Shown here: positions 1 through 64,000 of the stretch, piece by piece | How positions within the stretch are numbered: the first letter of the stretch is position 1 | How the letters are laid out: the number at the start of each line of letters is the position of its first letter | From: Shimia sp. | GTDB lineage: Bacteria; Pseudomonadota; Alphaproteobacteria; Rhodobacterales; Rhodobacteraceae | Reading direction: 5' to 3' | DNA: 64,000 nucleotides | NCBI GenBank assembly: GCA_024224295.1 | Contig: JAAENN010000275.1 | Coordinates: 1 to 64,000, forward strand | Translations under genes and position numbers: made by a program | The notes under the pieces: model-generated | Databases searched by the model: none | Seen by the model: only the letters and a program-made list of their open reading frames with translations | What the model was told of the DNA's origin: nothing

Positions 1-717
1 CTCGGTGAACCAGAGGCTTTCCTTGCCGCCTAACATGGTTGGGGTCAGGTAGTTGCCGAGGCAGAGCATAAAGACCACGATGGAGCCTGACACGATGCCG
101 GGCATGGCGTGGGGAATAATGATCTCGCGTAAAACGCTGAAGCCATTGCCGCCCAGATCATAGCCGGCTTCGACCACTTCGTCAGATAAGCTTTCAAGCG
201 TTGTGATCAGGGGTACCACCATAAACAGCATGGAGGTATAGACCAGGCCCACCATAATGGCGGCATCATTGTAGAGCATTTCCACAGGGCCGTTGGCGAG
301 GCCTACAGACTGTAGCAAGTTGGAGATGATGCCGGTTTCGCGCAGTAAGATCATCCAGCCAAAGGTGCGGACCAATTCAGAGACCCAAAACGGCACAAGG
401 CAGAGCAAGAACAATGCAGATTGTGTGCGGCCTTTGGCCATTTTGGCGATGTAGTAAGCGACTGGAAAGCCGATCAGCAGAGTCAGGATCGTTGCAAAGA
501 TAGACATCACTGCAGTGCGCAAGAACGTCACCATGTACAGCGGTTCGGTGAAGAAACTAAAATAGTTTCCAAGACTGATTTCATATTGGCCGACGCCGAC
601 ACGCTCACGCAAGGAAACCAACAAAAGGTCGATGTGAGGGATCACAATTAGCAGGCTGAGCCAAAGAAGAAACGGCGTCAGAAGCAGGATGAGTCCAAGT
701 TTTGCTTCGCGGTGCAT
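1..717 (-). CDS. potB: Polyamine-type ABC transporter permease PotB (partial, 3' end beyond window)
   Basis: Inner-membrane permease of a spermidine/putrescine-type ABC importer. Reading the minus strand from the ATG at 717 gives an open frame of 239 codons that runs off the left edge. It starts MHREAKLGLILLLTPFLLWL, a hydrophobic first membrane span, and further spans follow. Near the cut end is the permease coupling loop (EAGYDLGGNG followed by the IIIPHAMPGI stretch), which docks on the ATPase. The ATG overlaps the stop of the upstream potA gene by one base (ATGA-type junction), so the two are probably translationally coupled. A potC-type second permease would be expected beyond the edge. 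Family assignment is strong; polyamine specificity is inferred from the family and neighbours. Confidence 0.88.
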   Translation of the reverse strand, partial: MHREAKLGLILLLTPFLLWLSLLIVIPHIDLLLVSLRERVGVGQYEISLGNYFSFFTEPLYMVTFLRTAVMSIFATILTLLIGFPVAYYIAKMAKGRTQSALFLLCLVPFWVSELVRTFGWMILLRETGIISNLLQSVGLANGPVEMLYNDAAIMVGLVYTSMLFMVVPLITTLESLSDEVVEAGYDLGGNGFSVLREIIIPHAMPGIVSGSIVVFMLCLGNYLTPTMLGGKESLWFTE

Positions 718-1817
718 CAGGACGCTCCTGCAGCGAAACAATTGGCTTGATCGCCGGCCCATCCAATGTGCACCGGAGCGCCTTTGGTGAGATTTGCAAA
801 TTCACCGGATTGCGGCAGGTTCACGGCTACTTCTTCGTGGCCGTTCGTATCGCGGACCATGACCCTAGAAGCCGCGCCATTGAAAAGGATCGAGGTGACC
901 GTACCGGAAATTTGGTTGTCAAAGCTGGCGAGGTCCTCGGCATTGTGGGCAATGCGAATGGCTTCTGGTCGTACAAAGGCGTCGATCGTATCACCTTGAG
1001 AGAGCGAGCGCCCCTGGGTCGCCCCGCGAAGCGTTAGGCCGCTGGTGGTTTGAACCAGCGTGTTATCACCGTCTTGTTTGATGACTTTGCCAGACCAACG
1101 GTTGCTGTCACCAACAAAACCGGCAACAAAAGCGGTGTCTGGGCGGTAGTACAGGTCTTGTGCGCTGCCAACCTGCTCAAAGCGTCCTGCATTCATCACG
1201 GCGATTTTGTCGGACATCACCAACGCCTCTGATTGGTCGTGGGTGATGTAAACAAAAGTTGTGTCAAAGGCGGCCTGAAGGGTCTTCAGTTCCACTTTCA
1301 TGTGTTCGCGCAGTTTGAGGTCGAGCGCGCCCAGTGGTTCGTCAAGCAAAAGGACGTCAGGCTCAAGCACCATACAGCGGGCAATGGCCACACGCTGTTT
1401 TTGACCACCAGAGAGTTCGTCCACATTGCGGAGTCCGATACCCGGCAGGCCGATACGTTCCAGCGCTTCGTCCACTTTGAAGCTAATGTCTTTCTTGTGC
1501 ATGCCTGCGCGACGCAAGCCGTAGCCGATGTTGTCGGCAATATTCATCATCGGGAAGAGGGCGAGGTGTTGGAACACCATGTTCACGTGGCGCTTGTTAG
1601 GCGGCACGTTCAAGACCGAATTGCCTTTGATCTGGATGTCGCCACTGCTTGGCTCCAGAAAGCCGGCAATCATCCGCATGATCGTGGTTTTTCCACAGCC
1701 AGATGGGCCGAGGATCGAGAAGAAGGACCCCGCTGGTACAGAGAAGGAAACATTGTCCACCGCTGTTGTCTCGCCAAAACTTTTGGTGAGGTTGGTACAC
1801 TGCAGATCGGGTGTCAT
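717..1817 (-). CDS. potA: Polyamine-type ABC transporter ATP-binding protein PotA
   Basis: ATPase that powers the PotD/PotB importer. The 366-residue protein has Walker A GPSGCGKTT (about residues 37-45), the signature LSGGQKQR (about 135-142), Walker B LLLDEP followed by the D-loop LGALD, and an H-loop in YITHDQSEA. The last 120 residues look like a TOBE domain, usual for the PotA/UgpC group. It lies between potD (76 nt upstream, with a hairpin in the gap) and potB (overlapping stop/start). Length is normal for PotA (about 360-380). The cytoplasmic ATPase role is firm; the transported amine cannot be read from this subunit. Confidence 0.92.
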   Translation of the reverse strand: MTPDLQCTNLTKSFGETTAVDNVSFSVPAGSFFSILGPSGCGKTTIMRMIAGFLEPSSGDIQIKGNSVLNVPPNKRHVNMVFQHLALFPMMNIADNIGYGLRRAGMHKKDISFKVDEALERIGLPGIGLRNVDELSGGQKQRVAIARCMVLEPDVLLLDEPLGALDLKLREHMKVELKTLQAAFDTTFVYITHDQSEALVMSDKIAVMNAGRFEQVGSAQDLYYRPDTAFVAGFVGDSNRWSGKVIKQDGDNTLVQTTSGLTLRGATQGRSLSQGDTIDAFVRPEAIRIAHNAEDLASFDNQISGTVTSILFNGAASRVMVRDTNGHEEVAVNLPQSGEFANLTKGAPVHIGWAGDQANCFAAGAS

Positions 1818-1841
1818 TGGGAGGTCCTTTAAAGTCGTAAA

Positions 1842-1867
1842 AGCGTGCGCCCGCGAGGACGCACGCT
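1842..1867 (-). promoter_or_regulatory. Intercistronic stem-loop between potD and potA
   Basis: On the minus-strand transcript AGCGTGCG pairs perfectly with CGCACGCT across a 10-nt loop and is followed by a short T run (TTTA). The stem sits in the 76-nt gap after potD. Such hairpins after the solute-binding-protein gene usually protect the upstream message or partly terminate, so more binding protein than ATPase is made. The structure is seen in the sequence; the role is inferred from malE-type operons. Confidence 0.6.
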
Positions 1868-1893
1868 GTTTTAGCTAATGAAAAAACGCTGGT

Positions 1894-2964
1894 TTATTTA
1901 GCGGCTTTTACGCGGTCCAGAACACCACCTTCGATGGCTTCAAGACCAGCTGGTACTGGTGGGTACCATTTGATGTTGTCGATGGCTTCTGCTGGGAACG
2001 ATCCCTGGTAACGCGCCTTAAGGTCTGCGGAGGCAAACTCGTCCGCACCCTTGGAGGCGGTGAAGTTTCCTGCAGCCGCGGTGATCATTGCGGCCACTTC
2101 TGGCTGCATCACAAAGTTGATCCATGCATAAGCTGCGTCATCCGATTTGCCTTTGGCTGGCAGAACAAAGGTATCAACCCAACCTAAAGCACCAGCAGCA
2201 GGCGCCACAAAGGTGATGTCTGCGTTGTCGGAGTTCAGTTTCCACCCTCCAGTGTCCCAAGCCATGGAGGCCACAACTTCGCCGGAGCGCATCAGGCCCA
2301 TCAGCTCGTCGCCGCCGCCCCAGTAGGTTTTGACGCCCGCTTTACATTCGATCAGCTTGGCTTCGACCTGCGACATGATGTCAGCATAGGCCGCTTCGTC
2401 ACCGTAGGCGGCAAACGGATCCAGGCCCATAGAGAAGGCAAAGCCAATCAGGGTAGGGCGCTTCAGGCGGTAAGACACTTTGCCGGCCACGTCGGAGGCG
2501 CAGAGGTCTGTATAATCCTGAACCATAGACGCTTTCGCGGTGTCGACCACTAGGCCAGAGGTGCCCCATACGTGCGGCACGCCATAGACGTCGCTACCAA
2601 CGGTGGTGTTGCCTTTCGTCGCATCCAGCATGGATGGAATGAACAGGGAAGCGTCAATCTTGGACAGATCGATTGGTTTGTAGATGCCAAATTCTTCCTG
2701 TGGGCCAGCGATACGATCCTGGCTTGGTTGCGCCAGGTCAAAGCCACCGCCGCCGGTGGCGCGTAATTTGGCAATCATCTCTTCGTTGTTGGACTTTGTC
2801 ACTTCAACGGTATGGCCGGTTTCGGCCTCAAATTTTGCAACAACTTCTTCCGGCGCATATCCGCCCCAGGTCAAAAGACGCAGCGTGTCGGCAGAGACCG
2901 CGCCAGCGCCAAGTGTGGCGGCAACAGCAATGGTTGCCGACAGCGTAAATGATTGATTTTTCAT
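1894..2964 (-). CDS. potD: Polyamine-type ABC transporter substrate-binding protein PotD
   Basis: Periplasmic solute-binding protein, first gene of the pot operon. The 356-residue product has a clear signal peptide (hydrophobic residues 6-22, AVSA before the mature start DTLRLLTWGGY). The mature start LRLLTWGGYAPEEVVAKFE is characteristic of the PotD/PotF class of extracellular binding proteins. Length fits the family (about 340-370). The start codon faces the P450 gene across a 275-nt divergent intergenic region. Substrate is probably putrescine, spermidine or a related amine or amino-acid derivative; I cannot decide which without the binding-site alignment. Confidence 0.88.
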   Translation of the reverse strand: MKNQSFTLSATIAVAATLGAGAVSADTLRLLTWGGYAPEEVVAKFEAETGHTVEVTKSNNEEMIAKLRATGGGGFDLAQPSQDRIAGPQEEFGIYKPIDLSKIDASLFIPSMLDATKGNTTVGSDVYGVPHVWGTSGLVVDTAKASMVQDYTDLCASDVAGKVSYRLKRPTLIGFAFSMGLDPFAAYGDEAAYADIMSQVEAKLIECKAGVKTYWGGGDELMGLMRSGEVVASMAWDTGGWKLNSDNADITFVAPAAGALGWVDTFVLPAKGKSDDAAYAWINFVMQPEVAAMITAAAGNFTASKGADEFASADLKARYQGSFPAEAIDNIKWYPPVPAGLEAIEGGVLDRVKAAK

Positions 2965-3239
2965 GGAACATATCCCCTGGGATTTTTCTTTTGGTGTTTG
3001 GTGCCGACACCATGAGGGGAATGTATCATTTGGTCAAATATTTTCGTCATGCGTTACGAAAGTTTCAAGTTCCACAATTTCGAGTTGTGGTTGGGTGGGT
3101 TCCTCGTGGCAAATCCTGGCCATAACTAGGTAGGTCTCTGATTTAAGTGTGCGAGAATTGTCCAGCTTTATGGCTGATAGAGGCATTTACTTTGATCGAA
3201 CTGAACGTATTGTCCAGATTCTATATGCGCGAGGAAGTC
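2965..3239. promoter_or_regulatory. Divergent regulatory region with a 19-bp inverted repeat (3072-3090)
   Basis: This 275-nt gap must hold promoters for potD (minus) and the P450 unit (plus). It contains CCACAA (3072-3077) and its complement TTGTGG (3085-3090) around a 7-nt spacer, a plausible operator for a dimeric regulator. I see no convincing consensus -35/-10 pair. Frame is open upstream of the P450 from 3147, so part of this gap could be coding if an earlier start were used. Confidence 0.4.
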
Positions 3240-4481
3240 ATGTTCACCGACCCAGCCCCCAATTTTAATTTTGATCCCCACAGCGCAGAGTTTGCTGCTG
3301 ACCCATATACCACCTACGCCGCCATGCGGGCCATCGATATGCCCTATTATTGGGAAGAGGCGGATACGTGGATGCTGACCAAAATGGCAGATGTTGAAGC
3401 GGTCGCTCTCAATAAAAACATGTTGCGCAACAACGAAGCATTTGTCAGTGAAATAGATCGCAAAGAGCAACAGCGCGCGATTAATTTCCATGATATGCCT
3501 TACCACGAACGCTACGTTCAAGTGAACTTGCTTGAGAGCGAGGGTGAGACACACAGCCGTCTCCGCAAGGTGGTGTTTCGAGAGTTTACACCTGCAATGA
3601 TCTCGCGTCAGAGAGAGGCTATTCAGACTTTTGTTGACGGGCTGCTCGAGGAACTCTCGGATCAGAACGAGATCGATTTTGTCAGTGATTTTGCCGCGCA
3701 TGTACCGGGGCACATAATTGGGCGTGTTTTGGGTGTTCCGGATGAAGACGCGCCCAAGCTTCGGCATTGGTCGGAAGAAGTTGTGCGCTTTTTTGATCCA
3801 GGCCGAGAAGACGCAGATAAAGCACGGGCAGAATTCGCAACCAAAGAGTTTTACGAGTATCTCCTGGACCTATTGGCAACGCGCGAAGCCGCGTTGCAGG
3901 ACGACTTGTTGAGCCGTTTGATCGGGCATCGCGATGCTGGTCAATTAAGCCAGGACGAATTGATTTCCACGGCTATGCTTATATTAATGGCCGGCCATGG
4001 CTCAACGATTGACGTTTTGGGGAGTGGTATGCATGCGCTTCTACGATTCCCGGATCAAAACCAAAGGCTTCGTGACGACGCTGCATTGATGAAGACTGCC
4101 GTGCAAGAGATGTTTCGGTTTGAGTCGCCACTACCGTATTTTCATCGATTTGCGACTGAAGAGACCGAGGTCGGCGGTCGAAAATTTCCTGCCGGAACCC
4201 GTTTCGGATTGCTGTATGGCGCGGCTAACCATGATCCTGTTCGCTTTGACAATCCTGACAAATTTGATGTTGGGCGGAGCCCTAATCGGCATTTGGCGTT
4301 TGGTGGCGGAGGGCATTTTTGCCTTGGAAACCACCTCGCGCGTTTGGATATGGACGTGATTTTCTCCTCTATCAACGCACGCTTTTCCGGCATTGAACTG
4401 GCGGACACGAAGGTCGAATACAAGCGTGGTCTTTCCGTGCGGGGGCCAAAGGCGCTGCGCATGGGTTGGAAACGAGCCTAA
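3240..4481 (+). CDS. Cytochrome P450 (bacterial class I) lacking the usual I-helix acid
   Basis: Soluble haem monooxygenase, 413 residues from the chosen ATG at 3240, which has GAGGA a few bases upstream; in-frame ATGs at 3147 and 3225 are alternatives, but family length favours 3240. The haem-thiolate loop FGGGGHFCLG places the axial cysteine at residue 361, and the K-helix ExxR pair is E290/R293. The I-helix reads AGHGST (residues 251-256): the alcohol T256 is present, but the acidic residue normally just before the threonine pair is G254. The ferredoxin gene follows after 13 nt, indicating a class I electron-transfer pair. No reductase gene is nearby. Substrate unknown; the AraC regulator downstream suggests an inducible catabolic step. 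Confidence 0.93.
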   Translation: MFTDPAPNFNFDPHSAEFAADPYTTYAAMRAIDMPYYWEEADTWMLTKMADVEAVALNKNMLRNNEAFVSEIDRKEQQRAINFHDMPYHERYVQVNLLESEGETHSRLRKVVFREFTPAMISRQREAIQTFVDGLLEELSDQNEIDFVSDFAAHVPGHIIGRVLGVPDEDAPKLRHWSEEVVRFFDPGREDADKARAEFATKEFYEYLLDLLATREAALQDDLLSRLIGHRDAGQLSQDELISTAMLILMAGHGSTIDVLGSGMHALLRFPDQNQRLRDDAALMKTAVQEMFRFESPLPYFHRFATEETEVGGRKFPAGTRFGLLYGAANHDPVRFDNPDKFDVGRSPNRHLAFGGGGHFCLGNHLARLDMDVIFSSINARFSGIELADTKVEYKRGLSVRGPKALRMGWKRA

Positions 4482-4494
4482 GGAGGGTGCTTGG

Positions 4495-4815
4495 ATGGTA
4501 AAACTTACTTTTTTAAAAGCCGATGGGTCTCAAGTTGAAACCGACGTCGCCCCCGGGAATTCTCTCATGCAGGCCGCAGTTAATGCTGGCGTCGATGCAA
4601 TTGCTGCTGAGTGTGGTGGAGCATGTGCCTGCGGGACGTGCCATTGTGTGCTGCCTCAGGACTGGTTTGAGCGCGTGGCCGCTCCGGCATCGGATGAGAT
4701 CGATATGCTTGAGTTTGTGATTGAGCCGCAACCCACCAGCCGTTTGAGTTGTCAGGTGGTGGTCACAGAAGAGATGCAGGACATGGTGATCAGCGTGCCC
4801 GATACACAGGTGTAA
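4495..4815 (+). CDS. 2Fe-2S ferredoxin, adrenodoxin/putidaredoxin type
   Basis: Small electron carrier, 106 residues, almost certainly the redox partner of the P450 ending 13 nt upstream. The cluster ligands follow the vertebrate-type/ISC spacing: C40-x5-C46-x2-C49 and a distal C86 in RLSCQ. Two further cysteines (C44, C51) lie inside the loop. A strong Shine-Dalgarno (AGGAGGG, 4481-4487) overlaps the P450 stop and fixes the start at 4495. Electrons would come from an NAD(P)H ferredoxin reductase encoded elsewhere. Confidence 0.93.
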   Translation: MVKLTFLKADGSQVETDVAPGNSLMQAAVNAGVDAIAAECGGACACGTCHCVLPQDWFERVAAPASDEIDMLEFVIEPQPTSRLSCQVVVTEEMQDMVISVPDTQV

Positions 4816-4821
4816 AGCCAG

Positions 4822-5559
4822 TTGCGTTTCTCTGAGTTTGAAACCTCTAGTATTGTTTTTAATGCCGCGCCAGGTGACTTTGAACTATGGCCTTATAGTG
4901 TACCTGTTGCAGGACGTACAATTGCGCGTTCTTCAGATGGCTTGGTGCGTCAGAATTACCACGAGCATGGCGCGGATGTTGAAGCCGAGTGGGCATATTT
5001 TTGGATGGCTATTTGTGGTCACGGACTGAACAAGCTGCATCGTCAGTTTGGTTTTGACATGGCCCCAGTATTGAGTGGTTGTAGCGAATTTACCGAGTCT
5101 TTTGACACGGCGGTTACAAGGCTATCACAAGCTCGGCCTTCCAATGGCGGGGCTATGAGCGCTTTAGTTGCCGAAATCTTGGCGAAGCTTTCCAGGCTGA
5201 GATGTAGCCGGCATCCGGTTGGAGGAGGGACGGTGGTCTCTCAAATTGCACAAGAAGTAAGGAAAGAGTTAGATCGAGCGTGGGACATTGCCGAGTTGGT
5301 GAACTTATCTGGCGCGAGCCAGTCTCAGCTATTTCGGCGGTTCAAAGCCGAAACGGGCCAAAGTCCTATGGGCTGGCTACGCAAAGAACGGATGGTTTTG
5401 GCAAGCTACTTGCTGCGCACCACCGAGCAACCGATTTCACAAGTGGCTTTGCGTTGCGGATACCAAGATCCATTTCATTTCAGTCGGGATTTCAAGAAGC
5501 TCGAGGGAATTCCTCCTCGCGCATATCGGGCAAGGTTTCGTAGCGTCGTAAAAGTCTGA
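4822..5559 (+). CDS. AraC-family transcriptional regulator (TTG start)
   Basis: DNA-binding activator, 245 residues. The C-terminal third carries the two AraC helix-turn-helix units: WDIAELVNLSGASQSQLFRRF and ISQVALRCGYQDPFHFSRDFK, the latter being the classic family signature. The N-terminal part is a weakly recognisable effector domain. The only start that keeps the N-terminal domain is TTG at 4822, six bases after the ferredoxin stop; no good Shine-Dalgarno precedes it, so expression is probably coupled to the ferredoxin. Its position as third gene of the P450 unit suggests it controls this unit, perhaps through the inverted repeat at 3072-3090. Effector unknown. Confidence 0.88.
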   Translation: MRFSEFETSSIVFNAAPGDFELWPYSVPVAGRTIARSSDGLVRQNYHEHGADVEAEWAYFWMAICGHGLNKLHRQFGFDMAPVLSGCSEFTESFDTAVTRLSQARPSNGGAMSALVAEILAKLSRLRCSRHPVGGGTVVSQIAQEVRKELDRAWDIAELVNLSGASQSQLFRRFKAETGQSPMGWLRKERMVLASYLLRTTEQPISQVALRCGYQDPFHFSRDFKKLEGIPPRAYRARFRSVVKV

Positions 5560-5672
5560 AGTACGACAGTTTTGGGTATAAAATGCGGTGACGCACGATG
5601 GCCAAAATTACCTTTCATCAAGAACTGTTCTACAGTGGGGCGTGCGAGAGGGAGAGTTTGCCTAGGAGGTTT

Positions 5673-6788
5673 TTATAGCAACCTCCAGGATGAGTTGGCT
5701 TCCGATGACTTCTGACAGGCATGTATGAAGCGCATCCCGGCCATGGCATCCATAAGACCCGGAACGTCGGATGCCGCCCCGGTTTCTCCAGTTAGCTCAC
5801 GTGCAATATCACTGTAAAGCGTTGCAAATGCTTCTAGGTACCCTTCTGGGTGTCCGCTGGGAATACGAGAAACGGAGTTGGCGGCATCATGTGCTCCGAC
5901 CCCGGCACGAGTTATACGTTGCTCGGTACCGCCTATTGGAGTGTAGATTAATTGGTTTGGGTTTTCCTGCTCCCATAAAAGGCCGCCTTTAGTGCCATGA
6001 ATGCGCAGTTTTAGGTCATTCTCTTTACCTGTAGCAACTTGACTCGCAAATATGGAACCGCGTGCTCCGGTCGCAAACCTAAGCAGAATATGCGCGTTGT
6101 CATCGACTTGTCTGCCCTCAACAAAGCTACTGAGGTCCGCGGAGAGATGGCTGGCGTTTTCGCCCACAACAAAGGTCGCGAGGTGATATGCATGGGTGCC
6201 GATGTCTCCAATGGCACCAGCGCCCCCGGTGCGTTCAGGATCTGTGCGCCATGCCGCTTGGACGTTGTCTGGATCGGCTGGGCGAGATAGCCAGTCTTGG
6301 AGATACTCGGCATGCACCAGGCGAATTTTGCCCAAGTCACCATTGGCTACCATCTCTTTGGCTTGGCGGATCAGAGGCGATGCACTGTAGTTATGTGTCA
6401 GAAAAAAACGTGCGTCGTAGTTGTCGCATTCCTTCGCAAAGATCTGTGCCCGCGCGAGATCTGTTGTAAGTGGTTTGTCACAAATCACATGAATGCCAGC
6501 AGCCAAAAAAGCGCGGGCGATAGGCAGATGCATGTGATTGGGGGTCACAATGGACACGGCGTCGATACCGTCTTCGCGTGCGCCTTCCATGGCTGCCATC
6601 TCTTCAAATGATCGGTAGCTGCGCTCGAGCCCTATAGAGTCCGCACTGCGCTGCGCTTTTGCCGGCGTCGAAGAAAGACATCCCGCGATCAGATCCCAAT
6701 GTCCGTCAAGGCGTGCGGCCATGCGGTGCACAGCGCCAATAAAGGCACCTTCGCCACCGCCCACCATGCCAAGTTTCAATTTTTGCAT
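5673..6788 (-). CDS. Gfo/Idh/MocA-family sugar dehydrogenase (candidate 3-dehydrogenase)
   Basis: NAD(P)-dependent oxidoreductase, 371 residues, last gene of the sugar operon. The N-terminal Rossmann fold starts MQKLKLGMVGGGEGAFIG; the catalytic lysine is in CDKPLT (about residue 104) and the active-site Asp/His pair in GDIGTHAYHL. The stretch YLQDWLSRP followed by the GDIGTH motif resembles what I recall of levoglucosan 3-dehydrogenase and ThuB-like enzymes. Start ATG at 6788 has AGGAG nearby (GTAGGAGATGAAATG). It follows a TIM-barrel isomerase gene by 8 nt. I infer that it oxidises or reduces C3 of an imported sugar or anhydrosugar; the class is certain, the substrate is not. Confidence 0.88.
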   Translation of the reverse strand: MQKLKLGMVGGGEGAFIGAVHRMAARLDGHWDLIAGCLSSTPAKAQRSADSIGLERSYRSFEEMAAMEGAREDGIDAVSIVTPNHMHLPIARAFLAAGIHVICDKPLTTDLARAQIFAKECDNYDARFFLTHNYSASPLIRQAKEMVANGDLGKIRLVHAEYLQDWLSRPADPDNVQAAWRTDPERTGGAGAIGDIGTHAYHLATFVVGENASHLSADLSSFVEGRQVDDNAHILLRFATGARGSIFASQVATGKENDLKLRIHGTKGGLLWEQENPNQLIYTPIGGTEQRITRAGVGAHDAANSVSRIPSGHPEGYLEAFATLYSDIARELTGETGAASDVPGLMDAMAGMRFIHACQKSSEANSSWRLL

Positions 6789-6796
6789 TTCATCTC

Positions 6797-7852
6797 CTAC
6801 AAACCAAGAAGCGCTCGGGTGTCGTCTCGGCTCAACCCACTATCGGCGAAGTCGTCAAATGCCTTTTGAGTCACGTTGATGATGTGATCTGCGATAAACG
6901 GCGCTCCTTCGGCTGCACCGGTGGCCGCGTCTTTAAGGCAGCATTCCCATTCCAGTACGGCCCAGCTGTCATAGCCGTATTCTGCCAGTTTGGAGAAAAT
7001 CGCGCCGAAGTCGACTTGGCCGTCACCTAAAGACCGGAAGCGTCCGGCACGCTCCAGCCAGGGCTGGTAACCAGAATAAACGCCTTGACGACCGTCCGGA
7101 CGGAACTCAGCGTCTTTTACATGGTAAGCTGTGATGCGTTCGTGGTAGATGTCGATAAATGCCAGATAGTCGAGTTGTTGTAGCAAGAAATGGCTTGGGT
7201 CGTAATTTATCGTACAACGTTTATGCCCATTTAGGCGATCTAGCAGCATTTCAAAAGTCGCGCCATCGAAGAGATCTTCACCCGGGTGCAACTCAAACGC
7301 GATGTCTACACCTGCCTCATCATAAGCGTTCATGATGGGCAGCCAACGCCGAGCGAGTTCTTCAAAGGCCTCCTCAATCAGTTCTGCTGGTCTCTGCGGC
7401 CAAGGATAGAGATATGGAAATGCCAAAGAGCCTGAGAAACTCACCGAAGTTGTGAGCCCTAGTTTTTGAGAGGCTTTTGCGGCGTTCAACAACTGTTCAT
7501 GGGCCCACTCTTGGCGTGCAGTTTTATTGCCGTGAACCGCGGAAGGCGCAAAGCCATCAAACTGCTTGTCGTAAGCAGGGTGAACTGCGAGCAGCTGACC
7601 TTGAATGTGCGTCGAGAGTTCAGTGACCTCTAACCCACGATCCGCCAACATGCCGGCGAGATCGTCGCAATATGTCTGTGACGATGCGGCTTTGTCGAGA
7701 TCAAAAAGCCGCAGGTCCCCCGATGGGATTTGTAGCCCTTTGTAACCTAATCCCGATGCCCAATCCGCAATGCTCTCCAACGAATTGAAGGGCGTTTGGT
7801 CGGAGGCAAATTGCGCAAGAAACAGGCCAGGCCCTTTGAGGTTTGTTGGCAT
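6797..7852 (-). CDS. Sugar phosphate isomerase/epimerase-like TIM-barrel protein (long form)
   Basis: Xylose-isomerase-like TIM barrel, 351 residues. Likely divalent-metal ligands lie on the expected strands: E in FELHPGE, D/H in NYDPSHFLL, H in AYHVKDAEF and E in VLEWECC. It overlaps the upstream Gfo/Idh/MocA gene in an ATGA junction and is followed 8 nt later by a second dehydrogenase. Proteins of this fold paired with Gfo/Idh/MocA enzymes can act as isomerases, epimerases or as beta-eliminases/hydratases on 3-keto-sugars. I cannot choose between these from sequence alone, but the duplicated pairing in this operon favours a lyase/hydratase role. Confidence 0.85.
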   Translation of the reverse strand: MPTNLKGPGLFLAQFASDQTPFNSLESIADWASGLGYKGLQIPSGDLRLFDLDKAASSQTYCDDLAGMLADRGLEVTELSTHIQGQLLAVHPAYDKQFDGFAPSAVHGNKTARQEWAHEQLLNAAKASQKLGLTTSVSFSGSLAFPYLYPWPQRPAELIEEAFEELARRWLPIMNAYDEAGVDIAFELHPGEDLFDGATFEMLLDRLNGHKRCTINYDPSHFLLQQLDYLAFIDIYHERITAYHVKDAEFRPDGRQGVYSGYQPWLERAGRFRSLGDGQVDFGAIFSKLAEYGYDSWAVLEWECCLKDAATGAAEGAPFIADHIINVTQKAFDDFADSGLSRDDTRALLGL

Positions 7853-8988
7853 CAGGTTTCCTCCAACTCCATGATTGCAAAGGCATCGTCTGCGCCAAAC
7901 GGCGCTGGGCGGTTACATGTGCTTTGGATCGCAACCGTTTCTCCGGAGTCGCCTGACTGTAAGATCGCGCCCATCACTTCGACGACATGTAACGCCAACT
8001 CGTTGTTACAGCGATGTTGGCGGCCATCGCGGATGGCGGCGGCCATGTCAGCTAAACCCGCGCCACGGTAGTTGGCATTGTCTCCGTCGTTTGGTTTGGA
8101 GAACGGGTGTCCCGAGGAGATCAGAGCCTCATCATCGTCGCTGCGGACAAGTCGGAGTTGGCCTCCGAAGAAGTTGGGATCTGGTACGTAGAGAGTTCCG
8201 TCGAGGCCGTAGATCTCCATATTGTTGTGTTCATGGGATTTCACGTCCCAGCTGGTGCCGTAGCTGATGATCGCCCCATTTGCGAATTTCAAGATCGAGT
8301 GCGCCGTCGTCGGTGTCTCAACCGGAATTTTATCTCCATTTCGTGGACCACAGGCGATGGTACGGTGGCTGCGCGGCGTGCTGCTCATGGCTGTCACACT
8401 ATCGACAGGGCCCAGCAACTGCACCAGGTTGGTTAAGTAGTATGGCGCTAAGTCAAAGATGGGACCGGCACCCGGCAGGAAAAAGAAATCCGGGTTGGGA
8501 TGCCAGTGTTCCATACCTCCGCTCATCACGTGGATGGTGCCTGAGGTTACTTGTCCAATTTCGCCGTTGTCCAATATCTCGCGGGCTTTCTGGTGGCTGC
8601 CGCCCATAAAAGTGTCAGGGGCGGAGCCGATACGGAGGTTGCGTGCGGCGGCCAACTCAGACAGTTTCGCGCCTTCCTCAGCAGTCAGTACAAACGGCTT
8701 TTCCGAATAAACGTGTTTCCCGGCTTTTAGGATTTCGCTCGACACATCAAAATGCGCTGCGGGAACGGTCAAGTTGACCACAATTTCAATTTCCGGATCG
8801 GCCAAGAGCCCGTCAATGCTCAAAGCACGCAAGCCAAACTCAGCAGCCCGTGTTTCGGCGGCATCTGGGTTCAAGTCGGCGCAAGCTTCAACTTTGTAGT
8901 CTTTGAAAAACTGTCCCATGCGCATGTAAGTGGTGGAGATGTTGCCGCATCCGATAATGCCAACTTTTACTGCAGTACCCATGATCAA
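7852..8988 (-). CDS. Gfo/Idh/MocA-family oxidoreductase (second paralogue)
   Basis: Second NAD(P)-dependent dehydrogenase of the operon, 378 residues (or 376 from the second ATG two codons in). The dinucleotide fold is VGIIGCGNIS, the catalytic lysine is in YSEKPF, and the substrate domain has GPIFDLAPYYLTNLVQLLG. It differs clearly from the 371-residue enzyme downstream, which suggests two distinct redox steps rather than a recent duplication. Both ends overlap neighbours by 1-4 nt (ATGA junctions), so the four enzyme genes are translated as a tightly coupled block. Likely role: the opposite redox reaction (re-reduction of a 3-keto-sugar) or oxidation of a second substrate. Confidence 0.87.
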   Translation of the reverse strand: MIMGTAVKVGIIGCGNISTTYMRMGQFFKDYKVEACADLNPDAAETRAAEFGLRALSIDGLLADPEIEIVVNLTVPAAHFDVSSEILKAGKHVYSEKPFVLTAEEGAKLSELAAARNLRIGSAPDTFMGGSHQKAREILDNGEIGQVTSGTIHVMSGGMEHWHPNPDFFFLPGAGPIFDLAPYYLTNLVQLLGPVDSVTAMSSTPRSHRTIACGPRNGDKIPVETPTTAHSILKFANGAIISYGTSWDVKSHEHNNMEIYGLDGTLYVPDPNFFGGQLRLVRSDDDEALISSGHPFSKPNDGDNANYRGAGLADMAAAIRDGRQHRCNNELALHVVEVMGAILQSGDSGETVAIQSTCNRPAPFGADDAFAIMELEET

Positions 8989-9731
8989 ATTTCCTTAAGG
9001 TTGGCCATAGAGACGGATGCAAATCGCACAGCGTCGCTCGGATTGTCTTGTTCTGCGACCAGAAGTGCGTTGGGCGCCTGATCGCGGATTTGACGGATCA
9101 ATCCGGTCCAATCCATTACGCCTTCCCCGATATCGGACCAGCCGTCTTCATCGAGGCCTTCACCGTCTCTGGCGATGTCCTTGACGTGAACGGCGACAAG
9201 ACGGTCTGCGTGCTTCGCGACAATCGGAGCAGGGTCCAAACCTGCTCGGGCAACCCAACCAAGGTCCGCTTCCCAGCCGATGTTCGGCGCGGTTTCTAAA
9301 ATGACATCCATTGGGTAGCTGCCGTCCTCCAACGCTTCATATTCGAAGTCGTGGTTGTGCCACGAGAAAGTCCTGCCGGTTGCGCTGACCTTTTCGCCAA
9401 TTTCGGACAACTCCTTTGCGAACGCATGCCAGCCGGCTTTGTCTGCTGGGCGTGCTTCGGCCACGAGATAAGGTACAATGACGTGTTTGATGCCAAAAGT
9501 GTCTGCAAGCATCATGGTGCCGTCAAAGTTGTCGCGCAGGTCATCGATGCCAAAGTGGCCGCTTGGCATGGTCAAGCCGTTGTCAGACATGGCTTTGGCA
9601 AAGGAGTCTGGGTTGCCGTAAACACCACCGTAGCCTTCGACGCTGGTGTAGCCGAGTTCGGCCAGATTTGAGAGGAAAGCCTCTTGGCTCGCGACATTGC
9701 GCGAGGAGTACAGTTGGAACGAAAAGCTCAT
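8985..9731 (-). CDS. Sugar phosphate isomerase/epimerase-like TIM-barrel protein (short form)
   Basis: Second xylose-isomerase-like TIM barrel in the operon, 248 residues. It has the motifs WHNHDFEY, WEADLGWV, VHVKDIAR and LVAEQDNP, which supply the usual Glu/Asp/His/Glu metal site. It begins 21 nt after the ABC ATPase and overlaps the next dehydrogenase by four bases. Short members of this family next to Gfo/Idh/MocA genes include 3-keto-sugar hydratases, eliminases and subunits of C-glycoside-cleaving enzymes. The exact reaction is inferred only from operon context. Confidence 0.86.
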   Translation of the reverse strand: MSFSFQLYSSRNVASQEAFLSNLAELGYTSVEGYGGVYGNPDSFAKAMSDNGLTMPSGHFGIDDLRDNFDGTMMLADTFGIKHVIVPYLVAEARPADKAGWHAFAKELSEIGEKVSATGRTFSWHNHDFEYEALEDGSYPMDVILETAPNIGWEADLGWVARAGLDPAPIVAKHADRLVAVHVKDIARDGEGLDEDGWSDIGEGVMDWTGLIRQIRDQAPNALLVAEQDNPSDAVRFASVSMANLKEI

Positions 9732-9752
9732 GAAAGTCTCCAGAAATGAGCG

Positions 9753-10835
9753 TCAAAGACGGTCTTCAGTTGATTTGTCAAAGAGAGATCCCTGGGCGGG
9801 ATCAAAGCCGATTTCGAGTGTGTCGCCTGCCGCCACTGTGGCTTTTCCGCTCATGCGGAAGCGGAAAGGAGTTCCGGCAAGTGTTGTGTAAATTAGTGTG
9901 TCTGACCCCATAGGTTCCACCAATTCCACCGTGATCTCAGCCGTGATTGGTTGTTGATCGACATCTGTTCCCGTGATCACGGCTTCAGGGCGGATGCCGA
10001 GCCAGGCCGGCCGCGCCGTCAGAGCGCCCTGAGAGGCTTCATAGCCTCTGAGTGGGAAGTGTATGTCTGCAGAAAGGAACTCCCTTCCGCCATCAGTAAT
10101 GGAGCCTTCAAAGAAGTTGATCGTAGGGGATCCGATGAAGCCTGCCACGTATTTGTTAGACGGGCGGTTATAAACCTCTGATGGGCTGGCGATCTGCTGC
10201 ACCACACCGCCGCGCATGATGGCAATGCGATCTGCTAGTGTCATCGCCTCGACTTGATCGTGGGTCACGTAGATCATCGTGTTATCGAGCTTCTGGTGCA
10301 GGAGCTTGAGTTCCACACGCAAGTCGGCGCGCAGCTTTGCATCTAGGTTCGACAGGGGTTCGTCAAACAGAAACACATCTACATCGCGCACTAAGGCGCG
10401 ACCGATTGCGACCCGTTGACGCTGTCCGCCGGACAGGGCGGCAGGTTTGCGCTTCAGAAGGGACTCAATTTGCAGGATTTCAGCAGCACGCGTCACCCGT
10501 TTTGCGATTTCAGGCTTTGGTACTTTGGCGTTTTTCAATCCAAACGACAGGTTCCCCTCCACCGACATCTGCGGATAGAGCGCGTAGGATTGAAATACCA
10601 TGCCAATGCCGCGCTCGGATGGTTCTTCCCAGGTGACATTGCGCCCTCCAATATGGATTTCTCCATCCGTGATATCGAGCAGGCCAGCGATGCAGTTTAA
10701 CAAAGTGGATTTTCCGCACCCGGAGGCGCCAAGAAGCACAAGAAACTCGCCTTCCCGGACGTCGATGTTGAGCTTGTCCAAGACGCGCACGGCGCCAAAT
10801 TCAAGAGTGAGGTCTTTTACTGTTACGTTGGTCAT
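9753..10835 (-). CDS. Sugar ABC transporter ATP-binding protein (MalK/UgpC family)
   Basis: ATPase of the carbohydrate importer, 360 residues. Walker A GASGCGKST, signature LSGGQRQR, Walker B/D-loop FLFDEPLSNLD and H-loop YVTHDQVEA are all intact, followed by a TOBE/OB-type regulatory region as in MalK/UgpC. It starts 2 nt after the second permease gene and is followed by the enzyme genes. Length and motifs are normal for the CUT1 class. It energises uptake of the sugar handled by the downstream enzymes. Confidence 0.92.
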   Translation of the reverse strand: MTNVTVKDLTLEFGAVRVLDKLNIDVREGEFLVLLGASGCGKSTLLNCIAGLLDITDGEIHIGGRNVTWEEPSERGIGMVFQSYALYPQMSVEGNLSFGLKNAKVPKPEIAKRVTRAAEILQIESLLKRKPAALSGGQRQRVAIGRALVRDVDVFLFDEPLSNLDAKLRADLRVELKLLHQKLDNTMIYVTHDQVEAMTLADRIAIMRGGVVQQIASPSEVYNRPSNKYVAGFIGSPTINFFEGSITDGGREFLSADIHFPLRGYEASQGALTARPAWLGIRPEAVITGTDVDQQPITAEITVELVEPMGSDTLIYTTLAGTPFRFRMSGKATVAAGDTLEIGFDPAQGSLFDKSTEDRL

Positions 10836-10837
10836 AG

Positions 10838-11794
10838 TCAGCCCTTAACCGCGCCAGCAGCGATGCCGCGCACGAAGAGTTTGCCGGAGGCAAAGTAGAT
10901 GATGAGGGGTACGAGGCCGGTGAGCATGGTTGCGGCCATATTGACGTTGTATTCTTTAACGCCTTGTACCGAGTTTACGATGTTGTTGAGCTGCACCGTC
11001 ATCGGATAGGTGTCCGGTTTGGTGAAGATCACGCCAAAGAGAAAGTCGTTCCAGATACCGGTTACCTGTAAGATGATTGCCACGACAAAGATTGGCAGGG
11101 CCATTGGCAGCATGATCTGAAAGTAGATCTGCCAGAACCCCGCACCGTCCACTCTTGCCGCCTTGAAAAGTTCCTCGGGCACAGAGGCAAAGTAATTGCG
11201 AAACAGAAGGGTCAGGATCGGCATGCCAAAGATCGTGTGCACGATCACCAAGCCCCAGATGCTGCCCATTAAGCGTATTTTGGTGCCGGTGATGAGCGAA
11301 AGCCCTTCGCCTGCTTCGCGCAGGAGGATCACCATGGGATAGATCATTACCTGGTAGGGGATGAATGCGCCAAAAATCAGGATGGTGAAGAACACCTCAG
11401 AGCCTTTGAACTTCCACAGCGATAGTGCGTAGCCGTTCACCGAAGCGATGGCGATCGAGATAACCACGGATGGAATAAGGATTTGAACCGAGTTCCAGAA
11501 ACCCCGCGAAAGGCCGTCACAGTTGATGCCGGTACAGGCTTCCGCCCAAGCTTTGACCCACGGCTCGAATGTGATTTCGACCGGCGGGGCGAAGACGTTT
11601 CCTAAGCGGATTTCCGGCATGCCTTTGAGTGACGTCACCATCATCACGTAAAGTGGAAGTAGGTAATAGAGTGCGGCTACAACAAGCGTGCCGTAAAGCA
11701 TGATGTTTGCTGGGGTGAGGCGCTTACGGGGTTTGGCCCCGCGCGGAGCTACGCCAAGGTCGACGGGTGTATCAGTCACGGCCTTTGCCTCCAA
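10838..11794 (-). CDS. Carbohydrate ABC transporter permease (MalG-type)
   Basis: Second inner-membrane permease of the importer, 318 residues, with about six hydrophobic spans. The EAA coupling loop is recognisable around EELFKAARVDGAGFWQIYFQI followed by a MLPMALP motif. The C-terminus ends VRGIAAGAVKG, typical of CUT1 MalG-like permeases. The start overlaps the first permease gene by 23 nt; the 25 residues before the first span are hydrophilic and basic. Substrate selectivity would come mainly from the binding protein. Confidence 0.92.
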   Translation of the reverse strand: MEAKAVTDTPVDLGVAPRGAKPRKRLTPANIMLYGTLVVAALYYLLPLYVMMVTSLKGMPEIRLGNVFAPPVEITFEPWVKAWAEACTGINCDGLSRGFWNSVQILIPSVVISIAIASVNGYALSLWKFKGSEVFFTILIFGAFIPYQVMIYPMVILLREAGEGLSLITGTKIRLMGSIWGLVIVHTIFGMPILTLLFRNYFASVPEELFKAARVDGAGFWQIYFQIMLPMALPIFVVAIILQVTGIWNDFLFGVIFTKPDTYPMTVQLNNIVNSVQGVKEYNVNMAATMLTGLVPLIIYFASGKLFVRGIAAGAVKG

Positions 11795-12704
11795 ATTCGA
11801 GATAGGCCCACGGGATCAGTACCACGAGGACTGAGAGCAGCATCATGGTGGAGGCCGCAAAGCCTTGGCCAAGGTTTTGAGCCTGAAACATTTTTTCGAT
11901 CACGTATTTGGCGGGCACTTCGGACGCGATGCCAGGACCACCGGAAGTTTGTGCCACCACGAGATCGTAGACCTTGATAATGCCTGCGGCGATAAGAACC
12001 AGAGCGGTTACAAAGATCGGACGCATCATCGGAATGACAATGAAGATATAGGTTTTCCACACGGGAATGCCTTCAACGCGTGAAGCTTTCCAGATATCCT
12101 CGTCGATGCCACGCAAGCCCGCCAGCAGGATCACCATGATAAAGCCTGAACCTTGCCAGATACCCGCGATCAAAATGCCGTAGATCACAATGCTGGGGTT
12201 GTTCAGCGGGTCAAACGTGAAGCTTTCCCAGCCCCAACGCTGTATCACGCCCTGGATGCCGAACTGAGGGTTCAAGATCCACTGCCAGACGAGGCCGGTT
12301 ACAACAAAGCTGAGTGCGAAAGGGTAGAGGAAGATAGTGCGGAACACACCTTCACCACGGATTTTGCGGTCTAGCAAAGCAGCCAGCGTAAAGCCGATCA
12401 CCAAACTTAGCACCAACGAACAAATTCCATAGATCGCGAGGTTCTCAATGGAGACAAGCCATCGGCGTGTGCTCCAAAGACGCTCATATTGGTCCAAGCC
12501 TACCCATTTTTCCGGGGCTGGCAGTAATTTGGATTTGGTGAACGAGTGATAGATCGTCCAAAGGGTGCAGCCGATGAACACCACCAAAGCGGTAAAGATC
12601 ATAGGGATGGCGGCAAGTTTTGCCGTCATGTTTTTGAAAAGGCGGTTGGGCCGCTTGGCGGGTGTCTGAGTGGACTCCACACGTGCGCCGTCTGTCACAG
12701 CCAT
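11772..12704 (-). CDS. Carbohydrate ABC transporter permease (MalF-type)
   Basis: First permease of the importer, 310 residues from the ATG at 12704 (MAVTDGARVES). An in-frame ATG at 12746 would add 14 residues; I prefer the internal start because the added residues look non-conserved. It has six membrane spans, with the coupling loop in EDIWKASRVEGIPVWKTYIF and the motif VIPMMRP. It resembles glucose/mannose-type GtsB permeases. The gap to the upstream binding-protein gene carries a stem-loop. Confidence 0.9.
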   Translation of the reverse strand: MAVTDGARVESTQTPAKRPNRLFKNMTAKLAAIPMIFTALVVFIGCTLWTIYHSFTKSKLLPAPEKWVGLDQYERLWSTRRWLVSIENLAIYGICSLVLSLVIGFTLAALLDRKIRGEGVFRTIFLYPFALSFVVTGLVWQWILNPQFGIQGVIQRWGWESFTFDPLNNPSIVIYGILIAGIWQGSGFIMVILLAGLRGIDEDIWKASRVEGIPVWKTYIFIVIPMMRPIFVTALVLIAAGIIKVYDLVVAQTSGGPGIASEVPAKYVIEKMFQAQNLGQGFAASTMMLLSVLVVLIPWAYLEFGGKGRD

Positions 12705-12785
12705 GGCTTGGGTCTCCAGCCTGATAGGTCTGAGTGTGACCATCATCAGGTCCGATAGGGGAAATTGGGGGCGGCAGGAAAACGA

Positions 12786-12806
12786 AGCCCGCGCTAGGGG
12801 CGGGCT
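12786..12806 (-). promoter_or_regulatory. Intercistronic stem-loop after the sugar-binding-protein gene
   Basis: AGCCCGC (12786-12792) pairs with GCGGGCT (12800-12806) across a 7-nt loop, 13 nt beyond the binding-protein stop. No long T run follows, so a full terminator is unlikely. It is in the same place as the hairpin between potD and potA and would favour a higher level of binding protein than permease. Structure seen; function inferred. Confidence 0.6.
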
Positions 12807-12818
12807 CCGTACCTTGGA

Positions 12819-14048
12819 TTAATCCGCGTCTGCGATGATCTCAGCATACTTCGCTTGAGCGTCTGCGGCTGAGTAGGAGGGATCGTTCCAGAACTCGACC
12901 ATTAGATCTTCGATCTGAGTTGAGGTGTCTGCGGATAGAACCTGATCGCCAGATTGTAAGATGTTGCCGGAAGCCAAGATTTCCAAACCTTTCTTCATGC
13001 AGTCATTTGCGGCGGTGAGGTCGATGTCGCCGCGCACAGGTAGGGAACCTTTTTTCAGGTTGAAGTTTACCTGAACTTCTGGGCTCAGGAGCAGTTTGGC
13101 CAACTCTTTCTGCGCGGCTTCGATTTCAGGATCATCTTGTTTTGGGAAGTAGAACGCATCGCCACCGGTGGATATGATTTCATTCACACCCAGTCCTGGC
13201 AGGCAAGTGTAATCCTGACCGGCAACTTGACCGGCAACTTGGAATTCACCTTGAGCCCAGTCCCCCATTACTTGACCGCCTGCTTGGCCGGTGATCACGA
13301 GGTTGGTCGCCTGGTTCCAATCCTGAACCTTGGAGTTCGCAGCCATGGCACGCGCTGCTGCGGCTGCTTCAAATACTTTAGCCATCTCAGGGCCTGCTGC
13401 GGCTTCGGCGTCTTTGTTGACGTTAATTTTGTTCCATAGCTCAGGGCCACCCACCGCCACGTTGATTACGCCAAAGGCGCCGGAGGATTGCCAAGCTTGC
13501 TGCCCCATCGCGAGTGGAATTTTGCCAGCGGCTTCAAGCGCAGGCGCGGAAGCAACAAACTCATCCCAATTGGAGGGTACGTCGACGCCCGCGTCAGCGT
13601 AAGCTTGATGGCTCAGCCAAATCCACTGCCAGGAGTGAATGTTGACCGGTGCGCAATAGATTTTGCCATCAACCGTGCAGCTGTCGAGCAGGGACGTCGG
13701 ATTGACCGTGTCAGCCCAGCCTTCGGCGGTCGCGACGTCGGTCAAATCTAGCATCAAGCCAGCTTCGATAAGTTCTTCCGCCTGGCGACCGTGGTTCAGT
13801 TGCGTGGCATGCATTGGATCGCCGCCGATGATCCGGCTAACAATGATCGGGCGGGCGGTTCCACCAGAACCAGCGATGGCGCCGTCTACCCAATTGTTTC
13901 CTGTCGCATCAAAGGCCTTAGCAAACTCCGCGACCGCAGCGGCTTCGCCGCCTGAGGTCCACCAGTGAGTGACTTCGAGGTCTGCTGCGGACACGGCACC
14001 GGCCGCACAAAACGCAATCGCTGCAGTGGTTGCTTTGTAAAAGTTCAT
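12819..14048 (-). CDS. Extracellular sugar-binding protein (ABC importer, CUT1)
   Basis: Periplasmic solute-binding protein, 409 residues, first gene of the operon. The signal peptide covers about residues 1-21 (AGAVSA before ADLEVTHWW). The mature start LEVTHWWTSGGEAAAVAEFAKAF and the later CAPVNIHSWQWIW resemble glucose/mannose-type binding proteins (GtsA-like). The Shine-Dalgarno GGGAGGA lies four bases before the ATG. One palindromic operator (14080-14093) is only 32 bases upstream of the start, so a bound LacI regulator would block this promoter region. Ligand: probably a mono- or anhydro-sugar; unproven. Confidence 0.9.
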   Translation of the reverse strand: MNFYKATTAAIAFCAAGAVSAADLEVTHWWTSGGEAAAVAEFAKAFDATGNNWVDGAIAGSGGTARPIIVSRIIGGDPMHATQLNHGRQAEELIEAGLMLDLTDVATAEGWADTVNPTSLLDSCTVDGKIYCAPVNIHSWQWIWLSHQAYADAGVDVPSNWDEFVASAPALEAAGKIPLAMGQQAWQSSGAFGVINVAVGGPELWNKINVNKDAEAAAGPEMAKVFEAAAAARAMAANSKVQDWNQATNLVITGQAGGQVMGDWAQGEFQVAGQVAGQDYTCLPGLGVNEIISTGGDAFYFPKQDDPEIEAAQKELAKLLLSPEVQVNFNLKKGSLPVRGDIDLTAANDCMKKGLEILASGNILQSGDQVLSADTSTQIEDLMVEFWNDPSYSAADAQAKYAEIIADAD

Positions 14049-14079
14049 TATATCCTCCCAATGTCGGCCAATACGGCCG

Positions 14080-14093
14080 TGTAATCGATTACA
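14080..14093. promoter_or_regulatory. LacI-family operator O1 (perfect 14-bp palindrome)
   Basis: TGTAATCGATTACA is perfectly self-complementary and has the central CG step typical of LacI/GalR operators. It sits just upstream of the sugar-binding-protein gene. An identical copy lies at 14163-14176; the centres are 83 bp apart, close to eight helical turns, so the two sites face the same side of the DNA. Confidence 0.85.
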
Positions 14094-14162
14094 TTTCCTC
14101 CCAAAAAACTCCTGCCAGTTCCAAACCCTTGTATCAGGCGGTGTGTGGCATTGACAGAAGCT

Positions 14163-14176
14163 TGTAATCGATTACA
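14163..14176. promoter_or_regulatory. LacI-family operator O2 (identical palindrome, in the lacI-type promoter)
   Basis: A second exact TGTAATCGATTACA. On the plus strand it follows a consensus -35 TTGACA (14151-14156), so it fills the -35/-10 spacer of the probable promoter of the LacI-type gene. This placement implies autorepression of the regulator as well as cooperative repression of the sugar operon with O1. Confidence 0.82.
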
Positions 14177-14234
14177 CAACGCTAGCTCTACCCGTTAGAG
14201 TGAGTCAATAAATAATTTGAGGCCAGAAATAATA

Positions 14235-15272
14235 GTGAGTACTTCCAAGCCTAAAGTTGTTGATGTTGCGCGGCTGGCCGGTGTTTCCACGGCTACTGTT
14301 AGCCGGGTGCTAAATGATCCGGGGGTCGTGTCAGAAGCTACCAGAGAAGCTGTTTTGACGGCAGTCAAAGAGACTGGATACCGCGTCAATCGAGCGGCGA
14401 GAAATTTGCGAACGAACACATCCCGTACGGTGCTTGCTTTGGTGCCAAACCTTTCTAACCCATTTTTTTCCAATATTCTTTCTGGCCTAGAAAGGGAGCT
14501 CAACGCTGCTGACTATAGTTTGTTGGTAACCGATAGTGGGGATGGGCCGCTGTCCGCAGATCATATACAGCGCTATATTGCGGCAGGGCAGGCGGATGGG
14601 CTTATTATTCTGGATGGAAGTATCGAACTCAGCGAGCTTGAACGTGTTCAGTCTGCTGCGCCTCCTGTTCCGATCGTTTTTGCCTGCGAATGGGTTGAGG
14701 GTTTCTCTGGACCATCTGTGCGGGCGGACAATGCGGAGGGGATTCGCATGTTGGTACAACATCTCTGGGACCTAGGGCACCGCCGGTTTGGTCATGTCTC
14801 AGGTCCGCAAACCAATGTGTTGTCTGTCCATCGCAAACGCGCGTTTAAACAATCTGTTCTTAAGTGTGGCGGCGACGTGAGGGCGGAATGGGTTATACCC
14901 GGAAGCTTTTCTATTGCCGCTGGCAAAGAGGCAGCACTGCTCGTTCCCGAATTGCGTGACGGGCCGACAGCCTGGGTCTGTGCCAGTGATCAAATTGCCT
15001 TTGGGTTGATCGCAGGCTTGACGGAAGCGGGTATCAACGTGCCTGAAGATGTTTCTGTCACTGGATTTGACAATATAGAAATGACCGAGGTCTTTAACCC
15101 ACCACTCACTACGATACATCAGCACCGAAACAAAATGGGTAATGAAGCTGCGCGTAGAGTTTTGCAACTTCTTAAGGGGGGGCAACCAGACGCAAGTTCA
15201 CCCACAGTTATGCCTGTATATTTGGTCAATCGCAAAAGTACCGGTCCGGTCGGAGCACAGTCGCAGGCTTGA
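14235..15272 (+). CDS. LacI/GalR-family transcriptional regulator of the sugar operon
   Basis: Repressor of 345 residues from the GTG at 14235; a TTG at 14217 would add six residues and cannot be excluded. The N-terminal HTH is VVDVARLAGVSTATVSRVLND, and the hinge helix region RAARNLRTN follows. The rest is a periplasmic-binding-protein-like effector domain (LALVPNLSNPFFSNIL, ending with MPVYLVNRKST). It is divergent from the sugar operon, and the two identical palindromes between them are its obvious binding sites. The inducer should be the imported sugar or a derivative. Confidence 0.92.
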   Translation: MSTSKPKVVDVARLAGVSTATVSRVLNDPGVVSEATREAVLTAVKETGYRVNRAARNLRTNTSRTVLALVPNLSNPFFSNILSGLERELNAADYSLLVTDSGDGPLSADHIQRYIAAGQADGLIILDGSIELSELERVQSAAPPVPIVFACEWVEGFSGPSVRADNAEGIRMLVQHLWDLGHRRFGHVSGPQTNVLSVHRKRAFKQSVLKCGGDVRAEWVIPGSFSIAAGKEAALLVPELRDGPTAWVCASDQIAFGLIAGLTEAGINVPEDVSVTGFDNIEMTEVFNPPLTTIHQHRNKMGNEAARRVLQLLKGGQPDASSPTVMPVYLVNRKSTGPVGAQSQA

Positions 15273-15284
15273 TTTTTAAAGGCT

Positions 15285-16289
15285 CTATCCGCCGGTGTGG
15301 CTCATGTGGCGAGTCATTTGTCCGTCGACCACCTGACGGGAATAGTCAAAGTCGTGACCTTTGGGTTTGAGTGCGATAGCGGCGCGAATGGCTTCTTCAA
15401 GAGATATGTCGCTTTCGCTGCCGCGTAGGGCGCCACGCAGATCCGCCATGTCTTCTTGCCCTAGGCACATGAACAACTGACCGGTGCAGGTCAGGCGCAC
15501 ACGGTTGCAGCTTTCGCAGAAATTATGGGTCATCGGCGTGATGAAACCTATCTTCTGACCGGTTTCCTCCAGACGCACATAGCGGGCAGGGCCACCGGTG
15601 CGTTCGGCGAGATCGGTTAGCGTGTAGCGCTCTGCAAGCCGGCTGCGCAGATTATCAAGAGACCAATATTGGTCAATGCGATCCTCATTGCCCAGATCCC
15701 CCATCGGCATAACCTCAATCCAGGTCATGTCCATGTCACGTTCCGCGCACCACTCTGCCAGCGTAAAGAGTTCGTCCTCGTTGAAGCCTTTCAGAGCGAC
15801 CGCGTTGATCTTGATGCGCAGACCCGCAGCCTGAGCGGCGTCAATGCCGCGCATCACTTGCTCAAGACGGCCCCACCGAGTGATGTCTGCAAATTTTTGG
15901 TCGTCGATGGTGTCCATAGAGATGTTCACCCGTCGTACACCATAGGAGTAGAGTTCTTCGGCGAAGCGCTCCAGTTGAGATCCATTGGTCGTCAGCGTCA
16001 GCTCTTTCAATGCGCCACTATCCAAATGTCGCTTCATGCCTTTGAAAAAGGTCATGATGTCACGCCGCACCAAAGGCTCGCCCCCGGTGATACGCAGTTT
16101 TTCAACCCCCAACCGGATAAATGTGGAGCACATACGATCCAACTCTTCGAGCGTCAGAAGTTCCTTTTTGGGAAGGAACGTCATGTTTTCCGCCATGCAA
16201 TACACACAACGGAAGTCGCATCTGTCAGTGACGGATACACGCAGGTAAGATACTGCGCGGTGAAACGGATCGATCAATGGTGCAGTCAT
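15285..16289 (-). CDS. moaA: GTP 3',8-cyclase MoaA (molybdenum cofactor synthesis)
   Basis: Radical-SAM enzyme for the first step of molybdopterin synthesis (GTP to 3',8-cyclo-GTP), 334 residues. The N-terminal 4Fe-4S site is C24-x3-C28-x2-C31 in the motif CDFRCVYC. The C-terminal cluster cysteines are in [13 protein letters not shown] plus the later C in QLFMC. The protein ends HTGG, the double-glycine tail that MoaA needs for activity. Length is normal. It is convergent with the LacI-type gene and about 100 nt downstream of the AlkD-like gene. Confidence 0.96.
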
Positions 16290-16393
16290 ATAGCATTGGT
16301 AGTCGGCAAACTAGAGATGGGCAAGGGCGCCTAAAGTTGTAGTGCCAAAACATTTTGGTGAGCACGAGTGCTTTTGCGTAGTGTCTAGCTTTG

Positions 16394-17074
16394 CTAACCC
16401 AAGTGCTTTCTGGCTTCTTTCACGGCAAATGGCTTCATCTCGTCGGCATGTTTCTCCAAAAAGGCGTAGACGCGATCTGGATCGTGCTTTGACAGATCGC
16501 GCAACCACCAGCCAATGGCTTTTTGAATAAACCATGCGTGATCAGGGGTATAGCCTGCCGCCCAGCCCAAAACGCGGTCACGGGTTTGCGACTCTTCCGG
16601 CTTGGGGTGGTTCTGCTTTGTCCACGGTAGTGTGATGACCAAGGCTGCGCGGCGCGTCCACATGTGTTCGGAGGTGGTCCAGGTCTCCACCAGGTCCAGG
16701 CGGGTCGGATCAGCGACCAGACGCTTTTGGCCAGCCATACAGGCGTGGTCTGCAAGGGCCCAACTGTCAAAATCGGGTGTCCAGCTGGCGATCAAACGCC
16801 AGGCTTCCTCATCCGGACGCACGCGGGCTTGGGTGAGAACTTTTGAAGCGGCAATGCGGGCTTCGAAAATGTCGGTTTGCCAAAGATCGGATGCAAGCTG
16901 GACGCGCTGTTCTACTGTCAGCGTTTGTCGCCAGGTCTTGGCGACCTCATTGAGTGCCGGGTTTGGTATGCCCAAAACCTGCCGCTTCTGTTTGTGATAG
17001 GCGGCCATGCCTGCGGCACGTCCGGGTTCGATCAGCGCTTCCAGCGCAGTTAAGGCATCCTTTAGCTGCATCAT
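16394..17074 (-). CDS. DNA alkylation repair protein (AlkD-like HEAT-repeat glycosylase)
   Basis: Predicted all-helical AlkD-type protein, 226 residues, which would excise N3- or N7-alkylpurines. Family-like stretches include MGIPNPALNEVAK-type sequence near residue 35 (here VLGIPNPALNEVAKTW), TDIFEARIAA, and W..DSWALADHAC with later TRRAALVITLPW and WFIQKAIGWWLRDLSKHDP. The HEAT-repeat pattern rather than a short catalytic motif supports the call. Its start overlaps the glmS stop by four bases, so it is the third gene of a glmU-glmS-alkD unit. Activity is inferred from the family. Confidence 0.85.
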   Translation of the reverse strand: MMQLKDALTALEALIEPGRAAGMAAYHKQKRQVLGIPNPALNEVAKTWRQTLTVEQRVQLASDLWQTDIFEARIAASKVLTQARVRPDEEAWRLIASWTPDFDSWALADHACMAGQKRLVADPTRLDLVETWTTSEHMWTRRAALVITLPWTKQNHPKPEESQTRDRVLGWAAGYTPDHAWFIQKAIGWWLRDLSKHDPDRVYAFLEKHADEMKPFAVKEARKHLG

Positions 17075-18894
17075 TCCACCGTTACAGATTTAGCAAGGTT
17101 ACGTGGCTGATCCACGTCGGTGCCTTTGGCGACGGCCGTGTGGTAAGCCAGCAACTGAGCCGGAACAGCGTAGAGGATCGGGGACAGAACGTCTGATACC
17201 TTCGGCATTTGGATCGTTTCCCACGTGCCTTCCGCACCATCTTTCAGGCCACTAGTGTCGGTGATAAGAAGCACCTTGCCTGCGCGGGCCATCACTTCTT
17301 GCATGTTGGAAATCGACTTGTCGTACAACTCATCGTAAGGCGCCAAAACCACAACGGGCACATGTTGATCGATCAGTGCAATAGGGCCGTGTTTGAGTTC
17401 GCCGGATGCATAAGCTTCTGCATGAATATAACTGATCTCTTTGAGTTTCAGCGCACCTTCGAGAGCGAGGGGGAACATGCGACCTCGTCCCAAAAACAGG
17501 ATATCACGCGCTTCTGCCAGTTTGGCAGCAACCTTGGCAATCCGGCTTTCTGAGCTCAAGGCTTGGTTCATCAGCCCGGGAAGACCGCGCAGGTCAGACA
17601 GGTGTGCTTCCAATTCGTCAGCTGTAAGGCGACCACGATCGCTAGCTGCTTTTAGGGCAAGGACCAGAAGAACACTCAATTGACACGTAAAGGCTTTGGT
17701 CGAGGCCACGCCAATCTCTGCCCCCGCCAGGATTGGCAACGCCAAATCGCTTTCACGAGCGATGGAGCTTTCGGCGACGTTTACAACTGACACGACTTTT
17801 TGTGCTTTACCTGCGCAGTAACGCAGCGCGGCAAGTGTATCTGCAGTTTCGCCGGACTGGGAGACAAACAGCGCAACAGTGCCTTCGGTTATGGGGGGCT
17901 CTCGGTAACGGAATTCGGAGGCCACGTCGACTTCTACGGGAATGCCTGCGATTTGTTCGAACCAGTATTTGGCGGTTAGGCACGCGTAAGAGGCGGTGCC
18001 ACAAGCGACCATGACCAGCCGGTTCACTTTGGTGAAATCGATGTCTCCGCCGGGCAGAGTGATTTCGGTACCGTCATTTGGCAGATAGTGGCGAATGGCT
18101 TCACCCAAAACCGTTGGTTGCTCAGCAATTTCTTTCGCCATGAAATGCTTGTGCCCACCTTTATCAACCTGAGTTTGGTCGATGTTAATAGTCTTGCACT
18201 CGCGTTGGACCTCGTTGCCGTCCTGGTTTCGAATAGTCAGGCTGTTGCGTGTTACAACTGCGCTGTCGCCTTCCTCCAGGTAGGTAATGCGATCGGTTAG
18301 TGGAGAGAGCGCGATCGCATCGGACCCCACAAACATTTCGCCATCGCCGTGTCCAATGGCCAGAGGCGAGCCCTTTCGGGCCGCCACGATGAGATCGTCT
18401 GCGCCTTCAAACAGGAAAGCCAGCGCAAAAGCCCCTTCAAGTTGAGAGATCGTTTTAAGTGCTGCCTCAATAGGCTGCAGGCCGGATTGCATATGGCTTT
18501 GCGCCATCAAGGCAATGGTTTCTGTGTCTGTTTCAGTAACGAAGGAAATGCCCTTTTCTGCCAGCTCAGCCCGCAGTTCGCGGAAATTCTCAACAATGCC
18601 GTTATGCACGACGGCAACAGGGCCGGCTTGGTGGGGGTGGGCGTTGATCACGCTTGGTGCGCCGTGGGTGGCCCAGCGGGTGTGACCGATTCCGGACTTG
18701 CCGCGCAAAGGCTCATGCACGAGTAAGTCTGAGAGGTTTACAAGTTTACCAACTGCGCGACGGCGATCCAGAATGCCTTCATTGACGGTTGCAATGCCCG
18801 CGCTGTCATAGCCGCGATATTCAAGTCGTTTTAGCGCTTCAACAAGAATTGGCGCGACTTCGTGGTTTCCAAGTACCCCAACAATTCCACACAT
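17071..18894 (-). CDS. glmS: Glucosamine--fructose-6-phosphate aminotransferase GlmS
   Basis: Makes glucosamine-6-phosphate from fructose-6-phosphate and glutamine, the entry to UDP-GlcNAc for peptidoglycan and LPS. 607 residues: an N-terminal glutamine amidotransferase with nucleophile Cys2 (MCGIVGVLGN), then two SIS sugar-isomerase domains (CGTASYACLTAKYW, FVSQSGETADTLAALRYC, GRGRMFPLALEGALKLKEI) and the conserved end AKSVTVE. The start overlaps the glmU stop by one base (TAATG), coupling the two steps of the pathway. No glmS ribozyme is possible in such a junction. Confidence 0.98.
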   Translation of the reverse strand: MCGIVGVLGNHEVAPILVEALKRLEYRGYDSAGIATVNEGILDRRRAVGKLVNLSDLLVHEPLRGKSGIGHTRWATHGAPSVINAHPHQAGPVAVVHNGIVENFRELRAELAEKGISFVTETDTETIALMAQSHMQSGLQPIEAALKTISQLEGAFALAFLFEGADDLIVAARKGSPLAIGHGDGEMFVGSDAIALSPLTDRITYLEEGDSAVVTRNSLTIRNQDGNEVQRECKTINIDQTQVDKGGHKHFMAKEIAEQPTVLGEAIRHYLPNDGTEITLPGGDIDFTKVNRLVMVACGTASYACLTAKYWFEQIAGIPVEVDVASEFRYREPPITEGTVALFVSQSGETADTLAALRYCAGKAQKVVSVVNVAESSIARESDLALPILAGAEIGVASTKAFTCQLSVLLVLALKAASDRGRLTADELEAHLSDLRGLPGLMNQALSSESRIAKVAAKLAEARDILFLGRGRMFPLALEGALKLKEISYIHAEAYASGELKHGPIALIDQHVPVVVLAPYDELYDKSISNMQEVMARAGKVLLITDTSGLKDGAEGTWETIQMPKVSDVLSPILYAVPAQLLAYHTAVAKGTDVDQPRNLAKSVTVE

Positions 18895-20249
18895 TATTTA
18901 CTCTCCGATGCGCGCTTTTGTTTTTTCTTTTTTAAGATATCGAACAACTTCCGCGCAACTCCGGGTTTGGTCTGTTGCTCCGCGCGCGCAATGGCCAATG
19001 CGGCCTCCGGAACGTCTTTGGTGATCACCGAACCAGACCCGGTCATGGCTTCGTTGCCGATAGTCACCGGCGCTACCAACATAGTGTTGGATCCGATAAA
19101 TGCGTTGTCGCCGACGGTTGTGTGATGTTTCATCACACCATCATAGTTGCAGGTGATGGTGCCAGCACCGATGTTCGTGCCTGCACCCAAGGTTGCATCG
19201 CCAATGTAGGACAAGTGGTTGACTTTGGTCCCCTCTCCAACTTCGGCATTTTTGATTTCAACAAAGTTACCGACGTGCACGTTTTCAGACAGTTCAGCGC
19301 CTGGACGCAAACGGGCGTAAGGTCCAACGAGTGAACCGCGAGATACATGACATCCTTCCAGATGTGAGAAAGCGCGGATGCGTGTGCCGGACTCAACGGT
19401 AACGCCGGGACCAAAGTAGACGTTCGGTTCAACAATCGTGTCTCGTCCAATCACGGTGTCAAAGGACAACATCACAGTTTCTGGCTGCTGCAAGGTGACG
19501 CCCAGTTCCATCAAGTCCTTGCGGGCATTGGTCTGAAAAACAGCTTCTGCTTCTGCGAGATGTAGGCGTGAGTTGACCCCAAGCGTTTCGCCTTCATCAC
19601 AAGCAACGGCAGTCACGCCAAGTCCACGTTGGCGGGCCAACTCAACCACGTCTGTAAGGTAGTATTCGCCTTGAGAGTTTTGCGGAGTGATCTCTTCAAT
19701 CAACGAAAACAATGTATCGCGGTGAGCAAGCATAACGCCTGAATTGCAGAAAGTTACGGCGCGTTCTTCATCAGACGCATCGGCAAACTCAACAATCCGA
19801 TCGAGCTGGTTGCCGGACATAATCAGGCGTCCGTATTTGCCGGGTTCAGCCGTTTCAAAGCCAAGCACAACCACGGCGTTTTCGGCTTTGGCCGCCACCA
19901 TTTTTGTAAGTGTTTCTGCTGTCACAAATGGCGTGTCGCCAAAAAGGACAATTACATCGCCGTCAAAACCTTTTAGGGCTTCTCGACACACATCGACTGC
20001 GTGGGCCGTTCCGTTTTGTTCTTTTTGCTCCACGACGATGACATCTTCATCAAAATCGTTGGCCGCGGTTCGGACTGCGTCAAACCCGTGTCCAGCCACA
20101 ACGACGGTTCGAGCGGGCGATAATGCGCTTCCTGCTTGCATGGCGTGTACCAGCATCGGCGTGTTTGCGATGGGATGAAGGACCTTCGGCAGGTCAGAAT
20201 TCATCCGTGTGCCTTTGCCTGCGGCCAGGATGACAAGTGCGATGCTCAT
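18894..20249 (-). CDS. glmU: Bifunctional UDP-GlcNAc pyrophosphorylase / GlcN-1-P acetyltransferase GlmU
   Basis: Converts GlcN-1-P to UDP-GlcNAc, 451 residues. The N-terminal uridyltransferase begins VILAAGKGTRMNSDLPKVLHPI. The C-terminal left-handed beta-helix has hexapeptide repeats (HVGNFVEIKNAEVGEGTK, NHLSYIGDATLGAGTNIGAG) and the acetyl-transfer region ITCNYDGVMKHHT. The lysine-rich tail KKKKQKRASESK is usual. It is the first gene of a minus-strand operon with glmS and the AlkD-like gene, divergent from a HAD phosphatase gene. Confidence 0.98.
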   Translation of the reverse strand: MSIALVILAAGKGTRMNSDLPKVLHPIANTPMLVHAMQAGSALSPARTVVVAGHGFDAVRTAANDFDEDVIVVEQKEQNGTAHAVDVCREALKGFDGDVIVLFGDTPFVTAETLTKMVAAKAENAVVVLGFETAEPGKYGRLIMSGNQLDRIVEFADASDEERAVTFCNSGVMLAHRDTLFSLIEEITPQNSQGEYYLTDVVELARQRGLGVTAVACDEGETLGVNSRLHLAEAEAVFQTNARKDLMELGVTLQQPETVMLSFDTVIGRDTIVEPNVYFGPGVTVESGTRIRAFSHLEGCHVSRGSLVGPYARLRPGAELSENVHVGNFVEIKNAEVGEGTKVNHLSYIGDATLGAGTNIGAGTITCNYDGVMKHHTTVGDNAFIGSNTMLVAPVTIGNEAMTGSGSVITKDVPEAALAIARAEQQTKPGVARKLFDILKKKKQKRASESK

Positions 20250-20383
20250 CTGATTTCTCTTTTATTTCGATTGTGCCCGTTTTATCCGAGTGCAGGAAGG
20301 GTGCAAGGCCAAGGGCCATCAATTCAGGTTGCGCCTTGTAACAGCGGTGCGCGGGAATTCGCGCAGTCGGCATGGAGCAGTAC

Positions 20384-21058
20384 ATGAAGACCGTGGTTTT
20401 TGATTTGGACGGTACCCTGGCGGACACCAGTGGAGATTTGATTGCGGCCGCGAATGTTTGCTTCCGCGATATGGGCTATGGAGATGTGCTTTCTTTGGAA
20501 AGAGACGCAGGTGTGGCTCTGCGTGGTGGGCGGCGTATGTTGGCTGAAGGTTTGACGCGGTTAGGTGTGATGGATGAGGCTATGGTCTCGAAATACTATC
20601 CGGTTCTGTTGGAGGCGTATGGTGGAGCTATTGCAGAGCATACCGCTCTTTATGACGGTGCAATGACCGCTGTTGAGGTGTTGAAAACTCAGGGCTACGG
20701 TGTCGGAATTTGCACCAACAAGCCGGAGGGGTTGGCTGAAAAACTGCTCTATGCTCTTGGCGTGCGGGACGCGTTTGGAGCATTAGTTGGTGCTGACACG
20801 TTGCCGGTACGCAAGCCGGATCCTCTGCCTTTGATTGAAACGGCGAAACGATTACATGGTGATCCTAGGCACACATTGCTTGTCGGCGACAGTGATACTG
20901 ACCGAAATACGGCCCGGGCGGCAGGTGTGCCCAGCGTGTTGGTGACCTTTGGACCGAGTGGCGAAGATATGGCAGCGTTGGAGCCAGAAGCTTTGTTGCA
21001 TGATTACGAAGCTTTGCCACAAGTTGTGGCAGCATTGATTGGACGAAACCCTTCCTGA
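20384..21058 (+). CDS. HAD-family phosphatase, phosphoglycolate phosphatase-like
   Basis: Cytoplasmic haloacid-dehalogenase-type phosphatase, 224 residues from ATG 20384 (MKTVVFDLDGTLADT); an in-frame ATG four codons upstream is an alternative. HAD motif I is DLDGT, motif II is in GVGICTNKP, motif III K in RKPDP, and motif IV is GDSDTD. An alpha-helical cap lies between motifs I and II. Best fit is Gph, which removes 2-phosphoglycolate, but related enzymes act on other small phosphates. Confidence 0.85.
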   Translation: MKTVVFDLDGTLADTSGDLIAAANVCFRDMGYGDVLSLERDAGVALRGGRRMLAEGLTRLGVMDEAMVSKYYPVLLEAYGGAIAEHTALYDGAMTAVEVLKTQGYGVGICTNKPEGLAEKLLYALGVRDAFGALVGADTLPVRKPDPLPLIETAKRLHGDPRHTLLVGDSDTDRNTARAAGVPSVLVTFGPSGEDMAALEPEALLHDYEALPQVVAALIGRNPS

Positions 21059-21118
21059 GGTGAGGTCGAGGCAGTTTGCCAATCACTTAGCTGGACTTGA
21101 GACATAGAGAGCACTGAC

Positions 21119-22312
21119 ATGACCGAAAAATTTACAGGAAGCTTCACGCAGCAAGAGCCGATTTCTGATGAGGCAATTGAAGCTGCGGTTACGGTTATGC
21201 GGAGCGGGCGCTTGCATCGCTACAATCTTTCCGAAGGTGAGCTTGGTGAAGTTTCGTTGCTTGAGCAGGAATTCGCTACCTTGGCGGGCAGCAAATTCTG
21301 TCTGGCAGTTGCTTCCGGTGGCTATGCTCTGGCCTGTGCCTTGAGGGCAATGCAGGTGAAGCCTGGCGACCGTGTGCTTACCAATGCGTTTACTTTAGCG
21401 CCTGTGCCTGGCGCAATTGCTAGTGTCGGCGCAGTGCCAGTTTTTGTCGGAGTCACCGAAGGCCTGGTCATTGACCTTGAAGATCTTAAGGCCAAAGCGG
21501 AGCAGGCCGATGTGCTCATGTTGTCCCACATGCGGGGGCACATTTGCGACATGGATGCACTCATAGCTATGTGTGACGCTCATGGCGTCAAAGTGATTGA
21601 GGATTGTGCCCACACTATGGGCGGCGCCTGGAGAGGAGTGGCATCGGGCCGGCATGGCGCTATGGCGTGTTACTCAACCCAAACCTACAAGCATATCAAT
21701 TCCGGCGAGGGCGGCTTCCTGATCAGCGACGACGAAGAGTTGATGGCGCGGGCGATAATGCTCTCTGGTAGCTATATGCTTTACGAGAGGCATGGTGCGG
21801 CGCCATCTGCCGAAGTTTTCGAGCAAGTTAAGTATCATACCCCAAATGTCTCTGGCCGCATGGATCATTTGCGCGCCGCGATTTTGCGGCCACAACTGCG
21901 TAGCCTCGAAAAGCAGGTGGAAAATTGGAACACGCGGCATGATATCTTACTGTCCGGTTTGCGGGACACGCCCGGTCTTACGGTGGTCGAGCGGCCGGAA
22001 GGGGAGGCCTATGTCGGGAGTTCCATTCAATTTTTGCTGTTGGATTGGACCGAAGTACAAATTGGCGAGGTCTTGCACCGCTGTGCTGAGTGCGGTGTTG
22101 AACTAAAATGGTTTGGTGGCGCGGAGCCGGTGGCCTTTACATCGCGCTATGACAGTTGGCGCTATGCGCCGTCTGAGCCGATGCCCGCAACCGACCGTAT
22201 TCTAAAAGGCATTGTGGATATGCGCATCCCGCTGACGTTTTCTGAGGCGGATTGCGCTTTGATCGCGCGCATCATTCGGTCGGAAATCAGCGCAGTGTAT
22301 CAAGCGGGCTGA
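21119..22312 (+). CDS. DegT/DnrJ/EryC1-family PLP aminotransferase
   Basis: Fold-type I aminotransferase, 397 residues. The PLP-binding lysine is in STQTYKHINSGEGGF, and the Asp for the pyridine nitrogen is in VIEDCAHTMGG. DegT enzymes usually transaminate keto-sugars, but this gene sits alone with no nucleotide-sugar or polysaccharide genes around it, so its substrate is open. It starts 60 nt after the HAD gene on the same strand and is convergent with arsC-like gene, whose stop is only 8 nt away. Confidence 0.87.
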   Translation: MTEKFTGSFTQQEPISDEAIEAAVTVMRSGRLHRYNLSEGELGEVSLLEQEFATLAGSKFCLAVASGGYALACALRAMQVKPGDRVLTNAFTLAPVPGAIASVGAVPVFVGVTEGLVIDLEDLKAKAEQADVLMLSHMRGHICDMDALIAMCDAHGVKVIEDCAHTMGGAWRGVASGRHGAMACYSTQTYKHINSGEGGFLISDDEELMARAIMLSGSYMLYERHGAAPSAEVFEQVKYHTPNVSGRMDHLRAAILRPQLRSLEKQVENWNTRHDILLSGLRDTPGLTVVERPEGEAYVGSSIQFLLLDWTEVQIGEVLHRCAECGVELKWFGGAEPVAFTSRYDSWRYAPSEPMPATDRILKGIVDMRIPLTFSEADCALIARIIRSEISAVYQAG

Positions 22313-22319
22313 GCCTGCT

Positions 22320-22658
22320 TCAAAGGATGTCGAGCACAGTCTCAGGTGGGCGGCCCAAAGCGGCTTTGCCGTTGGTCAATACAATTGGGCGTTCGATCAG
22401 TTTGGGGTTTTCTGCCATCGCCGCTAACAAGGTGGCGTCATCATCTGACTTGGACAAACCCAAATCTTTGAACAAGGATTCTTTCGCGCGCATCATGTCG
22501 ATCACAGGTAAGCCCAGAAGCGCGCGCGCTTCTGTGAGCTCTTCTACGCTAGGGGCGTCTTCGAGGTAGCGACGTACAGTGACCTCGCCTTTGGCTTCCA
22601 CCAACGCGAGGGTTTGGCGTGATTTGGAGCAGCGTGGGTTGTGCCAGATTGTTATCAT
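22320..22658 (-). CDS. ArsC-family reductase (glutaredoxin-type arsenate reductase-like)
   Basis: Thioredoxin-fold protein of 112 residues. The catalytic loop is [10 protein letters not shown], with a single active cysteine at about residue 10, and the downstream RPIVL motif has the arginine expected in ArsC. Arsenate reduction is possible, but no arsenical transporter or ArsR is nearby and many such proteins (YffB/ArsC-like) do other jobs. It overlaps pyrD by four bases as the last gene of the DUF952-pyrD-arsC unit. Confidence 0.88.
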
Positions 22659-23722
22659 AGCCAGTCCTCACGTTTGCTTCCGACGGCCTCTGCCACGTTG
22701 GTGAAACCGTCTTTTTGCAGCAGTTTATCTAGGTCTCGAATGATCGTTTCCGCCAGTGAGAAGCCGCTAAAGACCAATGCTGTATAGAGCTGCACCGCGC
22801 TCGCACCGGCGCAGATTTTTGTATAGGTCTGCTCCGCAGACCCAATGCCGCCAACACCAATCAGCGGGATTGTACCTTCAGTCAACTTGGACAGCTGCGC
22901 GAGGACGCGTGTGGATTTCTCAAACAGAGGTGCTCCCGACAGGCCACCAGCCTGATCCTTGTGCGCGCTTTTCAGATCTGCGCGGGACAATGTCGTATTG
23001 GTCGCGATGATCGCGTCCAACTGGCTGTCCTTCGCCACTTCGGCAATTTCCGCCAGTTCGTCGGGTGTCAGATCTGGGGCGATCTTCAGGAAAACCGGAA
23101 TTTTTCGATCTAGGTTGTTTCGGGTTTCCATCACTCCCGCCAGAAGCGCCGACAGGGCGGCTTTCCCCTGCAAGTCACGTAGTTTCTCTGTGTTGGGCGA
23201 ACTGACGTTGACGGTGGCAAAGTCCAGATGCGCGCCACAATGAGCCAGCACGCGGGCGAAGTCTGCGGCGCGATTGTCGCTGTCCTTGTTAGCCCCGAGG
23301 TTGAGACCTATCACAGCGTTGCGCGGGCGTTTTGCAAGGCGGCTACCGATGGCGTCCATGCCGTCGTTGTTAAAACCAAACCTGTTGATGGCGGCTTTGT
23401 CTTCGGTCAAGCGGAATAGGCGCGGCTTCGGATTGCCAGTTTGTGGGCGGGGCGTTGCGGCGCCAACTTCCACAAAGCCAAAACCCGATTTGGAAAGCGC
23501 GTCCAAAGCGGTGGCGTTTTTGTCAAACCCTGCTGCCAACCCAACAGGGTTGGGCAAATCGAGGCCTGCGAGAGTGGTTCTGAGGCGCGGCGAAGTGATC
23601 TCGCCGGGCGCATTGCCTAGGCCCATTTCCAGCGTTTTCAGAGCTATGCTATGAGACTTTTCCGGGTCCATGCTGCGCAGGACGTTCATGCCAACAGTTT
23701 CTAGACTGCGCTTCAGGCTCAT
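22655..23722 (-). CDS. pyrD: Dihydroorotate dehydrogenase (quinone), class 2
   Basis: Membrane-associated flavoenzyme of pyrimidine synthesis that oxidises dihydroorotate and reduces quinone, 355 residues. Class 2 is indicated by the N-terminal extension before the barrel and by the motifs [36 protein letters not shown], and [15 protein letters not shown] with the catalytic serine. FMN-binding [10 protein letters not shown] is near the C-terminus. It overlaps both neighbours by four bases. Confidence 0.97.
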
Positions 23723-24060
23723 AACAACACTCCGGCCGGGAATTCGTGCTTGCCGTTAACCAGCGGCAGGGGCTGTGCCCAGGTCACATCGGTCAGGCGC
23801 AGCTCGCGATAAAGATGCGGGAACTCTGCGCCCCCACGAGAGACTTCCCACTTCAGATCATCACCCATCTGGTCACTTTCACACGCCAGCAAGAACAGGC
23901 CCTCCTTGCCTGAAAAGTGTTTTGTTGCCGTTTCGGCAGCTTGCCCGGCGGTAGAGAAATGCACATAACCATCGGCCACATCAACAGGCGCGCCCACGGA
24001 GTGCCCTTCGGTCCGCAGCGCGGCCCATTCGTCGGAGCGGAATATCTTGAAGATTAGCAT
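23719..24060 (-). CDS. DUF952-family protein
   Basis: Small conserved protein, 113 residues from the ATG at 24060 ([12 protein letters not shown]); an upstream in-frame ATG at 24087 is less likely because family members begin with this stretch. The segments [16 protein letters not shown] and FPHLYREL are typical for the family. No activity is established. The stop overlaps the pyrD start by four bases, so it is the first gene of that small operon. Confidence 0.88.
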
Positions 24061-24182
24061 GGTCTGCTCATGCAACGGACAAGGCATAAGGTCAAGTACG
24101 ACCAGAATTGTTAAACCTTTGACATTTGAGCCGATTAAACTGCACGATATTGACTGAACGATAAAAAGAGAGGGGATTCTCC

Positions 24183-25745
24183 ATGATTACTCGATTGATG
24201 ACAGGGGCGGCGGCATTGGCGCTCACAGCTGGTTTTGCGGCTGCGGATTACACATTGAACGTTATTCACATCAACGACTTGCACAGCCGTATTGAGCCGA
24301 TCAACAAATACGACTCTACCTGTAAGGCCGAAGACAACGCTGAAGGTAAGTGCTTTGGCGGCTATGCCCGTGTTGCGACCAAAATCGCGCAGTTGCGTGA
24401 AGAGCTTTCGGGGCAAAATGTTGTCGTGTTGGACGCAGGCGATCAGTACCAAGGCTCTCTGATGTACACCACCTATAAGGGTGATGTGGAAATCGAGATG
24501 ATGGAGAAGATCGGTTTTGACGTCATGGCGGTGGGCAACCACGAATTTGACGATGGCCCCGAAGGTCTGTTGAAGCTGGTAGAAGGCGTGTCTTTCCCAG
24601 TGATCTCCGGCAACCTTGACGTGTCACAATCCAACCTACTTGCTGGTAAAGTTGGTAACCATGTTGTTTTGGAAGTTGGCGGTGAGAAAATTGGCATCAT
24701 CTCCGCGCTGGCGACTGACACGGAAGAGACTTCCAGTCCAGGTGAAGCGGTGATCTTCCAAGACGAAATCCAATCGCTGCAGGCGGATGTGGATGCTCTG
24801 ACCGCAGAAGGCGTGACTAAAATCATCGCGCTGAACCACGTAGGCGTGAAAAAAGACATGGAAATTGCGGGCGCGGTGACCGGTGTTGATGCGGTTGTTG
24901 GCGGCCATTCTCACACCAAGTTCTCCAATACCGAAGAAGGTGCGATGGTATATCCAACCATGGTTGGCAATGTGCCGGTTGTGCAAGCCTACGCCTATTC
25001 CAAATATGTTGGGCACCTCGTGCTGACCTTTGACGGCGAAGGAAACGTGACTGCAGCAACAGGTGATACCATCCTGCTGGATGCGTCTGTACCTGAAGAC
25101 GAGGCCATTGTGGCGCGCGTGAAAGAGCTTGCCGGACCAATTGAAGAGATGAAATCTCGCGTAGTTGCGTCCACCGATGCGGTAATTGATGGCGATCGCG
25201 GTTCTTGCCGCGCTGGCGAATGCGCCATGGGCAACCTGATTGCTGATGCGATGCTGGATCGAGTGAAAGATCAAGGCGTTGAAATCGCGATTCAAAACGG
25301 TGGCGGCATCCGTGCTTCCATTGATGCGGGCGAAGTGACCATGGGCGAAGTGTTGACCGTGCTGCCGTTCCAGAACACGCTCTCGACTTTCCAAGTGACT
25401 GGCGAAACCATAGTAGCGGCGCTTGAAAACGGTGTGAGCAAGCTGGAAGATGGCGCAGGCCGTTTCCCGCAGGTTGCTGGCATGAGCTACACCTTTGATG
25501 GCGCGGCAGAAGCTGGCAGCCGTATTAGCGACGTGATGGTTGGCGATGCGCCAATTAATCTCGCCAAAACCTACGGTGTTGTGTCCAACAACTATGTGCG
25601 TAACGGTGGTGACGGCTACAAAATGTTCCGTGATGCAGATAACGCCTACGACTATGGCCCAGACTTGGCAGATGTGACTGCGGAGTACATCGCCGAGAAA
25701 GGCGCAGCTGGCGCTGTGCTGGACGGTCGTATTAGCAAGAAGTAA
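24183..25745 (+). CDS. Periplasmic 5'-nucleotidase / UshA-type phosphoesterase
   Basis: Secreted metallophosphoesterase, 520 residues. A signal peptide (residues 1-21, ending AAA before DYTLNVIH) exports it. The calcineurin-like domain has NDLHSR, DAGDQYQG, GNHEFDDG, LNHVGVKKD and GGHSHTKF, supplying the dimetal site; the C-terminal substrate domain has QNGGGIR and NYVRNGGDGY. It probably hydrolyses extracellular nucleotides to recover phosphate and nucleosides. A good Shine-Dalgarno (AGAGAGGGG) precedes the ATG, and a strong terminator follows. Confidence 0.95.
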   Translation: MITRLMTGAAALALTAGFAAADYTLNVIHINDLHSRIEPINKYDSTCKAEDNAEGKCFGGYARVATKIAQLREELSGQNVVVLDAGDQYQGSLMYTTYKGDVEIEMMEKIGFDVMAVGNHEFDDGPEGLLKLVEGVSFPVISGNLDVSQSNLLAGKVGNHVVLEVGGEKIGIISALATDTEETSSPGEAVIFQDEIQSLQADVDALTAEGVTKIIALNHVGVKKDMEIAGAVTGVDAVVGGHSHTKFSNTEEGAMVYPTMVGNVPVVQAYAYSKYVGHLVLTFDGEGNVTAATGDTILLDASVPEDEAIVARVKELAGPIEEMKSRVVASTDAVIDGDRGSCRAGECAMGNLIADAMLDRVKDQGVEIAIQNGGGIRASIDAGEVTMGEVLTVLPFQNTLSTFQVTGETIVAALENGVSKLEDGAGRFPQVAGMSYTFDGAAEAGSRISDVMVGDAPINLAKTYGVVSNNYVRNGGDGYKMFRDADNAYDYGPDLADVTAEYIAEKGAAGAVLDGRISKK

Positions 25746-25767
25746 GCGAGCGCGCTTGACGTTTTGG

Positions 25768-25801
25768 GCCCTCGCCAGGAAACTGGCGAGGGCTTTCTTT
25801 T
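25768..25801 (+). terminator. Rho-independent terminator after the 5'-nucleotidase gene
   Basis: GCCCTCGCCAG (25768-25778), GAAA tetraloop, CTGGCGAGGGC (25783-25793), then TTTCTTTT. An 11-bp perfect stem with a GNRA-type loop and a T tract makes this a textbook terminator. It isolates the next gene, whose ATG lies only 10 nt after the T tract. Confidence 0.93.
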
Positions 25802-25810
25802 GGGGTACAG

Positions 25811-26116
25811 ATGGATCATCCGCTTATCGACCTGATCAATCAGAAAATCCGCGAAGCGGAAGAAGCTGGTGACTTTGACAACCTTGAAGGGGCGGGCAGG
25901 CCGTTGCTGAAGGACGACGATCCGGAAAACGCGTTGCTCAATCGACTGGTAAAAGAGGCTGGCGGTGTACCGGAATTTGTATCGCTATCGCGCGAGTTGG
26001 CAAAACTGCGGGAAGAGATGCGGGAAACCGGAGATCGCACGCGGCGGCAAGAGATCATGAAAGAGATGTCGATGATGGACGCCAAGATCGAGCTGGCGCG
26101 AAAGACCTATCGCTGA
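25811..26116 (+). CDS. DUF1992 (DnaJ-homologue C28-type conserved domain) protein
   Basis: Short charged helical protein, 101 residues. MDHPLIDLINQKIREAEEAGDFDNLEGAGRPL is the hallmark of the DUF1992/DNAJC28 conserved domain; the J domain itself is absent. The rest is rich in Arg/Glu and is predicted helical. Function is not established. Its stop overlaps the start of the YedK-type gene by one base, so the two are co-translated. Confidence 0.9.
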   Translation: MDHPLIDLINQKIREAEEAGDFDNLEGAGRPLLKDDDPENALLNRLVKEAGGVPEFVSLSRELAKLREEMRETGDRTRRQEIMKEMSMMDAKIELARKTYR

Positions 26117-26772
26117 TGTGTGGACGGTTTGCGATCACTTTGCCGACCGATGCGATGGCGCAGTTGTTTGCGGCCACACCAGCCAACAATCTGCCCAAGG
26201 TGCCTAACTTCAATGTGTGCCCCACAAATCAGATACATGTGATCTTGGGCGAAGGGGAGGCGACGCGGCGGTTGGTGTCGATGCGCTGGGGCTTTATTCC
26301 GCATTGGTATAAAACTGCCACGGACGGACCTTTGCTGATCAATGCGCGGGCGGAGACTTTGGCGGAAAAGCCTGCGTTTCGAAACGCCTGTCGGGAGCGG
26401 CGGTGTTTGATCCCTGTGACGGGGTTTTACGAATGGACCAAGGACGGAGAAGGCGTACGTTGGCCATGGTACATCTCCGAAGGCGCGCCCTTGGCCTTAG
26501 CTGGGGTGTGGCAGGAATGGACGCAGGGCGATGAGGCCATGAGCACCTGCGCGATCGTGACCACCGCAGCCAACGAAACCATGTCCCAAGTCCACCACCG
26601 AATGCCGGTTGTGATTGACGAAGAAGACTGGGGATTGTGGCTTGGCGAGCAGGGGCACGGGGCGGCCACTCTGATGCAGGCGGCGGATGAGAATCTCCTG
26701 TCTATTCATCAAGTTGATCGTGCGGTGAACTCCAATCGTGCGGCAGGTCCTGCGTTGATCGAGCCGATCTAG
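26116..26772 (+). CDS. SOS response-associated protein, YedK/HMCES family
   Basis: Abasic-site sensor, 218 residues. The catalytic Cys2 is exposed after Met removal (MCGRFAIT) and would form a thiazolidine crosslink to abasic single-stranded DNA. Other family marks: FNVCPTNQIHVI, RWGFIPHWYK, INARAETLAEKPAFR with its glutamate, RCLIPVTGFYEW and VHHRMPVV with the active histidine. Length is typical (about 220). Confidence 0.95.
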   Translation: MCGRFAITLPTDAMAQLFAATPANNLPKVPNFNVCPTNQIHVILGEGEATRRLVSMRWGFIPHWYKTATDGPLLINARAETLAEKPAFRNACRERRCLIPVTGFYEWTKDGEGVRWPWYISEGAPLALAGVWQEWTQGDEAMSTCAIVTTAANETMSQVHHRMPVVIDEEDWGLWLGEQGHGAATLMQAADENLLSIHQVDRAVNSNRAAGPALIEPI

Positions 26773-26907
26773 TATTCGATTTTTGGCGAAGGTCCGAGGC
26801 GGATTTTCAAGAAAACTGCGACAATCCTTCAGCTTCAGAAGGGCCGGTAGTACCTTGGCGACGCGCGGTTGTCCTGAGATGATGAGACGAACTTTTTGGA
26901 GGGTCCC

Positions 26908-27726
26908 ATGTCCCGGTCTTCGTATTACGCACCGCAAGGCGGTCTGCCGCCGCAAACCCAATTGCTCACCGATAGGGCGATGTTCACAGAGAGCTTTGCC
27001 GTCATTCCGAAAGGCACGCTCACCGACATCGTGACGTCCAACCTGCCATTTTGGAGCGCCGCGCGGTTTTGGGTGATCGCCCGGCCAATGAGCGGTTTCT
27101 CGGAGACGTTTTCGCACTATATCGCTGAGGTGTCTCCGGGTGGGGGCAGCGACAATCCGGAGCTTAATCCAGAAGCGCAGGGTGTGCTGTTTGTGGTTGA
27201 AGGCAGCATCGTTGTCACGATCGAGGGCGAACGGCATGAGCTTGAGGACGGCGGCTATGCATATTTGCCCGCGGGCAGCAATTGGGCACTAAAAAATGTA
27301 AGTGGTGCACCGGCAAAATTCCACTGGATTCGCAAGAAACATGAGGCGGTTGAGGGGATTGAGATGCCGGAGGCCTTTGTCACTTCGGATGCTGAGACGC
27401 CAATCAATTACATGCCGGACACAGATGGAAAATGGGGCACGACGCGTTTTGTCGAGCCGGACGATCTGCGTCATGACATGCACGTCAATATCGTGACCTT
27501 TGAGCCGGGCGGGGTGATCCCGTTTCTGGAGACCCATGTGATGGAACATGGCCTGTATGTTCTGGAAGGCAAAGCGGTCTACAAACTCAATCAGGACTGG
27601 GTTGAGGTCGAGGCTGGCGATTACATGTGGTTGCGCGCCTTCTGCCCGCAGGCTTGTTACGCGGGCGGGCCGGGTAAATTTCGCTATCTGCTCTATAAAG
27701 ATGTGAATCGCCATATGGCGCTTTGA
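26908..27726 (+). CDS. (S)-ureidoglycine aminohydrolase (AllE/UGlyAH-type bicupin)
   Basis: Mn-dependent enzyme that splits ammonia from (S)-ureidoglycine in allantoin breakdown. 272 residues from ATG 26908, chosen because GGAGGGTCCC lies directly upstream. It begins SRSSYYAPQGGLPPQTQLLTDRA, then two cupin barrels; the second has the motifs THVMEHGLYVLEGKAVY and YMWLRAFCPQACYAGG, which hold the metal ligands and the family's end pattern. No other ureide or purine-degradation gene is in the window, so pathway partners must be elsewhere. Assignment by family similarity. Confidence 0.86.
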   Translation: MSRSSYYAPQGGLPPQTQLLTDRAMFTESFAVIPKGTLTDIVTSNLPFWSAARFWVIARPMSGFSETFSHYIAEVSPGGGSDNPELNPEAQGVLFVVEGSIVVTIEGERHELEDGGYAYLPAGSNWALKNVSGAPAKFHWIRKKHEAVEGIEMPEAFVTSDAETPINYMPDTDGKWGTTRFVEPDDLRHDMHVNIVTFEPGGVIPFLETHVMEHGLYVLEGKAVYKLNQDWVEVEAGDYMWLRAFCPQACYAGGPGKFRYLLYKDVNRHMAL

Positions 27727-27807
27727 GGCGGCTCGTAGGGCGTTTTGCTTGCAACTGATTGGGTTGTGGCAAAAGGCCTTTGGTTGGTAGCGATAACAAT
27801 TGCATGT

Positions 27808-27829
27808 GGGCGGGTTTTCCGCCCCTTTT
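27808..27829 (+). terminator. Terminator after the ureidoglycine aminohydrolase gene
   Basis: GGGCGG, loop GTTTT, CCGCCC, then CTTTT. A short GC-rich stem with a modest T run in the 166-nt gap before the GAPDH gene. A further possible stem (TTTTGC pairing with GCAAAA, about 27741-27775) lies upstream of it. Confidence 0.7.
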
Positions 27830-27892
27830 GGGGTGGCAATCGCAGAGCAAACCCTATCAATTGGCCTTTCAGGACATAATGGAACGCGTGTT

Positions 27893-28891
27893 ATGAATGA
27901 GCGTAAGATCACGGTTTTTATCAATGGGTTTGGTCGTATCGGCCGGACGGTTTTGCGCATCTTGGCTAAGGGGCAGCACCCTGAATTTGAGATTGTCGGG
28001 ATCAACGACATAGAGCCGCTGGAGACCTGTGCCTACCTGTTTGAGTTTGATAGTGTTTTTGGCGCGTATCCGGGGGACGTTGAGGCTGGCGAAAAGACGC
28101 TTTCCGTTGACGGACTGACCATTCCTTTTCATGCCGTGAGCGACCTGAGCGGTCTTGATTTGAGCGACGTTGATGTGGTGCTGGAATGTACTGGTATGGC
28201 TGGTGCGCGGGCTGTGGCTGAGCGGGGACTTGCGGCTGGAGCGGCTAAGGTATTGATTTCCGGCCCTTCTGACGAGGCGGATGACACCATTGTTCTGGGG
28301 GCAAATCAGGAGCTCTTACAGGACCAAAAGATCCTGTCCAACGCGTCTTGCACGACCAATGCTCTGGCGCCGTTGATGCGTGTCTTGGACGAAGAGTTTG
28401 GCCTAATCAGTGGGCATATGACCACCGTGCATTGCTATACTGGGAGTCAACCAACAGTGGATAAGCCGCGCGCTGATCTGGCGCGGAGCCGGGCGGCGGC
28501 GCTGTCGATGGTGCCGACCACCACCTCGGCGCAGCGGATGATTGATAAGGTTTTGCCGCATCTGAAAGGACGTGTGGAAGCGCGCGCCATTCGGGTTCCA
28601 ACGGCAAGTGTGTCTGCCATTGATCTGACAATTCAGACTGAAAAAGATGTGACAGTTGAGACGGTTAATGTCTGCTTAAAAGCAGCGGCAGAGCGAGAGG
28701 GTATCTTGGGTTGGAGCACCAAGCCGCTTGTCTCGACCGACCTGCGGGCGCGACCGGAATCGTTGATTGTGAGTGAGCGAGAAACCAGCGTGTCTGTGGG
28801 CGGGCTGCTGCGCGTCTTTGGCTGGTATGACAACGAATGGGGCTTTTCCAACCGCATGTTGGATATGGCCAGAGTGATGGGGCGGCGCTGA
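27893..28891 (+). CDS. Glyceraldehyde-3-phosphate dehydrogenase-like, divergent type
   Basis: NAD(P)-dependent aldehyde-phosphate dehydrogenase, 332 residues from the ATG at 27893 (MNERKITVFINGFGRIGR). The catalytic cysteine is in SNASCTTNALAP; the usual second cysteine of SCTTNC is alanine. The loop normally reading TxDQ is HCYTGSQPTVDKP here, and the anion-binding motif is SMVPTTTSAQ instead of the usual TTTGA. NAD-loop INDI is conventional, and GWYDNEWGFSNRMLDM is intact. It is probably a specialised paralogue beside a housekeeping gap gene; substrate unproven. The next gene is malic enzyme, 32 nt on. Confidence 0.88.
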   Translation: MNERKITVFINGFGRIGRTVLRILAKGQHPEFEIVGINDIEPLETCAYLFEFDSVFGAYPGDVEAGEKTLSVDGLTIPFHAVSDLSGLDLSDVDVVLECTGMAGARAVAERGLAAGAAKVLISGPSDEADDTIVLGANQELLQDQKILSNASCTTNALAPLMRVLDEEFGLISGHMTTVHCYTGSQPTVDKPRADLARSRAAALSMVPTTTSAQRMIDKVLPHLKGRVEARAIRVPTASVSAIDLTIQTEKDVTVETVNVCLKAAAEREGILGWSTKPLVSTDLRARPESLIVSERETSVSVGGLLRVFGWYDNEWGFSNRMLDMARVMGRR

Positions 28892-28923
28892 GCTGCGCGA
28901 GGGGATTTTGGAGACAACGAACG

Positions 28924-31200
28924 ATGACTAATACCAAAGATCAGGATCGCGCCCGTCAAGCGGCGCTGGATTATCACGAATTCCCCAAGCCGGGTAAGTT
29001 GGAAATCCGCGCGACCAAACCGATGGCAACAGGGCGTGACCTGAGTCGGGCCTATAGCCCCGGCGTGGCCGAGGCCTGTATCGAGATTGAAAAAAACCCC
29101 TCGGATGCAACGCGTTACACCGCGAAAGGCAATCTGGTTGCGGTGATTTCCAACGGTACTGCTGTGCTTGGTCTTGGCGATATTGGCGCGCAGGCGTCTA
29201 AGCCGGTGATGGAAGGCAAGGCGGTTCTTTTCAAAAAATTCGCCGGGATCGACTGTTTTGACATCGAAGTGAACGAGCCTGATCCGGAAAAACTCGCCGA
29301 TTTGGTCTGTCGTCTGGAACCTACTTTCGGGGCAATCAATTTAGAAGATATTAAAGCGCCGGACTGCTTCCTTGTGGAGCGTCTTTGCAAAGAGCGCATG
29401 AACATTCCGGTGTTCCACGATGACCAGCACGGCACCGCGATTGTTGCGGCTGCGGCGGCCTATAATGCGCTGATCGTGGCAAAAAAGAATGTTGAAGACA
29501 TCAAGGTTGTCGCGCTGGGCGCGGGGGCGGCGGGGATTGCCTGCCTAAAGATGCTGATGACTATGGGCGTTCAGCATGAAAACATCTTGATGCTGGACAG
29601 CAAAGGCGTGGTGCACAAGCAGCGCAACGACCTGACGGCGGAGAAGGCGGAGTTTGCGCAGGCCACTGACAAGCGGACCACAATGGAGGCCATGGAGGGG
29701 GCGGACCTGTTCCTTGGTGTGTCTGGTCCGGGCCTGTTGACCAAAGAAATGGTTGAGCAGATGGCGGATGATCCGATCATCTTTGCGCTGGCCAACCCAA
29801 CGCCTGAAATCATGCCGGAGTTGGCACGTGAGGCCGCGCCGGGCGCGTTGATCGCGACAGGACGGTCAGACTACCCGAACCAAGTCAATAACGTGTTGTG
29901 TTTCCCTTTCATCTTCCGAGGTGCGTTGGATGCTGGCGCGACCGAAATCAACGACGCAATGAAGCTGGCTTGTGTGGAAGCCATTGCTTCGTTGGCGCGG
30001 GAAACCACGTCTGCTGAAGTTGGGGTGGCTTATAAGGGCGAGACCTTGGCGTTTGGCCCTAACTACCTGATTCCAAAGCCGTTTGATCCGCGCCTTCTGC
30101 CGACAATTGCGGTGGCGGTGGCCAAAGCGGCAATTGAGTCTGGTGTGGCAACCAAAGAACTTGATCTGCATGCCTATGAGAACAAGCTGCAGGCGCAGGT
30201 GTTCCGCTCTTCGATGATCATGCGCCCGGTGTATGAGGCCGCGAGCATGAGCCGGCGTCGCGTTGTGTTTGCTGAGGGCGAAGACGAGCGCGTGCTGCGG
30301 ACAGCGCAAGCCATGCTCGAGGATACGGTTGACACACCGGTGTTGATTGGGCGTCCTGAAGTTGTCGCGCATCGTCTTGAAAAGGCTGGATTAAAGATCA
30401 AACCGGGTGTTGATTTTGAACTGATCAATCCAGAGCAGGATGAGCGGTATCGCGATTACTGGACGCATTATCATGCTAAGTTGCGCCGTCAGGGTGTGAG
30501 CCCTGATAGTGCGCGGGCAATCATGCGGACCAACAACACTGCTATTGCAGCCATTGCGGTGGATCGTGGGGACGCGGACAGCATGATCTGCGGCACCTTT
30601 GGCGAGTATCGTTGGCATCTGCGATACGTGACAGAGATGTTGAAAAACAAACACTTGCATCCGGTTGGGTCACTGTCACTGATCATTCTGGACAAGGGGC
30701 CGCTGTTCCTTGCTGACACGCACATTCACATTGAACCAACCTCAGAACAGGTAGCGGAAACCGTGATTGCGGCGGCACGACATGTGCGGCGGTTTGGCGT
30801 GGATCCGAAGATCGCGCTGTGCTCTGGGAGCCAGTTTGGCAACTTGGATTCACACTCTGGGCGGGTGATGCGCGGAGCGTTGGATCTGCTGGATCAAAAT
30901 GACTATGACTTTGAATATGAGGGGGAAATGCACACTGATGCGGCCCTTGATTCAGAGTTGCGCGAGCGGTTGTTCCCTGGCGGTCGTTTGACGGGCAAAG
31001 CCAATGTGCTGGTTTACTCCAACACAGATGCGGCGGGTGCGACCCGTAACATCTTGAAATCCGTATCGGATGGACTGGAAGTTGGGCCAATTCTGATGGG
31101 CATGGGCAACCGGGCGCACATTGTGACGCCATCCATCACTGTGCGCGGTTTGCTCAACATTGCCGCATTGGCGGGCACCGAGGTGTCGACCTACGGCTAA
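28924..31200 (+). CDS. maeB: NADP-dependent malic enzyme, phosphotransacetylase-fused (MaeB)
   Basis: Oxidative decarboxylation of malate to pyruvate, supplying NADPH and linking the TCA cycle to gluconeogenesis. 758 residues from ATG 28924 ([20 protein letters not shown]). The N-terminal 430 residues form the malic enzyme ([51 protein letters not shown]); the C-terminal 320 form a phosphate acetyltransferase-like domain ([17 protein letters not shown]) that in this class is regulatory. Length is normal for the fusion. Confidence 0.96.
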
Positions 31201-31220
31201 GCCACATTTGAAGCGATGCA

Positions 31221-31257
31221 ACAGGCCCCGTTAACCATGGTTTTCGGGGTCTGTTTT
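31221..31257 (+). terminator. Terminator after malic enzyme gene
   Basis: ACAGGCCCCG (31221-31230) pairs with CGGGGTCTGT (31245-31254, one G-T pair) around a loop that itself holds the palindrome AACCATGGTT, followed by TTTTG. It lies 20 nt after the maeB stop. Confidence 0.8.
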
Positions 31258-31269
31258 GTATCTGCATTA

Positions 31270-31350
31270 CGTCGGTATTGCGTAGGTGTGGGACTTGTGT
31301 CGCAGGATACAGGTAAACACTACGGCGTTGCACAGGGTGTTGCGTAACGC
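31270..31350. repeat. Degenerate 11-bp-period repeat tract
   Basis: Between the convergent maeB and transporter genes, GTCGGTATTG is followed by CGTAGGTGTGG and later by related units such as GGCGTTGCACA and GGGTGTTGCGTA. The first unit nearly matches the exact tandem 11-mer at 48127-48148 (GTCGGTATCGC). Resemblance after the first two units is weak. No coding potential is evident here. Confidence 0.35.
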
Positions 31351-31355
31351 ACCGC

Positions 31356-33128
31356 TTAAAGCGGCCAAAACACCAGAATCGCCGGGATTGAGACGGCCAC
31401 CACCAGTACTTCCAACGGCAGACCGATGCGCCAGTAGTCACCAAATTGGTAGCCTCCGGGCCCCAAGATCAGCGTGTTGTTCTTGTGGCCAATTGGCGTG
31501 AGGAAGGCAGAGGAGGCGGCAACCGCAACCGCCATTAGGAACGGGTCAGGCGACACGCCAAGTGCTTGTGCCATTTGGATGCCGACAGGCGCGGCGACGA
31601 TGGTGGTGGCGGTGTTGTTGAGCACGTCGCTGAGCGTCATGGTCACCAGCATCAGCAGCGTGAGCACCGCCCAGGCGGGCAGTCCGGAGGTAAGGTCGAT
31701 CAGACCGTTGGCGATGAGGGCGGTGCCACCGGAGCTGTCGAGCGCTGCGCCAAGCGGGATCATGGAGCCAAGCAGCACAACTACGGGCCACTCGACATGG
31801 TCGTAGAGTTCGGAGAGCGGGACAATTTTGGCGAGCACATAAGCGATGACCACAAGGCCCAAAGCGATGGGCAGATAGATTAGGCCTAAGGAAGCGGCGG
31901 CGACAGCGCCGACAAACAGACCAATGGCGAGCCACATCTTGCTGTTGGCGGTCACTGTCAGGCCGCGATCTGCAAGGGGGAGGCAGCCGAGCCATTTGGT
32001 GACGTCCGGGCCACGGTCTTTGTGCACGAGGATCAGGAGGATGTCGCCGGGTTGCACCACGGTTTTGCGGATCTGGCTGCGGACGCGGCGGCCTTCGCGG
32101 GAGATGCCCATAAGGACTGCACCTTGTCGCCAGGCGAGACCGAGGGCGGCTGCGGTTTTGTCAGCAATGCGCGCTGTTTCGGGCACGACCACTTCTACAA
32201 TATCGAGGCCATCGCCGGCGGCTTTGAGCTGCTCCTCTCGTTTCTCATCGGAGAAGTTCAGGGAGAGGGCGGTGCGAAACTCATCTAGGGCGTCCGGCGT
32301 GGCTTCGAGCACCAAAGCGTCGCCCTCGCGCAGGATGTTGGTGCGGGCCGAGCCGTAGAGGCGTTTGCCGTCCCGCATTAGGCCGAGGATCTGCACATCG
32401 GCTTCTTCGGCATCGGGTTCTAGTTCGCCCAAGCGTTTGCCAATCAGTTTGCTTTCTACAGGTACGGTGAGTTCAGCTATGTATTGGCCGAGGTCGGCAA
32501 CCTTTTTGCCTGCGTCTTCGCGGTCTGGAATGAGGCGCCAACCTATCAGGGCGACAAACAGCAGACCGGCAATGGCGGTTAGGCCGCCCACAGGGGCGAA
32601 GTCAAACATCTTGAATGGCTCGCCAAGGCTTTCTTCGCGGATGGAGGCAATAATGATGTTAGGCGGCGTACCGATGAGCGTGGCCATGCCACCAAGAATG
32701 GTGGCGAAGGATAGAGGCATGAGAGATTTGGACGGGCTGCGACCTGCCTTGCGGGCGGTTTGGATGTCCACAGGCATCAGGAGCGCGAGAGCGGCGACGT
32801 TGTTCATGAAGGCAGAAAGAACAGCCCCAACTGCGCCGATGATGGCAATGTGGTTGCCAAGGGAGCGGGCACTGTCAACCAAGGTGCGGGTGATTAGCCC
32901 GACGGCGCCAGAACGGACGAGGCCTGCAGAGACGATCAAGACCAGCGCGACGATAAGCGTGGCCGGGTGGCCGAAGCCTGAAAATGCGTCTTTTGTGGGG
33001 ACCACACCTGCCGTTACAGCAATCATCAGAGCAGCAAACGCAACCATATCGTAGCGGAAGCGCCCCCAGAGCAGCATGACAAAGACGCCGCCAAAGAGGC
33101 TGAACAAAATTATCTGATCGGGTGTCAT
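31356..33128 (-). CDS. SLC13/DASS-type anion transporter with two RCK-C (TrkA-C) domains
   Basis: Integral membrane transporter, 590 residues from ATG 33128 (MTPDQIILFSLFGGVF); the frame continues upstream, but a start inside a hydrophobic first helix is normal for the family. Order: about six membrane spans with NNVAALALLMP and a TPPNIIIASI motif, two cytosolic TrkA-C domains (VPVESKLIGKRLGELEPDAE; GLDIVEVVVPE), then more spans with VLNNTATTIVAAPVG and TPIGHKNNTLILGPGGY. Substrate is probably sulfate, a dicarboxylate or another anion. It is divergent from yebC. Confidence 0.87.
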   Translation of the reverse strand: MTPDQIILFSLFGGVFVMLLWGRFRYDMVAFAALMIAVTAGVVPTKDAFSGFGHPATLIVALVLIVSAGLVRSGAVGLITRTLVDSARSLGNHIAIIGAVGAVLSAFMNNVAALALLMPVDIQTARKAGRSPSKSLMPLSFATILGGMATLIGTPPNIIIASIREESLGEPFKMFDFAPVGGLTAIAGLLFVALIGWRLIPDREDAGKKVADLGQYIAELTVPVESKLIGKRLGELEPDAEEADVQILGLMRDGKRLYGSARTNILREGDALVLEATPDALDEFRTALSLNFSDEKREEQLKAAGDGLDIVEVVVPETARIADKTAAALGLAWRQGAVLMGISREGRRVRSQIRKTVVQPGDILLILVHKDRGPDVTKWLGCLPLADRGLTVTANSKMWLAIGLFVGAVAAASLGLIYLPIALGLVVIAYVLAKIVPLSELYDHVEWPVVVLLGSMIPLGAALDSSGGTALIANGLIDLTSGLPAWAVLTLLMLVTMTLSDVLNNTATTIVAAPVGIQMAQALGVSPDPFLMAVAVAASSAFLTPIGHKNNTLILGPGGYQFGDYWRIGLPLEVLVVAVSIPAILVFWPL

Positions 33129-33271
33129 AAAAAGGCCTGTGCGCAAATTTTGTTGCTCCAGAGTCAATCGCAGAGACACAGGAAACGCAAGTCGCTTGCG
33201 GCCTTTGGTTGCCTTGACGTATAGAGAGCCCTGAAAAAGCGATACTGCCAATAGATAACCGGAGGCGAACC

Positions 33272-34012
33272 ATGGCCGGCCACAGTAAATGGGCAAACAT
33301 TCAGCACCGCAAAGGGCGTCAGGACGCCGCGCGTTCCAAGCTGTTTTCCAAACTTTCCAAAGAGATCACCGTTGCAGCCAAGATGGGCGACCCTGATCCA
33401 GAGAAGAACCCACGTCTGCGTTTGGCTGTGAAAGAAGCCAAGAGCCAATCTGTGCCAAAAGACGTGATTGATCGTGCGATCAAGAAGTCGGTTGCGGGTG
33501 AAGGCGACGACTATGAGGAGATCCGCTATGAGGGCTATGGCCCAAACGGCGTGGCGGTGATTGTCGAAACCATGACCGACAACCGCAATCGGACGGCTTC
33601 GACTGTGCGCTCCACCTTTACCAAGAGTGGCGGTAACCTCGGCGAAACCGGCTCAGTAGGCTTCATGTTCGATCGCAAGGGCGAAGTGACCTATGGCGCG
33701 GAGGCTGGCGATGCGGATTCTGTATTTGAAGCGGCCATTGAGGCAGGTGCCGAAGATGTGGAAAGCTCCGAAGAAGGCCACATCATTTGGTGTGAAGACA
33801 CCGACCTGAACGAAGTTTCAAACGCATTGGAAGCTGCTCTGGGCGAGTCTGTCAGCACCAAATTGGTGTGGAAACCCACCACCACGACTGAACTTGACCT
33901 TGAAGGTATGCAGAAGTTGATGCGCCTGATTGATGCGTTGGAAGATGACGACGATGTGCAGCGCGTAACCGCAAACTTTGAAGCCTCAGATGAGGTGATG
34001 GACCAGCTGTAA
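33272..34012 (+). CDS. yebC: YebC/PmpR-family protein (translation factor or regulator)
   Basis: Cytoplasmic protein of 246 residues beginning [20 protein letters not shown], the invariant family start. Three domains with the motif [14 protein letters not shown] in the middle and acidic C-terminus DDDDVQRV. YebC proteins were described as regulators and more recently as factors that relieve ribosome stalling at proline stretches. The usual neighbour ruvC is not present here. Confidence 0.97.
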
Positions 34013-34024
34013 GCGGCTGTTCTG

Positions 34025-35128
34025 TCAGGGATTGGAAGGGCGCGCTCCGTTGGGGGCGCGCTCTTTTTCTTTGCGCAGAACATCGCGGATTTTGCTGGTG
34101 GGCAAGCCAAGGAAGGCCAGCGCGGCGATGGGGCTGCGCAGGATCAGGTTTTGCAGCAGGATTGGGCCGGCCATGCCCAGCAGGACGCCGAGGGCGGTGA
34201 TGGCCCAGACATGGCCGGGCGCTTCAAACCTCCACCAGGTCATTGTGACGGCAGCAGTGAAGAACACGTGGAACAGGTAAATTGCGTAGGCCTTAGTGCC
34301 GATGTCCGCAAGGCGGTCGTGACGGGGGCGTAGCATCAGCAGCCCGAAACAAGCGGAAAGTCCCAGCGCTATGGACAGCAGGCGGCGGGGCATGCCGGTC
34401 AGGATCAGCTCTTGTGTGGCGAGGCGGTAGCCTATGACCAGTCCAAGGGTGAGCAGGAGCGCGCCGAGCGGACGTGCCCAAGGTGCGTTGCGTAGCAATT
34501 GGCGGAAGTTAGGTGTTTGCGCGATCCAGTAGCCGGACATGAAAAACGGTAGCAAGAATGACGCGTTGGTTATTGAGAACCAGTTGGTTGCGGGAAGTGG
34601 CAGCAGGCCAAGGCCCCACCAAGCAACGCCCAAAAAGCCAAGCCCGGCCGCGATATGGCGGTGCCAGCGTTCCCCGGCCAAGCAGACAAGCAGCATGGCG
34701 GTGGTCATGATAAGAAAGCTGGCTTGGAGGAACCAAAAATGCGCGTAGCTGGTGATGTAGATCAATGGCAGAGGCGGTTGTGAGATTCCAACCATATGGC
34801 GGGCGAGCCAGAACAGCGTGCCCACTGAGACCATTGGCACCAACAGACGGCGGGCCTTTTTACGGATCGTGGTGCGGACATCTGGCCAGAGGCCAGTGGC
34901 ACGGGCAAAGACCAAGCCGGAGATGAAGCTGAAAACCGGCATCCGCATATCCTCAGTTGTGTGGCTGAGGATGCTGATGGGGTGATCAAGCGGCAGTTCC
35001 AGACCGTAGCTGGGTGATATGCCGACCATATGGTGCAAGACAAGGATGAGACAGACGATGGCGCGCAGGGTGTCGATCTCCGCACGCATGGCTGCCGTTT
35101 GTGGCATCTGTGACGTTATTGTTGGCAT
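34025..35128 (-). CDS. Acyltransferase family 3 membrane protein
   Basis: Polytopic membrane acyltransferase, 367 residues, about ten hydrophobic spans. The N-terminal EIDTLRAIVCLILVLHHM holds the conserved histidine region of family 3 (OafA/WecH-like), and FSFISGLVFARATG follows. It would O-acetylate a surface polysaccharide or small molecule; none can be named from context. An internal ATG (35089) just before EIDTLRA is an alternative start. Its last codons lie inside the yebC terminator, so the two genes end on shared DNA. Confidence 0.87.
   Translation of the reverse strand: MPTITSQMPQTAAMRAEIDTLRAIVCLILVLHHMVGISPSYGLELPLDHPISILSHTTEDMRMPVFSFISGLVFARATGLWPDVRTTIRKKARRLLVPMVSVGTLFWLARHMVGISQPPLPLIYITSYAHFWFLQASFLIMTTAMLLVCLAGERWHRHIAAGLGFLGVAWWGLGLLPLPATNWFSITNASFLLPFFMSGYWIAQTPNFRQLLRNAPWARPLGALLLTLGLVIGYRLATQELILTGMPRRLLSIALGLSACFGLLMLRPRHDRLADIGTKAYAIYLFHVFFTAAVTMTWWRFEAPGHVWAITALGVLLGMAGPILLQNLILRSPIAALAFLGLPTSKIRDVLRKEKERAPNGARPSNP
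34037..34068 (+). terminator. yebC terminator inside the 3' end of the acyltransferase gene
   Basis: AGGGCGCGCTCC (34037-34048) pairs with the segment GGGGGCGCGCTCT (34052-34064) with two G-T pairs across a GTT loop, then TTTT. On the opposite strand the same bases encode the acyltransferase C-terminus (EKERAPNGARPSNP). Confidence 0.78.
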
Positions 35129-35247
35129 TTTCTATGCCTCACCATTCGCCCCAAGGGCGATTGTTTCTAGTCTATCTGGATCGTCCTGTGCTGTCTTGCT
35201 TGGCTTTGTTTAACCGTGTTTGCGGGACAGAGCGCGGCCAGAGTTGG

Positions 35248-36153
35248 TCATTTTTTGGGCAAAGTGGCCTGCGTTTGAGTTGTCAGGCTTTGACGGGCGG
35301 CCGCGCGAACCGCTTTGGTGAGTGGGGCAAGGGCGGGCGCCAAGAGGCGGCTGGACTGCCAGAATAAGGGCGTGTCGTAGGTGGTGTCTGGGATCAGCGG
35401 CACCAAGGCGCCGCTGGCCAGATGGGATCGCACCAGTGGCTCGGGGTTCATGCCCCAGCCAAGGCCCAACAGGCAGGCCTCGACAAAGCCGGTGGAGGAA
35501 GGCAAGCGGTGGCTAGGCGGTGTTGGCGTGACGCCCAGGTTTTCCGCCATCCACGTCTCTTGCAAGCGGTCCTTGGCGTCAAAGATCAGGATAGGGGCCG
35601 TTGCGATGGCCTCTGCGGTGACGCCGTGGGGGAAGCGTTGCTCCATATACGCAGGGCTGGCGGAAGGCACATAGCGCATTGGCCCTAATGGGGTGCTGTC
35701 GCAGCCTGCAATGGGAGCTTCGTGTGCGGTCACAGCGGCAACCACTTCGCCACGACGCAGCCAATCGGCCGAGAAATCCTGATCGTCGACCACCAGATCA
35801 AAAAGTAGATCGGGAACTTGGGCAGCGGCTTTGAGGAACCATGTGGCGAGGCTGTCAGCAGTGACAGCTATGCGTAGACGTGCAGTACGCGGGGCGAGTT
35901 TTGCAAGGTCGCGGGACAAGGCGCCTTCGAGCATACCGACCTGATCGAGGTGCGCAGCGAGGCGGCGGCCGGTTTCCGTGCCTTCGCAGGGCGTGCCGCG
36001 CAACACCAATGGCATACCGACGCGTTCTTCCAGTGCCTTCAGGCGTTGAGAGATGGCGGATTGGGTGACGCCCAGTTCCTGTGCTGCGCCATCAAAGCTG
36101 CCGGTGCGCAGGATCGCTGCGAGGGCGGCGAGATGGGCGTAGTCTAGAGTCAT
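35248..36153 (-). CDS. LysR-family regulator, ArgP/IciA type
   Basis: Transcription regulator of 301 residues. The N-terminal winged HTH reads LAALAAILRTGSFDGAAQELGVTQSAISQRLKALEERVG, matching the ArgP/LysG subgroup, with a C-terminal effector domain. The LysE/ArgO-type exporter gene lies divergently about 500 bp away, which is the classic ArgP-argO or LysG-lysE pairing; basic amino acids (lysine, arginine) are the expected effectors. Its ATG overlaps the stop of the 124-residue gene upstream. Confidence 0.9.
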   Translation of the reverse strand: MTLDYAHLAALAAILRTGSFDGAAQELGVTQSAISQRLKALEERVGMPLVLRGTPCEGTETGRRLAAHLDQVGMLEGALSRDLAKLAPRTARLRIAVTADSLATWFLKAAAQVPDLLFDLVVDDQDFSADWLRRGEVVAAVTAHEAPIAGCDSTPLGPMRYVPSASPAYMEQRFPHGVTAEAIATAPILIFDAKDRLQETWMAENLGVTPTPPSHRLPSSTGFVEACLLGLGWGMNPEPLVRSHLASGALVPLIPDTTYDTPLFWQSSRLLAPALAPLTKAVRAAARQSLTTQTQATLPKK

Positions 36154-36524
36154 TGTAGCTTGGCTGCGGTGCCGTGAGTAGGTCTGATCCGGTACTGATC
36201 CGGGTTTAGCGTTGAGGTGTCATGAGCCAGCGCCCAATCTTTGGCCTCATTTAGCGTCATGCCGAGGTTCACCGCCAACTTGTCCGCCAGCGCATAGGCG
36301 GAGCGGCTGGGATGCAGCTTGGTCAACAATGCGACGTGGCGCAGGCGGGCTTCTGGGAATTGGTCGAGACAATGCTTGATGTCGTCTTTTGGCAGCTGAA
36401 AATGGTGGGCTAGTGCGTTGTGCAAGAAGAGCGCATCATGGCCTGCTGCTTCCAGTCGACGGCAGTAATCCAAATTGCTTTCCCCTTTGGCGGGCGGCAG
36501 AGTTTTGTAGCTCGGAAGTGCCAT
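36150..36524 (-). CDS. Conserved hypothetical protein, 124 aa, upstream of the ArgP-like gene
   Basis: Not recognised. Soluble, no signal peptide or membrane span. The Shine-Dalgarno AGGA six bases before the ATG and an ATGA overlap with the downstream regulator gene support it as a real gene, co-transcribed with the regulator. The sequence is helical with a possible HTH-like stretch (LADKLAVNLGMTLNEAKDWALAHD). Whether it takes part in amino-acid export control is unknown. Confidence 0.7.
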   Translation of the reverse strand: MALPSYKTLPPAKGESNLDYCRRLEAAGHDALFLHNALAHHFQLPKDDIKHCLDQFPEARLRHVALLTKLHPSRSAYALADKLAVNLGMTLNEAKDWALAHDTSTLNPDQYRIRPTHGTAAKLQ

Positions 36525-36633
36525 AAGCTGTCCTAATGCGGTCTCAGATGTTTTAATTTGAGTAATTCACGCGCGGGCCGTAGTCAAACCGCAAGACAAA
36601 AGTGCAATGGATAACCGCTAGGGGCAAGACGAT
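36525..36633. promoter_or_regulatory. Divergent promoter region between the 124-aa gene/argP unit and lysE
   Basis: The 109-nt gap is AT-richer than its surroundings and must drive both directions. It is the expected binding place of the ArgP-like protein. I see no clear palindrome, and ArgP sites are known to be poorly conserved. Confidence 0.45.
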
Positions 36634-37251
36634 ATGGGCGAGACAGGCATTTGGGGGCCGGCATTGGCCGGGTTTGCGTTGGGGTTTTCGCTGATCATGG
36701 CGATAGGTGCGCAAAATGCCTTTGTTCTGCGACAAGGGCTGCGGGGTGAATATGTGCTACCGCTGGTGCTGACCTGCGCGGTGAGTGACGCCATTCTGAT
36801 CACGCTGGGCGTGGCAGGCTTTGGCGCGTTGATCGCGGCGAATCCGAGCATGATTGAGTGGGTTCGGTATGGTGGTGCGGCGTTTCTATTTGTTTATGGC
36901 GCGCTGAACTTCAAGGCTGCGGCGGCAGGCGGCGACGCCTTGCAGGACAAAGGACGTACGGCGGGAAGCTTTGGCGCGGCAGTGATGACCTGCGTGTTGC
37001 TGACTTGGGCCAATCCGCATGTGTATCTGGACACGGTAGTGCTTTTGGGTGGGATATCTGCACAATATGCGCCGGGCTGGGCCTTTGGCGCAGGTGCGGT
37101 CACGGCCAGCTTTGTGTTTTTCTTCTCTCTCGGCTTTGGCGCGAAACTGTTGCGGCCTTTCTTTGTCAATCCACGCTCATGGCAGATTTTGGATGTGCTG
37201 GTCGGGCTGACCATGTGGGCGATTGCCGCGAAATTGATCTGGGGGATGTGA
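36634..37251 (+). CDS. LysE/ArgO-family amino acid exporter
   Basis: Inner-membrane exporter of 205 residues with six hydrophobic spans. The LysE hallmark GFALGFSLIMAIGAQNAFVLRQG is present near the N-terminus, and WANPHVYLDTVVLLGG in the middle matches the ArgO/LysE (rather than RhtB) group. It would export lysine or arginine (or toxic analogues) under control of the nearby ArgP-like regulator. Confidence 0.92.
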   Translation: MGETGIWGPALAGFALGFSLIMAIGAQNAFVLRQGLRGEYVLPLVLTCAVSDAILITLGVAGFGALIAANPSMIEWVRYGGAAFLFVYGALNFKAAAAGGDALQDKGRTAGSFGAAVMTCVLLTWANPHVYLDTVVLLGGISAQYAPGWAFGAGAVTASFVFFFSLGFGAKLLRPFFVNPRSWQILDVLVGLTMWAIAAKLIWGM

Positions 37252-37338
37252 GCGGGCGCACATATGTTGTGAGGATACACCTGTTTTGTGCGGCAGGCGA
37301 ATGGCCATATCCTTCTGGTAGCAAGTCAGGAGGACGCC

Positions 37339-38283
37339 ATGAGTTGGAACCCAGCCTTAGAGCCAACATTGCCAGATGCCACCGCATTGGAGGCGATTGA
37401 GACGGTCATTGTGCCGCGATCGCGAGATTTGGGCGGATTTTCTGTGCGGCGGGCTTTGCCTGCGCCCAAACGGCAGATGGTGGGCCCATTCATTTTCTTT
37501 GATGAGGCGGGGCCGGCGGAGTTTTTGACCGGGCAGGGCATTGATGTGCGGCCACATCCCCATATCGGACTTGGGACGGTGACATATCTGTATCGCGGCG
37601 AGTTTGAGCATCGCGACAGCCTCGGTACACATCAGATGATTTACCCCGGTGAAGTGAACTGGATGGTGGCGGGCAATGGCGTGACCCATTCAGAGCGTAC
37701 ATCTGAAGCGACGCGTAAGGCGCCAAGCTCGCTTTTTGGCATTCAGACCTGGATTGCTTTGCCGGAAGAGCGCGAGGATGATCCGGCGTCGTTTGAGCAC
37801 CACGGTAAAGAGGCGCTTCCGTTTCTGGAAGGCGAAGGCAAAGAGGTGCGGCTGATCCTTGGGGATGCTTGGGGGGAGCGAGCGCCGGTAAGCATGCTGT
37901 CAGAGACGTTTTATGCCGATGTGGCCTTGCAGGCAGGAGCAAAGCTGCCGATGCCGGACAATCACGAGGATCGTGGGCTTTATGTTGTGGAAGGCGCCGT
38001 GGAGATTGCTGGGGATGTGTTTGAGCCCGGGCGCATGGTGGTGTTTCGGCCTGGCGATGCGATCACGGTGACGGCGGGACCACAGGGCGCGCGGCTGATG
38101 GCGCTGGGCGGGGCGACCATGAATGGGCCGCGATACATTTCCTGGAACTTTGTGAGCTCCAGTATGGAGAAGATTCAAGCCGCCAAGGCCGATTGGGCGG
38201 CGGGAGATTGGGCCGATGGGCGGTTTCAGCTGCCGCCGGGGGATGATCTCGAGTTTATTGCTTTGCCAGATCGGGTGCGGTGA
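37339..38283 (+). CDS. Pirin-family protein
   Basis: Bicupin protein, 314 residues from ATG 37339, which has a strong Shine-Dalgarno (CAGGAGGACGCC). Pirin marks: FIFFDEAGPAEF, RPHPHIGLGTVTYLYRGEFEHRDSLG with three metal-binding histidines, and QMIYPGEVNWMVAGNGVTHSE. Bacterial pirins can be quercetinases or regulators of metabolic enzymes; nothing in the context decides. Confidence 0.92.
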   Translation: MSWNPALEPTLPDATALEAIETVIVPRSRDLGGFSVRRALPAPKRQMVGPFIFFDEAGPAEFLTGQGIDVRPHPHIGLGTVTYLYRGEFEHRDSLGTHQMIYPGEVNWMVAGNGVTHSERTSEATRKAPSSLFGIQTWIALPEEREDDPASFEHHGKEALPFLEGEGKEVRLILGDAWGERAPVSMLSETFYADVALQAGAKLPMPDNHEDRGLYVVEGAVEIAGDVFEPGRMVVFRPGDAITVTAGPQGARLMALGGATMNGPRYISWNFVSSSMEKIQAAKADWAAGDWADGRFQLPPGDDLEFIALPDRVR

Positions 38284-38354
38284 CGCGGCGACAAAGTTTT
38301 GCTTAACAGGTTTCCTACCTCGACACTGTCGCTACGTCATGTCTATGTGGCGGC

Positions 38355-39260
38355 ATGACGGATGAAAGTGCCTCTTCCCCTGTGATGGGTGTGTTTTGGA
38401 TGCTGGTCACGGGCTTGTGCTTTGTGGCCGTGACCGCGCTTGTGAAAATGGTGGGCACGCGGCTTCCGGCATCAGAGACGGCGTTTTTAAGATACGCGCT
38501 GGGCATTGTGTTTCTGATCCCGATGATCAAGCCGATCTTGGAAGCGAAACTTACCAAGCAGCAGATCGGGCTATTCACGCTACGCGGGGTGCTGCACACT
38601 GGCGCAGTGGTGGCGTGGTTTTTTGCCATGGCGCGTATTCCCATCGCGGAAGTCACTGCGATGAATTACCTGTCGCCGGTTTATGTCACGATTGGCGCGG
38701 CGCTGTTCCTTGGCGAAAAGCTGGCGTTTCGACGGATTGCAGCGGTGATTGTGGCCTTGATCGGTGTGACGATCATTTTGCGACCGGGCTTTCGAGAGTT
38801 GAGCCCGGGGCATTTTGCGATGCTGTTTACGGCGTTGGGCTTTGCTGGCGGGTATTTGATTGCCAAGATGCTCAGTGCTGAGCTCAGCCCGACGGTCGTC
38901 GTCGGTATGTTATCGGTGACAGTGACCATCGGGTTGGCACCGTTGGCTTTGTCAGTTTGGGTCACGCCGACCCTTGATGAGTTGGTGATCCTGTTTGGCG
39001 TGGCCTGTTTTGCGACGGCGGGGCATTACACGATGACGCTTGCGTTTAAGGCGGCGCCGGTGACGGTGACGCAGCCGGTAAGTTTCTTGCAGATGGTCTG
39101 GGCGGTGCTGCTGGGCTGGATTGGGTTTGGTGAGCAGCCCGATGTCTGGGTGCTGGTGGGCGCACTGATCATCATTGGCGCAATTAGTTTTATCACCTGG
39201 CGTGAGGCGATGCTGAAACGGCGGCAGATCACGCCGTTGGTGGGGCAAACGAAACTGTAA
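38355..39260 (+). CDS. EamA/DMT-family transporter (drug/metabolite exporter)
   Basis: Integral membrane protein, 301 residues with ten hydrophobic spans arranged as two EamA repeats (residues about 10-140 and 155-285). Motifs: MARIPIAEVTAMNYLSPVYV and KAAPVTVTQPVSFLQMVWA. The transported compound is unknown. A hairpin terminator follows its stop. Confidence 0.9.
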   Translation: MTDESASSPVMGVFWMLVTGLCFVAVTALVKMVGTRLPASETAFLRYALGIVFLIPMIKPILEAKLTKQQIGLFTLRGVLHTGAVVAWFFAMARIPIAEVTAMNYLSPVYVTIGAALFLGEKLAFRRIAAVIVALIGVTIILRPGFRELSPGHFAMLFTALGFAGGYLIAKMLSAELSPTVVVGMLSVTVTIGLAPLALSVWVTPTLDELVILFGVACFATAGHYTMTLAFKAAPVTVTQPVSFLQMVWAVLLGWIGFGEQPDVWVLVGALIIIGAISFITWREAMLKRRQITPLVGQTKL

Positions 39261-39266
39261 TGTCCT

Positions 39267-39292
39267 AAGGCGACATCTTCCGTGTCGCCTTT
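39267..39292 (+). terminator. Hairpin terminator after the EamA transporter gene
   Basis: AAGGCGACA (39267-39275) pairs perfectly with TGTCGCCTT (39283-39291) around a 7-nt loop. The T run is short (TTTG), so it may be a weak or Rho-assisted terminator. It precedes betC by 60 nt. Confidence 0.65.
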
Positions 39293-39354
39293 GTGATTGT
39301 CAGCAATTCATGTCCGCCTCTAAGGTTTGCCAAACAGCCCCAAGGAATGCCGTC

Positions 39355-40863
39355 ATGTCCCGACCCAACATTTTGATTTTCATGGTGGACCAGCTCAACG
39401 GTACTCTTTTTCCAGACGGGCCTGCGGAATGGTTGCATGCGCCAAACCTGAAGAAGCTGGCGGCGCGGTCGACGCGGTTTCAGAACGCTTATACTGCCAG
39501 CCCGCTTTGTGCGCCGGGACGGGCGGCGTTTATGTCGGGTCAGTTGCCCAGCGGCACGGGTGTCTATGACAATGCTGCGGAGTTTGCCTCCTCCATTCCT
39601 ACCTATGCGCACCACCTTCGGCGGGCGGGCTATCAGACCTGTTTGTCCGGCAAGATGCACTTTGTCGGGCCGGATCAATTGCATGGGTTTGAGGAGCGCT
39701 TGACGACAGACATCTACCCACCAGATTTCGGTTGGACGCCGGATTACCGCAAGCCGGGAGAGCGCATTGAGTGGTGGTACCACAATATGGGCAGCGTGAC
39801 CGGCGCAGGAGTGGCTGAGATTTCCAATCAGATGGAGTACGACGACGAGGTTGCGTATCACGCCACCCGGAAAGTTTATGATCTGGCGCGGGGGCAGGAC
39901 GCACGTCCGTGGTGCCTTACCGTAAGCTTCACCCATCCGCATGATCCCTATGTGGCACGCAAGAAATACTGGGATCTTTATGAGGACTGCGACCACCTGT
40001 TGCCGGAGGTGGGGGCCATTCCGTATGAGGAACAGGACGCGCATTCCAGGCGCATTTTTGACGCCAATGACTGGCGCAGTTTTGACATCACAGAAGAGGA
40101 CATTCGCCGTTCCCGTCGCGCGTATTTTGCAAACATCAGCTATCTGGATGACAAGATCGGCGAAGTGATGGAGGCATTGGAAGCCACGCGACAAGAGGCG
40201 GTGATCCTGTTTGTCAGCGACCATGGTGATATGCTGGGCGAGCGGGGTTTGTGGTTCAAGATGAGTTTTTATGAAGGGTCCAGTCGCGTGCCGATGATGG
40301 TGACGGCGCCGAATATGAAGCCTGGATTGGTGACCACGCCGGTGAGCAATATTGATGTGTGTCCAACGCTCTGTGAACTGGCGGGAGTGAGCATGGAGGA
40401 GGTCATGCCCTGGACGACGGGCGAAAGTCTTGTGCATCTGGGGCAAGGCGGGCAGCGCGACACACCGGTGGCGATGGAATATGCGGCGGAAGCGTCTTAC
40501 GCGCCGATGGTGTCTTTGCGTTATGGCAAGTGGAAGTACAACCGCTGTGCGCTCGACCCGGATCAGCTGTTTGATCTTGAAGCAGATCCCCATGAGATGA
40601 CCAATCTGGCGGAGGAACCTGCGCATCTGGGCACGGTGCAGAGTTTGCGCGCCAAATCCGAGGCCCGTTGGGATTTGGCCGCCTTTGATGCGGCTGTGCG
40701 GGAAAGTCAGGCGCGGCGTTGGGTGGTTTATGAAGCCTTGCGGGAGGGCGGGTATTTTCCGTGGGATTATCAGCCATTGCAGAAAGCTTCAGAGCGCTAC
40801 ATGCGTAACCACATGGACCTGAATGTAGTGGAGGAAAATCAACGCTTTCCGCGTGGGGAATAG
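39355..40863 (+). CDS. betC: Choline-sulfatase BetC
   Basis: Hydrolyses choline-O-sulfate to choline and sulfate, 502 residues from ATG 39355 (MSRPNILIFMVDQLNG), with AAGGA eight bases upstream. The sulfatase motif CAPGRAAFMSG places the formylglycine-forming cysteine at residue 52; metal ligands are in MVDQLNG and VSDHGDMLGERGLW. The C-terminal choline-sulfatase extension (ARRWVVYEALREGGYFPWDYQP...SERYMRN) is present. No signal peptide, so it acts in the cytoplasm. It feeds the choline oxidation genes betB/betA downstream. Confidence 0.95.
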   Translation: MSRPNILIFMVDQLNGTLFPDGPAEWLHAPNLKKLAARSTRFQNAYTASPLCAPGRAAFMSGQLPSGTGVYDNAAEFASSIPTYAHHLRRAGYQTCLSGKMHFVGPDQLHGFEERLTTDIYPPDFGWTPDYRKPGERIEWWYHNMGSVTGAGVAEISNQMEYDDEVAYHATRKVYDLARGQDARPWCLTVSFTHPHDPYVARKKYWDLYEDCDHLLPEVGAIPYEEQDAHSRRIFDANDWRSFDITEEDIRRSRRAYFANISYLDDKIGEVMEALEATRQEAVILFVSDHGDMLGERGLWFKMSFYEGSSRVPMMVTAPNMKPGLVTTPVSNIDVCPTLCELAGVSMEEVMPWTTGESLVHLGQGGQRDTPVAMEYAAEASYAPMVSLRYGKWKYNRCALDPDQLFDLEADPHEMTNLAEEPAHLGTVQSLRAKSEARWDLAAFDAAVRESQARRWVVYEALREGGYFPWDYQPLQKASERYMRNHMDLNVVEENQRFPRGE

Positions 40864-40935
40864 ATCGCCACACGTAGGAGTAGATTGTTAAGGCTTATCC
40901 CCCTAGGCTGCGCCAAAGGCGAAGGGGACAGGTTT

Positions 40936-41592
40936 ATGCTTTTGAAAACACTAAAGATGGCAAGTGTGGGCATCGCGTTGGCAAGTGCGTCACAGGCGCA
41001 AATGTTTATTGATAGTGGGACAGCAAGTGGCACCTACGGGGAGCCGATTGAGGATGTGGCGTTGCTGCAGGGCTGTATCTTTGAACAGGAGGTGCCAAGC
41101 TGTGAGTTGTCCAGCAATGGTTTCAGCTATTACGTCAGTTGGGATGAGCCTACGCCGAGCTACATTGTGGAGGCATTGGGGACACTTTATGTGAGTGCGC
41201 CGATTTGGCTGCGGGCTGATATTGTGAATATGGGAGATATCTCTGCGGAGCTGGCTGTGCATGCCATGCGGCTTGACCCATCTTTAGACCCTTACGCGGA
41301 CATCCGTGCCAACTTGCAAGGGGATTGGGTGTTTGCGGCTGATCCGGCTTACACCTCAAGTGTTTGGGGGGATCGGGTGACTGAGAAGGTCAATGGGGAG
41401 TACTCTTCCGAGTACAAGCTGCAGCTGGCGGATAGTTGTGAGAAATCAAACGGGCAGGGGCCGGTGATGATTGCGCACATCAATCCGTGGGATGAGCCAC
41501 CCTGCATGATCATTGAAGCGGTCACAGCGGATAAGATGATCATGCAATTGGCTGGAGGTGATGGCACGTTGCTCAAATACGTGCGGCCGTAA
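40936..41592 (+). CDS. Exported hypothetical protein, 218 aa, between betC and betI
   Basis: Not recognised. The N-terminus (MLLKTLKMASVGIALASASQAQ) is a signal peptide with a likely cleavage after QAQ or SQA. The mature part is acidic with four spaced cysteines (CIFEQEVPSC, ADSCEKS, PPCMII) that could form disulfides in the periplasm. The ATG at 40936 is preferred over 40885 because it puts the signal peptide at the start; the upstream AGGGGACAG is a fair Shine-Dalgarno. It is convergent with betI (5-nt gap). No link to choline metabolism is proven. Confidence 0.72.
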   Translation: MLLKTLKMASVGIALASASQAQMFIDSGTASGTYGEPIEDVALLQGCIFEQEVPSCELSSNGFSYYVSWDEPTPSYIVEALGTLYVSAPIWLRADIVNMGDISAELAVHAMRLDPSLDPYADIRANLQGDWVFAADPAYTSSVWGDRVTEKVNGEYSSEYKLQLADSCEKSNGQGPVMIAHINPWDEPPCMIIEAVTADKMIMQLAGGDGTLLKYVRP

Positions 41593-41597
41593 CGGGA

Positions 41598-42182
41598 TCA
41601 GCTTTCAGACTTCAGCATGAGGTCCGCCACTTCGCGGGCCTCTTTGCGTGCCTGAGCCGGGTTGAGAGGTGCGCTTGATTGCGCGGCCTCAAGCCAAACG
41701 CCGTCCATATAGCATTGAAGTGCTTCTCGTAGCGTTTCACGCCGGTCGTCAGAGACAAGTGCACGCAGCTCTGCGCGGAAGTGCGCATTCACGCGTGCGC
41801 GGTTGATGCGGTGCAGACGTTGCAGGCTTTCAGCATACGGGGCGTTGGCCCAGAATTGTATCCAGATTGAGCATTGCTCATTGGTGAACAGACGGTCCGA
41901 AAAATTGGCGTCAAGTACCGCCATGAGCCTGTCATGTGGGGTTTTGGCAGTGGAATAGCGCTCCAGCATGGCTTGTTTCAGCAAGGTTAGAAGGCGGCGC
42001 ATGGTCGCCTCCATCAGCTTTTCCTTGGAACCAAAATAATAGTTGATCGAGGCGGCGGAGGCGCCGGCTTCAGCTGCGATTTCTGCCATGGTGACAACGG
42101 CATAGCCGCGCTTATGCACAGCCGTGATGGTGGCGTTGATTAACTCTTCATGACGGATATCGCGGATACGTGTACGGCCCAT
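41598..42182 (-). CDS. betI: TetR-family choline-responsive repressor BetI
   Basis: Repressor of the choline oxidation genes, 194 residues. N-terminal HTH: AVVTMAEIAAEAGASAASINYYFGSKEKLMEATMRRLL, matching BetI, with the start region RRxELIxATI-like (RHEELINATITAVHKRGY). Divergent from betB with a 22-bp inverted repeat in the 157-nt gap. Choline is the usual effector. Length agrees with BetI (about 195). Confidence 0.93.
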   Translation of the reverse strand: MGRTRIRDIRHEELINATITAVHKRGYAVVTMAEIAAEAGASAASINYYFGSKEKLMEATMRRLLTLLKQAMLERYSTAKTPHDRLMAVLDANFSDRLFTNEQCSIWIQFWANAPYAESLQRLHRINRARVNAHFRAELRALVSDDRRETLREALQCYMDGVWLEAAQSSAPLNPAQARKEAREVADLMLKSES

Positions 42183-42235
42183 GGCGCCACTTTAGCGAGA
42201 TCGCGAGGAGGGGCAATGTTGTTGTATCAATAAAA

Positions 42236-42257
42236 TTTTTAAATGGTCATTTAAAAA
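42236..42257. promoter_or_regulatory. Probable BetI operator, 22-bp inverted repeat
   Basis: TTTTTAAATG and CATTTAAAAA, exact reverse complements, flank a central GT. The AT-rich palindrome lies between the divergent betI and betB genes, where a BetI dimer pair would repress both. It probably overlaps the -10 region of one promoter. Seen directly; assignment to BetI is by position. Confidence 0.75.
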
Positions 42258-42339
42258 ATAGACCTGTGGTGCTAGTTTGTCCGATAGATTGAGAATCCGT
42301 GGCCCCTTGAATGTGGCCAGCACATGAGAGGAACGCGCG

Positions 42340-43791
42340 ATGCAGCTGCAACCGACGGCCAGCCATTTCATCAACGGGGCCTATGTAGAGGACACATCCG
42401 GTGCGCCGATCGAGATTTTCTATCCTGCGACGGGCCAGGTGATCGGCACCGTACATGCAGCGACGCCAGCGATCCTCGATCAGGCGCTTGAGGGTGCAAA
42501 AGCGGGCCAAAAAGTTTGGGCTGCGATGACGGGGCGGGAGCGTGGCCGAATTATGAGTCGTGCAGCAGCGATGATCATGGAGCGCAACCATGAGCTTTCG
42601 GTGCTGGAAACATATGACACCGGCAAGCCATTTCAGGAGACAATCGCGGTGGATGCCACCTCTGGTGCGGATGCGTTGGAGTATTTTGGCGGCTTGGCGG
42701 GCAGCTTGACCGGAGAGCATATCCCGCTGGGTGAAGATTGGGTTTATACCGTACGCGAACCGCTTGGTGTGTGCGTTGGCATTGGAGCTTGGAACTATCC
42801 GACGCAGATCGCCTGCTGGAAAGGCGCCCCGGCGCTGGCATGCGGCAATGCGATGGTGTTCAAACCGTCGGAAACCACGCCAATGTGCGCCTTGAAAGTA
42901 GCGGAAATTCTGCATGAGGCCGGTGTGCCTGCGGGTGTTTACAACGTCATCCAGGGTTTGGGCGAGGTCGGCGCAGCGCTGGTCAATGATCCGCGTGTGG
43001 ACAAGGTGAGCCTGACCGGCTCTGTCCCGACCGGCAAGAAAGTCTATGCGGCGGCGGCCAGCCATATGAAGCATGTAACCATGGAGCTGGGCGGAAAATC
43101 TCCACTGATTATCTTTGATGACGCGGATGTTGAAAACGCCGTGGGCGGTGCCATTTTGGGCAACTTCTACAGCTCCGGTCAGGTCTGCTCCAACGGCACG
43201 CGTGTGTTTGTGCAGAAGGGCATCAAAGAGAAGTTCCTTGCCCGTCTGGCGGAACGTCTGGGCACCGCAGTGATTGGGGATCCCTTGGATGAGGCAACCA
43301 GCTTTGGGCCAATGGTCAGCGCGCGCCAGATGGACATCGTGTTGGGCTATATGGCCAAGGGTGTCGAGGAAGGCGCGCGGCTGGTGTATGGCGGCAAGCG
43401 ACTGGAGCGCGACGGCTTCTTCCTGGAGCCGACCGTTTTTGCTGACGTGACAGATGACATGACCATCGCGCGGGAAGAGATTTTTGGCCCCGTTATGTCG
43501 GTACTGGACTTTGACACCGAGGAAGAGGTGATCGCGCGCGCCAATGACACCGAATTTGGCCTGTCTGCTGGTGTGTTTACGTCTGACCTGTCTCGAGGGC
43601 ACCGTGTGATTGGGCAGTTGGAGGCAGGCAGCTGTTTCATCAACTCCTACAATGACGCGCCGGTCGAGGCGCCGTTTGGCGGGGTGAAGAACTCCGGTGT
43701 GGGGCGTGAAAACTCCAAAGAAGCGATCAACCACTACAGCCAGGTGAAGTCGGTTTACGTACGTATGGGCGTCGTGGAAGCGCCCTACTAA
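42340..43791 (+). CDS. betB: Betaine aldehyde dehydrogenase BetB
   Basis: Oxidises betaine aldehyde to glycine betaine with NAD(P)+, 483 residues. ALDH motifs: [42 protein letters not shown], catalytic glutamate in MELGGKSPL and catalytic cysteine in [13 protein letters not shown]. Length and the start [14 protein letters not shown] are standard for BetB. It starts the betBA operon and is followed by betA after 34 nt. Confidence 0.97.
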
Positions 43792-43825
43792 TCCTCCCTT
43801 TGACGGCTCTGTCAGGAAGAACAAG

Positions 43826-45481
43826 ATGCAGGCAGATTATGTGATTGTTGGCGCTGGCTCAGCAGGATGTGCGATGGCGTACCGGCTTAGTGAGGCTGGC
43901 AAATCCGTACTGGTGATTGAGCATGGCGGCACTGACGCGGGGCCGTTTATTCAGATGCCGGCGGCGCTGAGCTATCCGATGAACATGAGGCTGTACGATT
44001 GGGGCTACAAAACTCTGCCGGAGCCGCATTTGGGCGGACGCACATTGGTCTGTCCGCGCGGCAAGGTGATTGGCGGGTCGAGTTCGATCAACGGCATGGT
44101 CTATGTTCGCGGGCACGCTGGCGACTATGACCATTGGGCCGAGAGCGGTGCCGATGGCTGGTCCTATGCGGACGTTCTGCCCTACTTCAAACGTATGGAG
44201 AATTGGCACGAGAGCGGGCAGGGCGGTGATGCGGATTGGCGCGGCTCTGATGGGCCGCTGCACATCAGCCGGGGGCCGCGCAACAACCCCTTGCACGGAG
44301 CTTTCGTCGAGGCCGGACGGCAGGCGGGATATCCGGTGACCAATGATTACAACGGGCAGCAGCAAGAAGGCTTCGGCCCGATGGATATGACCGTCTACAA
44401 AGGGCAGCGTTGGTCAGCGGCGAATGCCTATCTGAAGCCTGCTTTGAAGCGCGAGAACTGTGATCTTGTACGCGGTTTGGCGCGCAAGGTTGTAATGGAA
44501 AATGGCCGGGCCATAGGTGTGGAGATCGAGCGCGGCGGGCAGGTGCAAGTGATCCGTGCCAATGCCGAGGTGATCCTCTCGGCGTCTTCGTTGAACTCGC
44601 CAAAGCTGTTGATGTTGTCAGGCATTGGACCGGCGGCGCATCTGGCCGAGCATGGCATTGAGCTGGTCGCAGATCGCGCCGGTGTCGGGCAGAACCTGCA
44701 GGACCACCTTGAAGTCTATATGCAGATGGCCTGCAAGCAGCCGATCACGCTTTTCAAATACTGGAACCTGATTGGCAAAGGTCTGATTGGGGCGCAGTGG
44801 TTGTTCACCAAAACCGGACTTGGAGCCTCTAACCAGTTCGAAACCGCTGGGTTTATTCGCTCTCGCGCGGGGATTTCCTACCCCGACATCCAGTACCATT
44901 TCCTGCCAATTGCTGTGCGCTATGACGGGCAGGCCGCGGCCGAGGGGCATGGCTTTCAGGCGCATGTGGGGCCGATGCGGTCTCCGTCGCGGGGAGAAGT
45001 GACTTTGCAGTCGGCTGATCCGAAGGCCGCGCCAAATATCTTTTTCAACTACATGTCGACCGAGCAGGACTGGGAAGACTTCCGCGCCTGTATTCGTCTG
45101 ACGCGGGAGATTTTTGCACAGGAGGCGATGCAGCCGTTTGTGAAAAGTGAGATTCAGCCGGGTGCGGATTTGCAGACGGATGATGAAATCGACAGCTTTA
45201 TTCGCGAGCATGCAGAGAGCGCGTATCATCCCTGCGGCACCTGCAAAATGGGCAGCGTGGAAGACCCGAAAGCGGTTGTGGACAGCGAGTGCCGGGTGAT
45301 TGGCGTGGATGGGCTGCGTGTGGCGGACAGCTCGATTTTCCCACGCATCACGAACGGCAACCTGAATGGTCCTTCGATTATGACGGGTGAGAAGGCCTCT
45401 GATCACATTTTGGGGCGGCGGTTGCCGTCTTCCAATGCGGAACCGTGGTTCCACCCGGAGTGGGAAAATGCGCAGCGGTAA
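43826..45481 (+). CDS. betA: Choline dehydrogenase BetA
   Basis: Membrane-associated FAD enzyme of the GMC family that oxidises choline to betaine aldehyde, 551 residues. The FAD-binding start is [24 protein letters not shown] signatures are [27 protein letters not shown] and [18 protein letters not shown]. The active-site region [13 protein letters not shown] holds the catalytic histidine, and the second His/Asn is in [14 protein letters not shown]. Length is typical of BetA (about 550). Confidence 0.96.
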
Positions 45482-45506
45482 TACCTGTTTTCGAATGTGA
45501 TTTGAT

Positions 45507-45532
45507 CCGAGTCAAAGTGGGGAGAGACTCGG
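45507..45532 (+). terminator. Hairpin downstream of betA, possible terminator
   Basis: CCGAGTC (45507-45513) pairs with GACTCGG (45526-45532) across a 12-nt purine-rich loop, 26 nt after the betA stop. No T tract follows, so it may be only an mRNA-stabilising end. Confidence 0.4.
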
Positions 45533-45574
45533 CTGGTCTATGGTGTGTGTGACCTTAAAAACAGGAGCGAACAC

Positions 45575-45814
45575 ATGTCCAATACCCCACACGAGCTGGC
45601 CGCAGAATTCCCTGAATTTGTTGAGAAAATGCATGACTTAAAAGTCAGTGACAAACATTTTACTAAGCTGGCTGACGAATACCACGAGTTGAACCGCAAG
45701 GTGCATGCGGCGGAGACCAACGTAGCGCCGCGTGAAGAACTCTCTGAAGTGGACCTACGCAAGCGTCGCGGCGCGCTGAAAGACGAGATTTACGCTTATC
45801 TTAAAGCAAACTGA
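45575..45814 (+). CDS. YdcH/DUF465-family small protein
   Basis: Small cytoplasmic coiled-coil protein, 79 residues from ATG 45575. MSNTPHELAAEFPEFVEKMHDLKVSDKHF is the family signature, ending LKDEIYAYLK. AGGAG precedes the ATG. Role unknown across the family. Its 3' end overlaps the 3' end of the convergent hydrolase gene by 19 nt. Confidence 0.9.
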   Translation: MSNTPHELAAEFPEFVEKMHDLKVSDKHFTKLADEYHELNRKVHAAETNVAPREELSEVDLRKRRGALKDEIYAYLKAN

Positions 45815-46620
45815 TTGATGAACCTGGTCAGTTTTGGCCAGGTGTCGGTGCGCCACAGGCCGATGTGACCGGCGCCGGGGGCTTCGACAAACTCTTTTCT
45901 ATTGGATGGGGCGGCAGCGAAAATCTGTCGCCCCATTTCTATTGGGATGAGGTTGTCTTCAGATCCGTGCAAGATCAGTAAAGGCAAGGTGACGCTTTCG
46001 GCGCGAGAAAGGCTGTCCCATTGATTGGACAGGTGTTTTGTGAAGCTGCCATCGCCGGGATAGTGGTAGGCAGCCATGGCCTTGATGGAGGTGTAGGGCG
46101 CTTCCAAAAGGGTGGCGGCAGGCGTCATGCCGGCTTGAAGCGCTCCCAAAGCAACTGCGGCGCCGATGCTTTCACCGTATACCACCACAGGGGCCTGCAT
46201 TGGGCGGGCTAGGCTGTCGTAGATCGCAACCGTGTCGCTGATAAGTGCGGTCTCTTGCGGGGTGCCCGTGCTGCCGGAATAGCCACGATAGGCAGGGGCG
46301 ACAAGACCGTAGCCTTGCTGCAGCAGCAGATCAAATCGGGAGGCGCGATTGGCGAGATTGCCTGCGTTTCCATGTAAATAGAAGATCACTGGCTTACCGG
46401 GCGCAGGTGACGCGGTCCAGACAATCAGCTCTTGTTCGTCGTGATAGAAAACCTCTTCGGTCACGGCAGGGAGGTTGGTGTTGGCAGGGGAAACGCGGGT
46501 GTCATCCAAAGGGTAGATCATCAACCGTTCCAGCAGCGGCGCGGCAATCACTAACATAAAGGCAAAGACCACGCTAAAGGCGCAGAGCCGGAACAGGAAT
46601 TGCGCCAATCTAACCCACAT
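45796..46620 (-). CDS. Alpha/beta hydrolase (BEM46/YfhR-like, membrane-anchored)
   Basis: Serine hydrolase of 274 residues. An N-terminal membrane anchor (residues about 6-30, LFRLCAFSVVFAFMLVIAAPLL) is followed by the hydrolase core: oxyanion FYLHGNAGNLANR, nucleophile elbow VYGESIGAAVALG, acid in LHGSEDNLIPIEMG and histidine in GAGHIGLW. An upstream ATG at 46650 would add ten residues. It overlaps the end of the pccR gene, so it may be transcribed with it. Substrate unknown. Confidence 0.87.
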   Translation of the reverse strand: MWVRLAQFLFRLCAFSVVFAFMLVIAAPLLERLMIYPLDDTRVSPANTNLPAVTEEVFYHDEQELIVWTASPAPGKPVIFYLHGNAGNLANRASRFDLLLQQGYGLVAPAYRGYSGSTGTPQETALISDTVAIYDSLARPMQAPVVVYGESIGAAVALGALQAGMTPAATLLEAPYTSIKAMAAYHYPGDGSFTKHLSNQWDSLSRAESVTLPLLILHGSEDNLIPIEMGRQIFAAAPSNRKEFVEAPGAGHIGLWRTDTWPKLTRFINQFALR

Positions 46621-48010
46621 CGTAGGGCAGCACGCCGCGGGCGTTTTCATTGATGGTCAAGCGGCGCTCCAGTGGTGGTACGGAGCGCTGGTGACAATGG
46701 GTGCGTTCACAGATGCGGCAGGAAATACCAATGGGTTCAAAGGCCTGCGGGTTGTCGAGTTCCATATGGTCCGCATACACCAGCGCGTCGGCGTGGCGAA
46801 TTTCACAGCCCAATGCGATGGCGTAGCGGCGTACAGGTGCACCGAAGTGCCCACCGGATTTAGAGACATCTCGCGCAAGGGAAATGTAACGCACGCCATC
46901 TGGGGTTTCCGCCAATTGGCGTAAGAAGCGCCCCGGGGTTTCAAAGGCGCGGTGCACATTCCAGAGCGGACAAGCGCCGCCAAAACGAGCAAATTGCAGG
47001 CGGGTGGCGGAGTGGCGTTTGGTGATGGTGCCAGCTTGATCCACGCGCACAAAAAAGAAGGGAATGCCTTTGTTTCCGGGGCGTTGCAGGGTGGAAAGCC
47101 GGTGAGCGACTTGCTCGATTGAGGCGCCGAAACGGTTGGATAGGAGTTCCAGATCGTGGCGGGTTTCGCGGGCGACTTCGAGAAAGGTGCCGTAGGGCAT
47201 GAGGGCAGCGCCGGCATAGTAGTTGGCGAGGCCGATTTTTGCGATGGAACGGGCGGCGTCGGATTGGAAGCGGGCGAAGTCCAGCGTGGCCTCGAGCAGC
47301 TTGCCGTTTTGGAGGAGGGCGACTTGCAGAAGAAGTTGAAATGTCTGGGTTTCTGGCTGGGCGTAGCGGGAGATTTGCAGGCGTTGGTGTTCGGCGTCGT
47401 AATGGCGCAGTTGATCGATATCGGTGAAGGCGACTGAAATGCCTGTTTCTTTGAGTGTTGCGAGGGCGGCTGCGCGGATTCCTCCGTGCGTAACTGCGCC
47501 CTGTGCGAACCGTTCGGCGGCGTGGTCGACGGCATCTATGTAGTTGTCACAATAGTGAAAAAAGTCTCTGACCTCATCCCAAGGGCTGGCCTGCATTTGC
47601 ACGTCTTGGCGGCCCAAGGCCTCGTCGAGGGAGGCGAGTCGTTCGTGGGTTTGGCGGTAGGCGCGGTGCAGTTCAAGGAATGCGCGGGCAAGGGCAGGCG
47701 CGTTGGAGGCGGTGAGGCGGAGGTCGGCCAGCGGCGCGGAGGTTTCGGCGAGGACCGGATCGGCCAGAGCTTCGCGCATGTCAGAGACCAAGCGTTCGCT
47801 GTCACCTGTACTTAACTCTGTGACATCTAAGCCAAACTCCTGTGCCAGAGCCAAAACGACCGTGGTGGAAACCGGGCGGTTGTTGTTCTCCATCTGGTTC
47901 AAATAGGGCAGGGAGACCCCAAGTTTTTGGGCGAAGTCCTTCTGGGTCAGAGTCAGTCTGGTGCGGATTTCGCGTAGTTTGGCGCCTGCGTAGAGCTTTT
48001 GCGTGGGCAT
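46610..48010 (-). CDS. pccR: Short-chain fatty acyl-CoA regulator, PccR (ScfR family)
   Basis: Transcription regulator of propionyl-CoA metabolism, 466 residues from ATG 48010 (MPTQKLYAGAKLREIRTRL). An N-terminal XRE-type HTH (LTLTQKDFAQKLGVSLPYLNQMENNNRPVS) is followed by the IrrE-N-like domain and the ScfR C-terminal domain with cysteines CRICERTHC. In Rhodobacter sphaeroides the homologue PccR controls propionyl-CoA carboxylase genes and senses acyl-CoA. The adjacent pccB, pccA and scpA genes make the same role likely here. TTTGCAAA-type sites lie in its own upstream region. An ATG at 48052 is an unlikely longer start. Confidence 0.92.
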   Translation of the reverse strand: MPTQKLYAGAKLREIRTRLTLTQKDFAQKLGVSLPYLNQMENNNRPVSTTVVLALAQEFGLDVTELSTGDSERLVSDMREALADPVLAETSAPLADLRLTASNAPALARAFLELHRAYRQTHERLASLDEALGRQDVQMQASPWDEVRDFFHYCDNYIDAVDHAAERFAQGAVTHGGIRAAALATLKETGISVAFTDIDQLRHYDAEHQRLQISRYAQPETQTFQLLLQVALLQNGKLLEATLDFARFQSDAARSIAKIGLANYYAGAALMPYGTFLEVARETRHDLELLSNRFGASIEQVAHRLSTLQRPGNKGIPFFFVRVDQAGTITKRHSATRLQFARFGGACPLWNVHRAFETPGRFLRQLAETPDGVRYISLARDVSKSGGHFGAPVRRYAIALGCEIRHADALVYADHMELDNPQAFEPIGISCRICERTHCHQRSVPPLERRLTINENARGVLPYDVG

Positions 48011-48024
48011 GGAATCCTCCCGGC

Positions 48025-48053
48025 TTGCATAGCTGCAAAGATAGCTTTGCAAA
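48025..48053. promoter_or_regulatory. Probable PccR site upstream of pccR (autoregulation)
   Basis: The segment contains TTGCATAG, GCTGCAAA (48032-48039) and a perfect TTTGCAAA palindrome (48046-48053), starting 14 bp before the pccR start codon. As I recall, PccR of R. sphaeroides recognises paired TTTGCAAA elements; the spacing here (6 bp between the last two) is not identical to the published pair. Confidence 0.65.
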
Positions 48054-48126
48054 GTCGTGGGCGCCAGAGGGCAAAACAGGCTGCGGCGTTTGATCGTTAA
48101 CCTGTGGTTTTGGTGCCGGTTTTGAC

Positions 48127-48148
48127 GTCGGTATCGCGTCGGTATCGC
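48127..48148. repeat. Exact tandem 11-bp repeat, GTCGGTATCGC x 2
   Basis: Two perfect head-to-tail copies in the gap between the MFS exporter end (48239) and the pccR start. The unit recurs in degenerate form at 31270. The period equals about one helical turn. Function unknown. Confidence 0.7.
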
Positions 48149-48238
48149 GGCTGTTTTGCAGAGGTGCGGATTTTGAGGCCGCAGCGGTTAACGCGCAGGC
48201 ATAAGAGCGCGGTGATAAGCTTTGAAGCAGAGGGAAGG

Positions 48239-49453
48239 TTAGGCGGCGATGTATTTTTCGCGGCGGACGACCATGAGAATGGAAGTCACGCCAAGCACCG
48301 AGGTTGCAAACATCAGCCACAGGAGCGGGAAGGCGCCCGTTTCTGGGGTAAGCAGTGCCCCAGCGAGGGCGGAGAGAGCCGCGCCGCCGCCGATCATGAT
48401 CGCTCCGGTGAGGCCGGAGGCTGTACCGGCGAGGTGCGGGCGGACGGACAAGGCGCCTGCGGTGGCGTTGGGGATGGCAAGACCGTTGCCGATGCCAACA
48501 AAAGTCATGAAGCCGAAGAAGATTTCGGCGGACCCAAAGCCCATGGCGAAGATCGACAGGGACGCGCCAACGCCCAGACCACAGATGGTGCAACCTGCCA
48601 TGACCATGCGATTGATGCCGAACCGTGCGGAGTAACGACCGGACAGAAAGTTACCAATGAAATAGCCAACGGCAGGAGCGCCGAAGTAAATGCCCATCTG
48701 TGCCGCGCTCATACCAAAGAGTTCTGTCGCCACAAACGGGGCTCCACCAAGATAGGCAAAGAACGCGCCAGAGGTGAAGCAATTGGCCAGAGAATAGCCC
48801 CAGAATCGGGGGCTTGTCAGGAGTTCGGGATATTCGCGGAACTGTTGGCCAAGTGTGAGGACGCTGCTTGATTTGGTTTCGCCCAGATCGCGGTAGGTCA
48901 GCCAAAAGATCGCAACGCCGGTGGCAAATAGGAGCCAAAAGCTGGCTTGCCATCCAAAGGCGCTGTCCAGAAGGCCGCCAAGGGCAGGGCCAAGCATCGG
49001 CACCACGGTCATGCCCATGGTGACATACCCAATCATTGAGGCGGCTTCGTCAGCGGAGACCATGTCGCGCACCACGGCGCGGGACAGAACCATGGCAACA
49101 ACAACGGCGGCTTGCAGCATGCGGAAGGTCAGGAAGATGGCGGCGTTTGGTGCGTAGATGCAGCCAATGGTGGCCGCCAAGAATATCGCAAGACCTGCGA
49201 GTATCACTGGGCGACGACCAAGTTTGTCGCTGATTGGTCCGACGACAATTTGTAGGACGGCGTTGACGGCAAGATAGACCGCGATGGAGAGCTGCATCAC
49301 GCCATAGTCGGTGCCGAAATACTCGGTCATCGACGGCAGACTGGGCAAGAAGATGTTCATGCACAGCGCGGAGACCCCGGCCAGCAGGATCAATGTAAAG
49401 ATATTTGGCGGTGTGCTTCGGTCGAGAAATTGACCACGTGCTAGGCTGCTCAT
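48239..49453 (-). CDS. MFS multidrug exporter, Bcr/CflA family
   Basis: Twelve-helix drug/H+ antiporter, 404 residues from ATG 49453 (MSSLARGQFLDRSTPPNIFTLILLAGVSAL). Motif A-like GPISDKLGRRPVILAG follows span 2, and the Bcr motif ALGGLLDSAFGWQASFWLL follows span 5, both typical of the family. It lies between pccR and pccB on the minus strand. Its start region shares the 217-nt divergent promoter with pccB, so PccR may also affect it. Substrate unknown. Confidence 0.92.
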   Translation of the reverse strand: MSSLARGQFLDRSTPPNIFTLILLAGVSALCMNIFLPSLPSMTEYFGTDYGVMQLSIAVYLAVNAVLQIVVGPISDKLGRRPVILAGLAIFLAATIGCIYAPNAAIFLTFRMLQAAVVVAMVLSRAVVRDMVSADEAASMIGYVTMGMTVVPMLGPALGGLLDSAFGWQASFWLLFATGVAIFWLTYRDLGETKSSSVLTLGQQFREYPELLTSPRFWGYSLANCFTSGAFFAYLGGAPFVATELFGMSAAQMGIYFGAPAVGYFIGNFLSGRYSARFGINRMVMAGCTICGLGVGASLSIFAMGFGSAEIFFGFMTFVGIGNGLAIPNATAGALSVRPHLAGTASGLTGAIMIGGGAALSALAGALLTPETGAFPLLWLMFATSVLGVTSILMVVRREKYIAA

Positions 49454-49670
49454 CGCTAAGAGGTAGGAGTGCGCAAAGCAAATGTCCATGGATTAATTTC
49501 ATTTGTGAACTATTTGCTGATTTGCAATTCGCACGAGGTTCATTTTCTGGAGTTTGCAAATTTGCCGGAAAATTCTTTTGCGGTTGCGGCAAGCCGCCTA
49601 TGGTGCTCCGCAAAGCTTTTGGGGGCAGTGCATTCTTTGCCTGCCCAAATCGACGAATGAGGGCCGTGCC
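49454..49670. promoter_or_regulatory. pccB/MFS divergent control region packed with TTTGC/GCAAA pentamers
   Basis: About nine copies of TTTGC or its complement GCAAA fall between 49473 and 49640: GCAAAGCAAA (49473-49482), TTTGCTGA and TTTGCAAT back to back (49513-49528), TTTGCAAA then TTTGC (49553-49565), TTTGC (49577), GCAAA (49610), TTTGC (49636). Random expectation is well under one. This is the likely PccR binding cluster. Confidence 0.75.
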
Positions 49671-51203
49671 ATGAAAGACATTCTGCAACAGTTGGAAGAG
49701 CGCCGCGAGGTTGCGCGTTTGGGTGGCGGTCAGCGCCGGATCGACAGTCAGCACGCCAAAGGCAAGCTGACCGCACGTGAGCGAATTGAGCTGCTGTTGG
49801 ACGAAGGCAGCTTTGAAGAGTTTGACATGTTCAAAACCCATCGCTGCACTGAATTTGGCATGGAAGAACAGAGGCCTGCGGGTGACGGCGTGATCACCGG
49901 CTGGGGCACTATTAACGGCCGTATGGTCTATGTCTTCTCGCAAGATTTCACCGTGTTTGGGGGGTCTTTGTCGGAAACTCACGCGCAGAAGATCTGTAAG
50001 ATTCAGGACATGGCGATTCAGAACGGCGCGCCAATCATTGGCCTGAACGACTCAGGCGGTGCGCGTATTCAGGAAGGCGTCGACTCGCTCGCGGGCTACG
50101 CAGAAGTGTTCCAGCGCAACATCATGGCGTCCGGTGTGGTACCGCAGATTTCCGTGATCATGGGGCCATGTGCCGGTGGTGCGGTGTATTCGCCTGCGAT
50201 GACCGATTTCATCTTCATGGTGAAAGATACGTCTTATATGTTTGTGACCGGTCCCGACGTTGTGAAGACCGTGACCAATGAGGTTGTGACCGCCGAAGAA
50301 CTGGGCGGGGCGTCGACACACACCAAAAAGTCCTCGGTCGCCGATGGCGCGTTTGAGAATGACGTGGAGGCGTTGGCCGAAGTGCGTCGGTTGGTGGATT
50401 TCTTGCCGCTTAACAATCGTGAGAAACCTCCAGTGCGTCCGTTCTTTGATGAGCCGGGGCGGGTCGAGAAGTCTTTGGACACGTTGGTGCCGGAGAACGC
50501 TAACACCCCGTATGACATGAAAGAGCTGATTGCCAAGATTGGCGATGAAGGCGATTTCTTTGAGATTCAGGAAGATTACGCCAAGAACATCATCACCGGC
50601 TTCATGCGCCTTGAGGGGCAGACCGTGGGTGTGGTGGCGAACCAACCGATGGTGCTGGCAGGGTGTCTGGACATCGACAGCTCCCGGAAGGCGGCGCGGT
50701 TTGTGCGCTTCTGTGACTGTTTTGAAATTCCGATCCTGACGCTGGTGGATGTGCCGGGCTTCTTGCCGGGAACCTCACAGGAATACGGTGGCGTGATCAA
50801 GCACGGTGCGAAGTTGCTGTTTGCCTATGGTGAAGCGACGGTGCCAAAGGTGACCGTGATCACGCGGAAAGCCTATGGCGGAGCCTATGACGTGATGGCG
50901 TCCAAGCACCTGCGCGGTGATTTCAACTACGCCTGGCCAACCGCAGAGATCGCGGTGATGGGCGCCAAGGGCGCAACCGAGATCATTCACCGTGCGGATC
51001 TGGGGGATGCTGAGAAAATTGCGGCCCATACACAAGACTATGAAGACCGGTTTGCGACGCCGTTTGTGGCAGCAGAGCGTGGCTTTATCGACGAAGTGAT
51101 CATGCCGCAGAGCACGCGGAAACGGGTGAGCCGGGCGTTTGCAAGCCTGCGGAACAAAAAGCTCGAGAACCCGTGGAAAAAGCACGACAACATTCCGCTG
51201 TAA
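49671..51203 (+). CDS. pccB: Propionyl-CoA carboxylase, beta (carboxyltransferase) subunit
   Basis: Transfers CO2 from carboxybiotin to propionyl-CoA, giving (S)-methylmalonyl-CoA. 510 residues from ATG 49671 ([20 protein letters not shown]). Biotin-carboxyltransferase motifs: [82 protein letters not shown] (acyl-CoA/biotin pocket), and the C-terminal [10 protein letters not shown]. It works with PccA, encoded 2.9 kb downstream. Regulated by PccR via the upstream pentamer cluster. Confidence 0.97.
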
Positions 51204-51252
51204 GTGTCGTATAGGTGGAGCCACTAGAAGTCTCTACAAGGATAAATAGACT

Positions 51253-51678
51253 ATGCGTTTTCTAACTTTTGCGTCTTGCGTTCTGTTTGCGATGCCTCTG
51301 GCGGCTCAAGCCCAGAGTTGTCGCGGAATCCAATCATTGGATTTGGGCAATGGAAGCAAGGCATGTGTTGTCAAAATTGAACAAGGAGCTATCACGACAA
51401 CCCGATCGCGAGATGACGGAGCAAGCACGCAGACCAGGCGCAATGCGCAACCAATGGTCGGGGCGGTGATGTCCGGTGCTGTGCCGACAAAGCGCGGGAC
51501 CATCAAAAAGCAGATGGTTGCGATGTGCAAAGCCACCCAGGCTAAAGTTGGTGAGCAATTTGCGGGCCAAAAATACAACCGAGTCATTTTGGTGATGGAT
51601 TGGACGAAAGCCGGCGGCAAGGTTGAGGCTGGTTTTTCATCGGACAAATGCAAGGGGTTTCAGTTCTTTGCCAGCTAA
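51253..51678 (+). CDS. Exported hypothetical protein, 141 aa
   Basis: Not recognised. A signal peptide (MRFLTFASCVLFAMPLAAQA) is followed by a basic mature domain with a few cysteines (SCRG, KACVVKIE, MCKAT, DKCKGF) that may pair in the periplasm. It lies 49 nt after pccB. Shine-Dalgarno AAGGA is about ten bases before the ATG. A role in propionate metabolism is not suggested by the sequence. Confidence 0.7.
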   Translation: MRFLTFASCVLFAMPLAAQAQSCRGIQSLDLGNGSKACVVKIEQGAITTTRSRDDGASTQTRRNAQPMVGAVMSGAVPTKRGTIKKQMVAMCKATQAKVGEQFAGQKYNRVILVMDWTKAGGKVEAGFSSDKCKGFQFFAS

Positions 51679-51756
51679 AGCGACATATCAATTTGCCTTT
51701 GCGCCCGCCGCTCGTGCGGCGGGCTACTTTTGGCGCATTGATGCAGGCGAAGCCCT

Positions 51757-52110
51757 ATGAGAAAGAGCCGCTGGCATATCCAAAGGGACGGCGACTCGCT
51801 GATTATGAGTCGTCGTCTTCCAGTGCGCTGGGATGTGGCGGCGGAGGTTACTTTGCCGGATGCCGGCTTGTTGCGCACCGCGCAGCAGGTGCGTCAGGAT
51901 ATGTGGCGGGCATTGCAGGACTTGCGCGGTTTCGCGCCCACCGTTGAGGTGCGGCGCGAGGCGGGGCGGTTGCATGTAAGGGCAGGCGGTTCGGTTGAAG
52001 GGGCTGTGTCTAAAGCACACGCGCAGGCTGTGATATCGGAGATTTTGGCCTGCCCTGAGCGACAGGGTCGTTGGCGGCGGTTTGCGCAACACCGGAGTGC
52101 GTCATCATGA
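51757..52110 (+). CDS. Conserved hypothetical protein, 117 aa, in the pcc locus
   Basis: Not recognised. Small soluble, arginine-rich protein without signal peptide. Its stop overlaps the ATG of the DUF6497-like gene by four bases, which argues for a real, co-expressed gene. Rhodobacteraceae pcc loci commonly contain such small genes between pccB and pccA. An internal ATG at 51805 is an alternative start. Confidence 0.6.
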   Translation: MRKSRWHIQRDGDSLIMSRRLPVRWDVAAEVTLPDAGLLRTAQQVRQDMWRALQDLRGFAPTVEVRREAGRLHVRAGGSVEGAVSKAHAQAVISEILACPERQGRWRRFAQHRSASS

Positions 52111-52601
52111 AAATTGTGACGCAAGGTAAGGCGGTTACGCAAAAAACTTTCGCCCAACGCACATTTTTTGGAGCTTTTACAAAAGAACTGTGCAAGCGTA
52201 CGACTCAACTTATGCTATCCGCCGCGTTTGGAGGGGCCCTTTTGGGCGCGGCCACGGCTGGGGTTTTGGAGGAGACCCCGGTCGTGCCCTCAGGCAACGA
52301 TCTCCATCTTCAAGAAATTCTCTACGAAGTGCGCGCCGACGAAAGCCGTGTGGCGCGGTTCCGGTATATCATGCCGCTGATCCGTCAGGGCGTAGAGTTC
52401 ATGGATATCGAAGACGACTTCTTTCACCTGTGCATTGGCGTCGCGGTGCCGTATCTCGCCATTCAGGAAGAAACAGTCGATCAGGTGATTATTTCCATGG
52501 CGGACAGAGAAACCACATTTGGCGAGACCACACAGGTGGCGACGCAGTTTTTTGAGGCATTCAGCGTGCAGGATGGCACCTGTATCTGGGAGGGCTTCTG
52601 A
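52107..52601 (+). CDS. DUF6497-like exported protein
   Basis: 164 residues, with a hydrophobic N-terminal segment (LMLSAAFGGALLGAATAGVL, about residues 33-52) that should act as a signal or anchor. The mature part has the pattern I recall for the family: VPSGNDLHLQEILYE, FRYIMPLI, FHLCIGVAVPYL, QVIISMADRETTFGE, TQFFEAFSVQDGTCIWEGF. Members are found in Rhodobacteraceae near pcc genes; some are mislabelled acetolactate synthase. Function unknown. The N-terminal 30 residues before the hydrophobic stretch are long for a signal, so the start could be internal. Confidence 0.75.
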   Translation: MKIVTQGKAVTQKTFAQRTFFGAFTKELCKRTTQLMLSAAFGGALLGAATAGVLEETPVVPSGNDLHLQEILYEVRADESRVARFRYIMPLIRQGVEFMDIEDDFFHLCIGVAVPYLAIQEETVDQVIISMADRETTFGETTQVATQFFEAFSVQDGTCIWEGF

Positions 52602-52803
52602 TGACACCACTAGATATTGTTAACAGTCAGACCGATGAGCAAGGTATTGCGACTTTGCGGTCACAGCGCATGAGCTTGGCCGCGTATCTGTATCTTTTTG
52701 CAGAAGATTTGCGTAACCTGCGCGCATGTCCCCAACTTGGGGCAATGAGGCAGGCTGGGCAAATCCGCCCGGTTTGGACGTTAAACAAAGAATGGAGAAC
52801 AAG

Positions 52804-52950
52804 ATGTCCAAGAGCATCAAGTCATTCCTGGCAATCGGCCTCGTGGCACTGGTTGCAGCTTGCGGCCAAGACGAGCCGCTTGAAGAATATGTTGTGGTCG
52901 ACCCAGAGCCGATCTCGACTGAGCCGACCTACACCGGCAAATACAAGTAA
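52804..52950 (+). CDS. Small lipoprotein, 48 aa
   Basis: Tiny secreted lipoprotein (start MSKSIKSFLAIGLVALVAACGQ). The lipobox LVAAC marks the lipidated cysteine at about residue 20, and the mature 29 residues are acidic and proline-rich, ending TYTGKYK. GGAG lies six bases before ATG 52804. Conserved end of this type is common in Rhodobacteraceae. Role unknown. Confidence 0.82.
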   Translation: MSKSIKSFLAIGLVALVAACGQDEPLEEYVVVDPEPISTEPTYTGKYK

Positions 52951-53031
52951 GGCCTCGCGCCTGACAGGTGAACAGGCCACGCGGCCTGTTCACACCCGCG
53001 CCACATCCTCTCAGATCCGGAGGGCCGTGGC

Positions 53032-53388
53032 ATGATCAAGCATCGCGGGTTCCCTGGACGTCTTCCGGGTACGGATTTCCAATTTACCATTCGTCGCGCC
53101 AACCCCAAAGGGGTTACGCCGATCACCCGTCGGGAGCGGTTTAAAGACCGTCGTCCGCCGGATCGTCGCGCGGATGCGGCCTTTATGCAGGCGCTGTGGG
53201 AGCATTTTGGCGACCAGCCGTTTGAACGGGGCAATCTGGATGCGGGCCGTTTGAGCTGGCTGTTTGAGCGCGAAGTGGTCGCAGTTGAAGAAGATTTCGA
53301 TCCCGAGGATTACGAAGCGCTGCTGCAGATCGACGAGGCGGTTGCGCGGAGTTCCTTCCCAGACGCATTTGAGGATGATTGGGCGTAA
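53032..53388 (+). CDS. Conserved hypothetical protein, 118 aa, in the pcc locus
   Basis: Not recognised as a named family. Soluble, begins MIKHRGFPGRLPGTDFQFTIRRANPKGVTPITRRERF and ends in an acidic tail (DPEDYEALLQIDEAVARSSFPDAFEDDWA). I recall close look-alikes next to pccB/pccA in related genomes, so gene order is probably conserved. A Shine-Dalgarno-like GGAGGG lies upstream of the ATG. A link to carboxylase assembly is possible but unproven. Confidence 0.68.
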   Translation: MIKHRGFPGRLPGTDFQFTIRRANPKGVTPITRRERFKDRRPPDRRADAAFMQALWEHFGDQPFERGNLDAGRLSWLFEREVVAVEEDFDPEDYEALLQIDEAVARSSFPDAFEDDWA

Positions 53389-53410
53389 TGTTGCCGATGT
53401 CACGACATAA

Positions 53411-53428
53411 TGGGCAAGCCGTTGCCCA
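53411..53428. other. Perfect hairpin after the 118-aa gene
   Basis: TGGGCAA (53411-53417) and TTGCCCA (53422-53428) flank a GCCG tetraloop, 23 nt after the stop. No T tract follows on either strand. It could end the mRNA with Rho help or be a local structure. Part of a 313-nt gap that also holds the small-RNA candidate. Confidence 0.45.
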
Positions 53429-53489
53429 AGGCGGTGCAGAGGCGAAATCCCCCCTGTTTTCCGTGACTTGTCGTGGCATGATCACTGTC

Positions 53490-53592
53490 ATGGAGCGGGG
53501 CGTTGTCGCGCATCGCTCCTGTAACAGTGTATTCCGTTACCCTTCCCCTTCCGGGTGGTCCTGTGTTGTCCCTTCAGGATCACCCGTTTTTT
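53490..53592 (+). ncRNA. Candidate small RNA with Rho-independent terminator
   Basis: The segment has the layout of a bacterial trans-acting sRNA. Hairpin 1: GGAGCG (53492-53497) with CGCTCC (53514-53519) and an inner GCG-TTGT-CGC stem. Hairpin 2: GTAAC (53521-53525) with GTTAC (53536-53540). Then a single-stranded pyrimidine stretch CCTTCCCCTTC (53541-53551). Then terminator stem CGGGTGGTCCTG (53552-53563) with CAGGATCACCCG (53575-53586) and TTTTTT. The pyrimidine linker could base-pair with Shine-Dalgarno sequences. I see only weak promoter matches upstream, so the 5' end near 53490 is a guess; it could also be the 3' part of a longer transcript. Confidence 0.6.
53552..53592 (+). terminator. 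Strong 12-bp terminator in the pccB-pccA gap
   Basis: CGGGTGGTCCTG pairs with CAGGATCACCCG (one G-T), 11-nt loop, then six T. It lies about 160 nt after the 118-aa gene stop and about 110 nt before the next ATG. It ends either the candidate sRNA or read-through from the upstream genes. Confidence 0.9.
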
Positions 53593-53701
53593 CCATGGCG
53601 CTTGCGTCACAGGATGAAACGGGTGACATTGCGGGCACTAAAGCTGAACGAGCGGGCACAAGACCCGTGAAAATACCCATTCGGGAACGAGGAACAGGCA
53701 C

Positions 53702-53902
53702 ATGCGTTTCACAGCAGCATTCTCTATTTTTGCACTCATCGGGCTTTCGGCCTGTGGTGACACTTTTGGTGAGCAGGCGCTCATCGGGGCGGGCGCAGGC
53801 ACCGTGGCAGCGGCAGCGGTTGGCGGCCACCTGGCGGCCGGTGCGGTCGTGGGCGGCGCGGCCAACGTTGTTTATTGCAAAGAATTCTCCCAGCGTTGCT
53901 GA
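53702..53902 (+). CDS. Small glycine-rich lipoprotein, 66 aa
   Basis: Starts MRFTAAFSIFALIGLSACG with a lipobox LSAC (cysteine 18). The mature 48 residues alternate Gly and Ala (GAGAGTVAAAAVGG..., GAVVGGAANVVYC) like a short glycine-zipper segment, ending KEFSQRC. AGGAA lies a few bases before the ATG. Likely a membrane-associated envelope peptide; role unknown. A terminator hairpin follows at 53967. Confidence 0.75.
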   Translation: MRFTAAFSIFALIGLSACGDTFGEQALIGAGAGTVAAAAVGGHLAAGAVVGGAANVVYCKEFSQRC

Positions 53903-53966
53903 CCGCCTGCGTGGTCATCAATCTGATCTGATGTTGCCGGCCGCGCTGCGGCGGGACTTGAAACCA

Positions 53967-54004
53967 AAGCCATCGACGTGCGCAAGCGCGACGGTGGCTT
54001 TTTT
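53967..54004 (+). terminator. Terminator upstream of pccA
   Basis: AAGCCATCG (53967-53975) pairs with CGGTGGCTT (53992-54000, one G-T) around a loop that itself contains GCGC-AA-GCGC, followed by TTTT. It separates the small lipoprotein gene from pccA, so pccA needs a promoter close by or read-through. Confidence 0.82.
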
Positions 54005-54057
54005 GTTGCCTGTGTCCGCGGGATCTCTCGCGGGCCAAGACCAAGAAGGACGATAAG

Positions 54058-56106
54058 ATGTTCGACAAGATCCTGATTGCCAACCGGGGCGAGATTGCCT
54101 GTCGTGTGATCAAGACAGCCCGTAAGATGGGCATCAAGACGGTGGCGATTTATTCAGACGCCGACAAGCAAGCGCTGCATGTGGAGATGGCGGATGAAGC
54201 CATCCACATCGGCCCGCCGCCCGCAAACCAGTCTTACATCGTCATCGACAAGGTAATGGACGCGATCAAACAATCCGGCGCGCAAGCAGTGCATCCGGGC
54301 TACGGTTTCTTGTCCGAAAACGCGAAATTTGCCGAGGCTTTGGACGCGGCTGGAGTGGCCTTTGTCGGTCCGCCGGTCGGAGCAATCGAAAAGATGGGGG
54401 ATAAGATCACCTCCAAGAAGATCGCGCAGGACGCCAATGTGTCCACCGTGCCGGGCTACATGGGCCTGATCGAAGATGCAGATGAAGCGGTCAAAATCTC
54501 CAACGAGATTGGCTATCCGGTGATGATCAAAGCCTCCGCCGGTGGCGGCGGGAAAGGCATGCGGATTGCCTGGAACGATCAGGAAGCGCGCGAAGGCTTT
54601 CAGTCGTCCAAGAACGAAGCTGCGAACAGCTTTGGGGATGACCGGATCTTCATTGAGAAGTTTGTGACCCAGCCACGTCACATCGAAATTCAGGTGCTAT
54701 GCGATGCGCATGGCAACGGTATCTACCTGAACGAGCGGGAATGCTCGATCCAGCGCCGGAACCAGAAAGTGGTGGAGGAAGCGCCAAGCCCGTTCCTGGA
54801 TGAAGCCACCCGCAAGGCGATGGGAGAGCAGTCTGTCGCGCTGGCCAAAGCCGTGGGCTATGCCTCCGCCGGTACGGTGGAATTCATCGTCGATGGCGAC
54901 AAGAATTTCTACTTCCTTGAGATGAACACCCGTTTGCAGGTGGAACACCCTGTGACCGAGCTGATCACTGGTGTGGACCTGGTGGAGCAGATGATCCGCG
55001 TTGCCAATGGCGAGCCGCTGTCGATCACGCAGGACGATGTGACCATTAACGGGTGGGCGATTGAAAACCGTGTGTATGCCGAAGACCCCTATCGTAACTT
55101 CCTGCCGTCGATTGGCCGTCTGACGCGCTACCGTCCGCCAGCCGAGATTGCGGCCGGTCCGATGTTGGACAACGGTAAATGGGCGGATGATGCTAAAGAG
55201 GGCAAAGGCTTTGCCGTGCGAAATGACACCGGCGTCTATGAAGGCGGCGAGATCAGCATGTACTACGACCCGATGATTGCGAAGCTTTGTACCTGGGCGC
55301 CGACCCGAGAAGAGGCGATTGAGGCGATGCGCAATGCGCTGGACGGGTTTGAGCTAGAGGGCATTGGCCATAACCTGCCGTTTGTAAGTGCGGTGATGGA
55401 TCATCCGAAGTTTATTTCGGGAGAAATGACCACGGCATTTATCGAGGAAGAGTACCCTGAGGGCTTTGACGGTGTGGAGCTGCCGGAAGACCAGCTTAAG
55501 CGCGTGGCGGCGGCTGCGGCGGCCATGTACCGCGTTGCGGAAATCCGTCGCACCCGCGTGTCGGGTCGCATGGACAACCACGAGCGTCGCGTTGGCAAGA
55601 AATGGGTTGTGACGCTTCAGGGGCAAGAGTTCGCGGTGAAGGTCAAAGCAGACAAGAAGGGTTCTACCATCAAGTTTGAGGATGGCAGCAAGCTGCGCGT
55701 GTCCTCCGATTGGACGCCAGGCGATCAGTTGGCGACCCTGAAAGCAGGTGGCGAGAAGCTGGTGTTGAAGGTTGGCAAATTGCCAGGCGGTTTCCGCCTA
55801 CGCACCCGTGGCGCCGATCTGGTGGTGCATGTGCGCAGCCCGCGTCAGGCGGAGCTGGCCAAGCTGATGCCTGAGAAGGTCGCGCCGGATACCTCCAAGA
55901 TGCTGCTCTGCCCAATGCCGGGCCTGATCGTGAAGGTCGATGTGGAAGTGGGCGACGAAGTGCAGGAAGGTCAGGCACTGTGCACTGTGGAAGCCATGAA
56001 GATGGAGAACATCCTGCGGGCGGAGAAAACCACTGTGGTCACAAAGATCAACGCGGCGGCAGGCGATAGCCTCGCGGTGGACGATGTGATCATGGAATTT
56101 GAATAA
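54058..56106 (+). CDS. pccA: Propionyl-CoA carboxylase, alpha (biotin carboxylase/BCCP) subunit
   Basis: ATP-dependent carboxylation of biotin for propionyl-CoA carboxylase, 682 residues. Biotin carboxylase: ILIANRGEIACRVIKTARKMG at the start, HPGYGFLSEN, ATP-grasp loop KASAGGGGKGMRI, ERDCSIQRR-type motif (here ERECSIQRRNQKVVEEAPS) and EMNTRLQVEHPVTE. A BT linker domain follows (about 500-590), then the biotinyl domain with biotin lysine 648 in EAMKMEN. Length is typical of PccA (about 665-690). Partner of PccB. Confidence 0.97.
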   Translation: MFDKILIANRGEIACRVIKTARKMGIKTVAIYSDADKQALHVEMADEAIHIGPPPANQSYIVIDKVMDAIKQSGAQAVHPGYGFLSENAKFAEALDAAGVAFVGPPVGAIEKMGDKITSKKIAQDANVSTVPGYMGLIEDADEAVKISNEIGYPVMIKASAGGGGKGMRIAWNDQEAREGFQSSKNEAANSFGDDRIFIEKFVTQPRHIEIQVLCDAHGNGIYLNERECSIQRRNQKVVEEAPSPFLDEATRKAMGEQSVALAKAVGYASAGTVEFIVDGDKNFYFLEMNTRLQVEHPVTELITGVDLVEQMIRVANGEPLSITQDDVTINGWAIENRVYAEDPYRNFLPSIGRLTRYRPPAEIAAGPMLDNGKWADDAKEGKGFAVRNDTGVYEGGEISMYYDPMIAKLCTWAPTREEAIEAMRNALDGFELEGIGHNLPFVSAVMDHPKFISGEMTTAFIEEEYPEGFDGVELPEDQLKRVAAAAAAMYRVAEIRRTRVSGRMDNHERRVGKKWVVTLQGQEFAVKVKADKKGSTIKFEDGSKLRVSSDWTPGDQLATLKAGGEKLVLKVGKLPGGFRLRTRGADLVVHVRSPRQAELAKLMPEKVAPDTSKMLLCPMPGLIVKVDVEVGDEVQEGQALCTVEAMKMENILRAEKTTVVTKINAAAGDSLAVDDVIMEFE

Positions 56107-56122
56107 CGCCTGAGATCTAGTG

Positions 56123-56167
56123 GCCCGGCCGTAGGCCGGGCAGCCCCAACCCGCGGCCGAAGGCCGC
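56123..56167. repeat. Two tandem GGCC-type hairpins after pccA
   Basis: GCCCGGCC-GTA-GGCCGGGC (56123-56141) and GCGGCC-GAA-GGCCGC (56153-56167) are perfect stems with three-base loops, 11 nt apart. Both share the core GGCCGNAGGCC. No T tract follows, so they look like a REP-type intergenic repeat or a mRNA-stabilising pair rather than a simple terminator. Confidence 0.65.
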
Positions 56168-56181
56168 CCTTAACGGTATAC

Positions 56182-57099
56182 ATGATGCCTGATAGCAAGC
56201 TCGCCATTTCCCGAACTACAAACATCGGCCCGTTTGAGGTGGGCCGGTTGGCCTATGGCTGTTGGCGGTTTTCTGGCAGCACCGTTACCGATGCAACAGC
56301 GAAGATCGAGGCTGCATTGGAGATTGGTGCCAATTTGGTAGATACGGCGGCGATCTATGGATTTGGTGCAGAGGGTTTTGGGGCAGCAGAGGCTGTTTTG
56401 GGTGAGGTTTACGTCGCCCAAAAGGGGCTGCGGAAGAAGACTGTTTTGGTCACCAAAGGCGGGATCCACCCACCGGTGCCGTATGATAGCCGCGCCTCCA
56501 ACCTGATTGAGAGCTGTGAGGCTTCGCTCGCGCGGCTCAAGACCGAAGCAATCGACGTGTTTCTGGTCCATCGCCCGGACCTATTGGCCTCTTACGACGA
56601 GGTGGCAGACGCGCTGACGCAGTTGCGGGCAGCGGGCAAAATCCGTGAGGCGGGGGTGAGCAACTTTAACCACACGCAAATCCGGGCGTTGCAGAGCAAG
56701 TTGGATTTTGCGCTGGTGGCCAATCAGCCGGAGTTCTCGCCGTTGGCCATCGCGCCTTTGGAAGATGGCACGTTGGACATTGCCCAGGAGTTGAATCTGG
56801 CAATTATGGCGTGGTCACCGCTGGGTGGCGGTCGTTTGACGGCTGTGCATCAGCCGGAAGCGGGCACGCAGGAAGCGCGGGTGTTATCGGTTCTTGATGG
56901 CATTGCCACACGCGAAGGCGTCGGCGTGGACCATGTGGCGCTGGCCTGGGTGTTGGCACATCCGACGGTGAGCTTGGCGCTTATTGGCACGCAGAATGTG
57001 GCGCGGATTACAGACAGCGCAAAGGCCTATGACGTCAAACTGAGCCGGCAAGACTGGTATGATGTGCTGGTGGCCGCGCGCGGAGTGCCGATGCCGTGA
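56182..57099 (+). CDS. Aldo/keto reductase
   Basis: NAD(P)H-dependent oxidoreductase of the AKR superfamily, 305 residues. The tetrad is visible: Asp/Tyr in ANLVDTAAIYGFG, Lys in TVLVTKGGIH, His in DVFLVHRPD. The cofactor end has LALIGTQNVARITDSAKA. It resembles the YdhF/oxidoreductase subgroup. Start may be either of two adjacent ATGs (56182 or 56185). It is separated from pccA by the hairpin pair. Substrate unknown. Confidence 0.9.
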   Translation: MMPDSKLAISRTTNIGPFEVGRLAYGCWRFSGSTVTDATAKIEAALEIGANLVDTAAIYGFGAEGFGAAEAVLGEVYVAQKGLRKKTVLVTKGGIHPPVPYDSRASNLIESCEASLARLKTEAIDVFLVHRPDLLASYDEVADALTQLRAAGKIREAGVSNFNHTQIRALQSKLDFALVANQPEFSPLAIAPLEDGTLDIAQELNLAIMAWSPLGGGRLTAVHQPEAGTQEARVLSVLDGIATREGVGVDHVALAWVLAHPTVSLALIGTQNVARITDSAKAYDVKLSRQDWYDVLVAARGVPMP

Positions 57100-57136
57100 T
57101 GGTAGGCGGGCGTCATATCCTGGTTGGCACCGTCGC

Positions 57137-57622
57137 CTATGGTTGGCGACGGTCGCGGATTTCTTGTTGGCGCAGTGGGTGTTTGTCGATGGAGGCAGAG
57201 AGCTCTCGTACTGTCCAGGGGGCAGGTTTGCGCAGGTACACAACGCCGTCTTTTTCCACCAAAGCCAGCATAAAGCCCCGCGGGCGTAGCTGTTTGCGCA
57301 GGGCAGATTTGGCCGCTGGATCCGTGTCGGTCAGCACCACTACATCGCGTTCGATCAACGCGTCCGGAAAGGCCTCGATCAGCTCCAGTTGCTGTAGAAA
57401 GCGCGGGTCACGTTCGGTGTCTGCAAACACCACAAGCACCCGGTTTTTCCAGAGGTACTCGCTGAGGTCAGTGTTTAAACCAGATTGTATTAATTCCGGT
57501 GTATTTTCTGCCACGGTTTCCACGGTGGCGGTGGCATCATTTTCAGCCGGTTCTGCTGTCTGTGCGAAGGCGCTGGTCGCGGCCAGAAAGCCAGTCAGAA
57601 CAAGGGTTAAGCGGTGGGTCAT
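57137..57622 (-). CDS. DUF4174-family exported protein
   Basis: 161 residues from ATG 57622 (MTHRLTLVLTGFLAATSAFAQ), chosen because AGGAG lies seven bases upstream and a signal peptide then sits at the very start. The mature domain carries LSEYLWKNRVLVVFADTERDPRFLQQLELI and GFMLALVEKDGVVYLRKP, the DUF4174 pattern, thioredoxin-like in shape but without CxxC. Probably periplasmic; function not established. Convergent with the aldo/keto reductase gene. Confidence 0.82.
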   Translation of the reverse strand: MTHRLTLVLTGFLAATSAFAQTAEPAENDATATVETVAENTPELIQSGLNTDLSEYLWKNRVLVVFADTERDPRFLQQLELIEAFPDALIERDVVVLTDTDPAAKSALRKQLRPRGFMLALVEKDGVVYLRKPAPWTVRELSASIDKHPLRQQEIRDRRQP

Positions 57623-57799
57623 CGTGTCTCCTGTTGAGACCAATATAGGGGGTGTTGTCCCCAATACGAACCCCTTTGGTAAAGTCGGTCAAATTTTAAC
57701 GTCGGTTAACAGCATTTGCACGGGTGATGCGGCATGATGGCGGCCTCTGTATATCCGGCCAGCCTTGAGGGTGTGGCCCTCAAAAAGGTGCGCAAAGCC

Positions 57800-58693
57800 A
57801 TGGACGTCATCCTACATGCCGGGGCCCATCTGAGTGGGGTATCCACGCTCGCCAGCTATCTCAACCGCAACCGCCGATCTATGGACGCCCATGGTCTGAA
57901 AGTTTGGACACCGGAGGTCACCCGCAAAGGTCTGTTTGACGGGCTGACGTTAAAGTCCGGACTGGACGGCGTGGCGCCTCGGCGCGCGCGTGGGGCCGGG
58001 CGGGTGCAGCTGCGCTGTGCCATGTTGGAGCGGCAAAGGGTCCAAGAGCTTTTGGTGCTGGAACCCAATATGCTGGGATCGATGGAGAACAACATTGCCA
58101 GCGAACGGCTCTACCCGGCGGCGGGAGAGCGGGTGGCCCGCATGGTGCATGCCTTTGGCGGGCGTGTGAAGCGGGTGGTGCTTGGTATGCGCGCGTTGGA
58201 AGATTACTGGGGCGGGGCGATGGCGCATGCGCTTCAGATGGGCGCGGATGTGCCCAGCGAGGCGACAATGGATCGCCTGGTCACCCAGCCGCGCAGCTGG
58301 CGCAAAGTGGTCCAAGATGTGGCCTGTGCGGCGCCGGAGGCGGAGATATTGGCGCTGCCCTATGAGCGGCTTGGCGAGCAGCCTGCACGGGTGGTGGAAT
58401 ATGCGGTCAGCGGGCGGTTTGGCGCGCCAACAAATTTCCGCGTCAGTGGCCTGTCGCATGTGCCGGAGCTCCCCGAGCTGCGCGAGGTGCTGGCGGATCG
58501 CGGATTGGACCCCATGCGCTTGCCCGAAGGCACGGAACGCTGGCATCCGTTCAGCGCGTTCCAAGTAGATATTTTACGCGAGATTTACGTTGAGGATCTT
58601 GCCTGGCTGCGCGCCGGGGCGGACGGTTTGGCGTTTCTCATAGAAGAAAACGGGACCAGTACGGCAAGACACGCCGGGCGCTTTGGCCCCTAA
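57800..58693 (+). CDS. Sulfotransferase-like protein, degenerate P-loop
   Basis: 297 residues from ATG 57800 (MDVILHAGAHLSGVSTLASYLNRNRRSM); a longer frame from 57734 adds 22 residues and has no better ribosome site. The start has the shape of the family's PAPS-binding loop (usually LHxGxHKTGTTSLQ), but the key Lys-Thr-Gly-Thr-Thr run is replaced by LSGVST, so PAPS binding may be lost. The rest is arginine-rich with RVVLGMRALEDYWGGAMA, akin to the 3'-phosphate loop. It is 24 nt upstream of scpA and probably co-transcribed with it. Low certainty about function. Confidence 0.6.
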   Translation: MDVILHAGAHLSGVSTLASYLNRNRRSMDAHGLKVWTPEVTRKGLFDGLTLKSGLDGVAPRRARGAGRVQLRCAMLERQRVQELLVLEPNMLGSMENNIASERLYPAAGERVARMVHAFGGRVKRVVLGMRALEDYWGGAMAHALQMGADVPSEATMDRLVTQPRSWRKVVQDVACAAPEAEILALPYERLGEQPARVVEYAVSGRFGAPTNFRVSGLSHVPELPELREVLADRGLDPMRLPEGTERWHPFSAFQVDILREIYVEDLAWLRAGADGLAFLIEENGTSTARHAGRFGP

Positions 58694-58717
58694 AGAACAC
58701 AGACGAGGATGACACCA

Positions 58718-60844
58718 ATGACGGACACCAAGAAATGGGCCGAACTGGCAGAGAAAGAGCTGCGCGGGAAGCCGCTTGAGGACCTGACGTGGAACACGTT
58801 GGAGAACATTGACGTTAAACCGCTGTATACGGCGGAGGATACCAAAGACCTGCCGCAGATGGGCGAAATGCCTGGCTTTGGCCCGTTCACCCGTGGGGTG
58901 AAGGCGACCATGTATGCGGGCCGTCCCTGGACCATCCGACAATACGCGGGATTTTCGACCGCGGAAGAATCCAATGCGTTTTACCGAAAGAACCTGGCTG
59001 CGGGTCAGCAGGGGGTGTCGGTGGCGTTCGATCTGGCAACGCACCGGGGGTATGACAGTGATCACGAGCGCGTGGTGGGCGACGTAGGCAAGGCCGGTGT
59101 TGCAATTGACTCTGTTGAGGACATGAAAATCCTGTTTGACGGTATCCCGCTGGACAAAGTGTCGGTGTCGATGACCATGAACGGCGCGGTGATCCCAATT
59201 CTGGCGAACTTCATCGTGGCAGGCGAAGAGCAGGGCCATGATAAGAGCCTGCTGGCGGGCACCATTCAGAACGACATTCTGAAAGAGTTCATGGTGCGCA
59301 ACACCTATATCTATCCGCCTGAGCCAAGCATGCGGATTATTTCGGACATCATAGAATTCACGTCGAATGAGATGCCGAAGTTTAACTCGATATCGATTTC
59401 CGGCTACCACATGCAGGAAGCGGGCGCGAACCTTGTGCAGGAGCTGGCTTATACATTGGCGGACGGGCGCGAGTATGTGCGTGCTGCGATGAACGCGGGC
59501 ATGGATGTGGACAAATTTGCCGGGCGTCTAAGCTTCTTCTTTGCGATTGGCATGAACTTCTTCATGGAAGCCGCCAAGCTGCGCGCGGCGCGTAAGCTCT
59601 GGCATCGTATTATGACCGAGTTTGGCGCAGAGTCCGAACGTTCCAAGATGCTGCGCACCCATTGTCAGACCTCTGGTGTGAGCTTGCAGGAGCAGGACCC
59701 GTACAACAACGTGATCCGCACGGCGTATGAGGCGATGTCTGCGGTGTTGGGCGGAACCCAGTCGCTGCATACCAATGCGCTGGATGAGGCGATTGCGCTG
59801 CCGACAGAATTCTCGGCGCGGATTGCCCGGAACACCCAGATCATCCTCCAGGAAGAGACCGGTGTGACCAACGTGGTCGATCCACTGGCGGGATCCTACT
59901 ATGTGGAGAGCCTGACCAATGAGTTGGCCGAAAAAGCCTGGGCCTTGATCGAAGAGGTCGAGGAGATGGGGGGCATGACCAAGGCGGTGGCCTCTGGCAT
60001 GCCGAAGCTGCGGATTGAGGAATCGGCGGCCAAACGACAGGCGATGATTGATCGCGGCGACGAGGTGATTGTCGGTGTGAACAAATACCGTCTCACCGAA
60101 GAAGATCCGATTGATATTCTTGATGTGGACAACGTGGCTGTGCGCGAGAGCCAGATTGCGCGACTGGAGCAGATCCGGGCGGATCGGGACAGTGCAGCCT
60201 GTGACGCTGCCTTGGACAACTTGACCAAAGTGGCAAAAGAGGGCGGCAACCTGTTGGCGGCGGCTGTGGAAGCGGCGCGTGCGCGCGCCTCGGTAGGGGA
60301 AATCAGTATGGCAATGGAGAAAGAATTCGGCCGCCATCGGGCCGAGGTGAAGACATTGGCGGGCGTCTATGGCGCGGCCTATGAGGGCGACGAAGGCTTT
60401 GCGGCGATCCAGAAATCGATAGAGGATTTTGCCGAGGAAGAGGGGCGTCGTCCCCGCTTGTTGGTGGTGAAAATGGGCCAGGACGGGCATGACCGTGGCG
60501 CGAAAGTGATTGCCACTGCCTTTGCCGATATCGGTTTTGACGTTGACGTAGGTCCGCTGTTCCAGACGCCGGAAGAAGCGGCACAGGACGCGGTGGACAA
60601 TGACGTGCACGTGGTGGGGATTTCCTCGCAAGCAGCGGGTCATAAGACATTGGCACCGCAGTTAATCGAGGCGTTAAAAGGCAAGGACGCGGAGGACATC
60701 ATTGTGATCTGTGGAGGGGTCATCCCGCAGCAGGACTATGACTTCCTCAAGAACGCAGGCGTTAAAGCGATCTTTGGGCCGGGCACCAACATTCCAGAAG
60801 CGGCCGAGAACATTCTGGGCCTGATCCGCGAAGCACGCGCATAA
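58718..60844 (+). CDS. scpA: Methylmalonyl-CoA mutase (B12-dependent), ScpA
   Basis: Isomerises (R)-methylmalonyl-CoA to succinyl-CoA, completing propionyl-CoA entry into the TCA cycle. 708 residues from ATG 58718, with GAGG nine bases upstream; ATG 58709 lacks a usable ribosome site. TIM barrel with [39 protein letters not shown] and TALDEA-type [29 protein letters not shown]-terminal B12 domain with [10 protein letters not shown] (D589-x-H591 cobalt-ligand motif). No cobalamin riboswitch is seen upstream. It is the single-chain form. Epimerase is absent from the window. Confidence 0.97.
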
Positions 60845-60907
60845 GGAGGCTAGGGGCCGCCGGTCCCTGTCAATGTCAATCGCTTTGACATGTCAGATAC
60901 CAAGTGA

Positions 60908-60932
60908 AGGGGCGCGGCTGCGTCCCTTTTTT
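60908..60932 (+). terminator. Terminator after scpA
   Basis: AGGGGCGC (60908-60915), GGCT loop, GCGTCCCT (60920-60927, one G-T), then TTTTT. Ends the scpA transcript 63 nt after the stop codon. Confidence 0.88.
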
Positions 60933-60985
60933 GTTGTGGCGCCCTGCGCTTTGGGTTTTGGTGGCGACAAATGAGGGAGGGCGTG

Positions 60986-61594
60986 ATGCTGACTTTGGAT
61001 CACTTGGCGGTTGCTGGCGAAACTCTGCAAGAGGCGGTTGCGCATGTAGAAGAGGCGTTGGGCGTCAAGATGGGACCGGGCGGAGAGCACGCGCATTTTG
61101 GCACGCATAATCAACTGATTGGTCTGGCGGACGGGCTGTATTTGGAGGCAATTGCAGCCAACCCTGCTGCGGAGACGTTGCCTTATCCACGTTGGTTCGA
61201 TCTGGACCGTTTGGAAGGCGCACCGCGGTTGGGCAATTGGATTTGCCGCACTGATGACATGGATGCGGAACTGGCGCGCCTGGATGTGAACGCCGGTAAC
61301 GTGGTGCATCTGACGCGGGGGGATTTGCGGTGGCGGATGGCCGTGCCGGACAGCGGGGCGCTGCCGTATGACAACCGGTTTCCTGCGCTCATTCAGTGGG
61401 ATGTGGCGGTGACACCAGCGGAGATATTGACGCCATCTGGCGTGGCGCTGGTTCAGCTTGAGGTGGTGCATCCGGAGGCGGAAGATTTGAGGGCAACCGT
61501 TGGGCTAGGTGATCCAAGAGTGGTTTATAGTGCTGGTGCATCTGCGTTGCGGGCGACCTTTGACACGCCCCATGGGCGCCGGGTGCTATGGTGA
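60986..61594 (+). CDS. VOC/glyoxalase-like domain protein
   Basis: 202 residues from ATG 60986 (MLTLDHLAVAGETLQEAVAHVEEALGV), preceded by GAGGGAGGG. The N-terminal half has the paired beta-alpha-beta units of the vicinal oxygen chelate fold, matching the longer Glyoxalase_3-like group (GEHAHFGTHNQLIGL, YLEAIA). It is too long to be the roughly 135-residue methylmalonyl-CoA epimerase, even though it follows scpA. Function unknown. The next gene overlaps its end by seven bases. Confidence 0.83.
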   Translation: MLTLDHLAVAGETLQEAVAHVEEALGVKMGPGGEHAHFGTHNQLIGLADGLYLEAIAANPAAETLPYPRWFDLDRLEGAPRLGNWICRTDDMDAELARLDVNAGNVVHLTRGDLRWRMAVPDSGALPYDNRFPALIQWDVAVTPAEILTPSGVALVQLEVVHPEAEDLRATVGLGDPRVVYSAGASALRATFDTPHGRRVLW

Positions 61595-62067
61595 TCCTAC
61601 GCGCTGCGACAGCAGCGGACGCCGGGGCGATCGCCGCGATCTGGAACCGCGAAATCCGCGACGGGGTCAGCACGTTTAACACGGTAGAGAAAGAGTTGGG
61701 GGCGCTTAAAGCGGCCATTGCCTCTGAGGGTGTGTTCCTGGTGGCCGAAGAGGCCAGCGAGGTGGTGGGGTTTGCCACCTTTGGACCGTTTCGCGGTGGG
61801 CCGGGCTATGCCCAAACAATGGAGCATACTGTCTATTTGGCCGAAGCCGCTCGGGGCAAAGGCGCGGGCCGTGCGTTGATGGCGGCCTTGGAAGCCGCGG
61901 CCAAGGACCGGGGTGTACATGTGTTGGTCGCGGGCGTTGGCGGCGAAAACAGCGCAGGGATTGCGTTTCACAAGGCGATGGGGTTTGTGGAGGTGGGGCG
62001 GATGCCTGAAGTGGGGCGTAAATTTGAGCGCTGGATGGACTTGGTGTTGTTGCAAAAGCGGTTGTGA
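61588..62067 (+). CDS. GNAT-family N-acetyltransferase
   Basis: 159 residues, close to the phosphinothricin-type acetyltransferases (Pat/YncA). It begins VILRAATAADAGAIAAIWNREIRDGVSTFNT, has the acetyl-CoA-binding motif ARGKGAGRALMAALEAAA and GVGGENSAGIAFHKAMGFVEVG, the usual end of the group. It overlaps the VOC gene by seven bases. Substrate unknown (an amino acid or an amino-acid-like toxin is typical). Confidence 0.9.
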   Translation: MVILRAATAADAGAIAAIWNREIRDGVSTFNTVEKELGALKAAIASEGVFLVAEEASEVVGFATFGPFRGGPGYAQTMEHTVYLAEAARGKGAGRALMAALEAAAKDRGVHVLVAGVGGENSAGIAFHKAMGFVEVGRMPEVGRKFERWMDLVLLQKRL

Positions 62068-62109
62068 TGCGGCACTAGCCATTACCCAAAGAACCGCTAA
62101 GGTGACGCT

Positions 62110-62787
62110 ATGTCGATTTGGTCCCGTATTTCCCAAGCCTTATCCGCACTCAGTCAGGGCGAGTCGCTTTCGACTGTGTTTGATCACTTGCGTGCGCCGC
62201 CTGAACGGTCTGTTGCGTTTACTATTGCCGTCATTGCGCTTGGCGCGAAGATGGCCAAGGCCGATGGCCTGGTGACGCGGGACGAGGTGATGGCCTTTCG
62301 CGAGGTGTTCCAGATCGCCCAGAAAGATGAGGCCAATGCTGCCAAAGTCTTCAATATGGCACGCCAGGATGTGGCGGGCTTTGAAGAATATGCCACACGC
62401 ATCAAGGGCATGTTTGGCGCGGTGCACGGGCGGCCAGATGACCTTATGGAAGGTCTGTTTCATATTGCTGTGGCGGATGGGGAATATCACCCCAACGAAG
62501 ATGCCTTCCTCGCACGCGTGGCGGAAATTCTTGGGGTTGCGGACCATGCGTTTAAGGCTATGCGGGCAAGATTTGTTCAGGATGCGGAGGCCGACCCTTA
62601 TACGGTTTTGGGTGTGACGCCAGAAATGCCAATGGAAGACATTCGCAAAGAGTGGCGGCGGCTGGTGCGAGAGACCCATCCGGATGCGATGATTGCGCGC
62701 GGTGTCCCTGAAGAGGCGGTGAAGATTGCTGAGAAGCGCATGATTGATATCAATCGTGCCTGGGATCAGATCAACGAGGCGGCGTGA
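62110..62787 (+). CDS. TerB-DnaJ domain protein (DjlA-like, without membrane anchor)
   Basis: Cochaperone of 225 residues. The first 140 residues form a TerB-like helical domain (AVIALGAKMAKADGLVTRDEVMAF; HIAVADGEYHPNEDAFLARVAEILG), the last 65 a J domain with DPYTVLGVTPEMPMEDIRKEWRRLVRETHPDAM, including the HPD tripeptide needed to stimulate DnaK. Membrane-bound DjlA carries an N-terminal anchor that is missing here. Overlaps the next gene by one base (TGATG). Confidence 0.93.
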   Translation: MSIWSRISQALSALSQGESLSTVFDHLRAPPERSVAFTIAVIALGAKMAKADGLVTRDEVMAFREVFQIAQKDEANAAKVFNMARQDVAGFEEYATRIKGMFGAVHGRPDDLMEGLFHIAVADGEYHPNEDAFLARVAEILGVADHAFKAMRARFVQDAEADPYTVLGVTPEMPMEDIRKEWRRLVRETHPDAMIARGVPEEAVKIAEKRMIDINRAWDQINEAA

Positions 62788-63812
62788 TGCGGATTGCCAC
62801 GTATAACGTGGAATGGTTTTCCAGCTTGTTTGATGATCAAAACCGGTTGCTGATGGATGAAGGTTGGTCTGGTCGTCATGGCGTGACGCGCGCACAGCAA
62901 ATCGAGGCTTTGGGCACGGTGTTCACTGCGTTGGATGCCGATGCAATTATGGTGGTTGAGGCGCCAGATCAAGGCAGTAAGCGGGATACAGTGCTGGCGC
63001 TTGAGCGGTTCGCGGCTGCGTTTAAGTTGCGCGCCAAAAAGGCGGTGTTGGGGTTTGCCAATACAACACAACAGGAAATTTCTCTTTTATTTGATCCTGC
63101 AGAGCTGACACCCAGGCATGATCCGCGAGGGGCACAAACCGGGCAGAAGGGCGCCACCGGTGCGCCGCGGTTTGACAGCACATTGCGTCTGGATCTTGAT
63201 GTGGATGCCAAAGAGGATTTGGTGGTGTTTTCCAAACCGCCGTTGGAACTGGATGTGACAACCGCAGCGGGACGGACACTGAGGTTGATCGGCGCACATC
63301 TCAAATCCAAGGCCCCGCACGGGGCGCGCAACCGCGATGAGGTGATGAAAATCTCCATTGCAAACCGCCGCAAACAACTGGCGCAGGCGATTTGGTTGCG
63401 GCGACGGATCGACGAGGAACTGGCGGCGGGAGAAGATGTGATCCTGCTGGGAGACTTGAATGACGGGCCCGGGTTGGATGCCTTTGAGGATCTGTTTGGG
63501 CGCTCTTCTGTAGAGATTTTGCTGGGCAGCAACGGCAGTCCGCGGATGTACGATCCGCACGCTGAGATGGCGCTGAGCCACAAACTTGCGGCGCAGCCAA
63601 CCACTGCGCGCTTTCATATCGAGCGTGAAGGACGGTATCTGAATGCGCTTTTGGATTACATTATGGTGTCAGAAGGGCTGCGATCGGCAAATCCACGCTG
63701 GCGGATTTGGCATCCGTGTGAAGATCATACATGCTGGGAGGTGCCCGAGCTACGTGATGCTCTGTTGACGGCGTCGGATCACTTCCCAGTGGTTTTGGAC
63801 ATCGATGTTTAA
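62787..63812 (+). CDS. Endonuclease/exonuclease/phosphatase-family protein
   Basis: 341 residues from ATG 62787 (MRIATYNVEWFSSLFDD). Metal-dependent phosphodiesterase fold: N in ATYNVEW, E in MVVEAPD, catalytic H in LIGAHLKSKAPHGA, DLND in ILLGDLNDGP, and the terminal SDHFPVVLDI. Substrate may be nucleic acid, a phospholipid or a small phosphate. No signal peptide. Overlaps the TerB-DnaJ gene by one base and probably shares its transcript. Confidence 0.9.
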   Translation: MRIATYNVEWFSSLFDDQNRLLMDEGWSGRHGVTRAQQIEALGTVFTALDADAIMVVEAPDQGSKRDTVLALERFAAAFKLRAKKAVLGFANTTQQEISLLFDPAELTPRHDPRGAQTGQKGATGAPRFDSTLRLDLDVDAKEDLVVFSKPPLELDVTTAAGRTLRLIGAHLKSKAPHGARNRDEVMKISIANRRKQLAQAIWLRRRIDEELAAGEDVILLGDLNDGPGLDAFEDLFGRSSVEILLGSNGSPRMYDPHAEMALSHKLAAQPTTARFHIEREGRYLNALLDYIMVSEGLRSANPRWRIWHPCEDHTCWEVPELRDALLTASDHFPVVLDIDV

Positions 63813-63835
63813 ACTGTGTTTGGGAGGTGTACCCC

Positions 63836-64000
63836 ATGAAAACCATTAAAGTCTGTGCTTTGATTTTGGGGCTCTGTGTGCCTGTCGGTAGTGCCTCTGC
63901 TGAGGAAGACAGTGGCCGCAGTTTGATGGCCGAAGGTATGGAGCTTTTCCTGAAGGGACTTCAGGATGAAATTGCACCAACACTTGATGGCTTTACTGCG
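63836..64000 (+). CDS. Exported hypothetical protein (partial, 5' end only)
   Basis: Open frame of 55 codons to the window edge, starting ATG 63836 with GGGAGGTG about seven bases upstream. Begins MKTIKVCALILGLCVPVGSA, a signal peptide cleaved near SASAEE; the mature part EEDSGRSLMAEGMELFLKGLQDEIAPTLDGF is acidic and helical. I recall similar short periplasmic proteins in Rhodobacteraceae that are sometimes mislabelled AAA+ ATPase. Function unknown. Confidence 0.7.
   Translation, partial: MKTIKVCALILGLCVPVGSASAEEDSGRSLMAEGMELFLKGLQDEIAPTLDGFTA

Follow-up and report, generated by a model that had tools for sequence, protein, structure and literature searches.

The window analyzed here is a 64,000-nucleotide stretch of contig JAAENN010000275.1 from Shimia sp., a marine bacterium. 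At positions 5673–15272, a divergent lacI gene lies opposite eight near-contiguous genes on the minus strand, which follow each other with intergenic gaps of 72, −23, 2, 21, 2, −1, and 8 bases (Table 1). A first-pass annotation had described this block as a CUT1 importer, two Gfo/Idh/MocA proteins, two TIM barrels, and a LacI regulator, and the ORF coordinates, strands, and Pfam domains all bear out this description: two GFO_IDH_MocA, two AP_endonuc_2 TIM barrel, one ABC_tran plus TOBE, two BPD_transp_1, one SBP_bac_1, and one LacI assignment were obtained, all over the Pfam cut-off. The operon arrangement is not due to chance, as further Rhodobacterales and also Rhizobiales have their genes in this order. 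One of the ORFs, listed with 378 codons, begins with a TTG at 8988; an ATG two codons inside (8980–8982), 2 bases past the stop codon of the lyase gene, gives the 376-residue protein referred to below. In the public annotation, the four enzyme genes are listed as "sugar phosphate isomerase/epimerase" and "Gfo/Idh/MocA family oxidoreductase". Among solved chains, the solute-binding protein is nearest to the sugar-binding proteins 5xpj and 5dvf (241 and 240 bits), and it matches the glucose-binding protein 2b3b with 105 bits.

Table 1 Genes and candidate operator sites of the Shimia sp. operon
Feature	Position	Strand	Basis
371-aa Gfo/Idh/MocA protein, proposed 3-keto-glucose reductase (last step)	5673..6788	−	Homologues beside hydratase; tree
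351-aa TIM barrel, 2-hydroxy-3-keto-glucal hydratase orthologue	6797..7852	−	AtHYD likeness
376-aa Gfo/Idh/MocA protein, proposed NAD-dependent glycoside C3-dehydrogenase (first step)	7852..8982 (ORF listed from 8988, TTG)	−	Pfam; gene pairing; ThuB-like clade
248-aa TIM barrel, proposed Mn2+-dependent 3-keto-β-glycoside 1,2-lyase, AtOGE-like	8985..9731	−	AtOGE likeness; active site; fold
Importer ATPase, UgpC/MalK-type	9753..10835	−	NF008653, 435.8 bits (cut-off 432)
CUT1 permease, G-type	10838..11794	−	BPD_transp_1; GlcU/UgpE-like, under cut-offs
CUT1 permease, F-type	11772..12746	−	BPD_transp_1; GlcT/UgpA-like, under cut-offs
CUT1 solute-binding protein, first operon gene	12819..14048	−	SBP_bac_1; N-terminal signal peptide apparent on visual inspection only
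Candidate operator palindrome TGTAATCGATTACA, closer to solute-binding protein gene	14080..14093		Palindrome scan
Candidate operator palindrome TGTAATCGATTACA, closer to lacI	14163..14176		Palindrome scan
LacI-family repressor, divergent, start codon uncertain	14217..15272	+	LacI + Peripla_BP_3

The two copies of TGTAATCGATTACA in the promoter region of the operon are the only perfect copies in the 4.56 Mb genome. In related loci with an orthologue of the LacI protein, a site with at most one mismatch is present in 27 of 29 (perfect in 21), compared to 2 of 34 loci without this orthologue and to 18 of 1260 windows drawn at random from these loci. Based on this comparison, the two palindromes likely constitute the LacI operator. 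Scans of positions 14000–14300 for sigma-70 promoters and terminators gave no match.

Of the four enzymes, the 351-residue protein has the closest solved relative. It aligns over residues 4–350 with the A. tumefaciens hydratase AtHYD (8RO4; 520 bits, 63% identity), and the motifs ELHPGED, DPSHF, HVKDAEF, and EWEC are common to both proteins; this comparison identifies it as an orthologue of AtHYD. In A. tumefaciens, the hydratase is encoded in a non-hydrolytic glucoside operon with the order GlycDH-AtOGE-AtHYD-Gfo, the Gfo oxidoreductase of which was assigned to 3-keto-glucose reduction in a one-pot mixture that also contained NADH, AtOGE, and AtHYD; in the parts of the paper considered here, its authors rate their own evidence for the hydratase as preliminary (PMC10628242). 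The 371-residue protein is 53–58% identical to four Gfo proteins encoded beside the hydratase, including 55, 53, and 53% to those from three loci that also encode an AtOGE-type lyase, in one case as a fragment. It also falls into one clade with hydratase-adjacent Gfo proteins with support of 97/77, or 100/100 when one more row is included, in a midpoint-rooted tree in which long branches (the ThuB-like row and the three own rows labeled C259) were flagged and all rows were kept. With the unassigned oxidoreductase 3v5n, it aligns with 444 bits. Based on operon position and the tree, we propose that the 371-residue protein is the 3-keto-glucose reductase.

The 248-residue protein is 35% identical to AtOGE (8bvk) and keeps all eight active-site residues listed for AtOGE in the parts of PMC10628242 that we used, i.e. 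the Mn site His132/Asp163/His189/Glu233, the catalytic His134, and Glu39, His66, and Glu161; across 24 homologues, seven of these are invariant and one is nearly so. A structural model of the protein (pLDDT 96.6) has 3-keto-β-glucopyranoside-1,2-lyases and AtOGE at Foldseek ranks 1–6, and the best fold matches are the gut lyases of Alistipes (AL1; 8tcd/8tcr) and B. thetaiotaomicron (BT1; 8tct) with E-values of 2.4e-17 to 2.2e-16, although these are ~21–24% identical to it in sequence. AtOGE-type lyases are 56–60% identical among themselves and 32–34% to the 248-residue protein, which, by this comparison, sits outside the AtOGE group in a family of its own. From residues and modeled fold, we propose that it is a Mn2+-dependent 3-keto-β-glycoside lyase. 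Against this assignment, the nearest assayed enzyme is only 35% identical and the fold is shared with isomerases and epimerases. Specifically, the fold family holds the 3-keto-D-glucoside 4-epimerase YcjR (6wn6; rank 45) as well as the isomerases Art22 (rank 11) and UlaE (rank 24), and in some loci the genes for the 248- and 376-residue proteins occur without the hydratase and reductase genes in the fetched stretch. Both points would fit an epimerization module in the style of E. coli YcjR/YcjS, in which the two proteins would oxidize, epimerize, and re-reduce a glycoside or a free sugar without cleavage. We consider such a module improbable: all eight AtOGE residues listed above are retained, the Foldseek E-value of the top lyase chain is better than that of YcjR by about eight orders of magnitude and than that of Art22 by about five, and the pair shares its operon with a hydratase that consumes the product of the lyase.

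The entry step is most likely catalyzed by the 376-residue protein, because it is ThuB-like and its gene immediately follows that of the lyase in 67 of the 68 loci with a lyase (28/28 and 39/40); in the sole exception, L137, the same two genes have overlapping ORF calls. Among solved chains, its best match by sequence is DgpA with 69 bits, and it has no close assayed relative; E94-K95-P96 are invariant in 24 homologues. It is 49% identical to, and in the tree shares a clade with, a Gfo protein adjoining a ThuA-domain gene in Paracoccus AK26, which is itself uncharacterized, and the ThuB-like row is a long branch. Its cofactor, the direction of the reaction, and the position oxidized are deduced from these relationships. 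ThuA/ThuB-type systems carry out 3-oxidation of disaccharides. The likeness to the ThuA-adjacent protein would also fit a route of this type for a C3-oxidized disaccharide of the trehalose, sucrose, or maltitol class with a TIM barrel replacing ThuA. Pfam detects no ThuA gene in the block, which instead encodes a lyase and a hydratase, and the lyase resembles enzymes named as β-specific; we therefore regard a ThuA/ThuB-type route as unlikely, if somewhat less so than epimerization.

The pairing of genes was established by comparison across related loci, in which each gene label comes from BLAST against a single reference, using identity thresholds set in this analysis. The lyase loci represent 40 of the 49 best matches to the lyase outside its own genome (nine were left out, several of them on small contigs), and lyase matches, including weak ones, were found in 109 of 295 genomes. 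On the hydratase side, the comparison covers the 80 best loci out of at least 534 relatives, so that close kin are over-represented. Among these 80, the reductase gene is present in 49 of the 52 loci without the lyase gene, and 13 of these 52 stretches are shortened by contig ends. Because of these two co-occurrences (67/68 and 49/52), the four genes can be divided into a front pair (lyase and dehydrogenase) and a back pair (hydratase and reductase). Within the stretches around the 40 lyase-anchored loci (7.6–20 kb, some ending inside the operon), the hydratase gene was found in 23 and the reductase gene in 15. Against the pairing, four plasmid loci encoding an AtOGE-type lyase include one (L118) with no hydratase-reductase pair in its 14.7 kb and one (L120) in which the lyase is a 168-residue fragment.

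The first-pass annotation had read the operon as levoglucosan-like, opening an anhydrosugar or glycoside by the logic of the levoglucosan (1,6-anhydroglucose) pathway. That pathway, with LgdA, LgdB1, LgdB2, and LgdC, has the same four reactions and the same number and folds of enzymes, and the B. smithii lgd locus likewise includes LacI and an ABC importer, as described in the portions consulted of PMC7676230 and PMC10066097 (the B. smithii locus in the former). Moreover, the levoglucosan dehydrogenase (LGDH) structures 6a3g, 6a3j, and 6a3i rank high among the fold matches of the 376-residue protein at ~21% identity, and the best NCBIfam model of the 371-residue protein is LGDH. However, in the suggested comparison with LgdA, made via this equivalog model (NF052479), the 371- and 376-residue proteins score 140.7 and 51.6 bits, far under the cut-off of 650, and the best score in the Shimia genome is 279 bits, on another contig. 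In the Gfo tree, the over-cut-off LGDH lies outside the clade of the 371-residue protein and far from the 376-residue protein. For the suggested LgdB1 alignment, the TIM barrel encoded in the LGDH locus L180 served as proxy, and the 248-residue lyase is 22% identical to it vs 35% to AtOGE. In G242, the one genome found with an over-cut-off LGDH, L180 is on a different contig from the copy of the operon (L134). All of these results argue against levoglucosan, which we consider a very improbable substrate. If the 371-, 378-, 351-, and 248-residue proteins were meant to match LgdA, LgdC, LgdB1, and LgdB2 in that order, the assignment is reversed: in our proposal, the 376-, 248-, 351-, and 371-residue proteins serve as first dehydrogenase, lyase, hydratase, and reductase, respectively. 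Judged by proxies, the hydratase, reductase, and lyase group with the glucoside pathway of A. tumefaciens, and the dehydrogenase groups with a ThuB-like protein encoded beside ThuA; inositol catabolism was rejected (IolG 76.2 and 57.9 bits vs a cut-off of 355; IolE 58.9 and 46.5 vs 290). A C-glycoside system of the DgpABC/CarBC type was also rejected, as 7DNN, 7EXB, and 7EXZ are absent from the six PDB sequence matches of the lyase (E 1e-3) and the block encodes no second lyase subunit.

The logic of oxidation, elimination, hydration, and reduction that the annotation had recognized holds up, given the 63% identical hydratase, the reductase placed by position and tree, and the retained catalytic site of the lyase. 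We propose, with a probability of about 0.83, that the operon is a non-hydrolytic glycoside-utilization locus under LacI control. The CUT1 transporter would import a glycoside or disaccharide, probably β-linked, into the cytoplasm, where the 376-residue NAD-type enzyme would oxidize C3 of the glycosyl unit. Subsequently, the 248-residue Mn2+-dependent TIM barrel would take the C2 proton and expel the C1 substituent to give 2-hydroxy-3-keto-glucal, the hydratase would add water to generate 3-keto-glucose, and the 371-residue enzyme would reduce this compound to glucose using the NADH from the first step. The net outcome would be hydrolysis with zero net cofactor use, and the divergent LacI protein would repress the operon from the two palindromes. 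Compared to the A. tumefaciens operon, the hydratase is orthologous, the reductase is similar via homologues encoded beside the hydratase, and the lyase has the same fold and active-site residues; unlike that operon, the Shimia block has a lyase from a separate family and a dedicated CUT1 importer, and lacks the GMC flavo-dehydrogenase (the FAD-dependent GlycDH) and gluconate-2-dehydrogenase subunit 3. Because an NAD-type Gfo/Idh/MocA dehydrogenase stands in for the Agrobacterium flavoenzyme, the route could be redox-neutral. The GMC protein encoded near 43.8 kb of the window was rejected as an Agrobacterium-type GlycDH, being only 25% identical to the locus-type GMC protein; four further GMC proteins are encoded elsewhere in the genome and lie outside this comparison.

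The first-pass annotation had taken the lack of glycosidase, kinase, and ThuA genes as an argument against a plain disaccharide pathway. By Pfam, this lack is correct for the block itself, but related stretches with a lyase gene contain a GH2 β-mannosidase or GH43 β-xylosidase gene in 14 of 28 and 25 of 40 cases. Because relatives often add such genes, the comparison points to β-linked oligosaccharides as candidate substrates of the operon; with these glycosidases, hydrolysis is also in use nearby. The GH2 β-mannosidase gene is present in 18 of the 40 lyase-anchored Rhodobacterales stretches, in 16 directly before the lyase gene, and is absent from the operon in the window. Its frequency suggests a further idea: because 3-keto-glucosides and 3-keto-mannosides both lose the C2 center on elimination and yield the same 2-hydroxy-3-keto-glucal, the route could be blind to C2 and convert β-mannosides as well as β-glucosides of algal or plant polysaccharides to glucose without a kinase or mannose isomerase, although we see this as a long shot. 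For the copy of the operon in Phaeobacter inhibens DSM 17395, which lies on pPGA1_78 (PGA1_RS19365–RS19405), a literature search found no phenotype, which is not proof of absence from print; PMC9007349, in the parts examined, names the strain but not the operon genes.

The cleavage chemistry itself is already known, and the enzyme mix in Shimia is a variant of it. If the operon cleaves glycosides as proposed, Shimia, Phaeobacter, Roseibium, and others would have a route for glycoside use that is missed by counting glycosidases, and this route would consist of two testable modules, an opening pair of dehydrogenase and lyase and a finishing pair of hydratase and reductase.

The roles of the enzymes encoded in this operon can now be assigned. 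The open reading frames lay where the first-pass annotation had placed them, Pfam bore out every family named there (two Gfo/Idh/MocA proteins, two xylose-isomerase-like TIM barrels, a CUT1 importer and a divergent LacI), and the block is indeed tightly packed, its eight minus-strand genes being separated by 72, -23, 2, 21, 2, -1 and 8 bases. One Gfo protein, given as 378 residues, kept its family but not its length; its likely start is the ATG at 8980-8982, yielding 376 aa. The genome is Shimia-like: among the matches listed for the 351-aa protein, Shimia ALOHA_ZT_64 is the nearest named one (94%). Adjoining the operon end are a cytochrome P450 gene and, after it, an AraC-type regulator gene.

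Locations of the operon, its four enzyme genes and additional gene sets
Feature	Location	Strand	Product
Operon	5673-15272		
Reductase	5673-6788	minus	371 aa
Hydratase	6797-7852	minus	351 aa
Entry dehydrogenase	7852-8982	minus	376 aa
Lyase	8985-9731	minus	248 aa
P450 and AraC-type genes	3147-5559		
Second own-genome cluster (L182)	about 3389-13339 of G000:C259:1-16502		
Convergent set, Paracoccus AK26 pAK3 (L104)	12413-18156		

The suggested logic of 3-keto oxidation, elimination, hydration and reduction is well supported. The 351-aa hydratase is 63% identical (BLAST) to 8ro4, the solved A. tumefaciens 2-hydroxy-3-keto-glucal hydratase (520 bits, residues 4-350), and has ELHPGED, DPSHF, HVKDAEF and EWEC in common with it, while the 248-aa lyase keeps all eight active-site residues of AtOGE. 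AtOGE (8bvk), the top PDB sequence match of the lyase (128 bits), is an O-glycoside beta-eliminase that converts 3-keto-phlorizin to phloretin and 2-hydroxy-3-keto-glucal; its description names the metal ligands as His132, Asp163, His189 and, with weak binding, Glu233, gives His134 the role of catalytic base, and places Glu39, His66, Glu161 and again His132 about an alternative metal site (PMC10628242). The equivalents are E32, H59, H125, H127, E154, D156, H182 and E227, of which seven are invariant and that of Glu161 nearly so in an alignment of 24 homologues (numbered one lower, the reference lacking Met1). With the AlphaFold model (pLDDT 96.6), the top six PDB chains in Foldseek were 3-keto-beta-glucopyranoside-1,2-lyases from Alistipes and B. 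thetaiotaomicron and AtOGE, with isomerases and epimerases ranked lower. Two AtOGE-type lyases of other loci share 56-60% identity with AtOGE but only 32-34% with the 248-aa protein, which therefore forms, on sequence, a group of its own.

The 371-aa protein resembles Gfo proteins adjoining hydratases in Phaeobacter (58% identity), Ketogulonicigenium (55%), Palleronia (53%) and Rhizobium rhododendri (53%). In each of the latter three loci a hydratase is accompanied by an AtOGE-type lyase, which is a fragment in R. rhododendri; a GMC dehydrogenase and gluconate-2-DH subunit 3 occur as well in those of Ketogulonicigenium and Palleronia. In a 52-row tree, the 371-aa protein and the hydratase-adjoining Gfo proteins formed one clade (support 97/77, and 100/100 when another row is included), and a levoglucosan dehydrogenase (LGDH) above the NCBIfam cut-off fell outside it. 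The Gfo oxidoreductase of the A. tumefaciens operon was assigned 3-keto-glucose reduction and tested in a pot with NADH; the authors of that work rate its hydratase evidence as preliminary (PMC10628242).

No close assayed relative of the 376-aa protein was found, the best solved chain being DgpA (69 bits); its fold matches were scyllo-inositol and levoglucosan dehydrogenases at about 21% identity. A Paracoccus AK26 Gfo protein encoded beside a ThuA-domain gene is 49% identical, and the label "ThuB-like" is based on that neighbour rather than on a characterised ThuB. Among the best 80 of 534 hydratase relatives, the dehydrogenase gene lies directly 3' of the lyase gene in 28/28 lyase-bearing loci, as it does in 39 of the 40 loci of a lyase-anchored set (in L137, the sole exception, the two ORF calls overlap), and the reductase is kept in 49 of the 52 hydratase loci without a lyase. 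Because the dehydrogenase tracks the lyase and the reductase stays without it, the lyase and dehydrogenase genes act as one module and the hydratase and reductase genes as another, and the 376-aa enzyme is therefore probably the natural first step. All 24 homologues aligned keep the Asp that ends its second strand (D36), and we take it to point to NAD as the probable cofactor. The 52 loci with no OGE-like lyase in the stretch compared (L012, L006 and L069 among them) are mostly from Mesorhizobium and kin.

Levoglucosan, the substrate first put forward, is unsupported: the 371- and 376-aa proteins score 140.7 and 51.6 bits against an LGDH equivalog cut-off of 650, and the lyase is nearer to AtOGE (35%) than to the LGDH-locus TIM barrel (22%, E 0.001). 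LGDH exceeded the cut-off in 0/289 alphaproteobacterial genomes and in one of 398 genomes of a wider phylum sample (G242), where the LGDH locus (L180) and the lyase-dehydrogenase operon (L134) lie on different contigs. The second cluster in the Shimia genome, L182, encodes three Gfo/Idh/MocA proteins (the best scoring 279 bits with the LGDH model), a nearby LacI-like gene and a TIM barrel with weak hydratase likeness (27-33% over 107-112 residues).

Two mismatch-free copies of TGTAATCGATTACA lie between the binding-protein gene and lacI, with no further perfect copy in the 4.56 Mb assembly; shuffling the window produced 0.05 matches on average when as many as two mismatches were allowed. Among 63 binding-protein loci, 29 have a LacI orthologue (threshold of at least 40%), and 27 of these carry a site differing at no more than one position (an exact match in 21, two sites in 20), compared with 2/34 loci without the orthologue, 18/1260 random windows of the same loci and 0/52 hydratase-only loci among the best 80 of 534 relatives. 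In seven loci without the LacI orthologue (L137, L143, L144, L147, L154, L157 and L158), another perfect palindrome, CTATAACGTTATAG, lies upstream of the binding-protein gene; CTGTAACGTTACAG is present in L007 and L124. These differences suggest a regulator swap.

The chains nearest to the binding protein bear the names of ABC sugar-binding components; a glucose-binding protein is a more distant match. The 28 lyase-bearing loci among the best 80 of 534 hydratase relatives include GH43 in 13, aldo-keto reductase in 16 and GH2 in one; the 40 lyase-anchored loci include GH2 in 18, GH43 in 17, aldo-keto reductase in six and XylA in one. A representative GH2 protein hit solved beta-mannosidases at 452 bits, and a representative GH43 protein hit beta-xylosidases at 560 bits, suggesting beta-linked hemicellulose or algal oligosaccharides as candidate substrates. 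Neither family is present in the Shimia operon, nor in the stretch compared for 14 of the 28 and 15 of the 40 relatives. Beside the operon copy in L104, a convergent xylA, ThuA-domain, ThuB-like Gfo, UgpC ATPase and GH43 set is possibly a ThuA-type sister system for xylosides. In Phaeobacter inhibens DSM 17395, for which transposon fitness data are published, the operon on the 78-kb plasmid pPGA1_78 (L101) is split into divergent halves, LacI-hydratase-reductase and importer-lyase-dehydrogenase.

In the A. tumefaciens operon, the flavoenzyme GlycDH opens glycosides, and a homologous locus has a GMC type with a partner subunit; the Shimia block, in contrast, has no GMC flavoenzyme, and a dedicated importer and a dehydrogenase predicted to be of NAD type replace GlycDH. 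Elsewhere in the window lies a GMC protein with only 25% identity to the locus-type GMC; the comparison covered that protein alone, and the genome encodes four further GMC proteins. We conclude that the operon is a variant of an already known pathway type, in which NADH made in step 1 could supply step 4, so that the net reaction would be hydrolysis.
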